Below, piece by piece: positions 1 through 64,000 of a stretch of 64,000 nt of DNA. Each line of letters starts with the position of its first letter. The stretch's first letter is position 1. The position numbers and the translations under genes are program-made. This stretch comes from Aromatoleum toluclasticum ATCC 700605. Its GTDB lineage: Bacteria; Pseudomonadota; Gammaproteobacteria; Burkholderiales; Rhodocyclaceae. The DNA lies in NCBI RefSeq assembly GCF_000378245.1, contig NZ_KB899502.1, positions 1 to 64,000 of the forward strand, in the 5' to 3' direction. The notes below the pieces were generated by a model that was not told the DNA's origin, did not search any database, and worked only from the letters and a program-made list of their open reading frames with translations.

Positions 1-1
1 C

Positions 2-721
2 CCGGACCTCTTCAACAACGACTGCTCGGTGATGCCGGTGATCGCCTACCTCTCCGACCACCGCGCCGAGACGCTCGACCGCGTGGTGGCGGCGGCGGCG
101 GGCTTCGCCCAGGCGCACAGTTCGCCCGAACGCCAGTTCCTGCTCGCGGCGGGCAGCGCCGGCATCGAGGCGGCGACCAACATCGTCGTGAAGGAAGCCA
201 ACCGCACGATGCTCTTCTACGTGTATGCGGCGGTGATCGTGCTGTGCTTCATCACCTTCCGCAACTGGCGCGCGGTGGTGGTGGCGGTGGTGCCGCTCGC
301 GGTGACCTCGATCCTGTGCGAGGCGCTGATGGTGGTGCTGGGGATCGGCGTGAAGGTGGGCACCTTGCCGGTGATCGCGCTGGGGGTGGGGATCGGCGTC
401 GACTACGCGCTGTACCTGCTCTCCATCCAGCTTGCGCAACAGCGGGCCGATGCGACCCTTGCCGAGGCGCACCGCTGTGCACTGCAATTCACGGGCAAGG
501 TGGTGGCGCTGGTAGGCGTGACGCTCGCGGCGGGGGTGGTGACGTGGATCTGGTCGCCGATCAAGTTCCAGGCCGACATGGGGATCCTCCTGACCTTCAT
601 GTTCGTGTGGAACATGGTCGGGGCGCTGATCCTGATCCCGGCCCTGTCGCACTTTCTCCTGAAGGACACGGTTCGCGCCCAGCGCTTCGGCACGGTACCG
701 GAACTGAGTCTGGCCGCATGA
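2..721 (+). CDS. MMPL/RND-family transporter, C-terminal part (5' end outside window)
   Basis: The reading frame is open from the window edge, so only the last ~239 residues of a larger protein are present. They contain several hydrophobic helices, including one rich in GIGVDYALYLL, which matches the conserved GxGVDY helix of MMPL/RND permeases (SSD-like fold), followed by a KFQADMGILL segment. The same two signatures occur near the C-terminus of the complete transporter encoded at 61340-63799, so the two are paralogues. These inner-membrane proteins export or move lipids and hydrophobic compounds, and they often sit beside DUF1302/DUF1329 genes in degraders. The stop codon overlaps the start of the next gene (ATGA). 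The family call is firm; the substrate is unknown. Confidence 0.88.
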   Translation, partial: PDLFNNDCSVMPVIAYLSDHRAETLDRVVAAAAGFAQAHSSPERQFLLAAGSAGIEAATNIVVKEANRTMLFYVYAAVIVLCFITFRNWRAVVVAVVPLAVTSILCEALMVVLGIGVKVGTLPVIALGVGIGVDYALYLLSIQLAQQRADATLAEAHRCALQFTGKVVALVGVTLAAGVVTWIWSPIKFQADMGILLTFMFVWNMVGALILIPALSHFLLKDTVRAQRFGTVPELSLAA

Positions 722-1749
722 GCAGGAACGAATCGATGACCATTCAGGCGCGAGCAATAAGCATGCTGAACTTTCCGACCGTCACGCAGCTCTGGCCGGG
801 CGTGCTGACGGCGATCACGATCGCGCTGGCGGCGAGCTTCGTATCGGAACACCAGGGCGGACCGCAGCTGCTCTACGCGCTGTTCTTCGGCATGGCGTTC
901 AACTTCGCCGCGGAAGGCGAGAAGATCCGCCGCGGCATCGAGTTCGCCTCACGCCAGGTGCTGCGCTTCGGCGTCGCGCTGCTCGGGGCGCGCATCACCG
1001 CGGAGCAGTTGGCGGGCCTCGGAGCGCAGTCGATCGCGATGGTCGCGGGCGGCGTGGTCGCGACGATTCTGTTCGGCGCGCTCATCGGCCGCCTGCTTGG
1101 CCGCCCCGGCACGGAGGGGGTGCTCACCGGCGGCGCGGTGGCGATCTGCGGGGCGTCGGCCGCGCTGGCGATCTCGGCGGTGCTGCCGAAGAACGAAGCG
1201 AACCAGCGCTTCACGCTCTTCACGGTGGTGGGGGTGACGGCGCTGTCGACGGTGGCGATGATCGTCTATCCGGCGGTCGTGAAGGCCTTCGGGCTGGATG
1301 CCAACGCGGCGGCGGTCTTCATCGGCGGCACGATCCACGACGTCGCGCAGGTCGTCGCGGCGGGCTACATCATCTCGCCCGAGGTCGGCGACGGCGCGGT
1401 CTTCGTCAAGCTCTTCCGCGTGGCGATGCTGCTGCCGGTGGTGGCGGTGGTGTCGGTGCTCTTTCGCGACGGCACGGCGACCGGCAAGAAGCCGCCGGTG
1501 CTGCCCGGCTTCCTCGTCGGCTTCGCGGTGCTGGTCGTCGTGAACAGCCTCGGCTTCATCCCCAAGCCGGTGACCGACGCGGCGTCCCATCTGTCGCGCT
1601 GGTGCCTGGTGGTGGCGATCGCGGCGCTGGGGGTGAAGACCTCCTTCCAGCAGCTCGCTGCGCTGGGCTGGCGCCCGGTCGTGATGCTCACGGCGAACAC
1701 GGTCTTCCTGGCCGCGCTGATCCTGGGCGGGCTGCTGTTGATGCGGTGA
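718..1749 (+). CDS. YeiH/UPF0324-family putative sulfate exporter
   Basis: A 343-residue polytopic membrane protein with about ten hydrophobic helices. It carries segments typical of the YeiH (Cons_hypoth698) family: GVALLGARIT, GGAVAICGASAALAI and a GGTIHDVAQVVAAGY motif. Members are annotated as putative sulfate or anion exporters on limited evidence. The ATG at 718 overlaps the stop of the upstream transporter gene by four bases, which implies translational coupling. An internal ATG at 736 is an alternative start. The same frame stays open upstream to 244, but that stretch is an antiphase shadow of the transporter gene. The length agrees with the family. Confidence 0.88.
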   Translation: MSRNESMTIQARAISMLNFPTVTQLWPGVLTAITIALAASFVSEHQGGPQLLYALFFGMAFNFAAEGEKIRRGIEFASRQVLRFGVALLGARITAEQLAGLGAQSIAMVAGGVVATILFGALIGRLLGRPGTEGVLTGGAVAICGASAALAISAVLPKNEANQRFTLFTVVGVTALSTVAMIVYPAVVKAFGLDANAAAVFIGGTIHDVAQVVAAGYIISPEVGDGAVFVKLFRVAMLLPVVAVVSVLFRDGTATGKKPPVLPGFLVGFAVLVVVNSLGFIPKPVTDAASHLSRWCLVVAIAALGVKTSFQQLAALGWRPVVMLTANTVFLAALILGGLLLMR

Positions 1750-2371
1750 TCTTGATGTGGCCTGTAGGGGATTGGAAAGGGAATTCACGCAAACGACAAC
1801 GTCGAAGCCGCCGAAGCGCGCGCCCGTGGCTATTACACCACGGGCCCCTTCTTCGCCATGAACTACCTGATCACCGTGACCTGTGCGAGTGGGGCACGGA
1901 TTTCACGCAAAGGGTCTGGTGGAAGCAGACGCTCGAGTCTGGCAGTGACCTGGCTTCCGGTGAATGCGATAACGGCGAGAAGATGAAGATTGTCCAGAGA
2001 CCTTCTGGTCCGTCGTCGACATCGTCCGCGCGGTGATCCCCTGCAGGAACGGGCCGTTCATCATGCAATCGAGCCACGGTAGCGGTCGGCTTGCTGGCAG
2101 TAGCGGCGGCGGATGTCTCGCTCATGGACTGTCCGCCAACCCGCGCGGTTATGTGCTCAAGGGCGTCGCCGAAAACGCCCGCTTCGACGCCGGCCTGACG
2201 GTACAAGTGACCTGAGGGCCGTACGCTACGCCGGCGATCTGCCGGATCATCGAGCGGTTTGTCCATAAGATGAATCAAAAATGTTGCTTTTGATGGGGCG
2301 GGCCAATAACATCTATTGGCACAAAAATAATTCGCAAAAATATTTTGACCCCACAGAGGTGACTGTTCGTC
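1750..2371. other. Intergenic region without a recognisable gene
   Basis: About 620 bases separate the YeiH-type gene from the oxidase operon. Short open frames exist (for example 2033-2215 on the plus strand and 1871-2278 on the minus strand), but none has a recognisable domain or convincing ribosome binding site. Two near-identical stretches around TTCACGCAAA occur at about 1784 and 1902. The frame between them reads like the tail of a protein (AEARARGYYTTGPFF), so this may be decayed coding sequence. The last ~100 bases become AT-rich (2275-2350), as expected of the promoter of the downstream oxidase operon. Confidence 0.4.
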
Positions 2372-3997
2372 ATGGACATCCCATTGCTGTTGCTTTCGTC
2401 GTTCATCATTGCCGTAACAGGTTTGTTCTTTTTCATCTGGTCCTTGCGCAAGGGCCTTCTCGACCCGGATGCGGCCGGCGCCAAGGTCATCTTTTCACTC
2501 GGTGAGATCGGCCGGATCGAGGAGCCGGCCGCGACGGGCGCGGGGCAACGCGAGTTGCAGCGGGCGATGACGGCTTCGCACGGCGAACCGGACGCCACTG
2601 AGCTGCAGGCGCGCCTGGCGGCGGATGCTTCGTCGGCACGCCCGGCCTTCGTGCTGCTGGGTTTCGCGGTCTTCTGGCTGCTGGTCGCTTCGCTTGCGGG
2701 CCTCACGAGCTCCATCAAGCTCCATGAGCCCGACTGGCTGACGCAATATGCCTGGCTGAGCTTTGGGCGTATCCGCACGATCCATCTGAACGCGGTCGCC
2801 TACGGATGGGCACCGATGGCAGCGCTCGGCGTCGCCTTGTGGATGCTGCCGCGGCTGCTGAAGACGACTCTGGAAGGCGCGCGCTTCGCGGTATGGGGTG
2901 CCATTCTGTGGAACATCGGCCTCGCGATCGGCGTCGGCTGCATCGCGGTGGGCATCAACGACGGCATGGAGTGGCTGGAAATCCCGGGGCAGGTCGGCGT
3001 GCTGTTCGCCGTGGGCGGCGCGATGATCGGCCTGCCGCTGGTCTTCACGCTGCGTCGGCGCAAGGTCGAGCACCTTTACGTGTCCGTCTGGTACATGGGC
3101 GCGGCGCTCTTCTGGTTCCCCGTCCTCTACATCGTCGCGAAACTGCCCAACCTGCATTTCGGCGTCGAACAGGCGACGATGAACTGGTGGTTCGGCCACA
3201 ACGTGCTGGGGCTCTTCTACACGCCGCTGTCGCTCGCCGCCGTCTATTACTTCCTGCCCAAGGTCATCGGCCGGCCGATCCAGTCCTACAACCTGTCGCT
3301 GATCGGTTTCTGGTGCCTCGCGTTCTTCTACGGGCAGGTCGGCGGTCATCATCTGGTCGGCGGCCCTGTGCCGGAATGGTTGGTCACGCTGTCGATCGTG
3401 CAGAGCATCATGATGATCGTGCCCGTCGTCGCGTTCTCGTTGAATCAGCACCTGACGATGCGGGGGCATTTCGCCGCCCTGAAGCATTCGCCGACGCTGC
3501 GCTTCGTCGTGCTGGGCGGGATGATGTACACGCTGAGCTCGATCCAGGGCTCGTTCGAAGCGCTGCGCAGCGTCAACACGATCACCCACTTCACGCATTT
3601 CACCGTCGCGCACGCTCATCTCGGCCTGTACGGCTTCGTCACGCTGGTGATGTTCGGCGCGATCTACTTCGCGATGCCGCGCATCGTGTCGCGCGAATGG
3701 CCTTATCCGAAGCTCATCGCCGCGCACTTCTGGCTGGTTGCGATCGGCTTTGCGATCTACTTCGTGTCACTGACGACGGCCGGACTGTTGCAGGGCTACG
3801 CGATGGTCGATGCGAGCAAGCCCTTCATGGAGTCGGTGCGCGTCACGCTTCCCTGGCTGGAGGGGCGCTCGATCGGAGGCGCGTTGATGACGCTCGGTCA
3901 TCTCGTGTTCGCCACCCACTTCGTGCTGATGGCGCTGGCCCGTGGGCCCAAGCGCAGCGGCGCCGCCATTCTCCGTCCTCTTGCCCGGACCGCCTGA
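2372..3997 (+). CDS. ccoN: cbb3-type (C-family) haem-copper oxidase subunit I with CcoS-like N-terminus
   Basis: 541 residues. Residues 1-55 form one membrane helix followed by FIWSLRKGLLDPDAAGAKVIF, which resembles the small maturation protein CcoS. The rest is a CcoN-like 12-helix core. Visible ligands are the low-spin haem histidine in FGRIRTIHLNAV, the CuB histidines in NWWFGHN and GGHHLVGG, the haem histidines in FTVAHAHLGLYG, and the helix-VII tyrosine in AAVYYFLPK expected for C-family oxidases. The protein reduces oxygen in the inner membrane with electrons from the cytochrome c subunits encoded next. It diverges from canonical CcoN, and no CcoQ or di-haem CcoP follows. A nitric oxide reductase-like role is less likely because the tyrosine is present. 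The ATG at 2372 follows AGAGG at about 2355. Confidence 0.85.
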   Translation: MDIPLLLLSSFIIAVTGLFFFIWSLRKGLLDPDAAGAKVIFSLGEIGRIEEPAATGAGQRELQRAMTASHGEPDATELQARLAADASSARPAFVLLGFAVFWLLVASLAGLTSSIKLHEPDWLTQYAWLSFGRIRTIHLNAVAYGWAPMAALGVALWMLPRLLKTTLEGARFAVWGAILWNIGLAIGVGCIAVGINDGMEWLEIPGQVGVLFAVGGAMIGLPLVFTLRRRKVEHLYVSVWYMGAALFWFPVLYIVAKLPNLHFGVEQATMNWWFGHNVLGLFYTPLSLAAVYYFLPKVIGRPIQSYNLSLIGFWCLAFFYGQVGGHHLVGGPVPEWLVTLSIVQSIMMIVPVVAFSLNQHLTMRGHFAALKHSPTLRFVVLGGMMYTLSSIQGSFEALRSVNTITHFTHFTVAHAHLGLYGFVTLVMFGAIYFAMPRIVSREWPYPKLIAAHFWLVAIGFAIYFVSLTTAGLLQGYAMVDASKPFMESVRVTLPWLEGRSIGGALMTLGHLVFATHFVLMALARGPKRSGAAILRPLARTA

Positions 3998-4000
3998 ACC

Positions 4001-4606
4001 ATGGAAAACGAGATCAAACTGATTTCCGGCGCGATGGTGACGCTCGCCATCGCCACCGCCTCGCTGGTCGTGCTGCCCTACCTGCAGCTTCGCCATGAAC
4101 CGCCCACGCCGGGCCTCAAGCCCTATACCGAAGTGCAGTTGCGCGGACGGCAGGAGTACATCCGCCAGGGCTGCGTCTACTGTCATTCGCAGCAGCCGCG
4201 CGATCCCTCGCAGGCGCCCGATGACAAGCGTGGCTGGGGCCGGCCTTCGGTCGCGGGCGACTACTACTACGACCGCCCGCATCTGCTCGGCACAATGCGC
4301 ACCGGGCCGGACCTGCTCAACATTGGGGCGCGCCAGCCGAGCGCGGACTGGCAGCTCGGCCACCTCTACCAGCCGCGCGCCTACACGCCGGGCAGCATCA
4401 TGCCGGCCTATCCCTTCCTGTTCGAGGTCAAGAAGGAGGCCGCGCCGGGCGACAAGGTCGTCGCACTGCCGCCGCAATTCGCCCCGGCCGGCGGGGTCGT
4501 CGTCGCCACGCAGGAGGCGCAGGACCTTGTGGCCTATCTCCTCTCGCTCGACCGGACCTTCCCCGCGCTGGCGCCGCTCGCCGACGCGAGCCCGGCCTCC
4601 AAATGA
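4001..4606 (+). CDS. ccoO: cbb3-type oxidase mono-haem cytochrome c subunit II (CcoO-like)
   Basis: 201 residues, three bases after the subunit I gene. One N-terminal membrane anchor (about residues 8-28) is followed by a periplasmic c-type domain with the haem-attachment motif CVYCH in the sequence RQGCVYCHSQQPRDP. The stretches GDYYYDRPHLLGTMRTGPDL and PRAYTPGSIMPAYPFLF are typical of CcoO, and the Met of IMPAYPF is the likely sixth haem ligand. It passes electrons to subunit I. It is shorter than many CcoO proteins at the C-terminus but looks complete. Its stop overlaps the next start by four bases. Confidence 0.88.
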   Translation: MENEIKLISGAMVTLAIATASLVVLPYLQLRHEPPTPGLKPYTEVQLRGRQEYIRQGCVYCHSQQPRDPSQAPDDKRGWGRPSVAGDYYYDRPHLLGTMRTGPDLLNIGARQPSADWQLGHLYQPRAYTPGSIMPAYPFLFEVKKEAAPGDKVVALPPQFAPAGGVVVATQEAQDLVAYLLSLDRTFPALAPLADASPASK

Positions 4607-5214
4607 TCCGCAGGCACGTACCCGATATGCAAGCCCAGACCCGCAACGACGATCCCCAGCGGCGCGAAAACCTCGATCCGCATGAATCTCTCAACCCCGT
4701 CCCGCGCCTGATGCTGGGCCTGATCGGCCTGCTGCTGGTGTGGGCCGTCTACTACATCTACACAGCGCATCCCAATACGCGTCCTGCCCTTGGAGACCGC
4801 CGCAACGTGGAGGTCCTCGCAGCCGTGCCCAGCAAGGCCGTCGACGGCGCGCAGATCTTCGGCGCCAATTGCGCGGCTTGCCATCAAGCGGCAGGCACGG
4901 GCATTCCTCAGGTCTTTCCGCCGCTGGCGGGTTCCGCCTGGGTCAATGGCGGCGATCAAGTCCTGATCCAGATCCTGCTGCACGGCATCAACGGCAGCAT
5001 CGAAGTCGCCGGCAACACCTACAACGGCGTGATGCCCGCGTTCGGCGACAAGCTCGGCGACGCGGAGATCGCGGCGGTCGCGAGCTACATCCGAAGCCAG
5101 TGGAGCAATCAGGGGGCGCCGGTGACGCCCGAATCGGTCGCGGAGCAGCGCAAGCGAACTGCCGACCGCAGCGCCCCGTGGAACGGTGGCGCCGAACTCG
5201 CGACGCTGAAATAG
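4603..5214 (+). CDS. Membrane-anchored mono-haem cytochrome c (CcoP-like position)
   Basis: 203 residues. A cytoplasmic N-terminal tail is followed by one membrane helix (about residues 32-50, LMLGLIGLLLVWAVYYIYT) and a periplasmic cytochrome c domain with haem site CAACH in FGANCAACHQAAGTGIP and a likely methionine ligand in GVMPAFG. It occupies the ccoP position of the operon but has one haem instead of two, so it is probably the third electron-transfer subunit of this variant oxidase. The ATG at 4603 overlaps the ccoO stop; a second ATG at 4627 is possible. Confidence 0.85.
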   Translation: MIRRHVPDMQAQTRNDDPQRRENLDPHESLNPVPRLMLGLIGLLLVWAVYYIYTAHPNTRPALGDRRNVEVLAAVPSKAVDGAQIFGANCAACHQAAGTGIPQVFPPLAGSAWVNGGDQVLIQILLHGINGSIEVAGNTYNGVMPAFGDKLGDAEIAAVASYIRSQWSNQGAPVTPESVAEQRKRTADRSAPWNGGAELATLK

Positions 5215-5232
5215 GCCCCGCCGCCAGAAGCC

Positions 5233-5856
5233 ATGCGTACTGCCGTCACCTGCGCGCTGATCATGCTGCTGGGCCTCGCAGCGTTCTCGGAGGTCAGCGC
5301 CGGCTTCCGGGTCGTCACGAGCGAGGCCGCACGCCGCCTCGACGTGCGCGAACATGCACCGGAAATACCCGATGCGATGCTTGTTGGCGCCGGCGCGCCC
5401 GCCTACTCGCTACGCGGCGATCTGGCGCGGGACGGACGCATCGCGCTCGTGGACTTCATCTACACCCGCTGCGAATCGGTGTGCAGTGTGCTCGGCACGG
5501 AATTCCAGCAACTGCAGCAGGAGATCCGGAAGCAGGGGCTGCAGGACCGCGTACGCCTTATCAGCATCAGCTTCGATCCCGCGGACGACGGTGACACATT
5601 GGCGCGCTACGCAGACCGCATGCACGCGGATGGCTCCGTCTGGCGCTTCGCGAGCGTCGCCGACTCCCAGGCCCTACGCCCGCTTCTCGACGCCTTCGGC
5701 ATCGTCGTCGTGCCCGACGGCATCGGCGGTTTCGTGCATAACGCCGCGATCCACACCGTCGGACCAGGCGGCCGACTGACCCGCATCGACGACCTCGGCG
5801 AGGCCCGTATCGCGTTGCGTTCCGCGCTGGCCCGAGCAGAGGTCGCGTCACGATGA
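5233..5856 (+). CDS. SCO1/SenC-family copper chaperone
   Basis: 207 residues. A hydrophobic N-terminus (about residues 3-22) looks like a signal peptide or anchor. The thioredoxin-like fold carries the copper-binding CxxxC motif as CESVC after VDFIYTR, and a downstream histidine in HNAAIHTVG matches the third SCO ligand. SCO proteins deliver copper to the CuA or CuB sites of haem-copper oxidases, which fits its place just after the oxidase subunits. It overlaps the next gene by four bases. The family is clear; which copper centre it serves is inferred from position. Confidence 0.88.
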   Translation: MRTAVTCALIMLLGLAAFSEVSAGFRVVTSEAARRLDVREHAPEIPDAMLVGAGAPAYSLRGDLARDGRIALVDFIYTRCESVCSVLGTEFQQLQQEIRKQGLQDRVRLISISFDPADDGDTLARYADRMHADGSVWRFASVADSQALRPLLDAFGIVVVPDGIGGFVHNAAIHTVGPGGRLTRIDDLGEARIALRSALARAEVASR

Positions 5857-6464
5857 GCCCGCGCCGCTTTGCCCTCCTTGGCGCGGCGCTCGTGGCGATT
5901 GGCACTGCGCCGTCGCTGCGCACCTGGCTCGAGGCCGACATGGCGCGTCACATGCTCGCGCAGTTTCCGCTGCTGATCCTCGCTGGCGCCGCATTCGCTT
6001 CAGCGTTGCCGTCACGCACACGCGGCGCTGTCGCGGCCTTCAACGCGCACGGCCTTGCGGGCCTGCTGTTCTGCCTGCTGGTCTCGGCCTTCTGGATGAT
6101 CCCGCGCGCGCTCGATCAGGCCTTGCTGTCGTTCCCGGTGGAGCTCGCGAAGATCGCGACGCTGCTCGCGGCCGGTGGCGCGCTGCAACTGTCGTGGCGC
6201 CCAGCCGGGCTCGTCGTCCAGACCTTCTTCATCGGAAACTGGGCCTGGATGACGGCCGTCGTCGGACTCCTCTACCAGGACGTGAGCACTCGCCTGTGCA
6301 ACGGCTATCTGCTCGATCAACAGGTCGTCGCCGGACAGGGACTCGTCGCCCTGGCGATCGTCCTGCCGACGGCATTGATCGCGCTTCTCGCAAAGCGGGG
6401 AGTGCTCGCAGGCGACGCGTCCGAAACGACTCAGGGCCGCCCAACGGGAAGCACTGCGCAGTAG
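5853..6464 (+). CDS. Hypothetical polytopic membrane protein of the oxidase operon
   Basis: 203 residues with about five or six hydrophobic helices; histidines (ARHML, NAHGLAG) and tryptophans lie near helix ends. The layout recalls CtaG (caa3-type) or other oxidase-assembly membrane proteins, but I see no diagnostic motif. Translation is coupled to the SCO gene through an ATGA overlap, so a role in assembling or copper-loading the oxidase is the simplest inference. It is the last gene of the operon. Confidence 0.72.
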   Translation: MSPRRFALLGAALVAIGTAPSLRTWLEADMARHMLAQFPLLILAGAAFASALPSRTRGAVAAFNAHGLAGLLFCLLVSAFWMIPRALDQALLSFPVELAKIATLLAAGGALQLSWRPAGLVVQTFFIGNWAWMTAVVGLLYQDVSTRLCNGYLLDQQVVAGQGLVALAIVLPTALIALLAKRGVLAGDASETTQGRPTGSTAQ

Positions 6465-6557
6465 AGGAATTCAGTCGCCAGGATTGTTGATCGCTTCGCC
6501 CACCGCCCGCGCGAACTCTTCGGCAAGCGTGCAAATTGCGGCACGATCACTTCTTCA

Positions 6558-6575
6558 TAGTCCGCATTGACGATG
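6558..6575. promoter_or_regulatory. Candidate operator, divergent copy of the shared palindrome
   Basis: TAGTCCGCATTGACGATG lies about 110 bases before the ketosteroid-dehydrogenase-like gene. It matches the element at 40662-40679 at 15 of 18 positions by eye and shares the GTCCG...GACGA arms with the stronger copies at 10980, 27107 and 37904. It is the weakest member of the set. Confidence 0.35.
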
Positions 6576-6682
6576 ATGTTCCCGCGCCCGCTGGCCATCA
6601 TCCGGGACGATGACGGTGCCCCTGGGGTCGGTATGCCCCTTGTCCGGAAGGCACCGCGAACGACCCTTCGGGAGGTGCTGGC

Positions 6683-8392
6683 GTGGCGGGCAATGTGCAG
6701 GGTGACAATCAGTTCGATGTGATCGTGGTCGGGTCCGGTGCGGGGGCGCTCACCTCCGCGGTGGTGGCGGCGGACAACGGTTTGGCGGTGCTGGTCGTGG
6801 AGAAGAGCGACAAGTATGGCGGGACGTCGTCGATTTCCGGCGGCGGAATCTGGATTCCGAACAATCATCACTTTGCGGCCAAGGGTGGCAAGGACAGTTA
6901 CGAGAAGGCGCTGCAGTACTTGAAGGCGGCGACCGGCGGGGTGGTGCCGGAGACGCGGCTGCGGGCCTATCTCGACAACGCGCCGAAGATGATCAGGCAC
7001 CTCGAGGCGAAGAGCCGCGTGCGCTATGCGGTGGCGGAGAAGTATCCGGACTACTACCAGCATCTGCCGGGCTCCCTGCAGGGGGGGCGGACGCTGGATC
7101 CGGAGCTGTTCGATACGAGCGTGCTGGCCGAGGAGCTGCCCAATCTGCGTCAGGGCGCGCCGTCGAACTTGTTGATGGGGCGGATCGCATGGACGGCGCG
7201 GCAGGCGCACAAGGCGATGGCGCGCGAGTTCGGCTGGCGCTTCATGGTGCTGGGCCTGATGCTGCGCTTCAAGCTCGATCTGGCGTGGCGCCGCAAATCG
7301 AAGTTCGATCGTCGTGCGGCACTCGGTACGGCGCTGATCGCGTCGCTGCGGCGCTCGCTGCAGGACCGCGAGGTGCCGTTGTGGCTGAAGACCGATTTCC
7401 GCGAACTGATGACCGAAGGCGGGCAGGTGTGCGGCGTGCGCGTGGTGCGCGAGGGGCACGAGATGCAGATTCGTGCGCGGCGCGGCGTGATCTTCGCGTC
7501 CGGCGGCTTCGAGCAGAACCAGGCCCTGCGCGATCGCTACCTGCCGAAGCCGACCACGGCCGGCTGGAGCGCGACGCCGCCGGGGAACAACACGGGGGCG
7601 GCGCTGGAGGCGGGCATCGCGGCCGGTGCGGCCACGGCGCTGCTGGACAAGGTCTGGTGGGCGCCGACGATCCGGGTGCCGAAGGAGGAGAAGCCGCGCG
7701 GGGTGTTCGCCGAACGGGCGTTTCCGGGGGCCATCGTCGTGAACGGGCAGGGCCGACGCTTCGTCAATGAGGCGGCGCCGTACCTCGAATTCGTCGACGC
7801 GATGTACCAGGACCAGCAGAAGAGCGGGGACAAGTCGATTCCGGCCTGGGCGATCTTCGATGCGAATTTCCGCTTCAATTATGCAATGGGGCCCTTGATG
7901 CCGTCGCAGATCATGCCCGATAGCCGCTTGCGGAAGGAGTGGTTGGGGACGGTGTATTGGAAGGGCGAGACGCTCGCGGATCTCGCGCGCCAGATCGGCG
8001 TCGACATTGGCGGGCTCGAGGCCACGGTGCGCAAGGTGAATGAGTATGCGAAGACCGGCGTGGACGTGGAGTTCGGACGTGGCGGCAACGCGTTTGATCG
8101 GTATTACGGCGACAGCAACGTCAAGCCCAACCCCTGCCTCGCGCCGGTCGCGAAGGGGCCGTTCTATGCGATGCGGCTCGATGCGGGCGACATCGGCACG
8201 AAGGGTGGGCTGCTGACCAACGAGCATGCGCAGGTGCTACGTGAGGACGGTTCGCCGATCCCCGGCTTGTACGCGATCGGCAACTGCTCGGCCGCCGTGA
8301 TGGGGACGGGCTATCCGGGTGCCGGTGCGACGCTCGGACCGGCGATGACCTTCGGCTACGTGGCGGCGAATCACCTCGCTGCCGCGCAGTGA
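6683..8392 (+). CDS. FAD-binding dehydrogenase of the 3-ketosteroid dehydrogenase family
   Basis: 569 residues. The N-terminal dinucleotide-binding motif is [19 protein letters not shown] followed by [20 protein letters not shown], and the C-terminus has [18 protein letters not shown]. In KstD enzymes that C-terminal region holds a catalytic tyrosine and an oxyanion glycine. Family members introduce a double bond next to a ring ketone (delta-1- or delta-4-dehydrogenation of 3-ketosteroids) with FAD. The GTG at 6683 is preceded by GGGAGG (6670-6675). The gene is ten bases upstream of the FadD3-like ligase, probably one operon. Regiospecificity, and steroid versus another cyclic ketone substrate, cannot be fixed from sequence alone. 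Confidence 0.83.
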
Positions 8393-8402
8393 GGTTGCAG
8401 CG

Positions 8403-9980
8403 ATGATGGCAATCCGCGCAACGACGATTCCGGAAACGCTGTTCGAGGCCGCCCGGCGGCATGGCGGGCGCACGGCGATCGAGGACGGGGACGTCCGCAT
8501 CGACTATGCCGAGCTGCCGACGCGGGCGCTGGCGGTGACGCGCGCGCTGATGGCGCACGGTGTCGCGGCGGGCGACCGTGTCGCGATCTGGGCGCCGAAC
8601 CGCTACGAGTGGGTGCTCGCGGCGCTCGGCGTGCAGTGCGCCGGCGCCGTGATGGTGCCGATCAACACGCGCATGAAGGGCGCCGAGGCGGCGGACGTGA
8701 TCGGGCGCAGCGGTGCGCGGGTGGTGTTCGTGGTCGGCGACTTCCTGGGTGTGGACTACCCGGCGATGCTTGAGCCGCTGCGCCCGGCAACGCTCGAACA
8801 GATCGTGGTGCTGTCGGGCGAGCGGGCGCTGCGGGCGGGCGAGTTGGGTTGGGACGCCTTCCTCGATTGCGGCGGCAGCGTCGCAGAGGTCGAGGCGCGA
8901 GCCCGCGCCGAAGCTGTGGGACCGGACGACCTGTCGGACCTGATGTTCACGTCCGGTACCACCGGCAAGCCCAAGGGCGTGATGAGCGCGCACGGCGCAT
9001 GTGTCCGCGCGTTCAGCGAGTATGCGCGCGTGATCGGGTTGAAAGTGGGCGACCGCTACCTGATCGTGAATCCCTTCTTCCATGCCTTCGGCTACAAGGC
9101 GGGATGGCTGACCTGCCTGATCGCGGGCGCGACGATCCTGCCGCATCCGGTGTTCGACGCGGAGGCGGTGTTCCGGCGCATCGAGGCCGATCGCATCACG
9201 GTGCTGCCCGGACCGCCGACGCTGTACCTGTCGATGCTCGCCCACCCGCGGCTGGCCGAGACCGATCTCTCGAGCCTGCGCATCGCGGTCACCGGCGCGG
9301 CGACGATCCCCCCGGTGCTGATACAGCGCATGCGCTGCGAGCTGGGCTTCTCCGTCGTCACGACCGCCTACGGCCTGACCGAATGCGGCGGGCTCGCGAC
9401 GATCTGTGATCCTTCGGACGACGCCGAGACGGTGGCCGGAACGAGCGGTCGCGCGATTCCCGGCACCGAGGTCCGCATCGTCGATGCCGATAACCGGCCG
9501 CTGCCCGCGGGCGAGGCGGGGGAAATCTGCCTGCACGGCTTCCACGTCATGAAGGGCTATTTCGGCGACGCGCAGGCCACGGCCGAGGCCATCGACCGCG
9601 AGGGCTGGCTGCACACCGGCGACGTCGGCACGCTGGATGCGCGTGGTTACCTGCGCATCACCGACCGTCTCAAGGACATGTTCATCGTCGGCGGCTTCAA
9701 CTGCTATCCGGCCGAGATCGAGGCCGCGCTGACCGAGCATCCTGCGATCGCCCAGGTCGCAGTGATCGGATTGCCCGACGAGCGTATGGGTGAGGTCGGC
9801 TGCGCCTGCGTCGTGCTGCGTCCGGGTCATCAGCTCGACGAACCGACGCTGATCGCATGGTCGCGCGAGCGCATGGCCAACTACAAGGTGCCGCGCTTCG
9901 TGCGCTTCCTGCCCGCGCTGCCGGTGAATGCGTCGAACAAGGTGATGAAGAACGAGCTAAGGGCGCTCGCGGCCGTTTGA
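8403..9980 (+). CDS. fadD3: AMP-forming acyl-CoA ligase, FadD3 (HIP-CoA synthetase)-like
   Basis: 525 residues. It carries the ANL-superfamily ATP-binding motif [17 protein letters not shown], the TAYGLTE motif, the TGD of [11 protein letters not shown], and a C-terminal lysine in [11 protein letters not shown]. Segments such as [14 protein letters not shown] and [11 protein letters not shown] resemble actinobacterial FadD3 closely. FadD3 activates HIP, the propionate left after steroid A/B-ring breakdown, as a CoA thioester. Its place directly behind a ketosteroid-dehydrogenase-type gene supports a steroid-like pathway. The alternative is a general medium-chain or cyclic acyl-CoA ligase. The ATG at 8403 is followed by a second ATG at 8406. 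Confidence 0.85.
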
Positions 9981-9994
9981 GGGCGGCGTGTTGT

Positions 9995-10014
9995 CGCGGG
10001 ACGTGAATCCCGCG
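9995..10014 (+). terminator. GC-rich hairpin between convergent genes
   Basis: The arms CGCGGGA and TCCCGCG surround the loop CGTGAA, 14 bases after the ligase stop codon and between two convergent genes. There is no U-run, so efficiency as an intrinsic terminator is doubtful. Confidence 0.35.
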
Positions 10015-10097
10015 AGCGTTCCGCCGGTGACCGGGCTACGCAACACGGTCGCCGGGTTCAGCGGACGCCCCTACCGGTGACCCAGCCTGCCTTGTGC

Positions 10098-10883
10098 TTA
10101 GCGCCCCTCGAAGCGAGGAGGCCGCTTTTCGATGAAGGCCTGCATGCCTTCCTTCTGGTCGCGTGACGCGAACAGTACCGCGTTGGCGCGGCGCTCCAAC
10201 GCGAGCGCGGTCTCCAGGGGCGCGTCCATGCCCAGCAGGATGCATTCCTTGATCTGTTCGGCGGCGAGTGGCGGCATTGCAGCAACGGCGCGAGCGAGGT
10301 CGAGCGCCGTGCCGATGACCTGATCGTCGGGCACGAGGTCGCTGACGAGGCCCGCCGTCCAGGCTTCGTGTGCGGTGATCGGCTTCCCGGTGAGCGCCAT
10401 GCGCATCGCCTTGACCTTGCCAACCGCCCGCACGAGGCGCTGCGTGCCGCCAATGCCCGGCATGATGCCGATGCGGATCTCGGGCTGGCAGAAGCGCGCG
10501 CCTTCGCCGGCGACGATGATGTCGGCGAGCATCGCCAACTCGCAACCGCCGCCATAGGCATAGCCGCACACCGCGGCGATGACCGGCTTGGGGCAGTGCT
10601 GGATCGGCCCCCACACGCGCTCGGTGTGGCGCTTCGTGATCTCGATCGGCCCGACGCCGGCCATGCTCGTGATGTCGCCGCCTGCCGCGAAGACCTTGTC
10701 GCCGCCCGTAAGGATGATGCAGCGCACCGTGTCGTCCGCGCCGAGATCGGTGAAGTGCTGAGCGAGCAGGGCCTGCAATTCGAGGCTCAGGGCATTGGCT
10801 GCCTGCGGACGATTCAGGCGCAGCACGGCGATGCCGTTTCCGGGGCGGTCGAGCAGGACGGGCGGGGCGCTTTCGTCGGGCAT
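10098..10883 (-). CDS. Enoyl-CoA hydratase/isomerase (crotonase family)
   Basis: 261 residues starting MPDESAPPV. It has the crotonase oxyanion-hole and active-site pattern: FAAGGDI, the glutamate in YGGGCELAM, and the second glutamate region in QPEIRIGIMPGIGGTQRL. Both catalytic glutamates of a true hydratase appear present. It hydrates a trans-2-enoyl-CoA during side-chain or ring beta-oxidation. It is transcribed alone on the minus strand, divergently from the SDR/ChsH2 operon, with a shared candidate operator between them at 10980-10997. The open frame extends to 11042 upstream of this ATG, but that part lacks a good start and covers the promoter region. Confidence 0.86.
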   Translation of the reverse strand: MPDESAPPVLLDRPGNGIAVLRLNRPQAANALSLELQALLAQHFTDLGADDTVRCIILTGGDKVFAAGGDITSMAGVGPIEITKRHTERVWGPIQHCPKPVIAAVCGYAYGGGCELAMLADIIVAGEGARFCQPEIRIGIMPGIGGTQRLVRAVGKVKAMRMALTGKPITAHEAWTAGLVSDLVPDDQVIGTALDLARAVAAMPPLAAEQIKECILLGMDAPLETALALERRANAVLFASRDQKEGMQAFIEKRPPRFEGR

Positions 10884-10979
10884 GCAGTTCTCGGCGGTTT
10901 CGTTGTGGGCTCTCCTCCGCGCGCGCGGCGTGGGGAAAGGGGGATTGCGTCCGATTATTCGGCCCGCCCCCATCACGCT

Positions 10980-10997
10980 CATCGTCCGTTCAGACGA
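10980..10997. promoter_or_regulatory. Candidate operator, palindromic element copy 1
   Basis: CATCGTCCGTTCAGACGA contains the inverted repeat TCGTC-N6-GACGA. It lies in the divergent promoter region between the enoyl-CoA hydratase gene and the igr-like operon. An identical 18-mer is found at 27107-27124. The size suits a dimeric TetR-type repressor, but no such regulator can be assigned from the window. Confidence 0.6.
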
Positions 10998-11055
10998 CGT
11001 AGGTCTTTCCACAGCTTGCTTAAATTGCGACCAAGGCAGCAATCAGGAGATCGCA

Positions 11056-11835
11056 GTGGCAATCGGGACGGGCCTGGATTTCGAGGGCAAGGTGGTTCTG
11101 GTGACGGGCGGCGCGAAAGGCGTGGGCCTCGGCATCGCGCGCAGCTTCCTCGCCGCCGGCGCGCGCGTCATCGTGTGCGGGCGCAACGAGCCGGAGGCGC
11201 TTCCTGCGGCCGGAACGGGGCAGGCGGAGTTCATCGCCGCCGACGTGCGCGATTACGAGTCGCTGCAGGCCCTGTTTGCGGCGATCCGCGAGCGCCACGG
11301 TCGGCTCGACGTGCTGGTGAACAATGCGGGCGGCGCACCCTTCGCCCTGGCAGACAAGGCATCGCCGCGCTTCCACGAAGGGATCATCCGGCTGAACCTG
11401 ATCGCCCCGCTCAACGTCGCGCAGTTGGCGAACGCGATGATGCAGGAGCAGGACGGCGGCGTGATCGTATTCATCGGCAGCATCAGCGCGCTGCGCGCCT
11501 CGCCGGGTACGGCCGCGTACGGAGCCGCCAAGGCCGCCGTGCTGTCGCTCGCCCAGTCGCTCGCTGTGGAGTGGGCGCCGAAGGTGCGCGTTGTCGCGAT
11601 CAGTCCAGGTCTCGTGCAGACCGAGCAATCACATCTGCATTACGGCGACGACGCCGGCATCGCGGCGGTCGGTGCAACGATCCCGGCGGGACGCCTCGCC
11701 ACGCCCGAGGACATCGGCAACGCCTGCGTGTTCATCGCCTCTCCGCTGGCAGTGTATGCCAGCGGCTGCAACCTCCTGCTCAACGGCGGCGGTGAGCGGC
11801 CGGCCTTCCTGGCCGCTGGTGCCGCACACGATTGA
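11056..11835 (+). CDS. Short-chain dehydrogenase/reductase (SDR), first gene of the igr-like operon
   Basis: 259 residues. The Rossmann motif is TGGAKGVGLGIA, NNAG follows, and the catalytic Ser and YxxxK appear in GSISALRASPGTAAYGAAKAA. It is an NAD(P)-dependent alcohol dehydrogenase or ketoreductase, plausibly acting on a hydroxyacyl-CoA or ring hydroxyl. The GTG at 11056 was chosen because AGGAGA (11045-11050) precedes it at good spacing and the protein then begins directly before the Rossmann fold; the frame is open further upstream without a start context. It is followed closely by the ChsH2-like gene. Confidence 0.85.
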   Translation: MAIGTGLDFEGKVVLVTGGAKGVGLGIARSFLAAGARVIVCGRNEPEALPAAGTGQAEFIAADVRDYESLQALFAAIRERHGRLDVLVNNAGGAPFALADKASPRFHEGIIRLNLIAPLNVAQLANAMMQEQDGGVIVFIGSISALRASPGTAAYGAAKAAVLSLAQSLAVEWAPKVRVVAISPGLVQTEQSHLHYGDDAGIAAVGATIPAGRLATPEDIGNACVFIASPLAVYASGCNLLLNGGGERPAFLAAGAAHD

Positions 11836-11872
11836 GCTCATGCGAACAACCCAAACGATGCGGGAGACGAAA

Positions 11873-12874
11873 TTGGCTGAACAGGACTGGATGACCGAAG
11901 TGCGGGCGATGGTGGGACGCGAGTACGGCCGCGTCTACGCCTGGGACGAAGTCAATGCGCCGATGATCCGCCAATGGTGCGAGATCATGGGCGTCGAGAA
12001 CCCGCTCTACACCGATGCGACCTATGCTGCGACCACCGAATTCGGTGCCATCGTCGCGCCGCCGGCGATGCTGCAGGCGTGGTGCCTGGAAGGGCTGCAT
12101 CCGAACAATTACCCGCCCGGCTCGACGACGGAGAACCCCTACGAGGTCCTGCGCCTGATGGAAGGGCAGGGCTACCAGTCGGTCGTCGCGGTGAATTCGG
12201 ATCTCACCTTCGAGCGCTACGTGAAGGTCGGCGAGAAGCTGTACTACACGACCCGGCTGGATGCGGTGGGCGAGCAGAAGACGACCGCGCTCGGCACTGG
12301 CTATTTCGTCACGCTGATCATGAGCTTCTTCAGCGAGAAGCCGAACGGTGGCGAGGGAGGACAAGACGACAAGGTCGGCGAGCTCCTGTTCCGCGTCTTC
12401 AAGTTCCGCCCGGCGAATGCGCAGCCGGCGGCCGAGGCGCCCAAGGGCGATGCCGCGCCGGCAGTGCCCAAGATCAAGCGCCCGAAGCCGGGTATCAGCG
12501 ATGACACGCGCTTCTTCTGGGAGGGAGCCGCCGCGGGCAAGCTCCTGATCCAGCGCTGCAAGTGCTGCGGCACGCTGCGCCACCCGCCCGGCCCCGTGTG
12601 CACCAAGTGCCACTCCTTCGAGTGGGACACCGTCGAATCCGGCGGCACGGGAAGCATCTATTCCTTCGTCGTCATGCATTACCCCGAGGTGCCGCCGTTC
12701 GACTACCCGAATCCGGTGGGCCTGATCGAGCTTGACGAGGGCGTGCGCCTGATCGCCGGTCTGGTCGGAGTGAAGCGCAACGAGATCACGATCGGGCAGC
12801 GGGTGCAGGTCGAATTCCAGGCCTTCGACGACGGCGAACTGACGCTGCCGCTCTTCCGCCCCGTGGCACCGTAA
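11873..12874 (+). CDS. chsH2: ChsH2-like protein: MaoC-like domain fused to DUF35 (OB-fold/zinc) domain
   Basis: 333 residues from a TTG start with GGGAG upstream; an ATG at 11840 would add 11 residues. Residues ~1-165 form a MaoC/hot-dog-like domain that lacks the D-x4-H catalytic pair (ENPLYTDATY has no histidine). After a Pro/Ala-rich linker, residues ~211-333 form a DUF35 domain with a rubredoxin-like zinc knuckle (CKCCG and CTKC) and an OB fold. In Mycobacterium, ChsH2 has this architecture: the MaoC half pairs with catalytic ChsH1 and the DUF35 half docks the aldolase Ltp2. ChsH1- and Ltp2-like genes follow here, which makes the assignment strong. Confidence 0.85.
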   Translation: MAEQDWMTEVRAMVGREYGRVYAWDEVNAPMIRQWCEIMGVENPLYTDATYAATTEFGAIVAPPAMLQAWCLEGLHPNNYPPGSTTENPYEVLRLMEGQGYQSVVAVNSDLTFERYVKVGEKLYYTTRLDAVGEQKTTALGTGYFVTLIMSFFSEKPNGGEGGQDDKVGELLFRVFKFRPANAQPAAEAPKGDAAPAVPKIKRPKPGISDDTRFFWEGAAAGKLLIQRCKCCGTLRHPPGPVCTKCHSFEWDTVESGGTGSIYSFVVMHYPEVPPFDYPNPVGLIELDEGVRLIAGLVGVKRNEITIGQRVQVEFQAFDDGELTLPLFRPVAP

Positions 12875-12884
12875 GGGAGGGGAC

Positions 12885-14018
12885 ATGGATTTCGAATTCA
12901 GCGACGACCAGCGCGCCATCGCCGAAATGGCCGGGAGCCTGTTCGCCGACCATTGCACGGACGAGCGTCTGCGCACCTTCGACGCCGCCGGCAAGCCCTT
13001 CATGGAGGACTTGTGGGCCAAGTGTGTCGAGACGGGCCTGCATGCACTCGCGCTACCGGAGGAAGCGGGCGGCAGCGCGCTGGGCATGACCGAGTTGATG
13101 CTGGTGCTGGAGGCGCAGGGCCGGGCCTTGGGCCACGTGCCGCTGTGGCGCCATCAGCTCGCGGCGGCGGCACTCGCCCGATTCGGCGGCGACGCCTGCG
13201 CGGAGGTCGTGAAGGCCGCTGCCGAGAGCAGGATGCTGGTGACGTTGTCGCTCGACGACGGTGTCCGCTCCCAAGGGGCAACCCTGCGGGCGCGCGAGGC
13301 GAACGGCGGCTGGCGGCTCGATGGCCGGGTCGATGCGCTGCCGCTCGGGGCGGAGTGCTGCCGCGGCCTCCTCGTCGCGCAGTGTGCCGACGGTCCGCGC
13401 CTCGCGCTCGTCGACTTGCGAGCCGAGGGCATCGCGAAGACGTCGGGCGTGTTCACCCACGGCGAAGCGGTCGCCGACCTGCGCTTCGAAAACGTCGCCA
13501 TTCCCGCCGGGGCCCTGCTTCCGGCGGCTGCGCTGGAATGGCTCGAACCGCGCGCGATTGCGGCACTCGCGGCCCTGCAACTGGGCGTGAGCAGCGAGCA
13601 GATCCGCCGGACGGTCGCCTACGTTTCGGAGCGACAACAATTCGACCGCGCCATCGGCAGCTTCCAGGCCGTGCAGATGAGCATGGCCGACGCGCACATC
13701 GCTGTCGAAGCGCTGCGCTCGGCCCTGTGGCAGCTCTGCTATCGCCTCGACGCCGGCCTGCCGGCAACGCCCGAGGCGCTGGCGACGAAGTATCTCGCCT
13801 GCGAAGCCGGCCACATCGTCGGCCACAAGGCGCAGCACGTGCATGGCGGCATCGGCGTCGATCTGACCTACCCGATCCACCGCTACCTCTACTGGAGCCG
13901 TGCGCTGGGCATCACGCTCGGCGGCGCGGCCGCGAACCTCGCGCGCCTCGGAGACTGGCTCGCAACCAACGACACGCTGGGATGGAAATATGACCTCGAA
14001 GAACACCAGACGCTTTGA
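12885..14018 (+). CDS. Acyl-CoA dehydrogenase (ChsE-type ACAD)
   Basis: 377 residues with the ACAD layout: an N-terminal helical domain (MDFEFSDDQRAIAEMAG), a middle beta domain, and a C-terminal helical domain with the FAD-contacting RQQFDRAIGSFQAVQ and the HVHGGIGVDLTYPIHRYLYW block. The sterol-specific ACADs are alpha2beta2 heterotetramers made from two different genes, and this operon has four ACAD genes, so it probably pairs with one of the ORFs at 15627, 16832 or 18051. It lies between the ChsH2-like and ChsH1-like genes and overlaps the latter by 29 bases, so translation is coupled. Confidence 0.85.
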   Translation: MDFEFSDDQRAIAEMAGSLFADHCTDERLRTFDAAGKPFMEDLWAKCVETGLHALALPEEAGGSALGMTELMLVLEAQGRALGHVPLWRHQLAAAALARFGGDACAEVVKAAAESRMLVTLSLDDGVRSQGATLRAREANGGWRLDGRVDALPLGAECCRGLLVAQCADGPRLALVDLRAEGIAKTSGVFTHGEAVADLRFENVAIPAGALLPAAALEWLEPRAIAALAALQLGVSSEQIRRTVAYVSERQQFDRAIGSFQAVQMSMADAHIAVEALRSALWQLCYRLDAGLPATPEALATKYLACEAGHIVGHKAQHVHGGIGVDLTYPIHRYLYWSRALGITLGGAAANLARLGDWLATNDTLGWKYDLEEHQTL

Positions 14019-14409
14019 CGAAGTGCGCGCCGGCGAGGCCCTGCCGGAACTGGCGATCCCGATCACCGTGCCGCTGATCGCCGGCGGCGCGATCGCCACG
14101 CGTGACTACTTCCCCGGCCACCACGACGCGGAAGCCGCGCGCAAGCTCGGTTCGCCGCACATCTTCATGAACATCCTGACGACCAGCGGCCTCGTGCAGC
14201 GCTATGTCGAGGAGTGGGCCGGCCCCGGCGCGCGCTTCGGGGCGCTGAAGATCAAGCTCGGCGCGCCGAACTACCCCGGCGACACGATGACCTTCACGGG
14301 CGAAGTGAGCGGCTGCAACGCCGACAAGCGCAGCGTGGAGGTGACGCTCAAGGGCAAGAACTCGATGGGGAACCACGTGACCGGCACGGTCGCGGTGGTG
14401 CTGCCCTGA
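13990..14409 (+). CDS. chsH1: ChsH1-like MaoC enoyl-CoA hydratase
   Basis: 139 residues, a single hot-dog domain. RDYFPGHHDAEAARKLGSPH carries the Asp and His of the hydratase-2 catalytic motif, followed by IFMNILTTSGLVQRYVEEW. In the Mycobacterium system ChsH1 supplies the active site and ChsH2 the partner domain; together they hydrate the 2-methyl-branched enoyl-CoA (17,20 double bond) on the steroid D ring. The small size, the intact catalytic pair and the position next to Ltp2 all fit. The start overlaps the upstream ACAD gene. Confidence 0.85.
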   Translation: MTSKNTRRFDEVRAGEALPELAIPITVPLIAGGAIATRDYFPGHHDAEAARKLGSPHIFMNILTTSGLVQRYVEEWAGPGARFGALKIKLGAPNYPGDTMTFTGEVSGCNADKRSVEVTLKGKNSMGNHVTGTVAVVLP

Positions 14410-14428
14410 ACCGCGGAGCACGGCACAC

Positions 14429-15607
14429 ATGACGAACCCATCTCTTTCCGGACGCGCCGCCATCGTCGGCCTGGGCGCGACCGAATTCTCGAAGAACTCC
14501 GGCCGCACCGAACTGCGGCTGGCCATGGAAGCGACGCTCGATGCCTTGAAGGATGCGGGCATCGATCCCTCCGAAGTCGAAGGCTTCAGCTCGTACTCGG
14601 TCGACAAGGTGCCCGAGTACGAGATCGCGCGCCTGCTGGGCTGCAAGAACGTCAAATTCTTCTCGCAGATTCCGCATGGCGGCGGCGCCGCGTGTGCGCC
14701 GGTGATGCACGCGGCGATGGCGGTCGCGACCGGCGTCGCGAAGGTCGTGGTCGTGTATCGCGCGATGAACGAACGCTCCTGGTACCGCTTCGGCACCGGC
14801 AGTTACGGCTTCGCGTCGACGCCGATTTTCGAGAACGTGAATTACGGTTGGTATATGCCGCACGGTTTCCACACGCCGGCGGCCTGGGTGGCGATGTTTG
14901 CGCAGCGTTACATGCACACCTACGGCGCGACGTCCGAGGACTTCGGCCGCATTGCGGTCGCGGTGCGCGATTTTGCCGCGACGAACCCCGCCGCCTTCTT
15001 CTACGGCAAGCCGATCACGCTTGAAGAGCACCAGGCGTCGCGCTGGATCGCCGAGCCGCTGCACCTGCTCGATTGCTGCCAGGAGTCCGACGGCGCGGTC
15101 GCGATGGTGATCACCTCGGCTGAGCGCGCCCGCGATCTCAAGCAGAAGCCCGTAGTCATCAAGGGCGGCGCCCAAGGCATCACCGAGGGCCAGCAGATCA
15201 TGACCTCCTACTTCCGTGACGACATCACCGGCCTGCCGGAGATGGGCGTGGTCGCGAAGGAGCTGTACGCCCAGTCCGGCCTCGGTCCCGACGCGATCCA
15301 GACCGCGGTGATCTACGATCACTTCACTCCCTTCGTCCTTCCCCAGCTGGAGGAATTCGGCTTCGCCAAGCGCGGCGAGGCGAAGGAGTTCATCCGCGCC
15401 GGCCATCACGCGCGGGGCGGCAAGCTGCCGATCAATACCCACGGCGGCCAGCTCGGTGAGGCCTACATCCACGGCATGAACGGGGTGGCCGAGGCCGTGC
15501 GCCAAGTGCGCGGCACGGCGGTGAACCAGGTGGCCGGGGTCGAGAACGTGCTCGTCACCGCGGGTACGGGCGTGCCGACCAGCGGCCTGATCCTGGGCAC
15601 AGTCTGA
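14429..15607 (+). CDS. ltp2: Ltp2-like thiolase-fold aldolase (SCP2-thiolase family)
   Basis: 392 residues, thiolase superfamily of the lipid-transfer/SCP2 type. It shows VGLGATEFSKNSGR at the start, GGGAACAPVMHAAMAVATG, and a typical NTHGGQLGEAYIHGMNGVAEAVRQVRG block, while the C-terminal cysteine motif of true thiolases is absent (VTAGTGVPTSG). That pattern fits retro-aldolases such as Ltp2, which releases propionyl-CoA from the 17-hydroxy side-chain intermediate in complex with ChsH1-ChsH2. The gene follows chsH1 after 19 bases. An ordinary SCP2-type thiolase remains possible. Confidence 0.84.
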   Translation: MTNPSLSGRAAIVGLGATEFSKNSGRTELRLAMEATLDALKDAGIDPSEVEGFSSYSVDKVPEYEIARLLGCKNVKFFSQIPHGGGAACAPVMHAAMAVATGVAKVVVVYRAMNERSWYRFGTGSYGFASTPIFENVNYGWYMPHGFHTPAAWVAMFAQRYMHTYGATSEDFGRIAVAVRDFAATNPAAFFYGKPITLEEHQASRWIAEPLHLLDCCQESDGAVAMVITSAERARDLKQKPVVIKGGAQGITEGQQIMTSYFRDDITGLPEMGVVAKELYAQSGLGPDAIQTAVIYDHFTPFVLPQLEEFGFAKRGEAKEFIRAGHHARGGKLPINTHGGQLGEAYIHGMNGVAEAVRQVRGTAVNQVAGVENVLVTAGTGVPTSGLILGTV

Positions 15608-15626
15608 GAAGACGACGGAGACCATC

Positions 15627-16796
15627 ATGTTTGTCGACCTGACGCCCGAACAGCACGCGCTGCGCCGCAGGGTGCGCGACTATTTCCAGGACCTGATGAC
15701 GCCGGAACTGCGCGCGCGCCTGCGCGGCAAGGAAGGCGGCGACGAGTACCGCAGCGTGATCCGCAAGATGGGCCGCGACGGCTGGCTCGCGGTCGGCTGG
15801 CCGAAGGAGCATGGCGGCCAGGGCTATGCGGCGACCGAGCAGCTGATCTTCTTCGAGGAGGCCAACATCGCCGGCGCGCCGCTGCCCTTCGTGACGATCA
15901 GCACCGTCGGGCCCGCGTTGATGGCGCACGGCAGCGCGGCGCAGAAGGCGAAGTTCCTGCCGGGCATCGCGGCGGGCGAGATCCTGTTCGCGATCGGCTA
16001 TTCCGAGCCGGGAGCGGGCAGCGATCTCGCAGCGCTGAAGACCACGGCGCGCCCCGACGGCGACCATTTCGTCGTCAATGGCAACAAGCTGTGGACCTCG
16101 GGTGCGGAAGCGGCGGACTTCATCTGGCTCGCCGCGCGCACGGATCCTGAGCGCCCGCGCCACAAGGGCGTGTCGATCCTGATTCTCGACACCAAGCTGC
16201 CGGGCTTCTCGCACACCGTAATCCCGACTTGCAGCAACCCGACCGCGGCCACCTATTACGACAACGTGCGCGTGCCGGCCGACATGCTGGTGGGCGAGCT
16301 GCATGGTGGCTGGAAGCTGATCACCGCGCAGCTCAACCACGAACGCCTGGGTCTCGGCTCCTGGTCGGACAAGATCGCGGGCCTGTTCCGCCGCGTCTAC
16401 CTGTGGGCCAGGAGTCCCGACGAGCAGGGGCGGTGCGCCACCGACCAGCCGTGGGTGAGGTCACTCCTCGCCGAGTGCTATGCGCGGCTCGAAGCGATGC
16501 GCCTGATCAATTTCCGCATCGCCGCGGATCTGGAGCACGATCGGATGGACGTCGCCCTCGCGTCGACGACCAAGGTCTATGGTTCGGAATCGGCGATCGA
16601 GATCCTGCGCAAGCTATGCGAGATCGTCGGGGCGAGCGGTCTGGTGCGCGCAGGTTCCGCTGCGGCCGCGCTGCTCGGCGAACTCGAATACGAAGTGCGC
16701 GCCTCGGTTACATTGACCTTCGGCGGCGGCACGAATGAAATCCAGCGGGAGCTGATCGCGCAGTTCGGTCTGGGCATGCCCAGGACGGTGCGCTGA
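15627..16796 (+). CDS. Acyl-CoA dehydrogenase (ACAD)
   Basis: 389 residues. The FAD/substrate-binding signature IGYSEPGAGSDLAALKT lies in the middle domain, and GGGTNEIQRELIAQFGLGMPR closes the C-terminus. It belongs to the subgroup used for steroid and other bulky CoA esters (MFVDLTPEQHALRRRVRDYFQDL start). It is co-directional with Ltp2-like (19-base gap). A heteromeric partner is likely among the neighbouring ACADs; 12885 or 18051 are the natural candidates because their middle domains have lost the EPGAGSD-type signature. Confidence 0.86.
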   Translation: MFVDLTPEQHALRRRVRDYFQDLMTPELRARLRGKEGGDEYRSVIRKMGRDGWLAVGWPKEHGGQGYAATEQLIFFEEANIAGAPLPFVTISTVGPALMAHGSAAQKAKFLPGIAAGEILFAIGYSEPGAGSDLAALKTTARPDGDHFVVNGNKLWTSGAEAADFIWLAARTDPERPRHKGVSILILDTKLPGFSHTVIPTCSNPTAATYYDNVRVPADMLVGELHGGWKLITAQLNHERLGLGSWSDKIAGLFRRVYLWARSPDEQGRCATDQPWVRSLLAECYARLEAMRLINFRIAADLEHDRMDVALASTTKVYGSESAIEILRKLCEIVGASGLVRAGSAAAALLGELEYEVRASVTLTFGGGTNEIQRELIAQFGLGMPRTVR

Positions 16797-16831
16797 CGCC
16801 ACCGTGGCGTGACGCAAGACAGGGACAGCGA

Positions 16832-18037
16832 ATGACTACGATCGACGATTTCCGCAGGGAAACCCAGGCCTGGCTGGAAGCCAATTGCCCCCCATCGATG
16901 CGCACGCCGATGCCCGATGGCGAGCTGGTGTGGGGGGGCAGGACGGTCGAATTCAAGACCGAGGATCAGCGCCTGTGGTTCGAGCACATGCGCGACAAGG
17001 GCTGGTTCTGCCCCGACTGGCCGGCCGAGTACGGTGGCGGGGGGCTGAGCCCGGAGCAGAACGCGGTGCTCGAATCCGAGATGCGCCGCCTGCACTGTCG
17101 TCCGCCGCAGATCAACCTCGGTATCTGGATGCTGGGCCCGGTGGTGCTGGAATTCGGCAGCGAGGAGCAGAAGCGCGAGCTGATAACGCCAATGGCGCGC
17201 GGCGAAATCCGCTGGTGCCAGGGCTTCTCCGAACCCAACGCCGGCTCCGATCTGGCCAGTCTGAAGACTTCGGCAGTCGACGCGGGCGACCACTTCCTCG
17301 TCAACGGCACCAAGATCTGGACGTCCTACGGCGACAAGTCGGACTGGATGTACATGCTGGTGCGCACGGACGCGAACGTGCCGAAGCAGCAGGGCATCAG
17401 CCTGCTGGTGGTTGACATGAAATCGCCCGGCATCGAGGCGCGGCCGATCGATCTCATCAGCGGCAGGTCGTCCTTCTGCCAGGTCTTCTTCGACAACGTG
17501 AAGGTGCCCAAACGCCAGCTCGTCGGGCCGTTGAACGGCGGCTGGACGCTGGCGAAGGCGCTGCTGCAGCACGAGCGTCGCGCGATGTCGAAATTCGGCG
17601 AGTTCAGCCTGCCGAACCATGTCGACCTGCTGTCGGTCGCCGCGCGCTACCTGCCGCCCGCCGATGCCGCGAGCACGGCCGATGTCGCGCTGCGCACCCG
17701 CGCGCTGGCGATGGCGATGGACGAGCACGCGTACACGCTCACCGCTCAGCGCATGGGCGAGGAGGCGCGGGCGCGCCAGGACGTGTCGGGCCTGATGGCG
17801 ATCATGAAGCTCGTCCATTCCGAGCAGGAGAAGGACAAGCTCGAAGTGCTGCTGGACGTGATGGGCCATCGCGCCCTGGGCTGGGAGGACGAGGCCTTCG
17901 ACAGCAGCGAACTCGCGCTCACCCGCGCCTGGCTCGGCAGCTTCGCGCAGACCATCGCCGGCGGCTCGTCCGAAGTGCAACTGAACGTCATCGCTAAGCG
18001 GGTGCTGGGTCTGCCCGAAGGCAAACAGGGTAAGTGA
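16832..18037 (+). CDS. Acyl-CoA dehydrogenase (ACAD)
   Basis: 401 residues. The canonical middle-domain signature GFSEPNAGSDLASLKT and IWTSYGDKSDWMYMLVRTD are present, and the C-terminus has IAGGSSEVQLNVIAKRVLGLP. It is the better-conserved member of a tandem pair with the gene at 18051, which lacks this signature, as expected for an alpha-beta ACAD heteromer. It oxidises an acyl-CoA with electrons passed to ETF. A 35-base gap follows the previous ACAD. The substrate is inferred only from operon context. Confidence 0.86.
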   Translation: MTTIDDFRRETQAWLEANCPPSMRTPMPDGELVWGGRTVEFKTEDQRLWFEHMRDKGWFCPDWPAEYGGGGLSPEQNAVLESEMRRLHCRPPQINLGIWMLGPVVLEFGSEEQKRELITPMARGEIRWCQGFSEPNAGSDLASLKTSAVDAGDHFLVNGTKIWTSYGDKSDWMYMLVRTDANVPKQQGISLLVVDMKSPGIEARPIDLISGRSSFCQVFFDNVKVPKRQLVGPLNGGWTLAKALLQHERRAMSKFGEFSLPNHVDLLSVAARYLPPADAASTADVALRTRALAMAMDEHAYTLTAQRMGEEARARQDVSGLMAIMKLVHSEQEKDKLEVLLDVMGHRALGWEDEAFDSSELALTRAWLGSFAQTIAGGSSEVQLNVIAKRVLGLPEGKQGK

Positions 18038-18050
18038 GGAGTCGGTTGCC

Positions 18051-19205
18051 ATGAGTCTGGTGTATTCCGAAGAGCAGCGCCTGCTGGCCGATACCGCCGC
18101 CGAGTTCCTGCAGGCGCGCAGCCCGGTCGTTGCCCAGCGGCGGCTGCGCGATGAAGGTGCCGCCGCGGGTTTCGACGACGCGCTGTGGAAAGAAATGGTC
18201 GGGATGGGATGGAGCGCGATTCCCTTCCCGGAGAACCTGGGCGGACTCGCCTTCGGCTGCATGGGGCTGGGCGCGGTGTTCGAGGCGGTCGGCCGCAATC
18301 TCGCCGCCACGCCCCTGCTGTCGAGCATCGTGCTCGGGGGCACGCTGATCGAATTGGCCGGCTCCGAGGCCCAGCAGGCCGAATGGATGCCCTTGCTGAT
18401 CTCCGGCGACAAGCGCATCGCGCTGGCGCTTGACGAGCACCCGCGCCACGATCCGGTCACCACCGCGCTGCGCGCCGAGCGCCGCGACACGGGCTATGTG
18501 CTGCAGGGCGAGAAGGTGTTCGTGGCCGACGGGAAGGGGGCGGATGCCTTCGTCGTCGTCGCGCGTACGAGCGGCGCGCCGGGCGAGCACGAGGGGCTGA
18601 GCCTCTTCGTTGTGCCGGCCGCGACGCCCGGCCTGAACGTGTCGGCGATGGGAATGATCGATTCGCGCAACCACGCGCGCCTGCGCCTGAATGACGTGCA
18701 CGTCGACGCGGGCGCCTTGCTGGGGGCGGAAGGGCAGGCGTGGGCCGCGCTGGAAGCGGCGCTCGACCGCGGCCGCGTGTGCCTCGCCGCGGAGCTCCTG
18801 GGGATGACCCAAAGCCTCTTCGACACCACCGTCGAGTATCTCAAGACGCGCGTGCAGTTCGACGTACCGATCGGCTCCTTCCAGGCGCTGCAGCACCGCG
18901 CGGCCTGGTGCTACGCACACCTGCATCTCGCGCGCAGCGCGGTGATGGCGGGGCTTGCCGCGATGGACGACCCGACGCTCGACGCCGCCGGTCGCGCCCG
19001 CCTCGCGAGCCTCGCGAAGTGGAAGGCCGGCGATGTCGCTCACCGCATCAGCCGCGAGGCGGTGCAGATGCACGGCGGCATGGGCGTCACGGACGAACTC
19101 GACGTGGGCCTCTTCCTCAAGCGCATCCGCGTCGCGCAGGCTTTGCTGGGCGACGGCGATTTCCACGTGCAGCGTTACAGCGACGTGACACCGGTGGAGG
19201 CATGA
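18051..19205 (+). CDS. Acyl-CoA dehydrogenase, divergent partner subunit
   Basis: 384 residues. The N-terminal ACAD helices (SLVYSEEQRLLADTAAEFL) and the C-terminal domain with the arginine-containing KTRVQFDVPIGSFQALQH and VQMHGGMGVTDELDVGLFLKR are clear. The EPGAGSD-like motif of the middle domain is replaced by DEHPRHDPVTTAL, which suggests loss of the substrate-binding loop. Such divergent subunits pair with a canonical ACAD (here the ORF at 16832) in steroid-type heterotetramers. The 13-base gap to its predecessor supports co-translation. Confidence 0.85.
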   Translation: MSLVYSEEQRLLADTAAEFLQARSPVVAQRRLRDEGAAAGFDDALWKEMVGMGWSAIPFPENLGGLAFGCMGLGAVFEAVGRNLAATPLLSSIVLGGTLIELAGSEAQQAEWMPLLISGDKRIALALDEHPRHDPVTTALRAERRDTGYVLQGEKVFVADGKGADAFVVVARTSGAPGEHEGLSLFVVPAATPGLNVSAMGMIDSRNHARLRLNDVHVDAGALLGAEGQAWAALEAALDRGRVCLAAELLGMTQSLFDTTVEYLKTRVQFDVPIGSFQALQHRAAWCYAHLHLARSAVMAGLAAMDDPTLDAAGRARLASLAKWKAGDVAHRISREAVQMHGGMGVTDELDVGLFLKRIRVAQALLGDGDFHVQRYSDVTPVEA

Positions 19206-19209
19206 AGTG

Positions 19210-20010
19210 ATGACGAAACCCGGCGCGGCGCTGTTAGGCGGCAAGGTCGCTGTCATAACCGGCGCCGGCCAGGGCATTGGCCGTGGCGTCGCGCTCCGTT
19301 TGGCGGCGGAGGGCGCCCACGTCGTGGTTTCCGACATCAATTCGCATGCCGCAGCCGAAACCGTGTCGCTGATCCGGACTCAAGGCGGTGATGCAGCCGC
19401 GATCGGATGCGATATCGCCGACAGTGCGAGCCTCGAAGCGTTGGTGCACACTGTCGTCGGCCGCTTCGGGAGCCTCGACATCCTCGTCAACAACGCTTAC
19501 CTCGGCAATCTTCCGGGCCCGCTCGAAGCCAAGCCCGTGGCCGATTTTGCGCGGGCCCTGCAGGGCAGTTTGTACGCGCCGCTGGTCGCGATGCAGTGCG
19601 CCTTCCCGCACATGAAGGCCCGGCGGTATGGGCGCATTATCAATATGTGCTCGCTCAACGGCGTCAATGCTCACCCGTACACTGCCGACTACAACGTGAG
19701 CAAGGAGGCGCTGCGATGTCTGACCCGAAGTGCCGCGCGCGAGTGGGCAGCACACGGCATCACGGTGAATGCGATCTGCCCCGCAGCCCGCACGCCGGCC
19801 TATGAGCGTTTTGCCGCCGCGTCACCGGAGAACGCCGCGCTGTTGTTGAAACAGAACCCGATGGGGCGCATGGGCGAAGCCGAGCAGGACATCGGCAGTG
19901 TCGTCGCATTCCTCTGCGGGGACGGGGGAGGCTACATGACCGGCAACACGCTGTTTGTCGACGGCGGCTCCCACATCAACGGGGTTTCCTGGCTGCCGTC
20001 GGTGGCCTGA
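19210..20010 (+). CDS. Short-chain dehydrogenase/reductase, last gene of the igr-like operon
   Basis: About 266 residues. TGAGQGIGRGVA is the cofactor motif, NNAYLGN replaces the usual NNAG, and the active site is seen as SLNGVNAHPYTADYNVSKEAL (Ser, Tyr and Lys of the SDR triad). The C-terminus has YMTGNTLFVDGGSHINGVSW. GGAGG at 19196-19200 serves either the ATG at 19210 (chosen) or an in-frame GTG at 19207. A hydroxyacyl-CoA or hydroxysteroid dehydrogenase role is inferred from context. The gene marks the right edge of the catabolic block; the sequence after it is decayed. Confidence 0.85.
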   Translation: MTKPGAALLGGKVAVITGAGQGIGRGVALRLAAEGAHVVVSDINSHAAAETVSLIRTQGGDAAAIGCDIADSASLEALVHTVVGRFGSLDILVNNAYLGNLPGPLEAKPVADFARALQGSLYAPLVAMQCAFPHMKARRYGRIINMCSLNGVNAHPYTADYNVSKEALRCLTRSAAREWAAHGITVNAICPAARTPAYERFAAASPENAALLLKQNPMGRMGEAEQDIGSVVAFLCGDGGGYMTGNTLFVDGGSHINGVSWLPSVA

Positions 20011-20106
20011 CGAAACGCGACTGGGCAATATCGGTAGTAGAACGCGGCCATCCTTGCTTGAACCCGGCGGTTCAGCGGCCTGCGCTCAGGCGGTAGGCGA
20101 AGCTAC

Positions 20107-20164
20107 GGGTTGGACGGGCAGGTCACGATCGCTTCGAGCGCGCCGTCGACGAGCGCGGCCAGGA
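20107..20164 (-). pseudogene. Relic of cofD (internal fragment)
   Basis: This stretch aligns without gaps to 22574-22631 inside the intact cofD gene, with 51 of 58 bases identical by eye. On the minus strand it translates as AALVDGALEAIVTCPSNP followed by a stop, against AALTDDALEAIVICPSNPYL in CofD. The flanking bases do not align, so only this core of a second, diverged cofD copy survives. Confidence 0.75.
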
Positions 20165-20281
20165 GCATCGAGGTCAGCGCGACAGCCGGCATGACAGGTG
20201 ACGCATTTCAGCGTGCAGGGCAGGCAACCATCCGAAGCCGTCTGCTGCTGACTCGGTGTTGTCCGACCCCTGCGGCTCCTA

Positions 20282-20323
20282 CCGGACCCGGACGGCGGGG
20301 CGAAAAGCGTCTATCGCGGATGC
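20282..20323. repeat. Left copy of a 42-bp imperfect direct repeat
   Basis: It aligns without gaps to 22083-22124, with 36 of 42 bases identical by eye; both copies begin CCGGACC and end TCTATCGCGGATGC. The pair brackets the PAAR/amidase/small-membrane-protein set. It could be an insertion footprint or a dispersed intergenic repeat. Confidence 0.7.
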
Positions 20324-20348
20324 GCGATTCTGCGTTTGACCAGAACGG

Positions 20349-20687
20349 CTACTCCGCTTTGTAGAACCCGCTCTCCCTTAGCCGCCCCTCAAGGGTTGCC
20401 AAACAGTCAACCTCGCTTTCGCCGAACCGAACAGCGCAGTATCGTTGAAGCGCCAGGCGCTTCACGTCGGGCATGTCTGTGTCGTGGTGCATCACTCGAA
20501 ATGGCTCAACAGGGAGCGAGAAAACCAAAGCCAAGGCCGGCTGTCTCTTGATGAACGGCACAGGCACAGTAGTAAGCTCATGGTCCGACAGTACAGGCTC
20601 CATGTCGATCCCGACGAACAGTGTGAAAACCAGCAGGAGGCCGGCGCCAATCGCCAGTTTCGGCTTATTTCGGAACATCAAGGCCAT
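20349..20687 (-). CDS. Small membrane-anchored protein, candidate immunity protein
   Basis: 112 residues. An N-terminal membrane helix (LAIGAGLLLVFTLFVGI, about residues 10-26) is followed by a ~85-residue domain, probably periplasmic, with two cysteines (RYCAVRF and VDCLATL). I recognise no family. The start lies inside the 3' end of the amidase gene (23-base overlap), the usual position of an immunity gene relative to a T6SS peptidoglycan-targeting effector. A periplasmic location would let it neutralise an amidase. The function is inferred purely from arrangement and topology. Confidence 0.6.
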   Translation of the reverse strand: MALMFRNKPKLAIGAGLLLVFTLFVGIDMEPVLSDHELTTVPVPFIKRQPALALVFSLPVEPFRVMHHDTDMPDVKRLALQRYCAVRFGESEVDCLATLEGRLRESGFYKAE

Positions 20688-21444
20688 ACCGATCGCGTAA
20701 GTCGCGGGCGATTTTCAAACCGTGCGCTCCTGGACAGGCCCGCCCTTGATCGTTCGCCGAAGCAAACTCGCGATGGCCGCCAAGCATCGCAATTTTGAAG
20801 TATTCAACGAGCGTCTTCACCAGGACATCGACGGCATTAAGTTGTGGCGTTGTCGGTGTGTCCCAACTCGTTGAAACAGTATCCTTGGCTTGGCCAAGTA
20901 TTTCGGCGACCCCAGCCTTTGCACCCCGCTTGAAGCTGTCACTCAATGAGGGGCCATGCGCGACCGCTTCACCAGGTAGGGAAAAATCTGATAAAAACAC
21001 GATGCCGATTTTCCCGGTATTGGCCGCTTTCAAATGCGCACCCTTTTCCCGTATATCCAGTGCCTCGTAAATCGTGCCCTTGCAATCTATCGCGTAGTGG
21101 TAGCTGATGTGTCCGAAGCTCGCAATGTCCGTATCTTCCGCCTTGCGAATCAACTCGGCACCATCGGCCGAACACGAATAGCTGTTTCCGGCGTGGTGAA
21201 TCACGATAGCGCTGTAGTCCCAATCCGGACCATCGGAGCGTGCGGATGGCTTGGCCTTCCACTCGGAGCGGGTCATCAACGGAATGCCGGCCTTGCGGAT
21301 CGCGACAATGATCGCTTGGCGCGTCGCTGCCTTGTGGTCGACCTTGACCGTGACAGTTTTGACCGCTTCGGCACGTTTTGCTTCGATAGTGGCCCAGGTA
21401 TCAAAGGAGCCTGTTTTCAGATCGTCGGTGCGGACATCACTCAT
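20665..21444 (-). CDS. N-acetylmuramoyl-L-alanine amidase (amidase_2/PGRP-like), likely T6SS effector
   Basis: 259 residues. After ~55 residues of N-terminal extension the amidase_2 fold is visible: TRSEWKAKP, IVIHHAGNSYSC (first zinc histidine), GHISYHYAIDCKGTIYEALD, and a C-terminal GGHREF...CPGAHG with the other His/Cys zinc ligands. It would cleave the bond between MurNAc and the peptide stem. There is no signal peptide, so delivery in trans by a secretion system is likely. The gene overlaps the PAAR gene by four bases, linking it to a T6SS spike. A prophage endolysin is a weaker alternative because no phage genes are nearby. Confidence 0.82.
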   Translation of the reverse strand: MSDVRTDDLKTGSFDTWATIEAKRAEAVKTVTVKVDHKAATRQAIIVAIRKAGIPLMTRSEWKAKPSARSDGPDWDYSAIVIHHAGNSYSCSADGAELIRKAEDTDIASFGHISYHYAIDCKGTIYEALDIREKGAHLKAANTGKIGIVFLSDFSLPGEAVAHGPSLSDSFKRGAKAGVAEILGQAKDTVSTSWDTPTTPQLNAVDVLVKTLVEYFKIAMLGGHREFASANDQGRACPGAHGLKIARDLRDRYGLDVPK

Positions 21445-22016
21445 GCCAAATCCCCACGCTGGATGGTGTTACCGCTCGGCGAGCGGAAATAAAAGTGCAC
21501 CGATACATCCTCTGGCTGATCGGAATCGATGATTTCGGTAAGGCCGTTGCCATCGGTCACGCCCTCGGTCCGCGTGCCATCCTGGCGGGTCACGACATAC
21601 GGGCTATGCTGCGCCGGTTGTCCGGTTTCGGCATCGAGCGCCTGAAATCGGATTTCGTGACGAAGCGTATCGTCTTTAAGCTGATCGCGGGCCGCTGCCG
21701 GCTGCGCGAACGAATTGCCGGAAGACGAGTAGCCGACGGCGCTTTCGTTGTCGACATAGGTCAGTATCTGGCTGGAAATCAGCGTCGCTCCGCAGGCCGT
21801 TTTGTCGCCATGTCGAGCCACCGGCTGACCATCGATGATCGCCGTCAAATCCCCTGTGACGATGGTAGTCACGGAACCGTGCCCTTTCTGGGGACACGTT
21901 ACCTTGTCGCCGATTCGGGCAACCGCCTTCCCGCCGACATCGGTGAATGGGGAACCGGTGATTACCACACCGCCATGCGATGTTCGATCACCCACAACAA
22001 TTACCGGTCTTGACAT
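21441..22016 (-). CDS. PAAR-domain protein (T6SS spike tip)
   Basis: 191 residues from MSRPVIVVGDRTSHGGVV; an upstream in-frame ATG at 22043 would add nine residues. The PAAR fold (residues ~1-90) contains repeated G-D-x-T/V-x-C/H elements: VGDRTSHGG, IGDKVTCPQKGHG, RHGDKTACGA. The C-terminal half (about 110-191) is a small beta-rich segment (VVTRQDGTRTEGVTDGNGLT) of the kind that decorates spike proteins. PAAR proteins cap VgrG and carry effectors. It is the first gene of a three-gene unit with the amidase and the small membrane protein. No T6SS structural genes lie in the window. Confidence 0.85.
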   Translation of the reverse strand: MSRPVIVVGDRTSHGGVVITGSPFTDVGGKAVARIGDKVTCPQKGHGSVTTIVTGDLTAIIDGQPVARHGDKTACGATLISSQILTYVDNESAVGYSSSGNSFAQPAAARDQLKDDTLRHEIRFQALDAETGQPAQHSPYVVTRQDGTRTEGVTDGNGLTEIIDSDQPEDVSVHFYFRSPSGNTIQRGDLA

Positions 22017-22082
22017 AGGGTTACCCGGAAACCCAAAGGGCATATTTTACACCGGCGTTGCCCACCTTGGGTGGTCGCCCTT

Positions 22083-22124
22083 CCGGACCAGCAGGGCGGG
22101 CCGAAAACGGTCTATCGCGGATGC
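22083..22124. repeat. Right copy of the 42-bp imperfect direct repeat
   Basis: Same orientation as 20282-20323, with six mismatches over 42 bases. It sits between the PAAR gene and the 3' end of cofD, about 100 bases from the cofD stop. Confidence 0.7.
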
Positions 22125-22224
22125 TTCTTAAGTGGAAAGAAGTCGCGAATATCCGCAAACCGACAATAAGTACCCAGAATGCGTGTGGAGCGTGCGGTAT
22201 TGTCGCGGGGGTATCCCATTCAGA

Positions 22225-23175
22225 TCAAGCGCGACTCTTTAAGTGCTTCGCGAAGTCCACGGTCTCCCGCGCGACGCGGACGCGATCCTGCGGTGTCCGC
22301 ATCAGCGTGTCGGTGACATGCACGGGCAGCGCGATGCGCTCTTGCAAATGCGCGTCGCGGACGTCGAGGACGAAGCCGTCGAGCAAGTCGCCGTAATAGC
22401 GCACGATCTGCTCGGCGCCCACCGGCACACCGAGTTCAGCCATGATCTTCGCGGTCGGCCCCTTGACCGCTGTGCCGCCCACCAGCGGCGAGACGGCGAC
22501 GATGGGCACGCCGGTCGCACGCAGCGCGTCGCGCAGGCCCGGCACGGCGAGAATGGGGGCGATGCTCAGGTAAGGATTGGACGGGCAGATCACGATCGCC
22601 TCGAGCGCGTCGTCGGTCAGCGCGGCCAGGACGGCGGGGGAGGGGCGCACGTCGTTCCCCTGCGCGAACTCGATCGAGCGGGTCACCGGCCGGCACTGGT
22701 GGCGGACGAAATAGTCCTGGAAGTCGAAGATCCCCTCGTCGGTGTGGACGTGCGTGCGCAGTGGCTGGTCGGACATCGGCACGATGTCGGCTTCGATGCC
22801 GAGGCGGCGCGCAAAGTCGGCGGTGATCGCGGAAAGCGTCTCGCCGGCCGCGAGCCGGCGCGTGCGCTCTACGTGGGTCGCGAGATCGCCGTCGCCGAGG
22901 CGGAACCAAGTTTCGCCGCCGAGACTGGCCAGTGCATCCATGAAGGTCCACGTCTCGTCGCGCCGTCCCCAGCCGGTCTCGGGGTTTGCCACGCCGCCGA
23001 GCGTGTAGAGGGCAGTGTCTACGTCCGGAGAGACGTGCAACCCGAGATGGGTGAAATCGTCGCCGGTGTTCACGACCACAGTCAGCCGCGCGTCGTCGAG
23101 CGCGTGCATCAGGCCGTCGGCGAGCTTCGCACCCCCGACGCCGCCGCTCAGGGCGAGGATATGAGCTCCGGTCAT
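22225..23175 (-). CDS. cofD: 2-phospho-L-lactate transferase (CofD/FbiA), F420 biosynthesis
   Basis: 316 residues. The N-terminus HILALSGGVGGAKLADGL is the CofD signature, followed by VVNTGDDFTHLGLHVSPDVDTALYTLGG and the DEGIFDFQDYFVR and CPSNPYLSI blocks. CofD/FbiA joins the lactate-type phosphodiester unit to the deazaflavin Fo, making F420-0 (or dehydro-F420-0). Its ATG overlaps the cofE stop by four bases. F420 is common in Actinobacteria and methanogens but patchy in Proteobacteria, which suggests acquisition by transfer. No cofC, cofG or cofH gene lies in the window. Confidence 0.92.
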   Translation of the reverse strand: MTGAHILALSGGVGGAKLADGLMHALDDARLTVVVNTGDDFTHLGLHVSPDVDTALYTLGGVANPETGWGRRDETWTFMDALASLGGETWFRLGDGDLATHVERTRRLAAGETLSAITADFARRLGIEADIVPMSDQPLRTHVHTDEGIFDFQDYFVRHQCRPVTRSIEFAQGNDVRPSPAVLAALTDDALEAIVICPSNPYLSIAPILAVPGLRDALRATGVPIVAVSPLVGGTAVKGPTAKIMAELGVPVGAEQIVRYYGDLLDGFVLDVRDAHLQERIALPVHVTDTLMRTPQDRVRVARETVDFAKHLKSRA

Positions 23176-24002
23176 TGGAACAGATCCCCTTCGAGCGGAC
23201 GCAGCAACGCCTTGCAATCGACTTCCGGAGCGGCGGGCAGGAAACCGCTTGCCAGCACCACCGGCATGCCTTCGTCGCCTTCGCCCATCACGATAGCGGC
23301 GCCGGCGGCGATTGCGTCGGCGAAGGCCGTCTGGGTGATCTGCAGGGTGCGTCCGTGGCGATCGGTCTCGCCGCGCCGATCGATCAGCGCCGGGATGCCA
23401 GCCGAGCCGAGGGCCACATTCACGACGCCGTTGCGCCACGGGCGGCCGAAGCTGTCGCTGATGATCACGCCGACCGACGTGTCGGTGCGCGCGCGAAGGG
23501 CTTCGCGCAACGCCGCCGCCGACGCATCCGGGGCGAGCGGCAACAGCAAGGCCCGCTCGCGGCCGCCTTTGCCCGGGACGTTGGAGAGGTCGATGCCGGC
23601 ATTGGCCATTACGTAGCCCAGGCGGTGGCGCACGATCAGCACGCCGGGCACCGCGCGCAGCACGTCGGTCGATTCGGCCAGCGTGAGTTCGACCAGACGG
23701 GGATCCTTGCCGGTGATGCGCGCAAGTTCGAGGGCATGATCGGACGGCCTGACCTCGTCGAGCCACGCGAAGCGGCCTTCGGCCTTGGAGACGATCTTCT
23801 GCGCGACGACGACGATGGTGTCGGGAGCGAGTTCGATCGCACTCGCATCGAGCGCGCGCATGACGAGTTCGTCCAGCGCATCGCCCGGCCGCACTTCCGG
23901 GATGCCGGGGAGCGCCTCGAAGCAAAGCCGCCGGCGCGCGGCAGGCACTGCGGTACCGTCGATGGGCATGGGGTCCGTCTCCGTGGGCGGGACAAGGCGC
24001 AT
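23172..24002 (-). CDS. cofE: F420-0:gamma-glutamyl ligase (CofE/FbiB N-terminal type)
   Basis: 276 residues from the outer ATG; an internal ATG at 23969 (MPIDGTAVP) is an equally good start. Family motifs seen are [53 protein letters not shown] and [19 protein letters not shown]. CofE adds glutamates to F420-0. Unlike actinobacterial FbiB there is no C-terminal nitroreductase-like domain, so this is the short form. It is 19 bases after the OYE-type gene and overlaps cofD, so all are probably one transcript. Confidence 0.92.
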
Positions 24003-24021
24003 CGCCCCGTCCCTGGCGCGC

Positions 24022-26154
24022 TCAGGCGGACAGCCCGGCGAGCATGCCCGACTTGATCGCGCCCTCGATGTAGCCGAGCTGCGCGCCGTCGCCGACCGAG
24101 CTCACCGGTACACCGGCCGCTTCGAGCGATCGCGCAAGGCTGTCGTCCGGACGCGCGCCTATGGCCAGCACCACCGACTCGGCAGCGAGTTCGCAGCGCT
24201 TGCCCTCGGCATCGGTGTAGATCAGCTTCTTCTTCTCGATCGCATCCACCTTCGCCTTCGTGTGCAGCGCGACGCCGTGTTGGCGCAGCGTGTCGAGCAC
24301 GCGCCAGCGCCGTACGATGGAAAGTTCGCGGCCGAGGCTCGGGCCTTCCTCCAGCACCACGACCTCGCGCCCGCGGTCGACCAGGAATTCGGCGAGTTCG
24401 ACGCCGACGAGGCCCCCGCCGACGATCGCCACCTTCTTGCCGAGCGGCATCCACACCCGCGACAGGTTCTGGATCGCATCGGTGCTGTCGGTGACTCCAA
24501 CCAGGCTGCCGGCCTTCATCAGCGCGCGCTGGGCGAGGGAGAGCTTGCGCTTGGCGATCTCCTCGGCGCGATCGCCCGTCATCAGTCGCCGCAGCTCGTC
24601 GCCCGACCACACGTGGTCGAGGTCAGCGCCCGGAATCGGCGGCGCATTGCGCTCGGCGCCGCTTGCGACGACAACCGCCGTGGCCTTCAAATCGCGGATC
24701 AGCTCGGGCGTGGCAGCCGTGTCGAGGCGTACGTCGATGTCGAGCTTGCGCATCTGCGTGACGAGATAGTCGAGCAGCGCGCCGTTTTCGGCATAGGCGA
24801 GCGCGGCGAAGAACAGTGTGCCGCCCAGTCGCCCGCTGCGCTCCAGCAGCGTCACCCTGTGCCCGCGCAGCGCCGCGGTGCGCGCGGCTTCCATGCCCGC
24901 CGGGCCGCCGCCGACCACGACGACGTGGCCCGGCTTGGTCGCCGGCACGAGCCGCATCTCGGCCTCGTGGCCCGTCATCGGATTGACGGCGCACTTGACC
25001 CGCTCGTTGATGAAGATCTGGCTGACGCAGGCGTAACAGTAGATGCACGGACGGATGTCCTCGGGCCGGCCCTCGGCGAGTTTTTTCGGGAGATCCGGAT
25101 CCGCGAGCAGCTTGCGTCCGATCGCGACGAAGTCGCACTGGCCCGCTGCGACGGCGTTGTCCGCGACCTCCGGTTCCAGCCGGCCGACCGCGATCACGGG
25201 GATCTTCAGCCTTTCCTTGATCTCGGCCGCCCACTGCAGGAAACCGGCCTTCTGCTGCACGAGCGGGGCCTCGGTGAAGGCCACGCCGGTGCTGGTGTTG
25301 GCATAAGCGGACACGCTCACGGCATCGCAGCCGGCGTCCTCGGCCATCTTCGCGAAGAGCCTGGCCTCGTCGAGCGTGATGCCGCCTTCCATGCGCAGTT
25401 CATAGGCGTCCAGGCGCAGCCACACCGGGTAGTCGTCCCCGACGCGGGCGCGCACCGCAGCGATCACCTCCCGCAGGAAGCGGCCGCGATTTTCGAGGGA
25501 ACCGCCATACTCGTCGTCGCGCTTGTTGAAGTAGCCCGACAGGAAACCGGCGATGATGTAAGTGTGAGCAGCATGGATCTCGACTCCGTCGAATCCCGCG
25601 CGACGTGCGCGGTCGGCGGCCGCGGCGAACCATTCGATCATCTGCTCGATGTCGGCCTTGTCCATGACGCGGATCTTCACACCGGCTTTCTCGCGGCCCT
25701 TCGACGAACTGATGAACGCGCCCAGCTCCTCTTGCGTCAGCGCAGCGAACATGTCGGTCTTCAGCGGCGGAGGCATCGACGGCACCCACAGCTCGCGGCC
25801 CTCGACAAGGTCGCGCACCGACGTCTTGCCGGCGTGCTGGAGCTGGATCGCGATCTTCGCGCCATGCTTGTGCACCCGCTCCACGATTCCCATCAGCCCC
25901 GGGATGAATTTGTCGTCGGAGAGGCCGACCTGGTAGGGCTCGGCCGTGCCGTGCGGATAGGCAATGGCTCCCACCCCCATGGTGATCAGACCCACGCCGC
26001 CCGCGGCCCGCGCCTCGTAATAGGCCTGTATGCGCTCGCCGCACGTTCCGTCGGATTCCGCGAAGTTGGACCCCATCGGCGCCATCACGATGCGGTTGCG
26101 TAGTTCCAGGCGGCCGATGCGGCCGGGCTGCAAGAGATTGTCGAAAGCTTCCAT
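24022..26154 (-). CDS. OYE-type NADH:flavin oxidoreductase with Fe-S and FAD domains (2,4-dienoyl-CoA reductase/BaiCD-like)
   Basis: 710 residues in the FadH/2-enoate-reductase layout. Residues ~1-340 form an FMN TIM barrel (NRIVMAPMGSNFAE; VEIHAAHTYIIAGFLSGYFN followed by DEYGGSLENRGRF). A [4Fe-4S] site lies at CIYCYAC...KCAVNP (Cx2Cx2Cx11C). A C-terminal FAD/NAD(P)H domain follows, with VVVGGGPAGMEAARTAALRG and VAIVGGGLVGVELAEFLVDRG. Such enzymes reduce activated double bonds of enones or dienoyl-CoAs, including steroid 4-enes in the BaiCD/BaiH group. The gene is eight bases after the hydrolase gene and directly before cofE. The substrate is unknown. Confidence 0.88.
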   Translation of the reverse strand: MEAFDNLLQPGRIGRLELRNRIVMAPMGSNFAESDGTCGERIQAYYEARAAGGVGLITMGVGAIAYPHGTAEPYQVGLSDDKFIPGLMGIVERVHKHGAKIAIQLQHAGKTSVRDLVEGRELWVPSMPPPLKTDMFAALTQEELGAFISSSKGREKAGVKIRVMDKADIEQMIEWFAAAADRARRAGFDGVEIHAAHTYIIAGFLSGYFNKRDDEYGGSLENRGRFLREVIAAVRARVGDDYPVWLRLDAYELRMEGGITLDEARLFAKMAEDAGCDAVSVSAYANTSTGVAFTEAPLVQQKAGFLQWAAEIKERLKIPVIAVGRLEPEVADNAVAAGQCDFVAIGRKLLADPDLPKKLAEGRPEDIRPCIYCYACVSQIFINERVKCAVNPMTGHEAEMRLVPATKPGHVVVVGGGPAGMEAARTAALRGHRVTLLERSGRLGGTLFFAALAYAENGALLDYLVTQMRKLDIDVRLDTAATPELIRDLKATAVVVASGAERNAPPIPGADLDHVWSGDELRRLMTGDRAEEIAKRKLSLAQRALMKAGSLVGVTDSTDAIQNLSRVWMPLGKKVAIVGGGLVGVELAEFLVDRGREVVVLEEGPSLGRELSIVRRWRVLDTLRQHGVALHTKAKVDAIEKKKLIYTDAEGKRCELAAESVVLAIGARPDDSLARSLEAAGVPVSSVGDGAQLGYIEGAIKSGMLAGLSA

Positions 26155-26162
26155 GACTCGGC

Positions 26163-26993
26163 TTACCCCTTGGTCAGAAAATCGATGCAGCTGCGGTTGA
26201 AGAGTTCGCGATGTTCGACCTGCACCCAGTGGCCGCAGCGGTTGAGCAGGATCATGCGCGCATTGGGGGCGTTCTCTATCAGCTTGAGGGCGCCCGTGTG
26301 CGGGTTGAACTTGTCGTCGGTGCCCCAGAAGCCGAAGATCGGCACGGCGATCTCATGCAGGCGCTCCGTCATGTTCGGCACCACCATCGTGGAGAACAGG
26401 TTGGCCGGCTGCAAGGGCGCGATCGCCGCGCGCTCGCTGATGATGGCGTCGTCGAGCAGGGCCGGGTCGAACACCTGCAGGCTCATCACGTGGCGCATCT
26501 CGGCCGGCCCCATCGGCCCTTTGGAGAAGGTCTCGACCATGCGCACGATGCCTTCCATGCGGAAGTAGGTCTCGCGCTCCTCGACGCCACCGGGCGCCAT
26601 CAGGATCAAGCGCTCGACCGTCTCGGGATGCGCCAGCGCCTGGCCCAGCGCGATGGCGCCGCCGAGCGAATTGCCGAGCAGGGTGCAGCGTTCGATGCCG
26701 ATCGCCTTCAGGAAGCCGTGCAGCGCCGTGACGAAGAAGTCGAGGTTGTACTGCACGTCGGAGGGCTTGTCCGAGCGGCCGAAGCCCGGCAGGTCGAGCA
26801 CGATGTTGCGGAAACCCGCCTCGGCGAAGGCCGGGTAATTACCCTTGAAGTTGCTGTAGCCGCTCGCTCCCGGGCCGCTCCCGTGCAGCCACACCACCGC
26901 CGGCCCCTGGCCGACGTCGAGATAGTGCAGGCGCAGGCCTGTGTCGAGCTCGACGAACTGCTCGAGAGGGATGGGCAGATCGGGGGAATTCAT
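26163..26993 (-). CDS. Alpha/beta hydrolase, meta-cleavage-product (HsaD/TesD/BphD)-like
   Basis: 276 residues. The oxyanion motif LHGSGPGASGYSNF is typical of C-C bond hydrolases, the nucleophile elbow is GNSLGGA (Ser), the acid is probably the Asp of WGTDDKFNP, and the histidine lies in CGHWVQVEHRELFN, which also matches HsaD/BphD. These enzymes hydrolyse ring-fission products; HsaD/TesD does this in steroid A-ring degradation. No extradiol dioxygenase is present in the window, so a different C-C or ester bond may be the target. It is the first gene of the operon with the OYE-type, cofE and cofD genes. Confidence 0.84.
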   Translation of the reverse strand: MNSPDLPIPLEQFVELDTGLRLHYLDVGQGPAVVWLHGSGPGASGYSNFKGNYPAFAEAGFRNIVLDLPGFGRSDKPSDVQYNLDFFVTALHGFLKAIGIERCTLLGNSLGGAIALGQALAHPETVERLILMAPGGVEERETYFRMEGIVRMVETFSKGPMGPAEMRHVMSLQVFDPALLDDAIISERAAIAPLQPANLFSTMVVPNMTERLHEIAVPIFGFWGTDDKFNPHTGALKLIENAPNARMILLNRCGHWVQVEHRELFNRSCIDFLTKG

Positions 26994-27106
26994 CGGGAGG
27001 TCTCCTCGGGGAAGGGTAGCGACGGCGCGTCCATGCGCTCTCGACGGCGCGAAGGAAGGCTGCCGTCCTCATTCGGGACCTATTCTCCCGCTGGGCAGCA
27101 GGGGAG

Positions 27107-27124
27107 CATCGTCCGTTCAGACGA
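27107..27124. promoter_or_regulatory. Candidate operator, palindromic element copy 2
   Basis: CATCGTCCGTTCAGACGA is identical over 18 bases to 10980-10997, in a different intergenic region 16 kb away. Confidence 0.6.
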
Positions 27125-27152
27125 ATCGTGCCGCGATACCGGCGGCGGCGCG

Positions 27153-27170
27153 TAGTCTCAACGGACGATG
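27153..27170. promoter_or_regulatory. Candidate operator, copy 3 (reverse orientation)
   Basis: Read on the minus strand it is CATCGTCCGTTGAGACTA, 16 of 18 bases identical to copies 1 and 2. Its inverted placement relative to 27107-27124 suits control of both divergent promoters. Confidence 0.55.
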
Positions 27171-27319
27171 AGGCGCGCGGAGGGGCTTCGGACAATGCGG
27201 GCAATTTCTCGCAGGCCTGTCGCGTGGCGTCGGGCATTTCGGGAAGAAACCGTCCGCTGTTATCGTCCGACCTGCAGACAGGCCGGCGATGCCGGAATGG
27301 ACAGCCTGGGGAAGCTTGC

Positions 27320-28888
27320 ATGGACGAACACGACATCACGCCGGCACGGCGCAATTTCCTGAAAGCCAGTGCCGCGCTGGGTACAGCCGTAGCCGCGGGA
27401 CTTGGCCCCGGCGTAGCCGCTGCCGCGCGGCCGCAATCCGCACTGCCGCTGCCGGAATATGAGCGATGGGATGCGATCGAGATCGCGCGAAGGATCCGAG
27501 GCGGCGATGTCAAACCGGGCGAGGTGCTCGAAGCAGCGATCGCCCGCGCCGAAGCCTACTCGGTCATCAATGCCGTCACGTCGCCGCATTTCGACCTCGC
27601 CCGGGAGCAGGCGCGGGGGCTGGATTCCGCAGGCAGGGCCGAACGCGAGGCGAGGCCGCCGCTTTCCGGCGTGCCCTTCGCGTTAAAGGATCTTTCCGTC
27701 GCTCTGAAGGGGACGGTCACCACCAACGGCTGCGCCTTCTTCAAGGAGGCGGTGGCGGACCTGGACTCCACCGTCGTCGCGCGCTACAAGGCGGCGGGGC
27801 TCAACATCTTCGCGAAGCTCGCGTCGCCCGAATTCGGGCAGACCGGGACCACGGAATCGCGCCTCTTCGGGCTCACGCGCAATCCGTGGAACCTGGAGCG
27901 CAGTTCGGGCGGTTCGTCCGGCGGCGCTTCGGCGGCAGTCTCGGCAGGTGTCTTGCCCGTGGCGCACGCGAGCGACGGGGGCGGCTCGATCCGGATTCCC
28001 GCATCGCATTGCGGCCTGTTCGGCCTCAAGCCCAGCCGCGGACTGATTCCGATGGGCCCGGCGGCGCTCGAAGGATGGATGGGACTGTCGGTGCACAACG
28101 TCATCAGCCGCAGCGTGCGCGACACCGCGTGGCTGATGCAGCTCAGCCAGGGGCCCGAAGCGGGGACGCGTGCGGCACCCGCGACCGCCGATCTGGTGAA
28201 GGCGCTGGGCCGCTTCCCCAAGGGGCTGAAGATCGGGCTCTTCGACACCAATCTCTTTGGCATGGGCGTTCACCCCGAATGCCTGGAGGCCGTGCACAAG
28301 GCCGCGACATTGTGTGCAGGTCTCGGCCATCACGTCGAACCGATCTCGCTGCAACAACTGCCTTTCCTCGAAATGTTCGGCGGCATGGGGGTGATGACCG
28401 GTACCGGCATGTTGTACACGGTGCGGGCGCGCGAGAAGCTCCTCGGGCGGCCGGCGCGCGAGGATGAATTCGAGCCGATCAACTGGCTCACGCTGCAGAA
28501 GGCACAGAAATACACCGCCGAGCAGCTTTATGCGGCGCGATCGGTCTTCGATCAGGGCGGGCGGATCTTCGACGAGGTGCTCACGCGCTACGACCTGATC
28601 CTGTCGCCGACTACCGCCGCGCTGCCGCCCAAGCTCGGCGAGCTGTCGCTGGACCAGCCCTTCGACGACTTCGCGAAGCGGGCCGTGCTCGCCTCGCCCT
28701 TCACCGCAATGTTCAACATGAGCGGACATCCGGCAATGTCGGTTCCGCTGCACTGGAGCGCGGAAGGCCTGCCGATCGGCGTGCAGTTCGCGGCCCCGTA
28801 TGGCGGCGAGGCGCGGCTCATTGCCCTCGCGGCACAGCTCGAAAAGGCCGCGCCGTGGGCTGACCGCCGTCCGCCCGCGCTGGCGTGA
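27320..28888 (+). CDS. Tat-exported amidase-signature hydrolase
   Basis: 522 residues. A twin-arginine signal is visible at the N-terminus (ARRNFLKASAALGTAVAAG, Ala-rich cleavage zone near residue 34). The amidase signature has the Ser-cisSer-Lys triad: Lys in FALKDLS and the serines in RSSGGSSGGASAAVS, then DGGGSIRIPASHCGLFGLKPSRG. It hydrolyses an amide or ester, presumably in the periplasm; 6-aminohexanoate cyclic-dimer hydrolase-like and aryl-amide hydrolases share this layout. The start at 27320 was chosen for the signal peptide. It is divergent from the hydrolase operon and ten bases upstream of an SDR gene. Confidence 0.86.
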   Translation: MDEHDITPARRNFLKASAALGTAVAAGLGPGVAAAARPQSALPLPEYERWDAIEIARRIRGGDVKPGEVLEAAIARAEAYSVINAVTSPHFDLAREQARGLDSAGRAEREARPPLSGVPFALKDLSVALKGTVTTNGCAFFKEAVADLDSTVVARYKAAGLNIFAKLASPEFGQTGTTESRLFGLTRNPWNLERSSGGSSGGASAAVSAGVLPVAHASDGGGSIRIPASHCGLFGLKPSRGLIPMGPAALEGWMGLSVHNVISRSVRDTAWLMQLSQGPEAGTRAAPATADLVKALGRFPKGLKIGLFDTNLFGMGVHPECLEAVHKAATLCAGLGHHVEPISLQQLPFLEMFGGMGVMTGTGMLYTVRAREKLLGRPAREDEFEPINWLTLQKAQKYTAEQLYAARSVFDQGGRIFDEVLTRYDLILSPTTAALPPKLGELSLDQPFDDFAKRAVLASPFTAMFNMSGHPAMSVPLHWSAEGLPIGVQFAAPYGGEARLIALAAQLEKAAPWADRRPPALA

Positions 28889-28898
28889 GGGGGCCCGA

Positions 28899-29780
28899 AT
28901 GAATGCCGCTCCCTCGAACGGCGTTGCCGTCGTCACGGGCGCCAGTCGCGGCGTCGGGCGCGGCATTGCCGAGGCGCTTGGCGGCGCGGGCATGACCGTC
29001 TACGTCACCGGACGCAGCGAACGCGAAGGTGAATGCCGGGTGGGCGATGCCGTGCTCGGCGGCACCATCCACGACAGCGCCGCGGCGGTCACCGCGGCGG
29101 GCGGCCACGGTATCGCGGTGAATTGCGATCATGGTGACGATGACCTGGTCGAAGCCTTGTTCGGGCGCGTCGCGCGCGAACAGGGGCGGCTCGATATCCT
29201 CGTCAACAACGCCATCTGCATCGACGACAGCCTCATCGAGCCCGGCCCGTTCTGGGAGAAGCCGCGCAGCCAGGCCGCGATCCTGGACGTGGGCCTGCGC
29301 TCCAGCTACATCGCCACGCATTGCGCGGCGCCGTTGCTGCTGCAAAGCGGACACGCGCTGGTCGCCTTCACCTCGTCCTACGGCGCCGGCTGCTACATGC
29401 ACGGGCCGGCCTACGGTGCACAGAAGGCCGGCTGCGACAAGATGGCGTACGACATGGCGGTCGACTTCGAGGGCACCGGCGTCGCGGCCGTTTCGCTGTG
29501 GCTGGGCATGCAGCGCACCGAGCGCACGGCGTTCGCGGCCCGCCGCCGTCCCGATGCGTACGGCGGCATCGGCACGCGCAGCGAAAGCCCGCAGTTCTCG
29601 GGGCGCGTGATCGAAGCCCTGTGGCGCGACCCGGAACGGGCGAGCCTGTCCGGGCAGACCCTGATCGTCGCCGAACTCGCGCTGCGCTACGGCCTCCGCG
29701 ACGAAGACGGACGCCAGCCACCGTCCTGGCGCGCGACCCTGGGCGCCCCGCGCGACTTCCACCCGGCGCGCGTGGCGTGA
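28899..29780 (+). CDS. Short-chain dehydrogenase/reductase (DHRS1-like)
   Basis: 293 residues. TGASRGVGRGIAEALG is the cofactor site, followed by VYVTGRSE, DILVNNAI, and the active-site Ser and YxxxK in SSYGAGCYMHGPAYGAQKAG. The protein is longer than typical SDRs, with a C-terminal extension (SPQFSGRVIEALWRDPERASLSGQTLIVAELA) found in the DHRS1-like subgroup. The substrate is unknown. It is co-directional with the amidase gene (ten-base gap) and probably controlled by the same promoter. Confidence 0.84.
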   Translation: MNAAPSNGVAVVTGASRGVGRGIAEALGGAGMTVYVTGRSEREGECRVGDAVLGGTIHDSAAAVTAAGGHGIAVNCDHGDDDLVEALFGRVAREQGRLDILVNNAICIDDSLIEPGPFWEKPRSQAAILDVGLRSSYIATHCAAPLLLQSGHALVAFTSSYGAGCYMHGPAYGAQKAGCDKMAYDMAVDFEGTGVAAVSLWLGMQRTERTAFAARRRPDAYGGIGTRSESPQFSGRVIEALWRDPERASLSGQTLIVAELALRYGLRDEDGRQPPSWRATLGAPRDFHPARVA

Positions 29781-29884
29781 GAGCCCCGGGGTGCGTCGGC
29801 CGCGTCATCCCCGCGCTGTGGCCCTCTCCCGAACTCGCGGCACTCTCCGCTACTTCATCGCCTGCGACCTCAAAGATGTCGGGA

Positions 29885-31030
29885 CTAACGCAAGAACGAG
29901 ACGCAGCGAAGGACCAGGCGAATCAGATCGGCCTGGCTGGCAATGTCCATCTTCGCGTAGATCTTCTTCGAATAATTGCGCGCGGCCGTTTCGGCAATCC
30001 CCATCTGCTGTGCCGCCTCGGTGATGGTGTTGCCGTAGGCAAGGAACAAAGCCAGCGCGGCCTCCTGCCGTGTCAGGCCGAACAGTTGGCCAAGACGTGC
30101 GAGGGACTGGGTGTGAGTCGGACGTAGTGCCTCGAGATTGGCGGTCAGATCTGAAACGTAGATGACGGCGCAGGGCGCTTGCCCGCTCCGATAGTAGTGC
30201 TGCACTGGAGTTGGATAAACGAGCATGCCGATCAGCCGATGCTGAAGTCCGCCCAGGCGCACCAACTCCCCACTCACTCCAGTGTCGGCTCGCGACCTCG
30301 CCGCAATTACCTTGGTGACTGCTTCGTTCAGCAACAGTTGAGCCGATCGATCGGCGAGCGCGAGGTGCTTGTTGGAGAGCCTTATATCGGGGCTTCTCTC
30401 GATGACGGAGGATGCGACGCGGTTGATGTGAATCACTTCCGCGTTCTCATTGAGCAGGATGCAGCCCAGGGCGAAGTGGTCGACGATGCTTTCGTAGATG
30501 GCCTTTTCCGCCTCCTGTCGCTTCAGCTGGGCATAGAGTCCGAGCGCTCGTGCCAAGTGTGGCTGCAACGCCCGGATCAAGGCGAGATCGGCGGGGGTGA
30601 ATGATGGGTCCGGACGAGCAAAATTCCTGATCACATCCACCCAGCACCGCAGGCCCCCTGGTTCGGCAATGCAGATCCGCAAGGTCCGGGCAATCTGCAG
30701 GTGCTCGAACAAGGTCCGCTTCCTGGCGTCGGCCTCAGAGGACTCCATGAGGCCAAGCTGGCCAGGCTCCATGCTGCAGGGTCGAAACGGGTCGTCCTTC
30801 ATGAATTCGGCTCGATAGGTACTTTCGACCGCAAGCCAGTCGACCTCGTCCCCTGGCTCTCCGGCGCCGACAAATACATCGTTGCCACTCTCGTGATCGT
30901 GATGCAGGGTGATGAAGGCGTTGCGCGCATCCAGTGCGACCCGCAAACCCTCCGCAAAACCCTGCCAAGGCACTTCGGCGGAAACGCCTTCATAGATCAG
31001 GCCGAGCAGGTCGGAAAAAGTGTCATTCAT
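29885..31030 (-). CDS. LuxR-type transcriptional regulator
   Basis: 381 residues from the ATG at 31030, which has AAGGA at good spacing; the frame is open to 31129, where an outer ATG would add 33 residues. The C-terminal helix-turn-helix is clear: FGLTRQEAALALFLAYGNTI then EAAQQMGIAETAARNYSKKI, the GerE/LuxR DNA-binding fold. The N-terminal ~300 residues have a PAS/sensor-like composition without a recognisable receiver or autoinducer domain. It is transcribed divergently from the MFS transporter and the DUF1329/DUF1302 module and may regulate them. Ligand and targets are unknown. Confidence 0.83.
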   Translation of the reverse strand: MNDTFSDLLGLIYEGVSAEVPWQGFAEGLRVALDARNAFITLHHDHESGNDVFVGAGEPGDEVDWLAVESTYRAEFMKDDPFRPCSMEPGQLGLMESSEADARKRTLFEHLQIARTLRICIAEPGGLRCWVDVIRNFARPDPSFTPADLALIRALQPHLARALGLYAQLKRQEAEKAIYESIVDHFALGCILLNENAEVIHINRVASSVIERSPDIRLSNKHLALADRSAQLLLNEAVTKVIAARSRADTGVSGELVRLGGLQHRLIGMLVYPTPVQHYYRSGQAPCAVIYVSDLTANLEALRPTHTQSLARLGQLFGLTRQEAALALFLAYGNTITEAAQQMGIAETAARNYSKKIYAKMDIASQADLIRLVLRCVSFLR

Positions 31031-31435
31031 TCCCGTTTCCTTGAAGATTCGGTCGGTCTGCTCGATCGCGTCGCCATCGGCGTGCTCATTATCGGGCGAG
31101 GGCCAGGAAGTATCTTTTTTTCTCGTCATCGAAGATTGCCGTTAGTCCCAGATGGTACTTGTTGGGCCGGCTGTGCGTTGGCTAGCATCAACCCATTCGA
31201 ATCGGGGAAATAAAGCCACGTGTGTTGAATTGTTGCGGCATTGCTCGTGGCAAGTGATCGGCGCAGCGCTGGATTTCAAATGTCCGTAATTGACTCCTGG
31301 ACGAAAAGGGTCCGTGTGCCTCTTGAGTCTGCACTCAATGGAGAAGGCTTCAAATCTGCGTAAAAGTGCTTTCTGACAGCAGGTCCGGATAACGAAAAAC
31401 CCTCATCGTCTCTTGCATCAAGTGAGTGCCATAGA
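31031..31435. other. Intergenic region between divergent LuxR regulator and MFS gene
   Basis: About 400 bases, more AT-rich than the surroundings, and probably holding both promoters. I see no clear inverted repeat, no copy of the shared operator and no small gene with a domain. Confidence 0.5.
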
Positions 31436-32695
31436 ATGATCATAAGCCCTGGAAGTTCCAGTTCGAGAGATGCCTGGATCCTCGTCGTTGGGCTCGGCGT
31501 CGTGATGAGTGTGCTCTTTGGTTTCACGCTCAACGCATTCAGCGTCTTCACACTGCCGATCATCGACATATTTCAGTCCAGTCATGAACAGGCGGCGCGC
31601 GTCGTTACGGTCTTCGTGGTTTCGATGACCTTGGCCATGCCTGCTGCGGGCTGGCTGCTGGATCACGTCGCACCGAGACCCGTGATGGCAACAGGTGGTC
31701 TGCTCACCGGCCTTGCGTATCTGGCGGCCGCGCATAGCGGGGATCTTGATTCATTCACGTTCGCCGTGGCGCTCTGTGGTCTCGGGGTAGGGGCTTCGAC
31801 CTATGTGCCTGCCTTTGTGCTCCTCTCGAATTGGTTTCCGGTGAGTCGGCAGGGCCTTGCATTCGGCATTCTGCTCTCCATCGTGGCTGCCGGCGGTACC
31901 TTTTTGCCGATGGGGCTCAACCGCATGGTCGAAGCGGTTGGTTTGCTCGCGACTATGGAGAAGGGTGCATTTGTCATTCTCCTGATCTGTTTTCCTCTAT
32001 TGCTCTGGCTGGTGCGGATGCCCGCGCAATCACAGGCGACGCTCGATCGCGGGACCCATTCAGCTGTCGATCGTCGCGTGTGCGAGGTCTTGCGCATGCC
32101 GCAATACTGGCTCTGGATTGCAGTGGTCCTGCTGGTCACGTTGAGCGGCCTCAGCGTTCTGATGGGTCTGGTGCCGTATCTGGTATCGATCGGCTATTCG
32201 GCCGCTCAGGGTGCGGCGGCCTATGGCGCGATCGCCGCCGCGACGATCGCCGGCAGCCTGTCTTTCGGTGCGATCAGCACACGCAAGGGCCCCGGGCGGA
32301 CGCTTGGGATCGGCATTCTCATCGGCAGCCTCGGACTCGCCTGCCTCTTGCTGGCCTCGGATCAGACATTCGGGTTCGCCGCGGTGGTGGTATTCGTTCT
32401 CGCCTGGGGAACGACATTCAACCTGGTCAATCAGCTTTCGCCGCCCTTGCTGGTGGAGTTCGCCGGCCAACGCGGCTTCGGAAGCCTGCTGGGACTCGGC
32501 AATCTGGTCTCCGGACTTGGCGCCGCGCTCGGTCCCATGCTCTTCGGTTATCTGGTCGATCGCACGGGGACCTATTTCCTGCCGGTGGCGCTGAGCGCCG
32601 TGCTGATGGCGTTCGCCTTGCTCCCCCTGGTGATGTTGCGCAGTGCCCAGCGGCAGACGCCGCCTGCGGTCGCGCTGGAAGGCCGGGAGCATTGA
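31436..32695 (+). CDS. Major facilitator superfamily transporter
   Basis: 419 residues with about twelve hydrophobic helices. MFS landmarks include the loop after helix 2 (AAGWLLDHVAPRPVMATGG), GLGVGASTYVPAFVLLSNWFP, and the second-half repeat GAISTRKGPGRTLGIGILIG. The composition resembles the monocarboxylate/oxalate-formate-type branch. It sits between the LuxR regulator and the first DUF1329 gene, so uptake of the carboxylic substrate or an intermediate of the local catabolic pathway is likely. The direction of transport is not evident. Confidence 0.85.
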   Translation: MIISPGSSSSRDAWILVVGLGVVMSVLFGFTLNAFSVFTLPIIDIFQSSHEQAARVVTVFVVSMTLAMPAAGWLLDHVAPRPVMATGGLLTGLAYLAAAHSGDLDSFTFAVALCGLGVGASTYVPAFVLLSNWFPVSRQGLAFGILLSIVAAGGTFLPMGLNRMVEAVGLLATMEKGAFVILLICFPLLLWLVRMPAQSQATLDRGTHSAVDRRVCEVLRMPQYWLWIAVVLLVTLSGLSVLMGLVPYLVSIGYSAAQGAAAYGAIAAATIAGSLSFGAISTRKGPGRTLGIGILIGSLGLACLLLASDQTFGFAAVVVFVLAWGTTFNLVNQLSPPLLVEFAGQRGFGSLLGLGNLVSGLGAALGPMLFGYLVDRTGTYFLPVALSAVLMAFALLPLVMLRSAQRQTPPAVALEGREH

Positions 32696-32895
32696 GTCCC
32701 GATCGCCTCTGCTCACACATACAAAACTTTCATCCTCGTCGGTCGTGTCGAAGCACCCTTTTCATCAGGGGCATCGGTGCGCGCTTCAGTGCAGCGTCGA
32801 GTAGCAGAAGTATAAATGACATAAAGATAGTCATGTGCTGGTGGACCGGGTAATCGGTAGAGGGAAAGAAGTTGAAAAATCCAAAGGAGAAAGAC

Positions 32896-34275
32896 ATGGT
32901 GACTAATAAGACGCTGCTATTGCTGTCAGCTACGGTTGGACTCGTTTGCGCGAGTAGCAGCGCGCTATCGAAGGTGAGTGCCGAAGAGGCCTCAAAGCTG
33001 GGGAAAAATCTGACCTGCATGGGCGGCGAAATGGCCGCGAATGCCGCTAACACGATTCCGGCGTTCTCCGGGAAATGGCTAGGCGCTCCACCCCACGTCA
33101 AATACGAAAATCACATCGGCCAGCATCCCGTCGATCCCTATCCCGAAGACAAGCCAATTTTCGAGATCACCTCGAAGAACTTCGAGAAGTACGCCGATCA
33201 CCTGACCGAAGGGCAGCGGGAGATGTTTCGCCGCTACGCCTCGTTCAGGATTCCGGTGTACCCGGGGCGGCGGGACTTCAGATTCGACGACAAGTTCTGT
33301 GAAGTGGCTCGCAAGAACGCGCTTCAGGCGGAGCTGATCGACGGCGGTCCTGGATTCACCGGACACCAGGGCACGCCACCCTTCCCAATCCCGAAGCAGG
33401 CCATGGAATTGCTCGTGAACATGACCTTCCCGGTGTTCGCTTTCACCGAGGACACCCTGCGCGACATTGCCAACGTGAATCCGGTGGGCGAAATCTTCTG
33501 GGGCCAGCAGCGCAACCTCAACCTCAATGTCGTCACCCAACCTGACGAGGTCGGCAAGCCCATGGGGAAGATCATGGCGTACGCGATGACGCATACGATG
33601 CTTCCCATACGCGATAGGGGAGCGGTGTCATCGGCCGTGGAGCCGGTGAACCTTGCCAAGGACAAACGCCTGGCCTGGAACTATGACCCGGGTACCCGCC
33701 GCGTAAGGCAGCTGCCCATATATGGGTATGACACTCCTCTGGCCGGAACCTCTGGTCTGATGACAATCGATCAGGACCGGCTGATGAACGGTGATCCTGG
33801 CCGCTACGACTGGAAGATGCTCGGCAAGCGTGAAATCTACATCCCAGCCAACACTTATCGACTCCATGGAAAAAACGTGAAGTATGCCGATCTGTTGCAT
33901 CGGAATCACGCGAATCCAGACTATCTGCGCTATGAACTGCGTCGGGTCTGGGTGCTCGAGGGGACGCTGAAGGAAGGCTACCGTCATGTCTTCGGTAGGC
34001 GCGTCCTGTTTATCGATGAGGATAACTGGCAGGCATCGGTATCCGATTACTACGACAGCCGCGGATCGCTCTGGCAGCACGCGTTCATCGCGCACTATTA
34101 CGCCTTCGACCTCAAAGGCTGGCAAGCCGGCAACAGCTTCTACCATGATCTCAGTAGTGGGGGATACATCGCCTACAACCTTTTCCAGGAGCGTCCGCTC
34201 GGCCCTGTCCTGAATGCCGGAAAGATGAGCCCGACGATGTTCGGTCCGGAAGCCTTGCGTCAGATCGGTCAATGA
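32896..34275 (+). CDS. DUF1329-family periplasmic/outer-membrane protein, copy 1
   Basis: 459 residues with an N-terminal signal peptide (KTLLLLSATVGLVCASSSALS). The body matches DUF1329: YDPGTRRVRQLPIYGYDTP, TIDQDRLMNGDPGRYDWKML, LRYELRRVWVLEGTLKEGYRH and VLFIDEDNWQASVSDYYDSRG. The fold resembles LolB-type lipoprotein carriers. DUF1329 proteins nearly always precede a DUF1302 gene in degraders of hydrophobic compounds and are thought to take part in outer-membrane handling of the substrate; this is not proven biochemically here. AAAGGAG at 32883 supports the ATG at 32896. It is collinear along its whole length with the second copy at 40807. Confidence 0.88.
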   Translation: MVTNKTLLLLSATVGLVCASSSALSKVSAEEASKLGKNLTCMGGEMAANAANTIPAFSGKWLGAPPHVKYENHIGQHPVDPYPEDKPIFEITSKNFEKYADHLTEGQREMFRRYASFRIPVYPGRRDFRFDDKFCEVARKNALQAELIDGGPGFTGHQGTPPFPIPKQAMELLVNMTFPVFAFTEDTLRDIANVNPVGEIFWGQQRNLNLNVVTQPDEVGKPMGKIMAYAMTHTMLPIRDRGAVSSAVEPVNLAKDKRLAWNYDPGTRRVRQLPIYGYDTPLAGTSGLMTIDQDRLMNGDPGRYDWKMLGKREIYIPANTYRLHGKNVKYADLLHRNHANPDYLRYELRRVWVLEGTLKEGYRHVFGRRVLFIDEDNWQASVSDYYDSRGSLWQHAFIAHYYAFDLKGWQAGNSFYHDLSSGGYIAYNLFQERPLGPVLNAGKMSPTMFGPEALRQIGQ

Positions 34276-34288
34276 ACAGGAGACTGAG

Positions 34289-35914
34289 ATGACCAAGCTG
34301 ACTTTCAAGCTGTCTCCGGTGGCGACCGCAGTCCTCGGCGCCATTCTGGCATCGCCTGCTTTGGGCGGAGAAAGCGTCGTCTATGACAACGGCGTCAAAT
34401 TGGATTGGAAGGGAACCGTAACCTACACGCTCGCGACCCGGCTTCGCTCCCCCGAGTCGGTTCTGCTGGACGTGGATGGCAACAACAACTTCGATAAAGG
34501 AGCTCTCACCTCGAATCGTCTGGGCCTGCTGTTCGAAGGCAAACTGTCCAAGGACAGGAGCGGCTTCGTCCTGTCCGGCAGCACCTTCTATGACGATGTG
34601 TACCATCGCGGTACCGACAACGATCAAGCCTTTTTGCACACACCGGATGCACCGGGCTCCTTCAGTTCGGACGCGCGCCGCTACCACGGCGGCTACAGCC
34701 GTATCCTGGACGCCTATGGATACACCAGCTTCGGCATGGGTGATGGCGATGCGACGCTCCGCGTGGGCCGGCACGTCGTGTCCTGGGGCGAGTCACTGTT
34801 CTTCCCCGCGATCTCGCTCGCGCAGGGACCGGTTGACGGCACGAAGAGCGATATTCCCGGAACTGAAACCAAGGATCTGTTGCTGCCTGAGGACCAGGTT
34901 TCGCTGATCTACCGGCCGACGCCGGAATGGACGCTGATGACCCACGTACAATACGGGTGGCACCCGACCTTGAGCGCCGCGCCCGGGTCCTTTCTCAATA
35001 CCAGCGATTCGTCAGGTCCCGGAAACGCCTGCCTCGGCCCCTTCATCCCCAATGGGCGTGGAGCATACACATGCTCGTTCGGTGCCAAGCAAAGTGATGA
35101 CAAGCCGAACGATACAGGGCAATGGGGTATCGGCACGCGCTATCGCGTCAGCGAAGAGACTGAGCTGGGTCTGTATTACCTGAACTACCACGACCGCATC
35201 GCGCTGCCCGAGATCGACGTCTTTGCGGCGAGTGGTGCGCTCGGCGGCGGTGCGTATCGGAACCGCTACTTTGACAACGTGAAGCTGATCGGCGCCTCCT
35301 TCAGCACCACCTTGGGTCTGGCGACGCTCGCCGGGGAGGTGGCGTACAAAAGGGGGGCGCCGGAATTGGTCGATACCGTAATCGATCCCGGATCGGGCGT
35401 GACTTTGCCGACGCCGACTCGTGCGAACGTTCTGCAGACTAGCGTCAATTCCTTCATCAACCTTGGTCGCTCGAGTTTCGCCGACGGGGCTTTGCTGCTC
35501 GCCGAGATCTCCTACATCGACGTCCTAAGCGTAAAGAAAATCAAGGCGAAAGGGGTCGAGTCCTTGGGGGCGATGGCGGATTATTTCCCCGCCTCGAACA
35601 AACTGAGCATGTCCGGCCACGGACTGGGCATCTCCACCTCCCTCATTCTGAACTATGACGGGGTCTTTAGCGGCTGGGATCTGGAGATTCCGATCAGCTA
35701 CTCCCACCAGTTGAGCGGACGCACGCTGATGGGGCCGGTGGGCGGGGAGGGCGATCGCCGCATGAGTGTCGGGGCGGCGCTGACCTACAACCAGAACCTC
35801 AGCTTCGAGCTCACTTATCTCGATTTCCTCGGCAAGGCCAGCACCGACATGAAGACGGAGCGACTGCTGACCGACCGCGATCAATTGTCCTTGGTCGTGA
35901 AGTACAACTTCTGA
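34289..35914 (+). CDS. DUF1302-family outer-membrane protein, copy 1
   Basis: 541 residues. A signal peptide (ATAVLGAILASPALGG) is followed by alternating short strands rich in aromatic residues and a terminal phenylalanine (LVVKYNF), as in outer-membrane beta-barrels. DUF1302 signatures are NFDKGALTSNRLGLLFEGK, RRYHGGYSRILDAYGY and GRHVVSWGESLFFPAISLAQGP. It is probably a channel for hydrophobic substrates, partnered with the DUF1329 protein encoded 13 bases upstream. The paralogue at 42216 has the same blocks. Confidence 0.87.
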   Translation: MTKLTFKLSPVATAVLGAILASPALGGESVVYDNGVKLDWKGTVTYTLATRLRSPESVLLDVDGNNNFDKGALTSNRLGLLFEGKLSKDRSGFVLSGSTFYDDVYHRGTDNDQAFLHTPDAPGSFSSDARRYHGGYSRILDAYGYTSFGMGDGDATLRVGRHVVSWGESLFFPAISLAQGPVDGTKSDIPGTETKDLLLPEDQVSLIYRPTPEWTLMTHVQYGWHPTLSAAPGSFLNTSDSSGPGNACLGPFIPNGRGAYTCSFGAKQSDDKPNDTGQWGIGTRYRVSEETELGLYYLNYHDRIALPEIDVFAASGALGGGAYRNRYFDNVKLIGASFSTTLGLATLAGEVAYKRGAPELVDTVIDPGSGVTLPTPTRANVLQTSVNSFINLGRSSFADGALLLAEISYIDVLSVKKIKAKGVESLGAMADYFPASNKLSMSGHGLGISTSLILNYDGVFSGWDLEIPISYSHQLSGRTLMGPVGGEGDRRMSVGAALTYNQNLSFELTYLDFLGKASTDMKTERLLTDRDQLSLVVKYNF

Positions 35915-35927
35915 CAGGCGTCGGATC

Positions 35928-35944
35928 GAGCCCTTTGGCTCTTT
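35928..35944 (+). terminator. Short hairpin after the first DUF1302 gene
   Basis: The arms GAGCC and GGCTC surround the loop CTTT, followed by TTT. It lies 14 bases after the stop codon. The stem is short and the U-run weak, so this is only a possible terminator. Confidence 0.35.
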
Positions 35945-36057
35945 CCCTGCAAGTCGTTCATGACGGATCACTCCTTCCTGGCCTGAGTGTTCGGAGGGGG
36001 TGTGCCCGCCATGACGCCAGAACCTGTCCCGAATAAGCCTCTTGAACTGGAGTGGCG

Positions 36058-37413
36058 ATGACGCAAGGGCAAGCTGAAGCCTTAAATAAACAACAACCGC
36101 ATGCCGACCTGTACGAAACAGGCTCGGTTCCTGTCGAGCGTAGCGTCTGGACGCTCGATCACACACCTCCCTCCCACCCGCCACTCATTGGCGATCTGGA
36201 GGCAGACATCGTGGTGGTCGGTGCGGGCGTGGTGGGGGCGTCGTTAAGTCTGCACCTGGCCGAGCGCGGGATTGACACCGTGCTCATTGACGCCGCCCAG
36301 CCGGCTGATGCCGCCTCGGGGCGCAACGCTGGCCATGTGCAGCCCTATCTCCTGTCGCTGGAGCCGCTCGATGCCTTGCCCGGCAAGGGGCGTCCATTTC
36401 TGGACTGTCTGATCGAGCACCGCAACATCGTGTTTGAGCTCTGTGAGCGCCATGGGATCGATGCCGACCAGGTGCAGTCCGGGCTGCTGGAGGTCGCGCG
36501 CCAGAAGAGCGCAGCGCTCGAGAGCAAGGCGAAGAAATGGGCCGGGCTGGGTCTCGACGTCGAGATTCTTGGTTCCGACCGGCTGCGTCCGCTGGTCGGA
36601 ACCGATCGCTATTCGTACGGCACGCTCTGGCGGAATGGGGGGAGCGTGAATCCCTTCCTGCTTACAAACGGCATGGTCCGTGCCGCGGCCGGAATCGGCG
36701 CCCGGGTGTATGGCAACTCGCCGGCACGGGCCTGCGAGCGTCAGGGTGGGCGCTGGAAGCTGAGTACAGCGTCGGGCAGCGTATTGGCAGACCGCGTGGT
36801 GCTATGCACTAATGGCCATGTCGGTACGAATTTCTATGCGAATCTTGAGCGCACCCAGTTCCCGTTGCTCGCCTGCGGCCTGGCCACGCGTCCGCTGCCG
36901 AAGAGCTTCCTCGACGTCGTCAATCCAATGCGGACGGCATTGAGCCAGCATCCCGCGGGCCTCTACCCAATGGTTGTCGATCGTAAGGGGCGTCTCATCA
37001 CCGCCACGATCCCCGGCGTCGGACGGGCCCATCGCGGCGACCTTCATTTCCAGTATTTCCTTCGCCACCTGCGTCGCGTCTATCCCGAGGCCAGGGATGT
37101 GCGCATCGAGCTTGAGACCTACTGGACCGGCATGACGCACAACTCGTCGGCGATCTACGATAAGGCCTATCCCAAGCTCTACCGTGTGGATGATGGCGTG
37201 TTCGGGCTGATGAACTTCGGCTCCTGGGGTAACCACCTCGGGCCGATGATGGGCATGGATGTCGCCCGCGTCCTTGCAGCCGATCAGCCCGACTCCGCAG
37301 TGCTGGGATGCGAACGCCCGCAACAGGTGCGCTTTGCCGGGCTGTTCAGTACCAAGCTCCGGCGTTTCCTGATTCCGTCAGCGAGGCTGGCAGACCGATT
37401 CGATCTTGTTTGA
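36058..37413 (+). CDS. FAD-dependent amine/amino-acid oxidoreductase (DAO family)
   Basis: 451 residues. The DAO-type dinucleotide site is ADIVVVGAGVVGASLSLHLAERG, followed by DAASGRNAGHVQPY, which resembles the SGRNGG motif of PuuB/OrdL-type oxidases, and a C-terminal GVFGLMNFGSWGNHLGPMMG. Such enzymes oxidise secondary amines or amino acids to imines. The ATG at 36058 follows GGAG; an in-frame GTG at 36052 is less likely. The RidA gene lies 34 bases downstream; RidA hydrolyses imines, which fits an oxidase-deaminase pair. Confidence 0.84.
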   Translation: MTQGQAEALNKQQPHADLYETGSVPVERSVWTLDHTPPSHPPLIGDLEADIVVVGAGVVGASLSLHLAERGIDTVLIDAAQPADAASGRNAGHVQPYLLSLEPLDALPGKGRPFLDCLIEHRNIVFELCERHGIDADQVQSGLLEVARQKSAALESKAKKWAGLGLDVEILGSDRLRPLVGTDRYSYGTLWRNGGSVNPFLLTNGMVRAAAGIGARVYGNSPARACERQGGRWKLSTASGSVLADRVVLCTNGHVGTNFYANLERTQFPLLACGLATRPLPKSFLDVVNPMRTALSQHPAGLYPMVVDRKGRLITATIPGVGRAHRGDLHFQYFLRHLRRVYPEARDVRIELETYWTGMTHNSSAIYDKAYPKLYRVDDGVFGLMNFGSWGNHLGPMMGMDVARVLAADQPDSAVLGCERPQQVRFAGLFSTKLRRFLIPSARLADRFDLV

Positions 37414-37447
37414 CTCATGAATAGACGTTCCTTAGCGAGGAGTGACG

Positions 37448-37855
37448 ATGTCCGTGCAACGCATCAATCCCGAAAGTCTGCTCAAGTTTGATCAACTTGC
37501 CCAGGCCGTCGTGACCCAGGCGCCGAAAATGGCGTTCATCGCTGGCCAGTCGGCGATGAACAAGAATTTCGAGCTTGTCGGTGGTGACGACTGTTTTACC
37601 CAATCCGTCCAGGCCCTCCGCAATCTCCGAACCGCCGTCGAAGCGGCTGGCTCATCGGTTGATCGTGTGGTCAGCAGCACTGTTTACCTGAAGAGTCTGA
37701 CCCCGGCCGTGGGCGAGCAATTCATACGGGCGCTCGGCGTCGTGGTCGATGGGGTGTCGTTTCCGCCCCATGCGTTTTCGATGGTTGGCGTGCAGTCTCT
37801 TGCCAGTCCGGACATTTTGGTGGAGATCTCGGCGATTGCCGTGATTGATGCCTGA
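37448..37855 (+). CDS. RidA/YjgF-family protein
   Basis: 135 residues, one RidA (YjgF/YER057c/UK114) domain. Family features include FIAGQSAMNKNFELVGGDDCFTQSVQALRNL, VVSSTVYLKSL, and a C-terminal segment AFSMVGVQSLASPDILVEISAIAVID. The usual catalytic arginine in the IEIE/R region is not obvious, so it may belong to a subgroup other than RidA proper. It is co-directional with the DAO-type oxidase and probably hydrolyses or channels its imine product. The ATG at 37448 follows GAGGAG. Confidence 0.83.
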   Translation: MSVQRINPESLLKFDQLAQAVVTQAPKMAFIAGQSAMNKNFELVGGDDCFTQSVQALRNLRTAVEAAGSSVDRVVSSTVYLKSLTPAVGEQFIRALGVVVDGVSFPPHAFSMVGVQSLASPDILVEISAIAVIDA

Positions 37856-37903
37856 CGTGTCGCGGCGCGCCTGCCATCAGGCGCACCGCGACATCCCGTC
37901 GGG

Positions 37904-37921
37904 CACCGTCCGTTTTGACGA
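37904..37921. promoter_or_regulatory. Candidate operator, palindromic element copy 4
   Basis: CACCGTCCGTTTTGACGA matches the 18-mer at 10980-10997 in 15 positions and keeps the CGTC...GACG arms. It lies about 60 bases before the SDR/MaoC/thiolase operon. Confidence 0.5.
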
Positions 37922-37981
37922 TGCGGACGGACGGGGCGGGCTTCAAGAATGGCATGGTATCCATTCTTCGAGGTTCACTCC

Positions 37982-38767
37982 GTGAGACAAGTCCCTTCCT
38001 ACGTGCCCGGCCATCAGCTGCTCGCCGGCAAGTCCGTCCTCATCACTGCCGCAGCCGGGGCCGGAATCGGCTTTGCCGCCGCACGGAAGTCCGCGGAAGA
38101 GGGTTGCCGTGCACTCATGATCTCGGATATCCACCCACGGCGACTTGAAGAGGCGGTGGCGCGGCTGAAGGCCGAAACCGGCCTCAAGGACGTGTGGGGG
38201 CAGCTGTGCAACGTCACGAACGAGGAAGAAGTGCAGGCCCTCGTGGCGGCGGCCGAAGAGCGGCTCGGTGGCGTCGATGTGCTGATCAACAACGCCGGCC
38301 TGGGCGGCGAGAAGCGCGTCAGCGAGATGAACGACGAGGAATGGACGCGCGTCCTCGACATCACGCTCACGGGCACCTTCCGCATGACCCGCGCGATGCT
38401 GCCGCACATGGAGCGGCGCGGCCGCGGCGCGATCGTCAATAATGCCTCCGTGTTGGGCTGGCGCGCGCAGAAGGGTCAGGCGCATTACGCCGCGGCAAAA
38501 GCCGGCGTCATGGCGCTCACCCGCTGCTCTGCGCTGGAAGCGGCCGAAAACGGCGTGCGCATCAACGCCGTTTCGCCCTCGATCGCGCTTCACGATTTCC
38601 TGAAGAAGGCCTCGAGCGAGGAATTGCTCGCGCAGCTCGCAAGCCGCGAGGCCTTTGGTCGCGCCGCGGAGGTGTGGGAAGTCGCCAATGTGATGGTCTT
38701 CCTCGCTAGCGATTACGCGTCCTACATGACGGGCGAAGTGCTCTCAGTAAGCTCGCAGCACGCGTGA
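37982..38767 (+). CDS. Short-chain dehydrogenase/reductase
   Basis: 261 residues from the GTG at 37982, preceded by GAGG; an ATG at 37949 would add 11 residues and is a real alternative. VLITAAAGAGIGFAAA is an unusual cofactor motif (TAAAGAGIG rather than TGxxxGxG), followed by DVLINNAG and the active-site Ser and YxxxK in NNASVLGWRAQKGQAHYAAAKAG. It resembles SDRs of the actinobacterial cholesterol regulons acting on C- and D-ring hydroxyls, but the exact equivalent is uncertain. It is first in an operon with MaoC and thiolase genes. Confidence 0.84.
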   Translation: MRQVPSYVPGHQLLAGKSVLITAAAGAGIGFAAARKSAEEGCRALMISDIHPRRLEEAVARLKAETGLKDVWGQLCNVTNEEEVQALVAAAEERLGGVDVLINNAGLGGEKRVSEMNDEEWTRVLDITLTGTFRMTRAMLPHMERRGRGAIVNNASVLGWRAQKGQAHYAAAKAGVMALTRCSALEAAENGVRINAVSPSIALHDFLKKASSEELLAQLASREAFGRAAEVWEVANVMVFLASDYASYMTGEVLSVSSQHA

Positions 38768-38777
38768 GGGCGCTGTC

Positions 38778-39239
38778 ATGACCTTTGTGATTTCCCGCGC
38801 CGACGAGCTCGTCGGCGCCGAAGGGCGCGATCTCGGCGCCACCGACTGGGTGGAGCTTACGCAGGAGCGCGTGAACCGCTTTGCCGACGCAACCGACGAC
38901 CACCAGTGGATCCACGTCGATCCCGTGCGAGCCCGGGAGGGCCCTTTCGGCGCGTGCATCGCGCACGGCTACCTGACGCTCGCGCTCGCGAACCTGTTCC
39001 TGCCGCAACTCATACGCGCCGATCGGCTGAAGATGGGTGTCAACGTCGGTTGCGAGCGCGTGCGCTTCCCCGCCCCCGTCAAGGTGGGATCGCGCATTCG
39101 CGGCCGCGGCGAGATCGTGAAGGTCGAGCCCATCCGGGACGCGGTGCAGTCGACCGTGCGCGTGACGATCGAGATCGAGGGCAGCGAGCGTCCTGCTTGC
39201 GTCGTCGACACGATTAGCCGCTACACCTTCGAGGACTGA
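38778..39239 (+). CDS. MaoC-like enoyl-CoA hydratase (NodN type)
   Basis: 153 residues, hot-dog fold. The catalytic Asp and His of hydratase 2 are seen in [18 protein letters not shown], followed by [20 protein letters not shown], the central helix of NodN/MaoC proteins. It hydrates an enoyl-CoA, probably giving the R-hydroxyacyl-CoA. It lies ten bases after the SDR gene and is followed by a thiolase, completing a hydration-oxidation-thiolysis set. Confidence 0.86.
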
Positions 39240-39315
39240 AGGTCCTTCGCCTAACGCAGCAAGGCCGGCGTCCATGTCGGCCACACATTCCAGTCGAAAC
39301 AAGGGAGTATCCGAC

Positions 39316-40518
39316 ATGAGCGAAGCTGTCATCGTATCCACGGCGCGCACTGCGCTGACCAAATCCTTCCGCGGTTCCTTCAACGACACGGAGGCGCCGG
39401 TGTTGGGCGGCCACGTCGTGCGCGCCGTGGTCGAGCGCGCAGGCATCGAGCCCGAAGCGGTCGAGGACGTGATCATGGGCGCGGCCGTGCAGCAGGGCAC
39501 CCAGGCCTACAACATCGGCCGCCTGTGCGCCTACACCGGTGGGCTGCCCGACAGCGTGCCGGGCATGGCGCTCGATCGCATGTGCGCCTCCGGCCTCATG
39601 ACGATCGGCATCGCGGCCAAGAACATCCTCGCCGGCGAGATGAAGATCGCCGTGGCGGGCGGCGTCGAGTCGCTGTCGCTGACGCAGACCAAGCACAAGA
39701 ACACCTACCGCGCGCAGTCCGAGGCCGTGAAGGCCATCGTGCCGGCCGCCTACATCCCGATGCTGGAGACCGCGGAGATCGTGTCCGGCCGCTACGGCAT
39801 CAGCCGCGCCGAGCAGGACGCGTTCTCGCTGCAGAGCCAGCAGCGCACCGCGGCGGCGCAGGCGGCGGGCCGTTTCGACGACGAGATCGTGCCGCTGGCG
39901 GCGAAGAAGCTGCTGTTCGACAAGGAAGGCAAACCCGTCGGCCATGAGGATGTCATCGCCAACCGCGACGAATGCAACCGCGCCTCGACGACCCTGGAAG
40001 ACCTCGCAAAGCTCCAGCCCGTGTTCAAGGACGGCCAGTGGGTCAAGCAGGGCGAGTACATCACCGCCGGCAATGCGTCGCAGCTGTCCGATGGCGCCTC
40101 CGCTGCGCTCATAATGAGTCGCGCCGAAGCCGAGCGCCGGGGCATTGCCCCGCTGGGCGCCTACCGCGGTATCGCGGTCGCGGGCTGCGCGCCGGAGGAG
40201 ATGGGCATCGGGCCCGTGTTCGCGATCCCGAAGCTGCTCGATCGTTTCGGTCTCAAGGTGAGCGACATCGGCCTGTGGGAGATCAACGAGGCCTTCGCCT
40301 GCCAGGTGCTCTACAGCCGTGACAAGCTGGGTATTCCCAACGATCGCCTGAACGTGAATGGGGGCGCGATCGCCATCGGCCACCCCTTCGGGATGTCCGG
40401 CGCCCGGATGGTCGGCCACGCGTTGCTGGAGGGCCGTCGCCGAGGGGTGAAGTACGTCGTCGTGTCGATGTGCATCGGCGGCGGGATGGGTGCGGCGGGC
40501 TTGTTCGAGGTGTGCTGA
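39316..40518 (+). CDS. Acyl-CoA thiolase
   Basis: 400 residues. All thiolase active-site elements are present: the acylated cysteine in DRMCASGLM, the asparagine and glutamate region [10 protein letters not shown], the histidine in [13 protein letters not shown], and the second cysteine in [18 protein letters not shown]. It cleaves a 3-oxoacyl-CoA. It could correspond to FadA6 in the HIP pathway or to a general acetyl-CoA acyltransferase. The ATG at 39316 follows AAGGGAG; the upstream extension of the frame to 39274 is non-coding. It is the last gene of the SDR/MaoC/thiolase unit. Confidence 0.88.
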
Positions 40519-40661
40519 GAGCAGGCGGCGCGGGCAGGGCGCGCGCCCTTACCCGGGCTCAAGGGACGACGGCCGCTCGGCCGCCGTGTGCCCGCGTCCG
40601 CCCGTCCCGCCTTGATCTCCGCCATTGCTCAGCTATTACTTTCTGCATAGTCACCCCCGGT

Positions 40662-40679
40662 TAGTCCCTATGGACGATG
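40662..40679. promoter_or_regulatory. Candidate operator upstream of the second DUF1329 module
   Basis: TAGTCCCTATGGACGATG contains the perfect inverted repeat GTCC-CTAT-GGAC and matches the element at 6558-6575 at 15 of 18 positions. It lies about 130 bases before the DUF1329 start, inside a 288-base gap without genes. Confidence 0.4.
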
Positions 40680-40806
40680 TGAGGTCTGGTCAACACGAAA
40701 AAAATGGCAACAGATGCACCGGAGTCGCGACACCACGACCGCCCGCATCCACACAAGTGTTTAACCGGAACACAGAATAAAGACGCCGAACAGGCAGGAG
40801 ACATCG

Positions 40807-42189
40807 ATGATGAAGAACCGTATCTGGATACCGGTCATTGCGGCAGTGGCGCTCGCAGTGACCGCTGGACCAGCGGTAGCCAAGGTCAGCGACGCGGAGG
40901 CCGCGAAGCTGGGCAAGGAGCTGACCTGCGTCGGCGCCGAGGCGGCCGGCAACAAGGACGGCACTATCCCGGCCTTTTCTGGAAAATGGCTGGGCACTCC
41001 GCCGGGAGTGAAATATACGCCCCACGTCGGGCAGCATCCGGTGGATCCGTATCCGGAAGATAAGCCGCTGTTCGAGATCACTGCGGCAAACATGAGCAAA
41101 TACGCCGACAATCTCAGCGACGGCCAGAAGGCGATGTTCAAGAAGTATCCCGAAACCTTCCGAATTCCTGTCTATCAGAGTCGGCGCGACTTCAGGTATC
41201 CGGATGCCATTTGCGAGCTCGCCAGGAAGAACGCGCTTAGCGCCGAACTGATCGACGATGGTCTCGGCTATACGGGCCACAAAGGACCCGTGGGCTTCCC
41301 GATTCCGAAGTCGCCGATGGAAGTTCTCGCCAACATGAACTTCCCGTACCGGGCCTTCACGGAGCACGTCGTGCGGGACATCGCGGACGTGGGGTCGGAT
41401 GGCAGCATCACCTGGGGTCGGCAGCTCAACAAGAATCTGAACGTCGTTACGCAAACCAGCGAGTTGGGTAAGCCGATGGAAGGGCTGATGGCCTACTCGC
41501 TGTCGGGGACCCTGTTGCCCGAGCGCGACCGTGGCAGCTTCACGGCATCGCAGGAGCCCGTCAACTTTGCCCGAGCGAAACGCCTTGCCTGGACCTACGA
41601 CCCGGGTACGCGGCGAGTGCGCCAGCTGCCGACCTATGGGTTCGATACGCCGATGGGCGGCACGAGCGGCAAGATGACCATCGATCAGGATCGTCTGATG
41701 AACGGTGATCCGAGCCGTTACGAGTGGAAGCTGCTCGGCAAGAAGGAGTTGTACATTCCGGCGAACGCATACCGTCTGCACTCCAACAAGGTGAAGTACG
41801 CGGATCTCCTGCAGAAAGGACACGAGAACCCGGCCTATCTTCGATACGAACTCCGCCGCGTGTGGGTGCTGGAAGGTTCGCTGAAGGAAGGCTACCGTCA
41901 TCTGTTCGGCAAGCGCGTGCTGTTCATCGACGAGGACAACTGGCAGGCCTCGATGGGGGACTATTACGATCAACGCGGAAAGCTTTGGCAGCACGGCTTC
42001 ATCAACCACTTCTATGCGTTCGACCTGAATGCCTGGCAGGCCGGCACCGCCTTCTTTCACGACCTCGATTCGGGCGGCTACGTCGCCTTCAACCTGATTC
42101 AGGAGCGCGAAAAGTCCTGGGTCCTCAACGGCGGCGACCTCTCGCCCGACATGTACACCCCCGCTGCGCTGCGTGCGCTGGGCCAGTGA
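40807..42189 (+). CDS. DUF1329-family periplasmic/outer-membrane protein, copy 2
   Basis: 460 residues. A signal peptide (VIAAVALAVTAGPAVA) precedes a mature part that begins KVSDAEAAKLGKELTC, almost the same as copy 1. The blocks YDPGTRRVRQLPTYGFDTP, IDQDRLMNGDPSRYEWKLL and RYELRRVWVLEGSLKEGYRH are shared with the protein at 32896, so this is a duplicate module specialised for a related substrate or condition. AGGAGA lies just before the ATG. It is followed after 26 bases by its DUF1302 partner. Confidence 0.88.
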   Translation: MMKNRIWIPVIAAVALAVTAGPAVAKVSDAEAAKLGKELTCVGAEAAGNKDGTIPAFSGKWLGTPPGVKYTPHVGQHPVDPYPEDKPLFEITAANMSKYADNLSDGQKAMFKKYPETFRIPVYQSRRDFRYPDAICELARKNALSAELIDDGLGYTGHKGPVGFPIPKSPMEVLANMNFPYRAFTEHVVRDIADVGSDGSITWGRQLNKNLNVVTQTSELGKPMEGLMAYSLSGTLLPERDRGSFTASQEPVNFARAKRLAWTYDPGTRRVRQLPTYGFDTPMGGTSGKMTIDQDRLMNGDPSRYEWKLLGKKELYIPANAYRLHSNKVKYADLLQKGHENPAYLRYELRRVWVLEGSLKEGYRHLFGKRVLFIDEDNWQASMGDYYDQRGKLWQHGFINHFYAFDLNAWQAGTAFFHDLDSGGYVAFNLIQEREKSWVLNGGDLSPDMYTPAALRALGQ

Positions 42190-42215
42190 TTCACTCGACT
42201 TTCCGGGGAGTAGAC

Positions 42216-43856
42216 ATGATGAAACTGCACAACAAAATGAAGCCGATCGCGCTCGCAGTGGTCGGCATGGGCATCGCGATTCCGGCGTCGGCCTTCGACA
42301 CGATAGAGTTCGAAAACGGGGCGACCTTCGAATCGCGCGTGACCACGACCTATACGTTGTCCACCCGCCTCGAAGACCGCGATTCCGTGCTGACGAAGAA
42401 TGCCGCGGGTAATGACGGCGACAATAACTTCGACAAAGGGGCATTGACATCGAATCGCGTGAGCGCTTTGCTGGACACTCACTTCAAGAAGGGGAATTCC
42501 GGCTTCGTTCTGTCTGCCAGCACGTTCTACGACGACGTCTATCACAATTCCAACGACAACGACGGCTCCTCGTTTCCGAACAAGATCGGCGGAGATGCCG
42601 ATCAGTTCAGCAGCGACACCCGGCGCTACCACGGCGGTTACAGTCGCTTGCTCGACGTCTACGGCTACACCACGTTCGACATTGGCGAGCAGGGGCGTGC
42701 GACCGTCCGTCTCGGCAAACACGTCGTGTCATGGGGCGAGACCCTTTTCATTCCGGGTATTTCGGGTGCTCAAGGGCCGGCGGATGGCACCAAGGCTGGC
42801 ATCCCGGGCACGGAGGTCAAGGATCAGTTGCTGCCCGAGGACCAGATCTCCGCGCTTTACGAGGTCAATGACAAGCTGTCGCTGATGGCCCACGTCCAGT
42901 ACAACTGGCACAAGACGCTGATCAACGCGCCGGGCTCATTCCTGAGCACTTCGGATATCGTCGGGCCGGGCGCAGTTTGCCTGACCCCCGGGCCAGGGCC
43001 GTGTCGGATGCCCAGGGGAGCCGACGAGAAGCCGGGCAAAACCGGGCAATGGGGTGTTGGCGGCAAGTACCGCGTGACCGACGAAACCGAGGTAGGTCTG
43101 ATCTACCTGCGATACCACGATCGTGCACCGATGGTCGATGTCGATTCGCTCCTTTCGGATGGCGACGGTTTCGGTTTCAACCATCGCTACTTCGAAGACA
43201 TTAAACTGCTTGGAGCCACCTTCAGCACGACCTTCGGTATCGCCACCCTGGGCGGTGAAATTTCCTATCGGAAAGATGCACCTGCCCTCGTAAATGCGCG
43301 GCTGGGCTCAAGCGTGATACCGACCGCCACCACTGCCGACGTGCTGCAGACCAACCTCAATACCTTCATCAACCTTGGTCGGACCTTCCTCGCGCCCCAG
43401 GCCAACTTCCTGGCGGAAGTGGCCTATACCGAGGTGCGTAATCCGGATGCCCGTCGGGTGCCGGGCGCGACCGGTGATGTCTCGCGGACTTTTGCGCCGG
43501 GCTTCGGGGTCGTTCCGGTGCCCACGCCCGTGTCGGATTCGCTGAGCTTCGGCAGCTATGGTCTCGCCTTTGCATCGACGCTCAGTCTGAGCTATCCGGG
43601 CATCCTCGAGAATTGGGAGCTCGGTGTGCCGATCAGCTACTCGCGCCAGCTGAAGGGCCGCACCCTGCAGGGCAACCTCGGTATGGGGGAGGGCGACCAC
43701 CGTATGAGTGTCGGCGCGACGATGACCTATCGCCGCAACCTGCAAATCGGCCTGACCTATCTGGGCTACTTCGGCGAAGCCAGTCTCGACCCGGTCAAGA
43801 ACCGCCAATTGACCGACCGGGACCAGCTCTCGCTGGTCGTCAAGTATTCGTTCTGA
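42216..43856 (+). CDS. DUF1302-family outer-membrane protein, copy 2
   Basis: 546 residues with a signal peptide ending around IPASAFD. The same landmarks as copy 1 are seen (NNFDKGALTSNRVSALLD, RRYHGGYSRLLDVYGYTT, GKHVVSWGETLFIPGISGAQGP), and the chain ends in LVVKYSF, the outer-membrane barrel signature. A GPGAVCLTPGPGPCRM loop carries two cysteines absent from the usual core. The ATG at 42216 follows GGGGAG. The frame is open further upstream through the DUF1329 gene, but that part is a shadow. A strong terminator follows. Confidence 0.87.
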   Translation: MMKLHNKMKPIALAVVGMGIAIPASAFDTIEFENGATFESRVTTTYTLSTRLEDRDSVLTKNAAGNDGDNNFDKGALTSNRVSALLDTHFKKGNSGFVLSASTFYDDVYHNSNDNDGSSFPNKIGGDADQFSSDTRRYHGGYSRLLDVYGYTTFDIGEQGRATVRLGKHVVSWGETLFIPGISGAQGPADGTKAGIPGTEVKDQLLPEDQISALYEVNDKLSLMAHVQYNWHKTLINAPGSFLSTSDIVGPGAVCLTPGPGPCRMPRGADEKPGKTGQWGVGGKYRVTDETEVGLIYLRYHDRAPMVDVDSLLSDGDGFGFNHRYFEDIKLLGATFSTTFGIATLGGEISYRKDAPALVNARLGSSVIPTATTADVLQTNLNTFINLGRTFLAPQANFLAEVAYTEVRNPDARRVPGATGDVSRTFAPGFGVVPVPTPVSDSLSFGSYGLAFASTLSLSYPGILENWELGVPISYSRQLKGRTLQGNLGMGEGDHRMSVGATMTYRRNLQIGLTYLGYFGEASLDPVKNRQLTDRDQLSLVVKYSF

Positions 43857-43877
43857 GAACGCTTTCCTGGAGACGCG

Positions 43878-43906
43878 AAACCGGGCCAAAAGCCCGGTTT
43901 TTTTTT
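43878..43906 (+). terminator. Rho-independent terminator after the second DUF1329/DUF1302 module
   Basis: AAACCGGGC, loop CAAAA, GCCCGGTTT, then more T residues to 43906. The perfect 9-bp stem with a U-run lies 22 bases after the DUF1302 stop. Confidence 0.92.
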
Positions 43907-44014
43907 CGACCGCTGTCGCGTGCTTTGAATGGCATCCCGATCCGTGCGCGCGCTAGAACCGGTCGTCGTTTCCCGCTCGTTGCCGTGAGCGGTCTCCGCC
44001 TCGAACGCGCGATC

Positions 44015-44971
44015 TCAGCGCACGGCGGCCGTCTCGTACTCGGCGCGCAGTCGTGCGACCAGTTCGGCGACGCTGGGGATGTCGTGGATCGTGCCGATCC
44101 CCTGACCCGCGGACCATACGTCCTTCCATGCTTTCGGTTTGTGCTCGATTCCGGCGAACAGGTCGTCCTTGCCGCCGTTCTCGCTCGGGACAAGGGCGGC
44201 GGGGTCGATGCCGGCGGCGATCACGCTGTTCCTCAGGTAGTTGGCGGAGATGCCGCTGAAGGCCGGGGTGTAGAGGATGTCCGCGGCGGTATCGCGCACG
44301 ATCATCGCCTTGTGGCCGGCATCTGCGGCGGCCTCGCGCGTCGCGATGAAGCGGGTGCCCATGTAGCCGAGGTCGGCGCCGAGGACTTCCGCCGCCCGCA
44401 GGCTGCGGCCGGAAGAAATGGCGCCGGCGAGCACCAGTGGGCCGTCCCAGAATTCGCGTACCTCGGAGACGAAGGCGAAAGGCGACAGGGTACCGCCGTG
44501 GCCGCCCGCGCCGGTGCAGACGAGGATCAGCGCGTCGACGCCGCATTCGATGGCCTTGCGCGCATGGGCGACGCTGATCACGTCGTGCAGCACGATGCCG
44601 CCGTAGCCGTGCACCTTCTCGACGACGAGGTCCGGCCGGCCGACGGAGGTGATGACGATCGGAACCTCGTGCTCGACGACGCGGCCGAGGTCTTCCTCCT
44701 GCCGCGGGTTGGACTTGTGGAGGATCAGGTTCGCGCCGAACGGGGCAGCAAGCTTGTCGGGATGAGCGACGTTCCAGGCCTCGAGCTCCGAGCGGATGCG
44801 TTCGAGCCAGTCGTCCAGTGCTGCGGAGGGACGGGCATTCAGCGTCGGGAAGGTGCCGACCACGCCCGCCTTGCATTGTGCGATGACGAGTTCCGGGCCG
44901 CTGGCGAGGAACATCGGGGAGCAGATGAGGGGCAGGGACAGGCGCCCTGCAAGGATCTCGGGAATCGGCAT
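44015..44971 (-). CDS. Nitronate monooxygenase-family flavoprotein (IpdC-like candidate)
   Basis: 318 residues, FMN TIM barrel of the NMO/2-nitropropane dioxygenase family: LICSPMFLASGPELV, GANLILHK, GGIVLHDVISVAHARKAIECG, the phosphate-binding VCTGAGGHGGTLSPFAFVSEV, and LAGAISSGRSLRAAEVLGADLGYMGTRF. Family members include true nitronate oxidases and CoA-ester reductases or dehydrogenases such as IpdC of the steroid C/D-ring pathway. Its place at the end of a CoA-thioester operon favours the latter; this is inference. It lies 112 bases after the upstream ligase gene with a possible terminator between them. Confidence 0.84.
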   Translation of the reverse strand: MPIPEILAGRLSLPLICSPMFLASGPELVIAQCKAGVVGTFPTLNARPSAALDDWLERIRSELEAWNVAHPDKLAAPFGANLILHKSNPRQEEDLGRVVEHEVPIVITSVGRPDLVVEKVHGYGGIVLHDVISVAHARKAIECGVDALILVCTGAGGHGGTLSPFAFVSEVREFWDGPLVLAGAISSGRSLRAAEVLGADLGYMGTRFIATREAAADAGHKAMIVRDTAADILYTPAFSGISANYLRNSVIAAGIDPAALVPSENGGKDDLFAGIEHKPKAWKDVWSAGQGIGTIHDIPSVAELVARLRAEYETAAVR

Positions 44972-44986
44972 GACGTCTCGGGGGAG

Positions 44987-45025
44987 GATGAAAAGAGCAA
45001 GGCGGGGTCGCTTCGCGCCCCCGCC
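44987..45025 (-). terminator. Possible terminator between ligase and NMO-family genes (minus strand)
   Basis: On the minus strand GGCGGGG, a loop of about 11 bases, and CCCCGCC are followed by TTGCTCTTTT. It may attenuate transcription before the last gene of the operon. Confidence 0.45.
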
Positions 45026-45083
45026 CCTGTGTTAACGCGACAACTCAGTGCCGTTCGATGAACGGATGTGTGTGAGTGCCGCT

Positions 45084-46694
45084 TCAGTAGTTCAGCGCGG
45101 ACCCGGCGACCTCGCGCGCCCAGGGATAGTTCGCCTTGCCGGCCGCCGAGCGCTTCACCTCCGGAACGAGGACGATGTCCTTGGGGATCTTGTAGTTGGC
45201 CATGTGCTGCTGGCACAGCGCCCGCAGCTGCTGCGGATCGAGGCATAGCCCGGGGCGGGGCGCGACGACGGCGACGACCTTCTGTCCCCAGCGCGGGTCG
45301 GGCAGGCCAACGACGATCGCATCGAAGACGTCCGGGCTCATGCGCAGGACTTCCTCGACCTCTTCAGGGAAGACTTTTTCGCCGCCGGTATTGATGCAGT
45401 TGGAGCCGCGCCCGTAGATGATGATCGCGCCGTCATCCGCGAGTTTGGCGGCGTCGCCCGTGAGGACGTAGCGCTTGCCGTCCAGCGTGACGAAGGTTTG
45501 CGCGGTCTTCTCCGGATCGCCGTAGTAGCCGAGCGGCAGGTAGCCGCTGCGCGCGAGGATGCCTTGTTCTCCCGGTGCGGCGAGGCGATTGCCGTCGACG
45601 ATCACCGCCAGGTCGGGGCGGGCCGCGATCCGGATCATGCCGCCGTCCGCGGGTTTGCTCCCGAGTCCGAGCTGTCCGCCTTCCGAAGACCCCATTCCGT
45701 CGCTGAAGAAGACGTTTTGGGGCAGATAGGCCTTGAGTGCTTCCTTGAGGTGATTCGAGAGTACCGCGCCGCCGTTGCCGAAGATGAAAAGTGTCGAGAG
45801 ATCCCAGTGCGTCGGATTTGCGTTGAGCGCGTCGAGCAGGGGTACGGCCATCGCGTCGCCGACGATGGTGAGGCCATTGACGCGTTCGCGCACGATGAGG
45901 TCGAGAATGTGTTCGGCATTGAAGTGACGCTGTTCGTTGAGCACCACGGTGTGGCCCGCGAACAAGGACACCATCGTCGCCCAATGGGCCGCGCCGTGCA
46001 TGAGGGGCGCCACGGGCATGAAGCGCAGCGGCGCGCACTTGCGAATGCGGTCGGCGAGCTGCTCGGGGGTGGCGATCGGCCCCTCGGCCGGCACGTATGA
46101 CGCGCCGCCGCCCAGGCTGCCGAAGAAGAGATCCTTGTGCGGCCACATCACGCCCTTCGGTTTGCCCGTGGTGCCGCCGGTGTAGAGCAGGGAGATGTCG
46201 TCGTCGCGGCACTGCACTGCGGCGAGAACCGCCGGGTCGGCGCTCAGCGTGTCGTCGTAGCGGGTCGCGCCGGCCAGCGCGGGTGTGCCCGCGCCGGTGC
46301 GCACCTTCACACGCAGGCCGGGTGCGGCGTCGAGGGCCTCGGCGACGGCGGGCTCGAGTTCGGCGCTGTAGAAAAGCGCCTTCAGCCCGGCGTTGTCGTA
46401 GAGGTAGCGCAGCTCATCGGCGACGTAGCGGTAGTTGATGTTGGCGGGGATGGCGCGCACGCGGCAGGCGGCGAGGAAGGCTTCGAGGTATTCGGCCGAG
46501 TTGTACATCTGCAGGCCGACCACGTCGCCCGCGCCGATTCCCTGCCCGTGCAGCCAGGCGGCCAGACGCTCGATGCGCGCGGCCATCTGCCCATAGGTAT
46601 GGCGGCTGGCGCCGATCACGAGCGCATCGCGCTCCGGTACGGTCTCGGCGGCGATCGCGAAGAGATCGGCGAGGCTGAAGGTGCGAGAGGTCAT
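45084..46694 (-). CDS. AMP-forming acyl-CoA synthetase (FadD19/FadD17-like)
   Basis: 536 residues. The P-loop-like motif [20 protein letters not shown] has the TGG variant seen in mycobacterial FadD19/FadD17, which activate sterol side-chain carboxylates. GMGSSEGG, VLTGDAAKLADDG and the C-terminal lysine in KRSAAGKANYPWA complete the ANL fold. It forms an acyl-CoA from a branched carboxylic acid in the cytoplasm. It is encoded directly after the racemase-like gene, which fits a methyl-branched substrate. Which acid it uses is not shown by sequence. Confidence 0.85.
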   Translation of the reverse strand: MTSRTFSLADLFAIAAETVPERDALVIGASRHTYGQMAARIERLAAWLHGQGIGAGDVVGLQMYNSAEYLEAFLAACRVRAIPANINYRYVADELRYLYDNAGLKALFYSAELEPAVAEALDAAPGLRVKVRTGAGTPALAGATRYDDTLSADPAVLAAVQCRDDDISLLYTGGTTGKPKGVMWPHKDLFFGSLGGGASYVPAEGPIATPEQLADRIRKCAPLRFMPVAPLMHGAAHWATMVSLFAGHTVVLNEQRHFNAEHILDLIVRERVNGLTIVGDAMAVPLLDALNANPTHWDLSTLFIFGNGGAVLSNHLKEALKAYLPQNVFFSDGMGSSEGGQLGLGSKPADGGMIRIAARPDLAVIVDGNRLAAPGEQGILARSGYLPLGYYGDPEKTAQTFVTLDGKRYVLTGDAAKLADDGAIIIYGRGSNCINTGGEKVFPEEVEEVLRMSPDVFDAIVVGLPDPRWGQKVVAVVAPRPGLCLDPQQLRALCQQHMANYKIPKDIVLVPEVKRSAAGKANYPWAREVAGSALNY

Positions 46695-46726
46695 GGTGTC
46701 TCCGGTGTAATCGTTGTTGCGGCCGG

Positions 46727-47905
46727 TCAGGCGATCGCGCCGTCGGCCTTGAGTTGCGCGATGGCCTCGTCGCCCCAGCAGAGCTCGCGCAGGATTTCTT
46801 CGTTGTGTTCGCCGACGGCCGGGGGTGTGCGGTCGAGGCTGAAGCGGTAGTTGCTCATCTTCACGGGGAAGGCGAAGTAGGGCGCGCTGTCGCCGTGGGG
46901 GAGCGGCGTGTCGACCGTCATTTCTCGTGCTGTGGTGTGCGGATGCGCCAGCACCTCGTCGATGCGCAGCACCGGGCTGACGCAGGCATCCACGCCGTCG
47001 AAGGCCGCCATCCAGTCGGCCAGCGTGCGCGCCTTGATGATCGCGGCGACCTGCGCCTTGACCGCGGGGCCGGCCTTGCCCGATGCCCAGCCGCTCTTGG
47101 CGAGTTCGGGGCAGCCTGCGGTCTGGCAGAAGTTCTGCCAGAACTTCGGCTCCAGCGCGCCGACCGCGAGATGCCGGCCATCCGCCGTCTCATAGGTGCC
47201 GTAGCAGGGCAGTCCGCCGCTCAGCGTGTCGTGCCCGGCGGGGATGGGCTGCTTCCAGGTGTGCAGGCCGGCGAGCGGCTGCACGTTGAGGGCCATCGCA
47301 CAATCAGTCATCGAAACGTCAATGAAGCGACCTTCGCCGCTGCGCTGCGCGTCGAACAGCGCGGCGAGGATGGCCATCGCCGCCGAGACGGCGCCGCCGG
47401 CGAGGTCGGCGATCGGGAAGTTTCCCGGATGCGGGCTGCCCGCGGCGGGGGCGCTTTGCTCGAGGATGCCGGCGTAGCTCTGGTAGTTGATGTCGTGGCC
47501 GCCCAGCGCGGCGAGCGGGCCGTCCTGCCCGTAGCCGCTGATCGAGCAGTACACGAGCCGGGGGTGGGCGGCCTTCAGCTCGTCATAGCCGAGGCCGAGG
47601 CGTGCCATCACGCCGGGGCGGAAGCCTTCGACGAGGATGTCGGCGTCCCGCACCAGCGCGAGGATCACGTCGCGCGCACCGGGCGCCCGCAGGTCGATGG
47701 CCAGCGAGCGCTTGTTGCGATTCACGGCCATGAAGAAATGCGAGATCGCGGTGCCTTCGGGGCCACGTGCGGCCTCGCCCGATCCCGGCGGTTCGATCTT
47801 GATCACTTCCGCGCCGAGGTCCGCGAGTTGCAGCGTGCACATCGGGCCGGGCAGGAGCTGGGTGAAATCGAGGACCTTGATGCCGCTGAGGGGTTTTGTC
47901 GTCAT
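46727..47905 (-). CDS. CoA-transferase family III protein, alpha-methylacyl-CoA racemase-like
   Basis: 392 residues, CaiB/BaiF fold: GIKVLDFTQLLPGPMCTLQLADLGAEVIKIE, NRNKRSLAIDLR, and SGYGQDGPLAALGGHDINYQSYAG followed by FPIADLAGGAVSAAMAI. The GHDINY histidine and the ADLAGG aspartate are the catalytic pair of alpha-methylacyl-CoA racemase (AMACR/MCR), whereas true CoA-transferases use a different aspartate. It would interconvert 2R- and 2S-methylacyl-CoA so that S-specific dehydrogenases can act, as needed for sterol and isoprenoid side chains. It is flanked by ACAD and ligase genes. Confidence 0.85.
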   Translation of the reverse strand: MTTKPLSGIKVLDFTQLLPGPMCTLQLADLGAEVIKIEPPGSGEAARGPEGTAISHFFMAVNRNKRSLAIDLRAPGARDVILALVRDADILVEGFRPGVMARLGLGYDELKAAHPRLVYCSISGYGQDGPLAALGGHDINYQSYAGILEQSAPAAGSPHPGNFPIADLAGGAVSAAMAILAALFDAQRSGEGRFIDVSMTDCAMALNVQPLAGLHTWKQPIPAGHDTLSGGLPCYGTYETADGRHLAVGALEPKFWQNFCQTAGCPELAKSGWASGKAGPAVKAQVAAIIKARTLADWMAAFDGVDACVSPVLRIDEVLAHPHTTAREMTVDTPLPHGDSAPYFAFPVKMSNYRFSLDRTPPAVGEHNEEILRELCWGDEAIAQLKADGAIA

Positions 47906-47917
47906 GGAGTTCCTCCC

Positions 47918-49147
47918 TCAGGTCCGGTCGAGGTCGCGGAACGGCACGTTGCGGTCCGTGCGCAGCTCGCCCGGCAGGCCGAGCACCCGCTCGGCGATGA
48001 CGTTGCGCAGCACCTCGTCGGTGCCGCCGGCGATCCGCGCACCGGGCGAGCCGAGCCACAGGCGCTGCAGGTAGGGCCAGTCGCCGCCCAGTGCGTCGGC
48101 CCCGAGCAGCCCCTCGGTGCCGGCGAGTTCCATCGCGAAGGACGAGATGTCCTGCATCGCCTTTGCGGCGACGAGCTTGGTGACCGACATCTCGGGGCCG
48201 GGCGTCTTGCCTTTCGACAAGGCGGTCAGGCCGCGCGAAATGATCAGCGCCACGCCTTGCTGGTCGAGATAGGCGTCGGCGATGCGCGCGCGCACCCGCG
48301 CGTCTTCGATCGCCGGGCGCTCGTCCCAGGTGCAGGTCCGCGCAAGGTCGATCAGGTGCACGTGCAGGTCGGTCGGCAGGTTGCCGCCGACGGACAGGCG
48401 TTCCTGCATCAGGGTGCTGAGCATCACCTTCCAGCCGCCGCCCTCGGGGCCGAGGCGGTATTGATCCGGAATCCGCACGTCGGTGAAGAACACCTCGTTG
48501 AAATCCGAGTCGCCGGACATCTGGTGGATCGGGCGGATCTCGACGCCGGGCGCCTTGAGGTCGACGATGAACATCGTCAGCCCTTCCTGCTTCGGCTTGT
48601 CCCGGTCTGTGCGGGCGAGCAGGATGCCGTAATCACCGAAGTGCGCCGACGAAGTCCACACCTTCTGGCCATTCACGACCCATGCGTCGCCGTCGCGCAC
48701 CGCCCGCGTGCGCACTGCGCCGGTGTCGGAACCGGCACCCGGCTCGGAAAAGAGCTGGCACCAGATCTCCTCGCCGGCCAGCCCAGGGCGCAGGAAGCGC
48801 GCCTTGAGTTCCGGCGCGGCCCAGCGCAGCACGGTGGGCAGGCCCATGCCGATGCTGACCTCGAAGATCATCTGCGGGACGAGATACGCGGCCTCTTCCT
48901 GCTGGTAGATCACCTGCTGCATCGCGGTGCCGCCCAGCCCGCCGGCTTCGCGCGGCCAGGTGATCGCGGCGTAGCCGGCGGCGGCCTTCTTCGCCTGCCA
49001 GGCCTTGGCGCGGGCGAGTTTCGCGGCCTCGTCGAGCCCTTCGCCGAACACTTCGTCCGCGCGCGTGCGCCGTTGTCCGTTGGCGGCCAGCCAGGCGCGC
49101 ACCGCTTCGCGGAACGCGGCTTCTTCGGGAGTATCTTTGAAGTCCAT
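47918..49147 (-). CDS. Acyl-CoA dehydrogenase (ACAD)
   Basis: 409 residues. The middle-domain signature QLFSEPGAGSDTGAVRT and QKVWTSSAHFGDYGILLARTD are intact, and the C-terminal block is ARIAGGTDEVLRNVIAERVLGLP. It begins MDFKDTPEEAAFREAVRAWLAAN, as in the steroid-type FadE subgroup. It is tandem with the divergent ACAD at 49162-50250 (14-base gap), again suggesting a heteromeric enzyme. It reduces ETF while desaturating the activated side chain. Confidence 0.86.
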   Translation of the reverse strand: MDFKDTPEEAAFREAVRAWLAANGQRRTRADEVFGEGLDEAAKLARAKAWQAKKAAAGYAAITWPREAGGLGGTAMQQVIYQQEEAAYLVPQMIFEVSIGMGLPTVLRWAAPELKARFLRPGLAGEEIWCQLFSEPGAGSDTGAVRTRAVRDGDAWVVNGQKVWTSSAHFGDYGILLARTDRDKPKQEGLTMFIVDLKAPGVEIRPIHQMSGDSDFNEVFFTDVRIPDQYRLGPEGGGWKVMLSTLMQERLSVGGNLPTDLHVHLIDLARTCTWDERPAIEDARVRARIADAYLDQQGVALIISRGLTALSKGKTPGPEMSVTKLVAAKAMQDISSFAMELAGTEGLLGADALGGDWPYLQRLWLGSPGARIAGGTDEVLRNVIAERVLGLPGELRTDRNVPFRDLDRT

Positions 49148-49161
49148 GAGGGGTGCTCCGC

Positions 49162-50250
49162 TTACGCGGCCTCCTTGATCAGTTCATCGGCGAGGCGGGC
49201 GCGCCAGGCGTGTTCGCTGCCGATCACCTGCGCGAGGTGACGGGCGCGGCGGTAGTAGAGGTGGCAATCCATCTCCCACGTGAAGCCGATGCCGCCATGC
49301 AGTTCGATGCCCTCTTCCGCGGCGAACAGGAAGGCGCGCGTCGCGGCCACGCGGGCGGCCGCGGCGGCCCGCGGCAGCTCCGGGGCGTCGGAGGCGAGCG
49401 CCCAGGCGCCGTAGTAAGCGTGCGCGCGGGCGAGCTCGATGCGCGTGTAGATGTCGGCCATCTTGTGCTTGAGCGCCTGGAAGCTGCCGATCTGGCGGCC
49501 GAAGGCCTTGCGCTCGAGCGAGTAGTCGCGCGCGAGCTCGAGGATGCGTGCGGCCCCCCCGACCTGCTCGAACGCCAGCAGGACGGCTGCCCCGTCGCGC
49601 ACGCGGCGCGCGACGGCTGCGCCATCGGCGGCCGCCAGGCGCTCGGCCGGCGTGGCGGTGAACTCGATCTGCGCCAGCGGGCGCGTGGGGTCGACCGTCG
49701 GCAGCGCGGTGCGCTTCACACCGGGGCCGTTGAGGTCGACCAGGATCAGATCGGCGCCGACCTGAAGGACCGCGAGCTGCGCGATGGCGCCGTCGAGCAG
49801 CACCGGGCTGGTGCCGTCGAGGCATTGGCCGTCGAAGGCGAGCGGCTGCGGCGTGCGATAGCGTTCGCTGCCCCCGAGGGCCGCGGTGGCGATCACCTCG
49901 CCCTGCGCGATGCCGGGCAGCCAGCGCTGTTTTTGCGCGTCGCTGCCGGCGCGCAGCAAGGCTTCGGCGGCGAGGTAGATGCTCGACGACAGCGGCACGG
50001 CGGCGAGGTGGCGGCCGGCTTCCTCGGCCACCAGGCACAGTTCCAGATAGCCGAGCCCGGCGCCGCCGTAGGCCTCGGGGAGCGCCGCGGTGGCCGCGCC
50101 CATCTCGTTGAGGTTGTGCCAGACCTTCGCGCAATGGGTTGCGCGACCTTCCAGCACCTCGCGCACCGCCTGCGAGGTGCTGTTCTCGGCGAGCATGCTG
50201 CGGACCGCGTCCTGCAGAAGGCGCTGGTCGTCGGAAAAATCGAAATTCAC
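49162..50250 (-). CDS. Acyl-CoA dehydrogenase, divergent partner subunit
   Basis: 362 residues. The N-terminus NFDFSDDQRLLQDAVRSML and the C-terminal LERKAFGRQIGSFQALKHKM and IELHGGIGFTWEMDCHLYYRRA are ACAD hallmarks. The substrate-loop motif of the middle domain is missing (IATAALGGSERYRTPQPLAF in its place), so it is likely the structural half of an alpha2beta2 ACAD with the next gene. It is shorter than its partner. It lies 40 bases after the FadB/J-type gene. Confidence 0.84.
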   Translation of the reverse strand: MNFDFSDDQRLLQDAVRSMLAENSTSQAVREVLEGRATHCAKVWHNLNEMGAATAALPEAYGGAGLGYLELCLVAEEAGRHLAAVPLSSSIYLAAEALLRAGSDAQKQRWLPGIAQGEVIATAALGGSERYRTPQPLAFDGQCLDGTSPVLLDGAIAQLAVLQVGADLILVDLNGPGVKRTALPTVDPTRPLAQIEFTATPAERLAAADGAAVARRVRDGAAVLLAFEQVGGAARILELARDYSLERKAFGRQIGSFQALKHKMADIYTRIELARAHAYYGAWALASDAPELPRAAAAARVAATRAFLFAAEEGIELHGGIGFTWEMDCHLYYRRARHLAQVIGSEHAWRARLADELIKEAA

Positions 50251-50290
50251 GGTGTGCTCCTGACTAGGGGGGCGTGCGTGGCGGCGACCG

Positions 50291-52471
50291 TCAGCGCGCG
50301 GCCGCGGGCGGGGTTACGCGCTTCGGGCCGTAGAAGGTCCGGCCTTCCGCGGCCATGTCGCGCAGCAGCTTCGGGGCGGCGTACTGGTCGCCATAGCGCG
50401 CCGCGAGGCGGTCGCATTCGGCAACGACCTGCGCGATACCGACGGTGTCCATCATCGAGAACGGGCCGCCGAGGTAGGCCGGGAAGCCGACGCCGAGGAT
50501 TGCGCCGACGTCGCCGTCGGCCGGGTCGATCACGATGCCCTCGGCCATCGCCCTGGCGGCGTCGACCAGTTGCGCATACAGCATGCGCGCCTTGACCTCC
50601 TCGACGGTCGGCTGCTCGGCCAGCGGCGGGAAGAGCTCGGCGAGACCGGGCCACAGCTGTTTGCTGCCATCCGCGGCATAGTCGAAGAAGCCCTTGCCGT
50701 TCTTGCGCCCGTGCCGGCCGAGTTCGCCGACCAGCTTCTCGACGAGGCGGAAGGTGGGCGTTTCCCTGAAGGCTGCGCCTTCGTCCTTCTTGCGTTGCTG
50801 GCTGGCGTGATAGGCGGTGTCGAGCCCGATCTCGTCGGACACCGTGAGCGGCCCCACCGGGATGCCGGCCATCTTCGCGGCGTTCTCGATCAGCGCCGGA
50901 TTCACCCCTTCGGTGACCATCGCGAGGCTCTCGTTGACGTAGGCGCCGATGAAGCGGCTGGTGAAGAAGCCCGGTCCGTCATTCACGACGATGGGGGTCT
51001 TCTTCATCGCCTGCACGAGGTCCAGCGCACGCGCCAGCGTCGCGGGCGAGCTCTTGCGCCCGCGGATGATCTCCACGAGCGGCATGCGCTCGACCGGCGA
51101 GAAGAAGTGCATGCCGATGAAGTTCTGCGGCCGTTCGCCCGCGTCGGCCAGCTCGGTGATCGGCAGGCCCGAAGTGTTCGACGCGATCACCGCATCCTTC
51201 GGCAGCACAGCCTCCAGCCTGCGTGTCACGTCGGCCTTGATCGCGCGGTCCTCGAACACCGCCTCGACGACCAGCTCGACACCGGCGAGGCCGGCATAGT
51301 CGGTGGTCGGATGGATGCGCGCGAGGATCGCGTCGGCCTTTTCCTGCGTCATGCGGCCCTTCGCGATGTCCTTTTCGAGGCGCTTCACCGAGTAGGCCTT
51401 GCCCTTGTCGGCACCCGCCTGATCGCGGTCGATGAGCACGGTTTCGATGCCGAGCTTCGCGCAGTGGTAGGCGATACCCGCCCCCATGAGGCCCGCTCCG
51501 ACCACCCCGATCTTGCGGAAGGTGGTCTTCGGGATGCCTTCCGGGCGGTGCATCAGCTTGTCCGCCTTGCCCTTGTTGATGAACAGTGTGCGGATCATGT
51601 TGCGCGACACCGGGTCGAGCTGCAGCTGCGTGAAATACTTGGCCTCGACCTCCAGCGCCTTGTCCATCGGCAGCTGCGGCCCTTCGTACAGGCAGGACAA
51701 GATGGCCTTCGGCGCGGGCAGGTTGTGGAAGGTCTTTGCCTGCAGCATCGCGTTGCTGACGACCAGCAGCTGCGCGACCGCGGGAGACATCGGACCCGCG
51801 CCGCCCGGCACCTTGAAGCCCTTCTTGTCCCACGGCTGCACCGCGTCGCCTTCTTCGACGAGCCAGCGGCGTGCTTCGGCCAGCAACTGGTCGGCCGGCA
51901 CGATCTTGTGGATCAGGCCCATCTTGAGCGCCTTCTCCGCGCTCAGCGCCTGACCTTCCACGAGAACCGGCATAGCGGCCTGGATGCCGATGAGGCGCGA
52001 CACGCGCTGGGTGCCGCCGCCGCCGGGCAGCAGTCCGACCTGGACCTCGGGCAGGCCGAGCTGGATGCCCCGGGTGTCGGCCGCGACGCGATAGTGGCAG
52101 GCGAGCGCGATCTCCGTGCCACCGCCCAGCGCCGTGCCGTTGATCGCGCAGGCCACCGGCTTGCCGCAGGTTTCCATGCGGCGCAGCAGCTTCGACAGCG
52201 AGGCGTTGCGTGCGAGCCGCTCGGCAACCGGCGTGTCCTGCGCTTCGAGCGAGGCCTCGATCCCCTTCAGGTCCGCCCCGGCGGCGAACACCGACTTGCC
52301 CGACGTGAAGATCGCGCCCTTGATACTGTCGTCGCTGACGAGGCGCTCGACCGCGGCCTCCATCTCGTCCATGAACTTCATGTCCATGGTGTTCATGGTG
52401 CTGTCCGTGCGGTCGAAGAGGAGGGTGGCGATGCCTTCGGCGTCCACCGAGATATGGATGACTTCACTCAT
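50291..52471 (-). CDS. Fused enoyl-CoA hydratase / 3-hydroxyacyl-CoA dehydrogenase (FadB/FadJ type)
   Basis: 726 residues. The N-terminal crotonase domain (~1-190) has FAAGADLKG, GTALGGGTEIALACHYRVA and GLPEVQVGLLPGGGGTQR with both catalytic glutamates. From ~residue 310 an NAD-binding domain begins (IGVVGAGLMGAGIAYHCAKLG), followed by the dehydrogenase catalytic histidine in FIGMHFFSPVERMPLVEIIRG and NDGPGFFTSR. It hydrates and oxidises straight-chain or branched acyl-CoAs. It is the second gene of the operon after a thiolase, the usual FadBA functional set. Confidence 0.9.
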   Translation of the reverse strand: MSEVIHISVDAEGIATLLFDRTDSTMNTMDMKFMDEMEAAVERLVSDDSIKGAIFTSGKSVFAAGADLKGIEASLEAQDTPVAERLARNASLSKLLRRMETCGKPVACAINGTALGGGTEIALACHYRVAADTRGIQLGLPEVQVGLLPGGGGTQRVSRLIGIQAAMPVLVEGQALSAEKALKMGLIHKIVPADQLLAEARRWLVEEGDAVQPWDKKGFKVPGGAGPMSPAVAQLLVVSNAMLQAKTFHNLPAPKAILSCLYEGPQLPMDKALEVEAKYFTQLQLDPVSRNMIRTLFINKGKADKLMHRPEGIPKTTFRKIGVVGAGLMGAGIAYHCAKLGIETVLIDRDQAGADKGKAYSVKRLEKDIAKGRMTQEKADAILARIHPTTDYAGLAGVELVVEAVFEDRAIKADVTRRLEAVLPKDAVIASNTSGLPITELADAGERPQNFIGMHFFSPVERMPLVEIIRGRKSSPATLARALDLVQAMKKTPIVVNDGPGFFTSRFIGAYVNESLAMVTEGVNPALIENAAKMAGIPVGPLTVSDEIGLDTAYHASQQRKKDEGAAFRETPTFRLVEKLVGELGRHGRKNGKGFFDYAADGSKQLWPGLAELFPPLAEQPTVEEVKARMLYAQLVDAARAMAEGIVIDPADGDVGAILGVGFPAYLGGPFSMMDTVGIAQVVAECDRLAARYGDQYAAPKLLRDMAAEGRTFYGPKRVTPPAAAR

Positions 52472-52507
52472 GACTGTTGTCGTTTCCCTGAAAATTTCCG
52501 GTGGCGC

Positions 52508-53716
52508 TCAGACGAGCTCGATGACGGTGGCCGTGCCCATGCCGGCCGCCTCGCACAGCGTGACGAGGCCGGTGCCGACCTGGCGGCGTTCCATTTCGTC
52601 GAGGAGGGTGCCCAGGATCATGGCGCCGGTCGCACCCAGCGGATGTCCCATGGCGATCGCGCCGCCATTGACGTTGATGCGCTCGTGCGGCACGTCGAGG
52701 CGCTCCATCAGGCACAGCACCACCGAGGAGAAGGCTTCGTTGAGTTCCCACAGACCGATGTCGGAGGCGTTCATGCCGGCCTTGCGCAGCGCTTTTTGCG
52801 CCGCGTAACTCGGGGCGTCGAGCATCAGCGTCGGCTCCGAGCCCACCGTGGCCACCGAGCGGATGCGCGCGCGCGGCTTGAGCCCGGTGCGTTCGCCGAT
52901 CTCGCGGTTGCCGACCAGCACCGCCGCGGCGCCGTCGACGATGCCGGAGCTGTTGCCGGCGTGGTGCATGTGCCGGATCGCTTCGAGCTGCGGGTATTTC
53001 AGCAACGCCACGCCGTCGAAACCGTACTGCGTGCCCATCTCGAGGAAGGCGGGCTTCAGCGCCGCGAGCGATTCGAGCGTCGTGTCCGGGCGGATCGCCT
53101 CGTCCTGGGCCAGCACGGGCAGCCCGAGCACGTCCTTCACGGGCACCACCGAGCGCGCGAACCAGCCATTGGCCCACGCCCGGGCGGCGCGCCGCTGGCT
53201 TTCCACCGCATAGGCGTCGCACTGCTCGCGGGTGAAGCCGTGCAGGGTCGCGAGCAGGTCGGCGCTCACGCCCTGCATCGTGAAATGCATCTTGAATGCC
53301 ACCTGCGGGTCGAGCGCCATCGCACCGCCGTCGCTGCCCATCGGCACGCGCGACATGCTCTCCACGCCGCCGCCGATAGCGAGATCGACCTGGCCGCTCG
53401 CGACCTTGGCCGCCGCGAAGTTCACCGCCTCCAGGCCGGACCCGCAGTAGCGGTTGACCTGCACCCCCGGCACGCTGTCATCGAAGCCGGCCACCAGCGC
53501 GGCGACGCGTGCGATGTTCCCGCCCTGTTCGCCGACCGGACACACGCAGCCGAGGAACACGTCCTCGACCAGGCTCGAATCGAGCTGGTTGCGGTCGCGC
53601 ACCGCCTGCAGCATCTGCGCGGCCAGCTGCACTGGGGTGATCTCGGCAAGCGCCCCGTCGGCCTTGCCCTTGCCGCGCGGCGTGCGCACGTGGTCGTAGA
53701 TGAAGACGTCCGTCAT
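52508..53716 (-). CDS. Acetyl-CoA C-acyltransferase (thiolase, FadA type)
   Basis: 402 residues. The active-site residues are visible: cysteine in VNRYCGSGLEAV, asparagine in WELNEAFSSVV, histidine in AMGHPLGATGAMI, and cysteine in LVTLCEAAGMGTATV. It performs the thiolytic step matching the FadB/J-type protein. It is the first gene of the seven-gene minus-strand operon and is divergent from the TetR gene; the TTCGTAAGT element at 53734-53742 lies just upstream of its start. Confidence 0.9.
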   Translation of the reverse strand: MTDVFIYDHVRTPRGKGKADGALAEITPVQLAAQMLQAVRDRNQLDSSLVEDVFLGCVCPVGEQGGNIARVAALVAGFDDSVPGVQVNRYCGSGLEAVNFAAAKVASGQVDLAIGGGVESMSRVPMGSDGGAMALDPQVAFKMHFTMQGVSADLLATLHGFTREQCDAYAVESQRRAARAWANGWFARSVVPVKDVLGLPVLAQDEAIRPDTTLESLAALKPAFLEMGTQYGFDGVALLKYPQLEAIRHMHHAGNSSGIVDGAAAVLVGNREIGERTGLKPRARIRSVATVGSEPTLMLDAPSYAAQKALRKAGMNASDIGLWELNEAFSSVVLCLMERLDVPHERINVNGGAIAMGHPLGATGAMILGTLLDEMERRQVGTGLVTLCEAAGMGTATVIELV

Positions 53717-53733
53717 GACAGTCCCTTATTCGG

Positions 53734-53742
53734 TTCGTAAGT
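53734..53742. promoter_or_regulatory. Candidate TetR-operator half, copy near thiolase start
   Basis: TTCGTAAGT occurs here, 18 bases before the thiolase start codon, and again at 53889-53897 near the TetR gene, in the same 260-base divergent intergenic region. Confidence 0.4.
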
Positions 53743-53888
53743 CGAAAACACTCGCCTGTCGCCACCTTGGACGCCGCCGCATGCTGCATGCGGGCGGGAC
53801 CTGGGACAGGAGCTTCGAGGCAATCGTAGGGCAGGTGCCGGCGTGCGACGGAAATCTGAGCCTTAAGCCGAACAACGCTCCGCTATAC

Positions 53889-53897
53889 TTCGTAAGT
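53889..53897. promoter_or_regulatory. Candidate TetR-operator half, copy near tetR
   Basis: A second TTCGTAAGT overlaps a TATACT -10-like hexamer (53884-53889), so a repressor bound here would block transcription. Direct-repeat placement is unusual for TetR dimers, so the full operator may extend into flanking bases. Confidence 0.4.
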
Positions 53898-53976
53898 GAC
53901 GGAAAAATAATGTGATTTGTGCGATGCGGAAAACCGAACAAAATCGGTGCCGCGCATTAGCGGGGAGACGGGGGTG

Positions 53977-54681
53977 ATGGGCAAGGCGGCAGGGCGCGGG
54001 GCAGCACACGCGACAAGTGAAGGCACGAAACAGCGGGCGACCCCGTCGCAGGCGCGCGCGCGCTTCACGGTCGAGACCATTCTCGAAGCCGCGAGCGAGA
54101 TCCTGCGCGTGGAGGGCGTCGATGCCGTGACCACGCGCAAGATCGCAGCGCGGGCGGGCGTGTCGGTCGGCGCCGTGTACCAGTACTTCCCCGACAAGGA
54201 AGCGATCCTCATCGAGATCAGCAAACGCATCATGGACGAGGAGTCGGAGGCGGCCTCGCCGGAACTCTTCCGGCTCCACCGCAAGTCCCTCGACGAGATG
54301 CTGCAGGCGCTGTTCCGCAACACGGTGCGCACCGAGACGCGGCTCTACTCGCTGGGGCGCGACTACTACCGCCGCTACGCGCGCCAGATGCAGTTCGGCC
54401 GCGCGCAAGGCCTCGGCCGCGGCTCACGCACCTCCGAACAACTCGTCGCGAACATGGAAATGCTGCTCAAGCAGCACGCCGACGTGGTTGGCGAACCCGA
54501 CACCCAACTCGCGTCCTTCATGCTCGTGCGCGGCATGCGCACCCTCCTCGCAACCCTGGTCGAGGAGCGCCCGGAACTGCTGCAATCGCCGTCGCTGGTG
54601 CCGATGATGGTGCGCATCGCGCGGGCGATCAACGATTCGCGCGACGGGGGCGAGGAGGGCGCGGGGCAGGGCGGGCGCTGA
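53977..54681 (+). CDS. TetR-family transcriptional regulator
   Basis: About 234 residues. The N-terminal helix-turn-helix (ILEAASEILRVEGVDAVTTRKIAARAGVSVGAVYQYFPDKEAIL) is classic TetR; the C-terminal domain is helical and variable. The start is uncertain: the ATG at 53977 follows GGGGAG, an in-frame GTG at 53974 is possible, and the frame is open to 53917 with only a TTG. It is divergent from the thiolase operon and probably represses it, with release by a CoA-ester ligand as in FadR/KstR-type regulators. The ligand is inferred only. Confidence 0.86.
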   Translation: MGKAAGRGAAHATSEGTKQRATPSQARARFTVETILEAASEILRVEGVDAVTTRKIAARAGVSVGAVYQYFPDKEAILIEISKRIMDEESEAASPELFRLHRKSLDEMLQALFRNTVRTETRLYSLGRDYYRRYARQMQFGRAQGLGRGSRTSEQLVANMEMLLKQHADVVGEPDTQLASFMLVRGMRTLLATLVEERPELLQSPSLVPMMVRIARAINDSRDGGEEGAGQGGR

Positions 54682-55136
54682 GTTGAACACTCGCGATGTC
54701 CTCCTGGTCGCCGATCTGGCGTAGCAGCGTCCAATGACTGCTTCACTTGAAAACCTGAAAAATGGCCTATGTCAGCAACTCGGCCAGAGTCGCCGGCCAC
54801 GGCAACAAGCCGCGGCGAGGCAACGGCAGCTTTCCGGTGCGAGTCCTGAATTAACACATTCGGACAAGACCGGCCGTTCATGATCCGCTCGGAATCTTCC
54901 TCACTCGACCCCTTGTCGATGACCGGTTTACGGCGGTGAACTTGAACCCCACTTTGGCGCTACCGGCCGAATGCACGCATTGGGGTGACGTCGCTGAAAC
55001 CAGCCGCCCGAGTCCCTCCGTAGACGCTGGAAGTCTGCTTAGTGGCTCACCGCTGCGCGGGCAGAGCGGCTACAAGCAGTAATTCAGGACGATCGGCGCT
55101 GTTGCATCCCTTCACAATAACTGCTGCGGCACCCAT
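54682..55136. other. Intergenic region without a recognisable gene
   Basis: About 455 bases between the TetR gene and a convergent regulator gene. Open frames here are short or lack a start and any domain. The base composition is lower in GC than the neighbours and has the look of decayed mobile DNA, but no terminal repeats or transposase motif could be identified. Confidence 0.45.
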
Positions 55137-56726
55137 TTATTCCCGCAGCCCTGCCTTTCGCAGACCGACCGCCAAGGTGGCGAGATTCTCCGGTCGGTGG
55201 ATCGGTAGCCAGTCCGCTAGATTGGAGAGGCGTAACCCGGGGTCGAGCTGGCGCAGATGGTCCAGAGCACGCTGCGCTTCGGCCGTTCGCCCAGCGAGGG
55301 CATGGCTTGCCGCGAGGGTTGCTGCGACGAGCAGCAGGCTGGGCAATTCGCGCAATGCCTTCTCCGCCCACGAGGATGCAGTGTCGAAGCGCCCCATCAA
55401 GAGGTGCGCCGCCGCCATGCCCGCTTGCATTCTGTACAGCTCGGGGTCGAGCGGGCTTAGACGCATCGCGTGTGTCAGGTGCTCGACGGCTTCATCCGTC
55501 TCTCCGTGCCAGAGTCTGAGAAATGCGCCGAGGAACCACGCTGCCGCGAGGTTGGGATTGAGCACGAGCGCCTTGTCCAGCAAGGCGATGCCGCCTGGAA
55601 GGTCACCGGCAAGGTGGCCGAGCGCGTGCCCACATCGGGTGAGTGCAACCGCATCGTCCTTGCCCAATTCGACGGCCCGGCGAGCGAGTCGGACGCCCTC
55701 CGCCATCTCCCGCGGGCGATCGGTCATCCAGCCGTTGATCTTCCGCCAGCAGTGACACCACGCTGCCATCGCGTAGGCTGATGCGAAATCAGGATCGCAG
55801 TTGATGGCCCTGTGGAAGAGCGGCAGCGCCTGGTCGATGGCCTCCCGGGTTCCGCGATGCAGCCAGACCATTCCGCGCAGATAGTAGTCGTAGGCGTCGA
55901 GGCTTTCGGTCGGCTTGTGCCGCGCACGCTCGATTTCCGCGCGCTCGAGTTGCGGGGCGATCGCGCCGACCACGGTCTCGGTGACCTGGTCTTGCAGTTC
56001 GAAGATGTCTCCGAGCACCCCTTCGAAGCGCCCCGCCCAATGATGGGCGCCGGTCGTCGCATCGATCAACTGGCCGGTAATGCGCACCCGAATGTCGGCC
56101 TTGCGCCAGCTGCCTTCTAGCACGTAGCGCACGCCCAGCTCGCGGCCGACCTGTTTCACATCGACCGCACGGCCCTTGTAGGTGAAGCTCGAGTTGCGCG
56201 CGACGACGAACAACCAGCGATACTGCGACAAGGCCGCGATGATGTCCTCGACCACGCCGTCGGCTAGGTAGTCCTGCGCCGGATCTCCGCTCAGATTCAC
56301 GAAGGGCAGCACCGCAATGGACGGTTTGGCCGGCAGGGCCGACGCAGACGCGAGCGCCGGAACTTCGACGGTTCCGGTGGGCTCGGCGTCAGGCGCGGCA
56401 GCAGCGGCCATTGACTCGGTTTCTCTAAGGTCGGCGACGAAGCGGAATCCCTTGCGGGCAACCGTGCGAATCACGCGCTGTTGCTGGCCGTCGTCACCGA
56501 CGGCCTTGCGCACTGCGTTGATGTGGCTCGCCAGGGTCGATTCGGAAACGATTCGACCGCCCCACACGACGGCGATCAGGTCGTCCCGGCTGACGACGCG
56601 TTCGCGGTGCTCGGCCAGGTAGACCAGCAGGTCGAAGACTTTGGGCGCCGTCGCAACGATCCCGGACGCCCGGGATAGCTCCCTCCGGTCGAGGTCGAGC
56701 ACGCAGTCGTCAAACACTAAAGGCAT
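55137..56726 (-). CDS. CadC/ToxR-like winged-helix regulator with TPR domain
   Basis: 529 residues. An N-terminal OmpR-type winged helix (residues ~1-100: LDLDRRELSRASG, VFDLLVYLAEHRERVVSRDDL, HINAVRKAVGDDGQQQRVIRT, GKGFRFV-like end) is followed by a linker, then the domain starting KPSIAVLPFVNLSGDPAQDYLADGV that accompanies adenylate-cyclase-like and TPR regulators, and about five TPR-type helical repeats to the end. No membrane helix is seen, unlike CadC proper. It is divergent from the NmrA/AhpD/cupin cluster and likely controls it. The effector is unknown. Confidence 0.84.
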   Translation of the reverse strand: MPLVFDDCVLDLDRRELSRASGIVATAPKVFDLLVYLAEHRERVVSRDDLIAVVWGGRIVSESTLASHINAVRKAVGDDGQQQRVIRTVARKGFRFVADLRETESMAAAAAPDAEPTGTVEVPALASASALPAKPSIAVLPFVNLSGDPAQDYLADGVVEDIIAALSQYRWLFVVARNSSFTYKGRAVDVKQVGRELGVRYVLEGSWRKADIRVRITGQLIDATTGAHHWAGRFEGVLGDIFELQDQVTETVVGAIAPQLERAEIERARHKPTESLDAYDYYLRGMVWLHRGTREAIDQALPLFHRAINCDPDFASAYAMAAWCHCWRKINGWMTDRPREMAEGVRLARRAVELGKDDAVALTRCGHALGHLAGDLPGGIALLDKALVLNPNLAAAWFLGAFLRLWHGETDEAVEHLTHAMRLSPLDPELYRMQAGMAAAHLLMGRFDTASSWAEKALRELPSLLLVAATLAASHALAGRTAEAQRALDHLRQLDPGLRLSNLADWLPIHRPENLATLAVGLRKAGLRE

Positions 56727-56875
56727 TCAGGGCTCCATCGCGGTCCTGGACAAGCATCCAAGCCAAATCCAAGGAAAACCCAAGGCGTCGACAAAGTCTT
56801 CGGCCGGGGCGCCGCGCACACTGCATCCATCGATCGCCGCACCGGAGTGATCGACATTCAACCGAGGAGCAGAGC

Positions 56876-57631
56876 ATGAAAATCATTGTGATCGGCGGGA
56901 CCGGCCTGATCGGTTCGAACATTGTAGACAGGCTGCGTCGCGATGGGCATGAGACGGTCGCGGCATCCCCCCGCGCTGGCGTCAATGCAATTACCGGGCA
57001 AGGACTGGCCGAAGCGCTTGCCGGCGCGCAGGTCGTGGTGGACGTGTGCAACTCGCCGTCGTTCGAAGACCGGGCCGTGCTGGAGTTCTTCGAGACGTCC
57101 ACGCGGAATCTGCTTGCCGCGGAAGCCGCCGCGGGCGTCGAGCATCACGTCGCGCTGTCCATCGTCGGCACCGATCGCCTTCCGGAGAACGGTTACTTCC
57201 GCGCAAAAGTCGCGCAGGAAAACCTGATCAAGGCATCGAAGATTCCCTACACCATCCTGCGCGCGACGCAGTTCTTCGAGTTCATCGGGGGCATCATCGA
57301 TGCGAGCGCCGACGGCGGCACGATCCGGCTGTCGCCCGCGCTGATCCAGCCCATCGCCGCGGACGACGTCTCGGCCGTGCTCGCCGATCTCGCGGTCGGG
57401 ACGCCGATGAATGGCACCGTCGAGGTCGCCGGACCGGACCGCTTCCCGCTCGACGAACTGGCGCGCAAGTTCCTCGCCGCCCGCCAGGACCCGCGCGAGG
57501 TGATCGCCGACGTTCATGCGCGCTATTTCGGCAGCGAGCTGAATGACCGATCGCTGGTCGCCGGCGATAACCCGCACACCGGCCAGACACGGTTCCACAA
57601 CTGGCTAAGCCGCTCGTCGGCGCAAGCATAA
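56876..57631 (+). CDS. NmrA-like NAD(P)-binding protein (atypical SDR)
   Basis: 251 residues. The N-terminal KIIVIGGTGLIGSNIVDRLRR is the atypical-SDR NAD(P) motif, with HHVALSIVGTDRLPENGYFRAKVAQENLIKAS resembling the NmrA/YesF quinone-reductase-like group. No catalytic YxxxK in the classical position is clear, as expected for that group. It may act as a redox sensor or quinone reductase. It is first in a cluster with AhpD-like and cupin genes. Confidence 0.83.
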   Translation: MKIIVIGGTGLIGSNIVDRLRRDGHETVAASPRAGVNAITGQGLAEALAGAQVVVDVCNSPSFEDRAVLEFFETSTRNLLAAEAAAGVEHHVALSIVGTDRLPENGYFRAKVAQENLIKASKIPYTILRATQFFEFIGGIIDASADGGTIRLSPALIQPIAADDVSAVLADLAVGTPMNGTVEVAGPDRFPLDELARKFLAARQDPREVIADVHARYFGSELNDRSLVAGDNPHTGQTRFHNWLSRSSAQA

Positions 57632-57645
57632 GAGGCGTGTTCATC

Positions 57646-58125
57646 ATGACCCAACGCATCGACTACCAGAAACAATCCCCCGAGCTGTTCAAGAAACTGC
57701 TCGCATTCAGCATGGCCCTCAACGAATCCGCGATCGAGCAAACGATCCGCCATCTCGTGGATATCAGGGCGTCGCAGATCAACGGCTGCGCGTTCTGCGT
57801 CGATATGCACGTCAAGGAAGCGACGATGCACGGCGAGCGTCCGCTCCGGCTGCACCATGTCGCGATCTGGCGCGAGTCGACGCTCTTCAGCGCACGCGAA
57901 CGAGCTGCCCTGGAATGGACCGAGACCCTGACCCGGCTCGCCGCCGACGGCGTGCCCGACGACGTCTATGAGCGTGTCCGCGTGCAGTTGTCCGAGAAGG
58001 AGTTGTCCGATCTGACCTTTCTAGTGATGTCGATCAATGCCTGGAACCGGGTCAGTGTCGGCTTCCGCGTGGTACCCGGTTCGTACGACAAGGCCTTCGG
58101 CCTAGACAAGTCCGGCCTGTCCTGA
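57646..58125 (+). CDS. AhpD-like/carboxymuconolactone decarboxylase-family protein
   Basis: 159 residues. The CxxC motif with a following histidine (NGCAFCVDMHVKEA) is the redox-active site of AhpD-type alkylhydroperoxidases. The rest (LRLHHVAIWRESTLFSARERAALEWTETLTRL) fits the CMD/AhpD fold. It probably detoxifies peroxides or acts as a disulfide reductase rather than a lactone decarboxylase. The ATG at 57646 was preferred over a GTG at 57637. It is 14 bases after the NmrA-like gene. Confidence 0.87.
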   Translation: MTQRIDYQKQSPELFKKLLAFSMALNESAIEQTIRHLVDIRASQINGCAFCVDMHVKEATMHGERPLRLHHVAIWRESTLFSARERAALEWTETLTRLAADGVPDDVYERVRVQLSEKELSDLTFLVMSINAWNRVSVGFRVVPGSYDKAFGLDKSGLS

Positions 58126-58162
58126 TCAGGCATCCGCACCCACCCCCGACAAGGAGCACATC

Positions 58163-58564
58163 ATGCTGAAACTCAGAGCCCTCGCCGTCGCGCTGCTGTT
58201 GGCCGCCGGCGCCGCCAACGCACAACAAACGCCACCCGAGGCACAGGTGACATCGCTGATGACCAAGGCGCTCGCCGACTATCCGGGCAAGGAAGCGACC
58301 GTCATCACGGTCGACTATCCACCCGGCGGAGAAAGCGCCGTGCATCGGCACCACGCGCACGCATTCGTCTATGTGCTGGAGGGTTCGATCGTGATGGGAG
58401 TGCGCGGCGGCAAAACCATCACCCTGACGCCGGGCCAGACCTTCTACGAAAGTCCGGACGACATACACACGGTCTCGCGCAACGCCAGCCGCACCGAACC
58501 CGCGAAGTTCATGGTGGTCCTGTTGAAGAACAGCGGCGCCCCCATCGTGACGCCGGTGCACTGA
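58163..58564 (+). CDS. Secreted cupin-domain protein
   Basis: 133 residues with an N-terminal signal peptide (LRALAVALLLAAGAANAQQ). The single cupin barrel shows metal-binding histidines in GESAVHRHHAHAFVYVLEGS and the second motif around GQTFYESPDDIHTVSRNAS. Family members bind metals or small molecules; the function is not predictable. AAGGAG precedes the ATG. Co-directional with the NmrA- and AhpD-like genes, it may serve in a periplasmic stress response. Confidence 0.85.
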   Translation: MLKLRALAVALLLAAGAANAQQTPPEAQVTSLMTKALADYPGKEATVITVDYPPGGESAVHRHHAHAFVYVLEGSIVMGVRGGKTITLTPGQTFYESPDDIHTVSRNASRTEPAKFMVVLLKNSGAPIVTPVH

Positions 58565-58707
58565 CGACGGCAGAGCCTCCACCTGACCCGCTGGGTGCCC
58601 GTTAAAGAGGCCGCCACCGAGCCACACCCGCCCCCTGGCGCCCCGGCCACGGGCCCGCTGGGTGGCGTCGTGTGTATCGACGGTCATATTTCCTTCAAAG
58701 GAACAAC

Positions 58708-59082
58708 ATGCATGTACTGAACGAAAAGGTCATCATCGTGACGGGCGGAAGCTCGGGCATCGGCCGGGCCGCGGCCTTGGGCTTTGCCCGACAGGGTGCC
58801 AAGGTCCTGATCACCGGCCAGCGCGAGGCGCACCTTAAGGCAACGGCCGCCGAACGCCCCAACATCGCGGGCCTAGTTGCCGATGCGGCGAGGCCCCACG
58901 ACGCTGTTCGCACTGTTGCAAAGGCGATCGACACATGGGGCGACTGGACGTGCTCGTGAACAGCGGCGGCGTGGGTGCGCCATTCTTGGGCTGGCGGATT
59001 TCACGCCCGATCGAATCGCGCAGATCTTCTCCGTGAACGTGTTCGGTCCCAGTCTCCTTGCGGCTGCCGCGCTTCCCCATCG
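58708..59082 (+). pseudogene. Frameshifted, 3'-truncated short-chain dehydrogenase
   Basis: The gene starts well (AAAGGAACAAC then ATG; EKVIIVTGGSSGIGRAAALGFARQGAKVL) but the frame is lost twice by apparent single-base deletions: near 58940 (after AIDTWG, where the natural continuation LDVLVNSGGVGAP lies in another frame) and near 58990 (LADFTPDRIAQIFSVNVFG in a third frame). After AAAALPH the SDR sequence ends abruptly, before the catalytic Tyr-Lys, and merges into a different gene fragment. It cannot encode a working SDR. Confidence 0.8.
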
Positions 59083-59085
59083 CCG

Positions 59086-59225
59086 ATCGAGTTCCGGTTG
59101 CTTGACTATTTGATCGCCAATCCGGATTCGGTGCGGCCCCATCGCCAGTTCCTAAAAGCGGTTTGGGGTCCGTCGCAAGTCGAGGACAATTCCTACGCCT
59201 GCAGCTGTTTGCGGAAGGGGGAGAG
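59086..59225 (+). pseudogene. Fragment of a KdpE-type response-regulator DNA-binding domain
   Basis: Translated in one frame the segment gives IEFRLLDYLIANPDSVRPHR then FLKAVWGPSQVEDNSYA, closely matching the winged-helix part of KdpE/OmpR regulators (EFRLL...RQLL..VWG). The receiver domain is missing upstream and the recognition helix end is lost downstream (CLRKGE). It is joined directly to the broken SDR, so a deletion fused two unrelated genes. No kdp genes are nearby. Confidence 0.7.
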
Positions 59226-59256
59226 GCACAGGGCCGGGCAGGGAAGGCGCGTACCC

Positions 59257-60132
59257 TTACGCGATCTCCTGGGTCGAGCGGCGTCCGCTCGCGGTAGCGA
59301 TGAGCGTGGCGGCGAGGAGGATGACCAGTCCGCCGAAGAGCTGTTGTGCCTGCCAGCGCTCCCCGAGGAAGACCGCGCCGAGCGTGACGGTGACGAGCGG
59401 TTCGACCGTGGATAGCACCGACGCCCGGGTCGGCCCGATCTGGCGCAATCCGGCGAGGAAGGCGCCGATGGCGAAGGCCGAACCAAAGATTCCGATCGCG
59501 ATTGCCGCGGACCAGCCGCGGGCGGTATCCGGCCAGTCGAAACCCGTGACGGCGGCGATACTGCCGTGCACCAGTGCGCCGGAGGCGAGCACCACGAAGG
59601 CACCGGCGAGCGGCGAGGTCTGCGCCGGCAGGCGACTGCCGGTGACGATATACAGCGCATAGACGACACCCCCCAGCAGGCCGAGGGCGATCCCGAGCGG
59701 TTGGCCGCTGTGGTCGCCGGCCAGGGTAAGGGTGAGTCCGACGGCGGCCAGGAGCAGGGCGCCGATCTCGATACGGCCGAGGCGATCGAAGCCGGCGATG
59801 GCCGAGATGACTGCGACGCAAATCGGGTTGGTGTACAGCAGCAGGGACACCAGACCGCTGCTCGCGTGTTGAAGTGCCGCGAAATAGGCAGCGGCCGCCG
59901 CCGCGTACAGGCCACCCCCGATCAGGCTGTAACCGGCAAGGGCGCGGCCGCGCGGAAGCGGAATGCGGTTGATGAAGATCCACGCCCCCAGCATTGCGGC
60001 ACCCAGCGCGAAGCGCAGGAAAATCAGCGTGGTGGTGCTGACACCGTCCGCGTGGGCGAGATGGGCAAACAGTGCAATGCTGCCGAAGCCGGCGGCAGAG
60101 CTGATGACCAGAAAAAAACCGGAGAGCGGCAT
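59257..60132 (-). CDS. EamA/DMT-superfamily transporter
   Basis: 291 residues with ten hydrophobic helices in two EamA halves: the first near LALRFALGAAMLGAWIFINRIPLP (visible as LIFLRFALGAA), and the second around GPTRASVLSTVEPLVTVTLGAVFLGERW, the DMT signature. It is a metabolite exporter or importer of unknown substrate. It is divergent from a LysR gene whose palindromic operator lies between them, the usual arrangement for LysR control of an exporter. Confidence 0.87.
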   Translation of the reverse strand: MPLSGFFLVISSAAGFGSIALFAHLAHADGVSTTTLIFLRFALGAAMLGAWIFINRIPLPRGRALAGYSLIGGGLYAAAAAAYFAALQHASSGLVSLLLYTNPICVAVISAIAGFDRLGRIEIGALLLAAVGLTLTLAGDHSGQPLGIALGLLGGVVYALYIVTGSRLPAQTSPLAGAFVVLASGALVHGSIAAVTGFDWPDTARGWSAAIAIGIFGSAFAIGAFLAGLRQIGPTRASVLSTVEPLVTVTLGAVFLGERWQAQQLFGGLVILLAATLIATASGRRSTQEIA

Positions 60133-60199
60133 GATCGAATCCTGACCTGATTATGTTACACAGCCTATGCGAGTTGCCTTTCCTGCCGCAAACCGATAG

Positions 60200-60220
60200 T
60201 TTTGCGCTTGAGGCGCAAAA
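60200..60220. promoter_or_regulatory. LysR-type operator palindrome
   Basis: TTTTGCGC-TTGAG-GCGCAAAA is a perfect 8-bp inverted repeat in the 103-base gap between the divergent EamA and LysR genes, 16 bases before the LysR start. The position suits autoregulation and control of both genes. Confidence 0.7.
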
Positions 60221-60235
60221 TTATTGAGGCTCAGA

Positions 60236-61138
60236 ATGAAGCTCCCTCCGCTCGCCTGTCTGCGCGCGTTCGAGGCTGCGGTGCGCACCGGCGGTTTCGC
60301 CCGCGCCGCCGACGAACTCGCGCTGACGCCCAACGCAGTGGCCCATCAGGTGAAACAGCTCGAAGAATGGCTGGATATGCGGCTTTTTGAGCGTCACGCC
60401 CGCGGGGTCGTGCCCACGCCGGCAGGCTCCGCCTATGCGGCAGCGGTGGCCGACACGTTCGAGCAACTCTCCGCTGCGACCCGGCAATTGCTGGTCCGCC
60501 GCGATGACCGGGTGGTGACGGTGACGGCCATGCCCTCACTGGTGACGCGCTGGCTCATGCCGCGCCTGCCACGGCTGGCGGTCCGCCATCCGGACATAGA
60601 GGTGCGTGTGCTGGCCTCGGTGAAACACGTGGATCTGTTTCACGGCGAGGCGGATGTGGCCATTCGCCTGGGACGGGGGCCGTATGCCGGACTGGCATCC
60701 GAAGAGCTGCTGATCGAGAATTTTGTCGCCGTCGCCAGCCCCCGCTTTCTTGAGGCTCACCCGAATCTCGCCACGCCGGCTGACCTCTTCCGCCTCCCGC
60801 TGCTCCATGACGAGGTGATCGACGCGCTCCCCGACGAGGTGGACTGGCGCAAGTGGTTCGAGGCGGTGGGCGTGAAGCCGCCGCGCCGCCTCGCGGGGCA
60901 CCTCTTCTCGCATACCTATCTCACCCTGGAAGCGGCAATCGCCGGGCAGGGTGTGGCGCTGGCGGGCGAACACATATTGGGCGACGCGATCACGGGCGGA
61001 CGCCTGCGGGTGTTGTTTAACGGCCTGTCGGTGAAGGGGCCTTACCAGTATCACTTGCTGCGCCTGCCTGGTGCCGAAGTGCGGCCGGCGGTGGCGGCAG
61101 TGTGCGACTGGGTGCGGGAAGAGGCGCGGGCCGGGTAA
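60236..61138 (+). CDS. LysR-family transcriptional regulator (GcvA-like)
   Basis: 300 residues. The N-terminal winged helix reads LACLRAFEAAVRTGGFARAA then ELALTPNAVAHQVKQLEEWL and RLFERHARGVVPTPAG, as in GcvA/AmpR-type LysR regulators. The C-terminal effector-binding domain follows (VTVTAMPSLVTRWLMPRLPRL, HGEADVAIRLG, GQGVALAGEHI). The ATG at 60236 is preferred over a TTG at 60224, which lies close to the operator. It probably controls the divergent EamA transporter gene. The co-inducer is unknown. Confidence 0.89.
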   Translation: MKLPPLACLRAFEAAVRTGGFARAADELALTPNAVAHQVKQLEEWLDMRLFERHARGVVPTPAGSAYAAAVADTFEQLSAATRQLLVRRDDRVVTVTAMPSLVTRWLMPRLPRLAVRHPDIEVRVLASVKHVDLFHGEADVAIRLGRGPYAGLASEELLIENFVAVASPRFLEAHPNLATPADLFRLPLLHDEVIDALPDEVDWRKWFEAVGVKPPRRLAGHLFSHTYLTLEAAIAGQGVALAGEHILGDAITGGRLRVLFNGLSVKGPYQYHLLRLPGAEVRPAVAAVCDWVREEARAG

Positions 61139-61281
61139 AAGGCCTGCCGAACACCGAGGTCAGGAGCAGCGGTCGTGATGGAGCGGTAAACGTGACGGCA
61201 GACTTGACCCTGGCTTCAGGGTAATGCGTCGTTGAAGCATGGATTCGCAGGGCGGCTTCGTCCGACAGGCCTTCGCTCGCA

Positions 61282-61315
61282 ACAAAAAGGGCGCCGACCT
61301 TGCGGTGGCGCCCTT
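61282..61315 (-). terminator. Rho-independent terminator of the MMPL gene (minus strand)
   Basis: On the minus strand AAGGGCGCC, an 11-base loop, and GGCGCCCTT are followed by TTTGTT. The perfect 9-bp stem with a U-run is 25 bases beyond the transporter stop codon. Confidence 0.85.
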
Positions 61316-61339
61316 GGTTCGTTCCGGCAGAAACGGGGT

Positions 61340-63799
61340 TCAGGAGCGCACGGGCTGCGCGGCCACGCGCTTGTCGGCGTTGCAGCTCATGCGCGGGCCG
61401 GACGATTCGACTCGGGCGGAAGGTTGAGGCTCGGGCTGCGGGGAGGCCGCGGCCTCGCGGCGGCCCACTCCGAGCCAGCAGGCCAGGGCGGGCAGCAGGA
61501 AGATCGCGCCGAGCACGTTCACCAGGAACATGAAGGCGAGCAGCACGCCCATGTCGGCCTGGAACTTCAGCGCCGAGAAGGCCCAGGTGCCGACGCCGAT
61601 CGACATCGTCACGGCCGTGAAGACCGCGGCGGTGCCGCGCTGGCGCATCGCCTCGTAGAAGGCCTCGCGCAGGCTGTAGCCGTGGTCGGCCAGTTCGTGC
61701 TGCATGCGCTCGTAGATATAGATGCCGTAATCGACTCCGACGCCCACGCCCAGCGCGATCACGGGGAGGGTCGCGACCTTGAGGCCGATGCCGAGCAAGG
61801 CCATCAGCGCGTTGCACATGATCGTCACGAGCGTCAGCGGCACGACCACGCACAGCACGGCGCGCCACGAGCGGAAGGTGAGCCAGCACAGGAAGGAGAT
61901 CGACGCGAAGATCGACGCCAGCATCTGCACCTCGGCGCGCTCGACGGCCTCATTGGTCGCCACCGCGACGCCGGCGTTGCCACCCGCCAGGCGGAAGGTC
62001 ACGTTCGGGGTCTTGTCCTCGACGATGAACTTGCGCACTTCATCGACGACGTGCTTGAGCGTCGGGCCTTGGTGGTCGTTGAGGTAGACGGCGAGGTGGA
62101 TGGTCTTGCAGCCGGCCGAGTTGAAGCCCAGCTCCGGGTTCGCGGCGCGGCTGCCGGTGCGCAGGGCGGCTTCGGTGCGCTGCAGGGCCGCCCAGCGCGG
62201 GTTGGCCTCGTTGTTGCCGGCGGCGAAGAGCTTGGCGAGGCCGGCCACCGTGCTGACCGACTGGACGCCATCGACGCCGCGCATGCGGAAATCGAAGCGC
62301 TCGACGGCGTTCATGACTTCCCAGTTGAGGCAGGCCTCGGTCAGGTTCTCGGTCTCGACATAGACGGACAGCACGTCCATGCCTATCGAGTAGCTGCTGA
62401 TGATCTTCGCGTTGTCCTTGTTGTAGCGGGAGTCGGCGCGCAATTCGGGTACGCCGCTGCCGATGTCGCCGGTCTGCAAGTGGCGAGAGAAATAGGTGGC
62501 CGTCCCGAGCAGCACGAGCATCACACCGAAGGTCGCGAGCGCCGGGCGCGGCTCCGACAGCGCCGACAGCTTCCACCATGCCGGGTGCTTGTCCTTGTTG
62601 TCGACGGGCTGATGCAGCGCCATGCGTTCGAGGTGCAGGTGCGACAGGATGATGGGCATGAACATCTTGTTGGTCATGATCATCAGCGCGACGCCGAGGC
62701 AGGCGGTGAGGCCCAGCTCATGCACGATGGGGATATCGATCACCATGATCACGAGGAAGCCCAGTGCGTTGGCGAGCAGGGCCATGATGCCGGGCACCGC
62801 GAGCTTGCGGAAGGCGCCCTCGGCGGCCTCCATCGCCGTCTCGCCGGCGAGCACGTCCTGCTTCCAGGCATTGGTCATCTGCACCGCGTGGGAGACGCCG
62901 ATCGAGAAGATCAGGAAGGGAACCAGCACCGACATCGGGTCGATGCCGTAGCCGATCAGCGGTAGCAGACCCAGCAGCCAGACGACGGGCAGTAGCGCGA
63001 CCGCGATGGCGAGCACGGTCAGCTTGAGCGAGCGCGAGTACATCCACAGCAGTAGCGAGGTGATCACGAAGGCAATCGCGAAGAAGGTCACGACGGTGCC
63101 GAGACCTTCCATGACGTCGCCCATCACCTTGGCGAAGCCGACGATCTGGATGTCGACCTTGTCGCTGCCGAACTGGGTGCGGATGGTCTCGAGTTTGCGG
63201 GCGACCTCGGCGTAGTCGAGTTTTGCGCCCGTGTCGGGGTTGACCTCCAGCAGGTCGGCCTGCACGAGAGCGGATTTCAGGTCGTTCGCGACGAGGCGGC
63301 CGACTTGTCCGGATTTGGCGACGTTGGCGCGGACCTGGCTGAGGCCCTGCTCGTCGGTCTCGAAGCGTGCCGGGATGACGACGTCGCCCGTGAAACCTTC
63401 TTCCGTGACCTCGACGTAGCGCACGTTCGGCGTGAAGATCGAGCGCACGCTGGCACGATTCACGCCCGGGGTGAAGAAGACTTCGTCGGTGACCTTGCGC
63501 AGGGTCGGCAGGAACTCCGCATTGTAAATGTCGCCTTCGCCCTTCCACTGCACGTTCACGAGGATGCGGTTGGCCCCTGAGAAAGTGGTCGAATGTTGGA
63601 GGAAGGCCGCCATGTACTCGTGCTTGAGGGGGATCAGCTTGTTGAAGCCGGGATCCAGCCGGGTGCTCAGGGCCGAATAGCCGAGGCCGAGCGTTACGAG
63701 CAGAAAGAAGGCTCCCAGCGGCTTGCGCCAGCGAATGAGCATGCGGGCAAGCACTGCGACCAGTGCGTCGGTTCTGGACAGGGCGTGGGGGGTGTTCAT
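61340..63799 (-). CDS. MMPL/RND-family transporter
   Basis: 819 residues, full-length. A membrane helix near residues 30-48 is followed by a large periplasmic loop (~50-230), a block of five or six helices with GYGIDPMSVLVPFLIFSIGVSHA, a second periplasmic loop (~420-620), and a second helix block with the GxGVDY motif in ALGVGVGVDYGIYIY and KFQADMGVLLAFMFL. This is the RND/MMPL tandem layout. It probably moves hydrophobic compounds across the envelope, consistent with the DUF1302/DUF1329 modules. The upstream neighbour (cache domain) reads in the same direction. It is a paralogue of the partial gene at the left edge. Confidence 0.89.
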   Translation of the reverse strand: MNTPHALSRTDALVAVLARMLIRWRKPLGAFFLLVTLGLGYSALSTRLDPGFNKLIPLKHEYMAAFLQHSTTFSGANRILVNVQWKGEGDIYNAEFLPTLRKVTDEVFFTPGVNRASVRSIFTPNVRYVEVTEEGFTGDVVIPARFETDEQGLSQVRANVAKSGQVGRLVANDLKSALVQADLLEVNPDTGAKLDYAEVARKLETIRTQFGSDKVDIQIVGFAKVMGDVMEGLGTVVTFFAIAFVITSLLLWMYSRSLKLTVLAIAVALLPVVWLLGLLPLIGYGIDPMSVLVPFLIFSIGVSHAVQMTNAWKQDVLAGETAMEAAEGAFRKLAVPGIMALLANALGFLVIMVIDIPIVHELGLTACLGVALMIMTNKMFMPIILSHLHLERMALHQPVDNKDKHPAWWKLSALSEPRPALATFGVMLVLLGTATYFSRHLQTGDIGSGVPELRADSRYNKDNAKIISSYSIGMDVLSVYVETENLTEACLNWEVMNAVERFDFRMRGVDGVQSVSTVAGLAKLFAAGNNEANPRWAALQRTEAALRTGSRAANPELGFNSAGCKTIHLAVYLNDHQGPTLKHVVDEVRKFIVEDKTPNVTFRLAGGNAGVAVATNEAVERAEVQMLASIFASISFLCWLTFRSWRAVLCVVVPLTLVTIMCNALMALLGIGLKVATLPVIALGVGVGVDYGIYIYERMQHELADHGYSLREAFYEAMRQRGTAAVFTAVTMSIGVGTWAFSALKFQADMGVLLAFMFLVNVLGAIFLLPALACWLGVGRREAAASPQPEPQPSARVESSGPRMSCNADKRVAAQPVRS

Positions 63800-63875
63800 C
63801 AGGCGACTCCGTGATTCTGGCGTGTGGCTGGGTAGCGATCTGAAGCGCGCTGCTGCGCAAAGACGTCCGGCGGTC

Positions 63876-64000
63876 TCACTGGACGGGTCCGGCGTAGGCG
63901 CCCGCGCCGACGAGGTACTTGCCGACGCGCACGATGTAGCTGTGCTTGTTTTCCACTTTCAGGTTGGCGGGGTTGCGCCAGGCATAGTGCACCTCACCCT
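63876..64000 (-). CDS. Cache-domain protein, C-terminal end (5' part outside window)
   Basis: Only the last 41 residues are present: GEVHYAWRNPANLKVENKHS then YIVRVGKYLVGAGAYAGPVQ and a stop. The tail W.NP...K..SYI.RVG.Y.VG.G.Y is typical of single Cache (dCache/sCache-2) sensor domains, here apparently as a stand-alone secreted or periplasmic protein because no signalling domain follows. It lies 76 bases upstream of the MMPL transporter gene in the same direction and may be co-transcribed. Confidence 0.7.
   Translation of the reverse strand, partial: GEVHYAWRNPANLKVENKHSYIVRVGKYLVGAGAYAGPVQ

Follow-up and report, generated by a model that had tools for sequence, protein, structure and literature searches.

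The genes cofE and cofD (cofED) for the biosynthesis of coenzyme F420, a rare redox cofactor, lie behind a hydrolase and a flavoenzyme gene in Aromatoleum toluclasticum ATCC 700605, and this arrangement raises the question of whether they supply the cofactor to a step of the pathway encoded beside them or reached this position by another route. The window, meaning the whole stretch of DNA that was analysed, comprises the first 64,000 nucleotides of a contig here called C12, in a genome of 5.92 Mb on 46 contigs.

The four-gene locus and its shared operator

As the first-pass annotation had described, the four genes follow each other on the minus strand in the order hydrolase, OYE, cofE and cofD, with open reading frames at 26163-26993, 24022-26154, 23172-24002 and 22225-23175. 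The gaps of 8, 19 and -4 bases given for them hold with the cofE start at 24002. With the likelier ATG at 23969 (cofE 23172..23969) the gap between OYE and cofE is 52 bases, while cofD overlaps the cofE stop by 4 bases. The first gene product is predicted to be an alpha/beta hydrolase that is BphD/HsaD-like (C-C hydrolase) at family level only, with both of its equivalog scores below the cut-offs (188.5 against 462.15 and 188.1 against 400 bits). The long OYE/FadH-type flavoenzyme (PF00724 and PF07992) is likewise assigned to its family only; its nearest solved relative is 6qkg, labelled NCR, and it falls under the cut-off in each of the best 25 of 104 matched NCBIfam families.

CofE, the F420-0:L-glutamate ligase, and CofD, a phospholactate-type transferase, are genuine members of their families. 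CofE scores 245.7 bits against a cut-off of 180.65 (TIGR01916) and aligns near full length with the solved CofE proteins 2phn, 7uld and 2g9i, though it lies below two narrower models (NF009809, 228.6 against 274; NF009810, 184.6 against 304). CofD scores 302.7 bits against a cut-off of 257.45 (TIGR01819) and aligns near full length with the solved CofD/FbiA proteins 3c3d and 6uvx.

Catabolic genes of the same island as cofED occupy 6683..19205, a set which is shared with Azoarcus Aa7, where it stands beside a complete F420 operon. They code for a ketosteroid-dehydrogenase-like FAD enzyme, a FadD3-family ligase, an ECH protein (minus strand), an SDR, a ChsH2-like protein, a MaoC-like protein, acyl-CoA dehydrogenases (ACADs) and lipid-transfer/thiolase-like proteins. 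The FadD3-family ligase and the lipid-transfer subfamily are above the curated cut-offs; the HsaA-like (373 against 450), HsaC-like (258 against 450) and ketosteroid-1-dehydrogenase-like (575 against 788) proteins are all below them. The HsaA-like and HsaC-like genes lie on C12. The SDR gene at 19207-20010 adjoins ACADs in Thauera 2A1 too.

The catabolic promoters had been said to share an operator, and this proved to be real. The sequence TCGTCCGTTSAGACKA has mismatch-free copies at 10982, 27109 and 27153, all three intergenic; written as TCGTCCGTTCAGACGA / TCGTCCGTTGAGACTA it is exact at the same three positions, and TCGTCCGATCGGACGA is the operator sequence named beside the 27109/27153 pair. 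Two of the copies lie in the divergent promoter of the hydrolase and an amidase gene, namely 27109..27124 (plus strand; identical in genome G214, one base changed in A. evansii) and 27153..27168 (minus strand; identical in both), and the third (10982..10997, plus strand) precedes the SDR/ChsH2-like/ACAD gene run. An operator-like site before the second DUF1329 gene (40662..40677, minus strand) has three mismatches to the stricter pattern. With up to three mismatches allowed there are six matches against 2.04 expected, and six or more were found in 2 of 100 shuffles; the three exact copies are the telling ones. A first search of the intergenic regions for shared 10-mers did not pick up the operator, and a sigma-70 scan of 22000-27700 gave one promoter-like match (inside OYE) against 0.5 expected.

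A wider form of the operator, TMGTCCRNNNRGACKA, produces 14 hits when strands are counted separately, which fall on 11 distinct places within 160,000 of the 170,842 bases of C12, a count which is descriptive and not independent because the pattern was widened after the sites were seen. All 11 places are intergenic by our own gene calls, the mean in 20 Markov shuffles is 0.0, and in 63 kb of contigs C5 and C17 one site was found, within a gene. Genes near the wider-form sites include those for the HsaC-like protein (C12:90130), the HsaA-like protein (C12:113337) and an acyl-CoA ligase (C12:66815). TetR proteins of the island are encoded at C12:73267-73944 and C12:53917-54681. On these operator searches a chance repeat was rejected. 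A common putative operator confined to promoters on C12 is what one operator-controlled regulon would have, and we infer both its function and the co-transcription of the four genes.

F420 genes at other loci and in relatives

The genome encodes all the enzymes of the known proteobacterial F420 clusters (FbiC, CofC/FbiD, CofD/FbiA and CofE), with FbiC fused. FbiC is present twice, on contig C5 and at C12:147.7-150.1 kb, which excludes the absence of an Fo synthase; the CofG half is above its cut-off at both loci and the C12 protein is also above the full CofGH cut-off. CofC and Fno/NpdG are likewise each encoded on C5 and C12, all above cut-off, and CofD and CofE are found on C5 and in the window. 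C5 thus has a complete set (cofCDE, fbiC and fno), and C12 has two complementary halves of the F420 pathway about 125 kb apart. Many relatives hold fno-cofE-cofD-cofC-fbiC together; this strain differs in having, besides the C5 set, a set halved over two loci, with cofED behind a catabolic promoter.

The first-pass annotation had found no F420-dependent oxidoreductase in the window and expected such an enzyme elsewhere, suggesting a genome search for cofC, an Fo synthase and the LLM and FDOR families. All of these are present. Six places belong to the LLM family (PF00296), four on C5, one on C17 and one at C12:154 kb, two of the six being above the TIGR03619 cut-off as candidate F420 enzymes. 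One FDOR (PF04075/TIGR00026) on C17 is a further candidate, the FDOR survey covering the FDOR-A type (PF04075). None of the PF00296 or PF04075 places falls in the window (C12:1-64000), as had been noted. Production of F420 is predicted from these genes. The Bac_luciferase and FDOR surveys covered 12 genomes.

A CofE scan of genome contigs gave 71 loci, the nearest being those of Aromatoleum evansii (93%), Azoarcus Aa7 (89%), A. toluolicum (86%) and A. anaerobium (84%). In five genomes (A. anaerobium, Azoarcus Aa7, A. toluolicum, Thauera 28 and T. butanivorans) hydrolase, OYE and SnoaL genes are followed by a complete operon, here operon A, with the order fno-cofE-cofD-cofC-fbiC-cysD-cysN(C)-cysQ-tetR. 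Several additional genes separate SnoaL from fno in Thauera 28, cysDNQ is on a separate contig in A. toluolicum, and the operon A fno of A. anaerobium is frameshifted in the draft assembly. Thauera 2A1 and the MAG KAN-75 have the same F420 operon starting at fno, and hydrolase and OYE were not found in the 2.5 and 4.6 kb upstream of it, respectively, so the link of operon A to hydrolase-OYE is not universal. In all seven operon A loci that retain fno, the operator precedes this gene by 105-107 nt. It occurs within 300 nt upstream of fno in none of 60 other fno loci (two of which have less than 130 nt upstream), although these are not all independent because several share a genome.

Downstream of operon A, Aa7 has genes for a sulfotransferase, an unassigned 483-aa protein, an SDR and an LLM (TIGR03617, 342 against 278 bits). 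Beyond the LLM lies a divergent set of ACAD, MaoC, thiolase, ChsH2-like, SDR, ECH, ligase and ketosteroid-dehydrogenase-like genes, which is the set of window positions 6683-19205. A relative of the Aa7 LLM (87-95% identity) is also found downstream in A. anaerobium, A. toluolicum, T. butanivorans, Thauera 28, Thauera 2A1 and T. terpenica. No solved relative of this island LLM was found at E 1e-15, and an orthologue among the six LLM places of this strain was rejected, the best match being 28% over 130 aa.

In the trees, window CofE and CofD both fall in clade A (support 100/99 and 98/99), by which a B-type ancestry of cofED was rejected, and the C12 FbiC falls in clade B (100/100). These trees used 32 of 78 rows for cofE, 32 of 76 for cofD, 34 of 68 for fno and 35 of 68 for fbiC, picked by a name list. 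The tree row for the operon A fno of A. anaerobium is a single-frame reading past the frameshift with a long branch, and its placement carries no weight. Among this strain, A. evansii and G214, omega for cofE and cofD is 0.145-0.281, which indicates purifying selection and rejects decaying pseudogenes. The cofE value between this strain and G214 (0.281) is the highest among the operon A pairs compared; for the same two genomes the hydrolase gives 0.129 and OYE 0.102.

Deletions and the second half of the pathway

Compared with relatives, the window locus has neither SnoaL nor fno, and the whole run of genes that begins with cofC and ends with the LLM is absent. Because the same catabolic gene set is present, it can be described as an Aa7-type island minus two pieces, with junctions at OYE|cofE and cofD|PAAR. 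At the second junction, a PAAR/N-acetylmuramoyl-L-alanine amidase cassette (20278..22124), flanked by two 46-bp direct repeats that are 85% alike, occupies the place which cofC to LLM have in relatives. The blastn alignment ends at about 22250, just before the end of cofD.

At the first junction, alignments of the window to six relatives break at 24004-24027 and pick up again at 23921-23937. On the DNA of the relatives these two edges are separated by 1.3-1.5 kb in four cases, by 5.8 kb in Thauera 28 and by 0.8 kb in T. terpenica. The 77 bases from OYE to the cofE core (23945..24021, minus strand) are a deletion scar in which the ribosome-binding site and the opening codons of the missing fno are apparently preserved. 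In four of five relatives, Thauera 28 being the exception, the best local match of these bases is the start of fno with its ribosome-binding site. For matches within 80 nt of this start, a gapped test gave shuffles as good in 0-3 of 1000 cases for the four relatives and, for Thauera 28, in 14 of 1000. Across the entire interval, shuffles matched it in 6-75 of 300 cases and 120 of 300, respectively, and judged in this way the window scar match is weak alone; in an ungapped test 17-55 of 200 shuffles were equally good. T. terpenica has kept SnoaL and has a clearer remnant of the fno start (E 2.4e-5) along with, by eye, a damaged operator. Separate deletions have thus removed fno on at least two occasions.

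The other half of the pathway belongs to a second operon, here operon B, which in A. diolicum consists of LLM-ACAD-ACAD divergent from fno-cofE-cofD-cofC-fbiC. The operon B of this strain on C12 aligns with both sides of that of A. diolicum and skips exactly cofED (junction fno|cofC), retaining fno-cofC-fbiC next to an LLM gene and a pair of acyl-CoA dehydrogenase-like genes. Both dehydrogenases were confirmed by Pfam, the second in its right frame (L019:12772-13938); the query used for the second in the comparison with relatives was cut out of frame with six stops, and its tblastn matches there are unreliable. CofC proteins of operons A and B are 44-47% identical. A. anaerobium retains both operons, its operon B CofD having only 197 aa (187 against 257 bits).

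Operon B is without cofED in this strain, A. evansii, A. toluolicum, Aa7, G214 and G044, and as these loci form one FbiC clade (100/100) they probably go back to one loss event. The fno-cofC-fbiC loci of T. terpenica and T. butanivorans also have no cofED; they belong to a different FbiC clade, which points to a further loss event. In A. evansii and G214 a single cofE and a single fbiC were found, sited at the two remnants. G214 is closed (one contig of 4.96 Mb), and the same split there rejects an assembly gap as its cause. T. terpenica, which has one CofE (operon A) and FbiC at two places, the second being a piece at a contig end with its neighbours out of view, is taken to be split similarly and independently. 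In G044, also a single contig, FbiC is present, CofE was not found and fno is shortened (198 aa). CofE was found in 9 of 17 genomes of the genus of this strain and FbiC in 10 of 17; in the family sample CofE was found in 20 of 199. The per-genome fbiC and cofE surveys covered 13 genomes, in which G192 and G207, judged by size and coordinates, look like one genome.

Origin of the arrangement and its significance

We consider it probable that cofED is the surviving core of a once-complete operon A and that the F420 pathway is now split between this core and the remnant of operon B, a reading which draws directly on gene content, synteny, phylogeny and the conservation of intact reading frames. 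The ancestral operon A would have stood behind hydrolase-OYE-SnoaL of a steroid-type island under its own copy of the 16-bp operator. Deletion would then have taken SnoaL, that operator and fno, the translation start of which was apparently fused to cofE, and a second deletion everything from cofC to the LLM. With the operator-fno stretch deleted, cofED would have come under the hydrolase-OYE promoter with its two operator copies and may have stayed in the same regulon via a different promoter. In parallel, exactly cofED would have been dropped from operon B, which lies on the same contig at a distance of about 125 kb and retained fno-cofC-fbiC, so that CofGH, CofC and Fno from B and CofE and CofD from A rebuild the pathway. 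It should be mentioned that with the C5 set this strain can dispense with the split pair, which was counted against this reading.

The first-pass annotation had proposed that the pathway has an F420-dependent step with which the cofactor supply is co-induced. For the ancestor this is partly right: in relatives, the operator before operon A and the F420-type LLM downstream of it suggest that cofactor supply was probably once co-regulated with the pathway, as an ancestral design which has probably been partly kept. For this strain, which has lost fno, cofC, fbiC and the LLM from the island, it is not supported and is misleading, and the operon is, as far as comparison with relatives can tell, a deletion product and not one assembled to supply a step encoded here. 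Most likely the surviving cofED feeds a genome-wide pool of F420 for candidate enzymes at other loci. That the hydrolase-OYE pathway of this strain nevertheless has an F420-dependent step, with cofED kept so that the last two maturation steps rise with the substrate, seems rather unlikely. The shared operator, the intact and conserved cofED, the LLM linked to the operon in relatives and the LLM beside operon B on the same contig would all agree with it, against which the LLM, fno, cofC and fbiC of the island are missing here and the fno promoter of operon B has no such operator through which the first F420 steps could be co-induced.

Intact frames and low omega values argue against the cofED of the window being a redundant relic that survived by chance while the C5 set makes all F420, and the same arrangement occurs in A. 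evansii and G214, where another cofE was not found. We therefore regard such a relic as improbable, even with a complete C5 set accompanied by four LLM-family genes. It is more doubtful still, and in our estimate very improbable, that CofD and CofE of the window use another substrate or make an altered F420 (a 3PG variant or another tail length) for this pathway. A betaproteobacterial 3PG-F420 variant has been described (in the part of the review consulted, PMC8498797) and CofC differs between operons A and B (44-47% identity); both CofE and CofD are, however, above their equivalog cut-offs and evidence for another substrate was not found.

F420 genes among steroid genes are not new, since the cholesterol cluster of Sterolibacterium denitrificans (SEDNCHOL_10763-10772) is listed with cofC, cofD and cofE beside an ACS3 acyl-CoA synthetase, a steroid isomerase, ECH, SDR and ACADs (2019 review, figure legend, PMC6678751). 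In two Sterolibacterium MAG loci (L044, L047) a relative of the window ligase, at 59% identity, is encoded directly before cofE. The figure legend of PMC6678751 mentions neither a hydrolase-OYE link nor a split, and the CofE proteins of Sterolibacterium MAGs L044 and L058 lie outside clade A, the comparison for this genus covering MAG proteins. Azoarcus Aa7 and Thauera are known for steroid clusters of the aerobic 9,10-seco and anaerobic 2,3-seco kinds, and the window genes at 6683-19205 recur in Aa7. Aa7 degrades bile acids and T. terpenica androgens (PMC8399759, PMC9980454); the text consulted gives no F420 role, and the term F420 occurs 0 times in PMC8399759 and 0 times among the matches listed for PMC9980454. 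The terms steroid, Azoarcus and Thauera are absent from the consulted part of the F420 review (PMC8498797). Among the literature matches listed, which left most subscription papers outside the search, neither the split nor the operator was found described, nor was any role of F420 in these steroid degraders.

The roles of F420 in bacteria outside the Actinobacteria are described as largely open and requiring experimental work (in the part consulted of PMC8498797), and these loci point to specific candidates in cultivable isolates, namely the TIGR03617-type LLM, Fno and the operator. A. evansii KB740, in which cofE and fbiC were each found once and at separate loci, offers a natural test. The loci also illustrate how deletion and promoter capture can leave a gene seemingly embedded in an operon, a point that bears on the inference of function from operon membership. 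For the denitrifying Rhodocyclales, it may tentatively be suggested that F420 is a dedicated cofactor of the steroid-type island, with its synthesis, NADP recycling and an F420-dependent LLM forming one regulon, and that duplicated F420 operons decay complementarily. In both independent cases seen, the catabolic copy keeps cofED and the other fno-cofC-fbiC, which would tie the supply of the cofactor to catabolic induction.

The third F420 cluster and the sulfation genes of relatives

The genome of A. toluclasticum has a third, complete F420 cluster, located on contig C5 (150-170 kb; L020). Its neighbours code for an acyl-CoA dehydrogenase, a thiolase and a FadB-like protein, together with four genes of the LLM family, and in phylogenetic trees its CofE, CofD and FbiC group with those of Parahaliea and Pseudohalioglobus. 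In relatives, operon A, the F420 operon of which only cofED is kept in the window, is followed downstream by a set of genes for making PAPS and then by a sulfotransferase (L029:15191-18839, L111:733-1917, L113). The PAPS-making set consists of cysD, cysN with an APS kinase domain and a cysQ-type phosphatase.

Partial and unusual F420 gene sets

Genome G044 (L122), which is a single contig, possesses FbiC, CofC and a shortened Fno next to an LLM/ACAD locus, while CofE was not found in it; its F420 pathway is probably dead. In A. anaerobium, the cofD of operon B (the second F420 operon) codes for only 197 aa (L037:10753-11346) and the fno of operon A is frameshifted (L028:9330-10040), which may be an error of the draft assembly; in each case an intact-looking counterpart is present in the opposite operon. 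Genome G100 (L106), of the same genus, has one CofE and one FbiC, and searches of it for LLM proteins (E-value 1e-10) and for FDOR proteins (PF04075) gave no match, which leaves its F420 genes without a recognised user. An F420 operon was also identified on a contig titled as a Klebsiella pneumoniae MAG (L095), a label which looks like that of a mislabelled or mixed bin.

Other genes of the window

Near the steroid-type catabolic island lies a gene for an 819-aa MMPL-family protein (61340-63799), with weak matches to both sterol-sensing and Patched domains. Two DUF1329/DUF1302 gene pairs are also present (32872-43856), to one of which the operator-like site at 40662 belongs.

A PAAR protein, an N-acetylmuramoyl-L-alanine amidase and a small ORF form a cassette (20278-22124) flanked by 46-bp direct repeats. 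Between A. toluclasticum and G214, a one-contig genome, the amidase is nearly identical (dS 0.016), whereas seven surrounding genes have dS values of 0.18-0.43, and this difference suggests a recent transfer or conversion.
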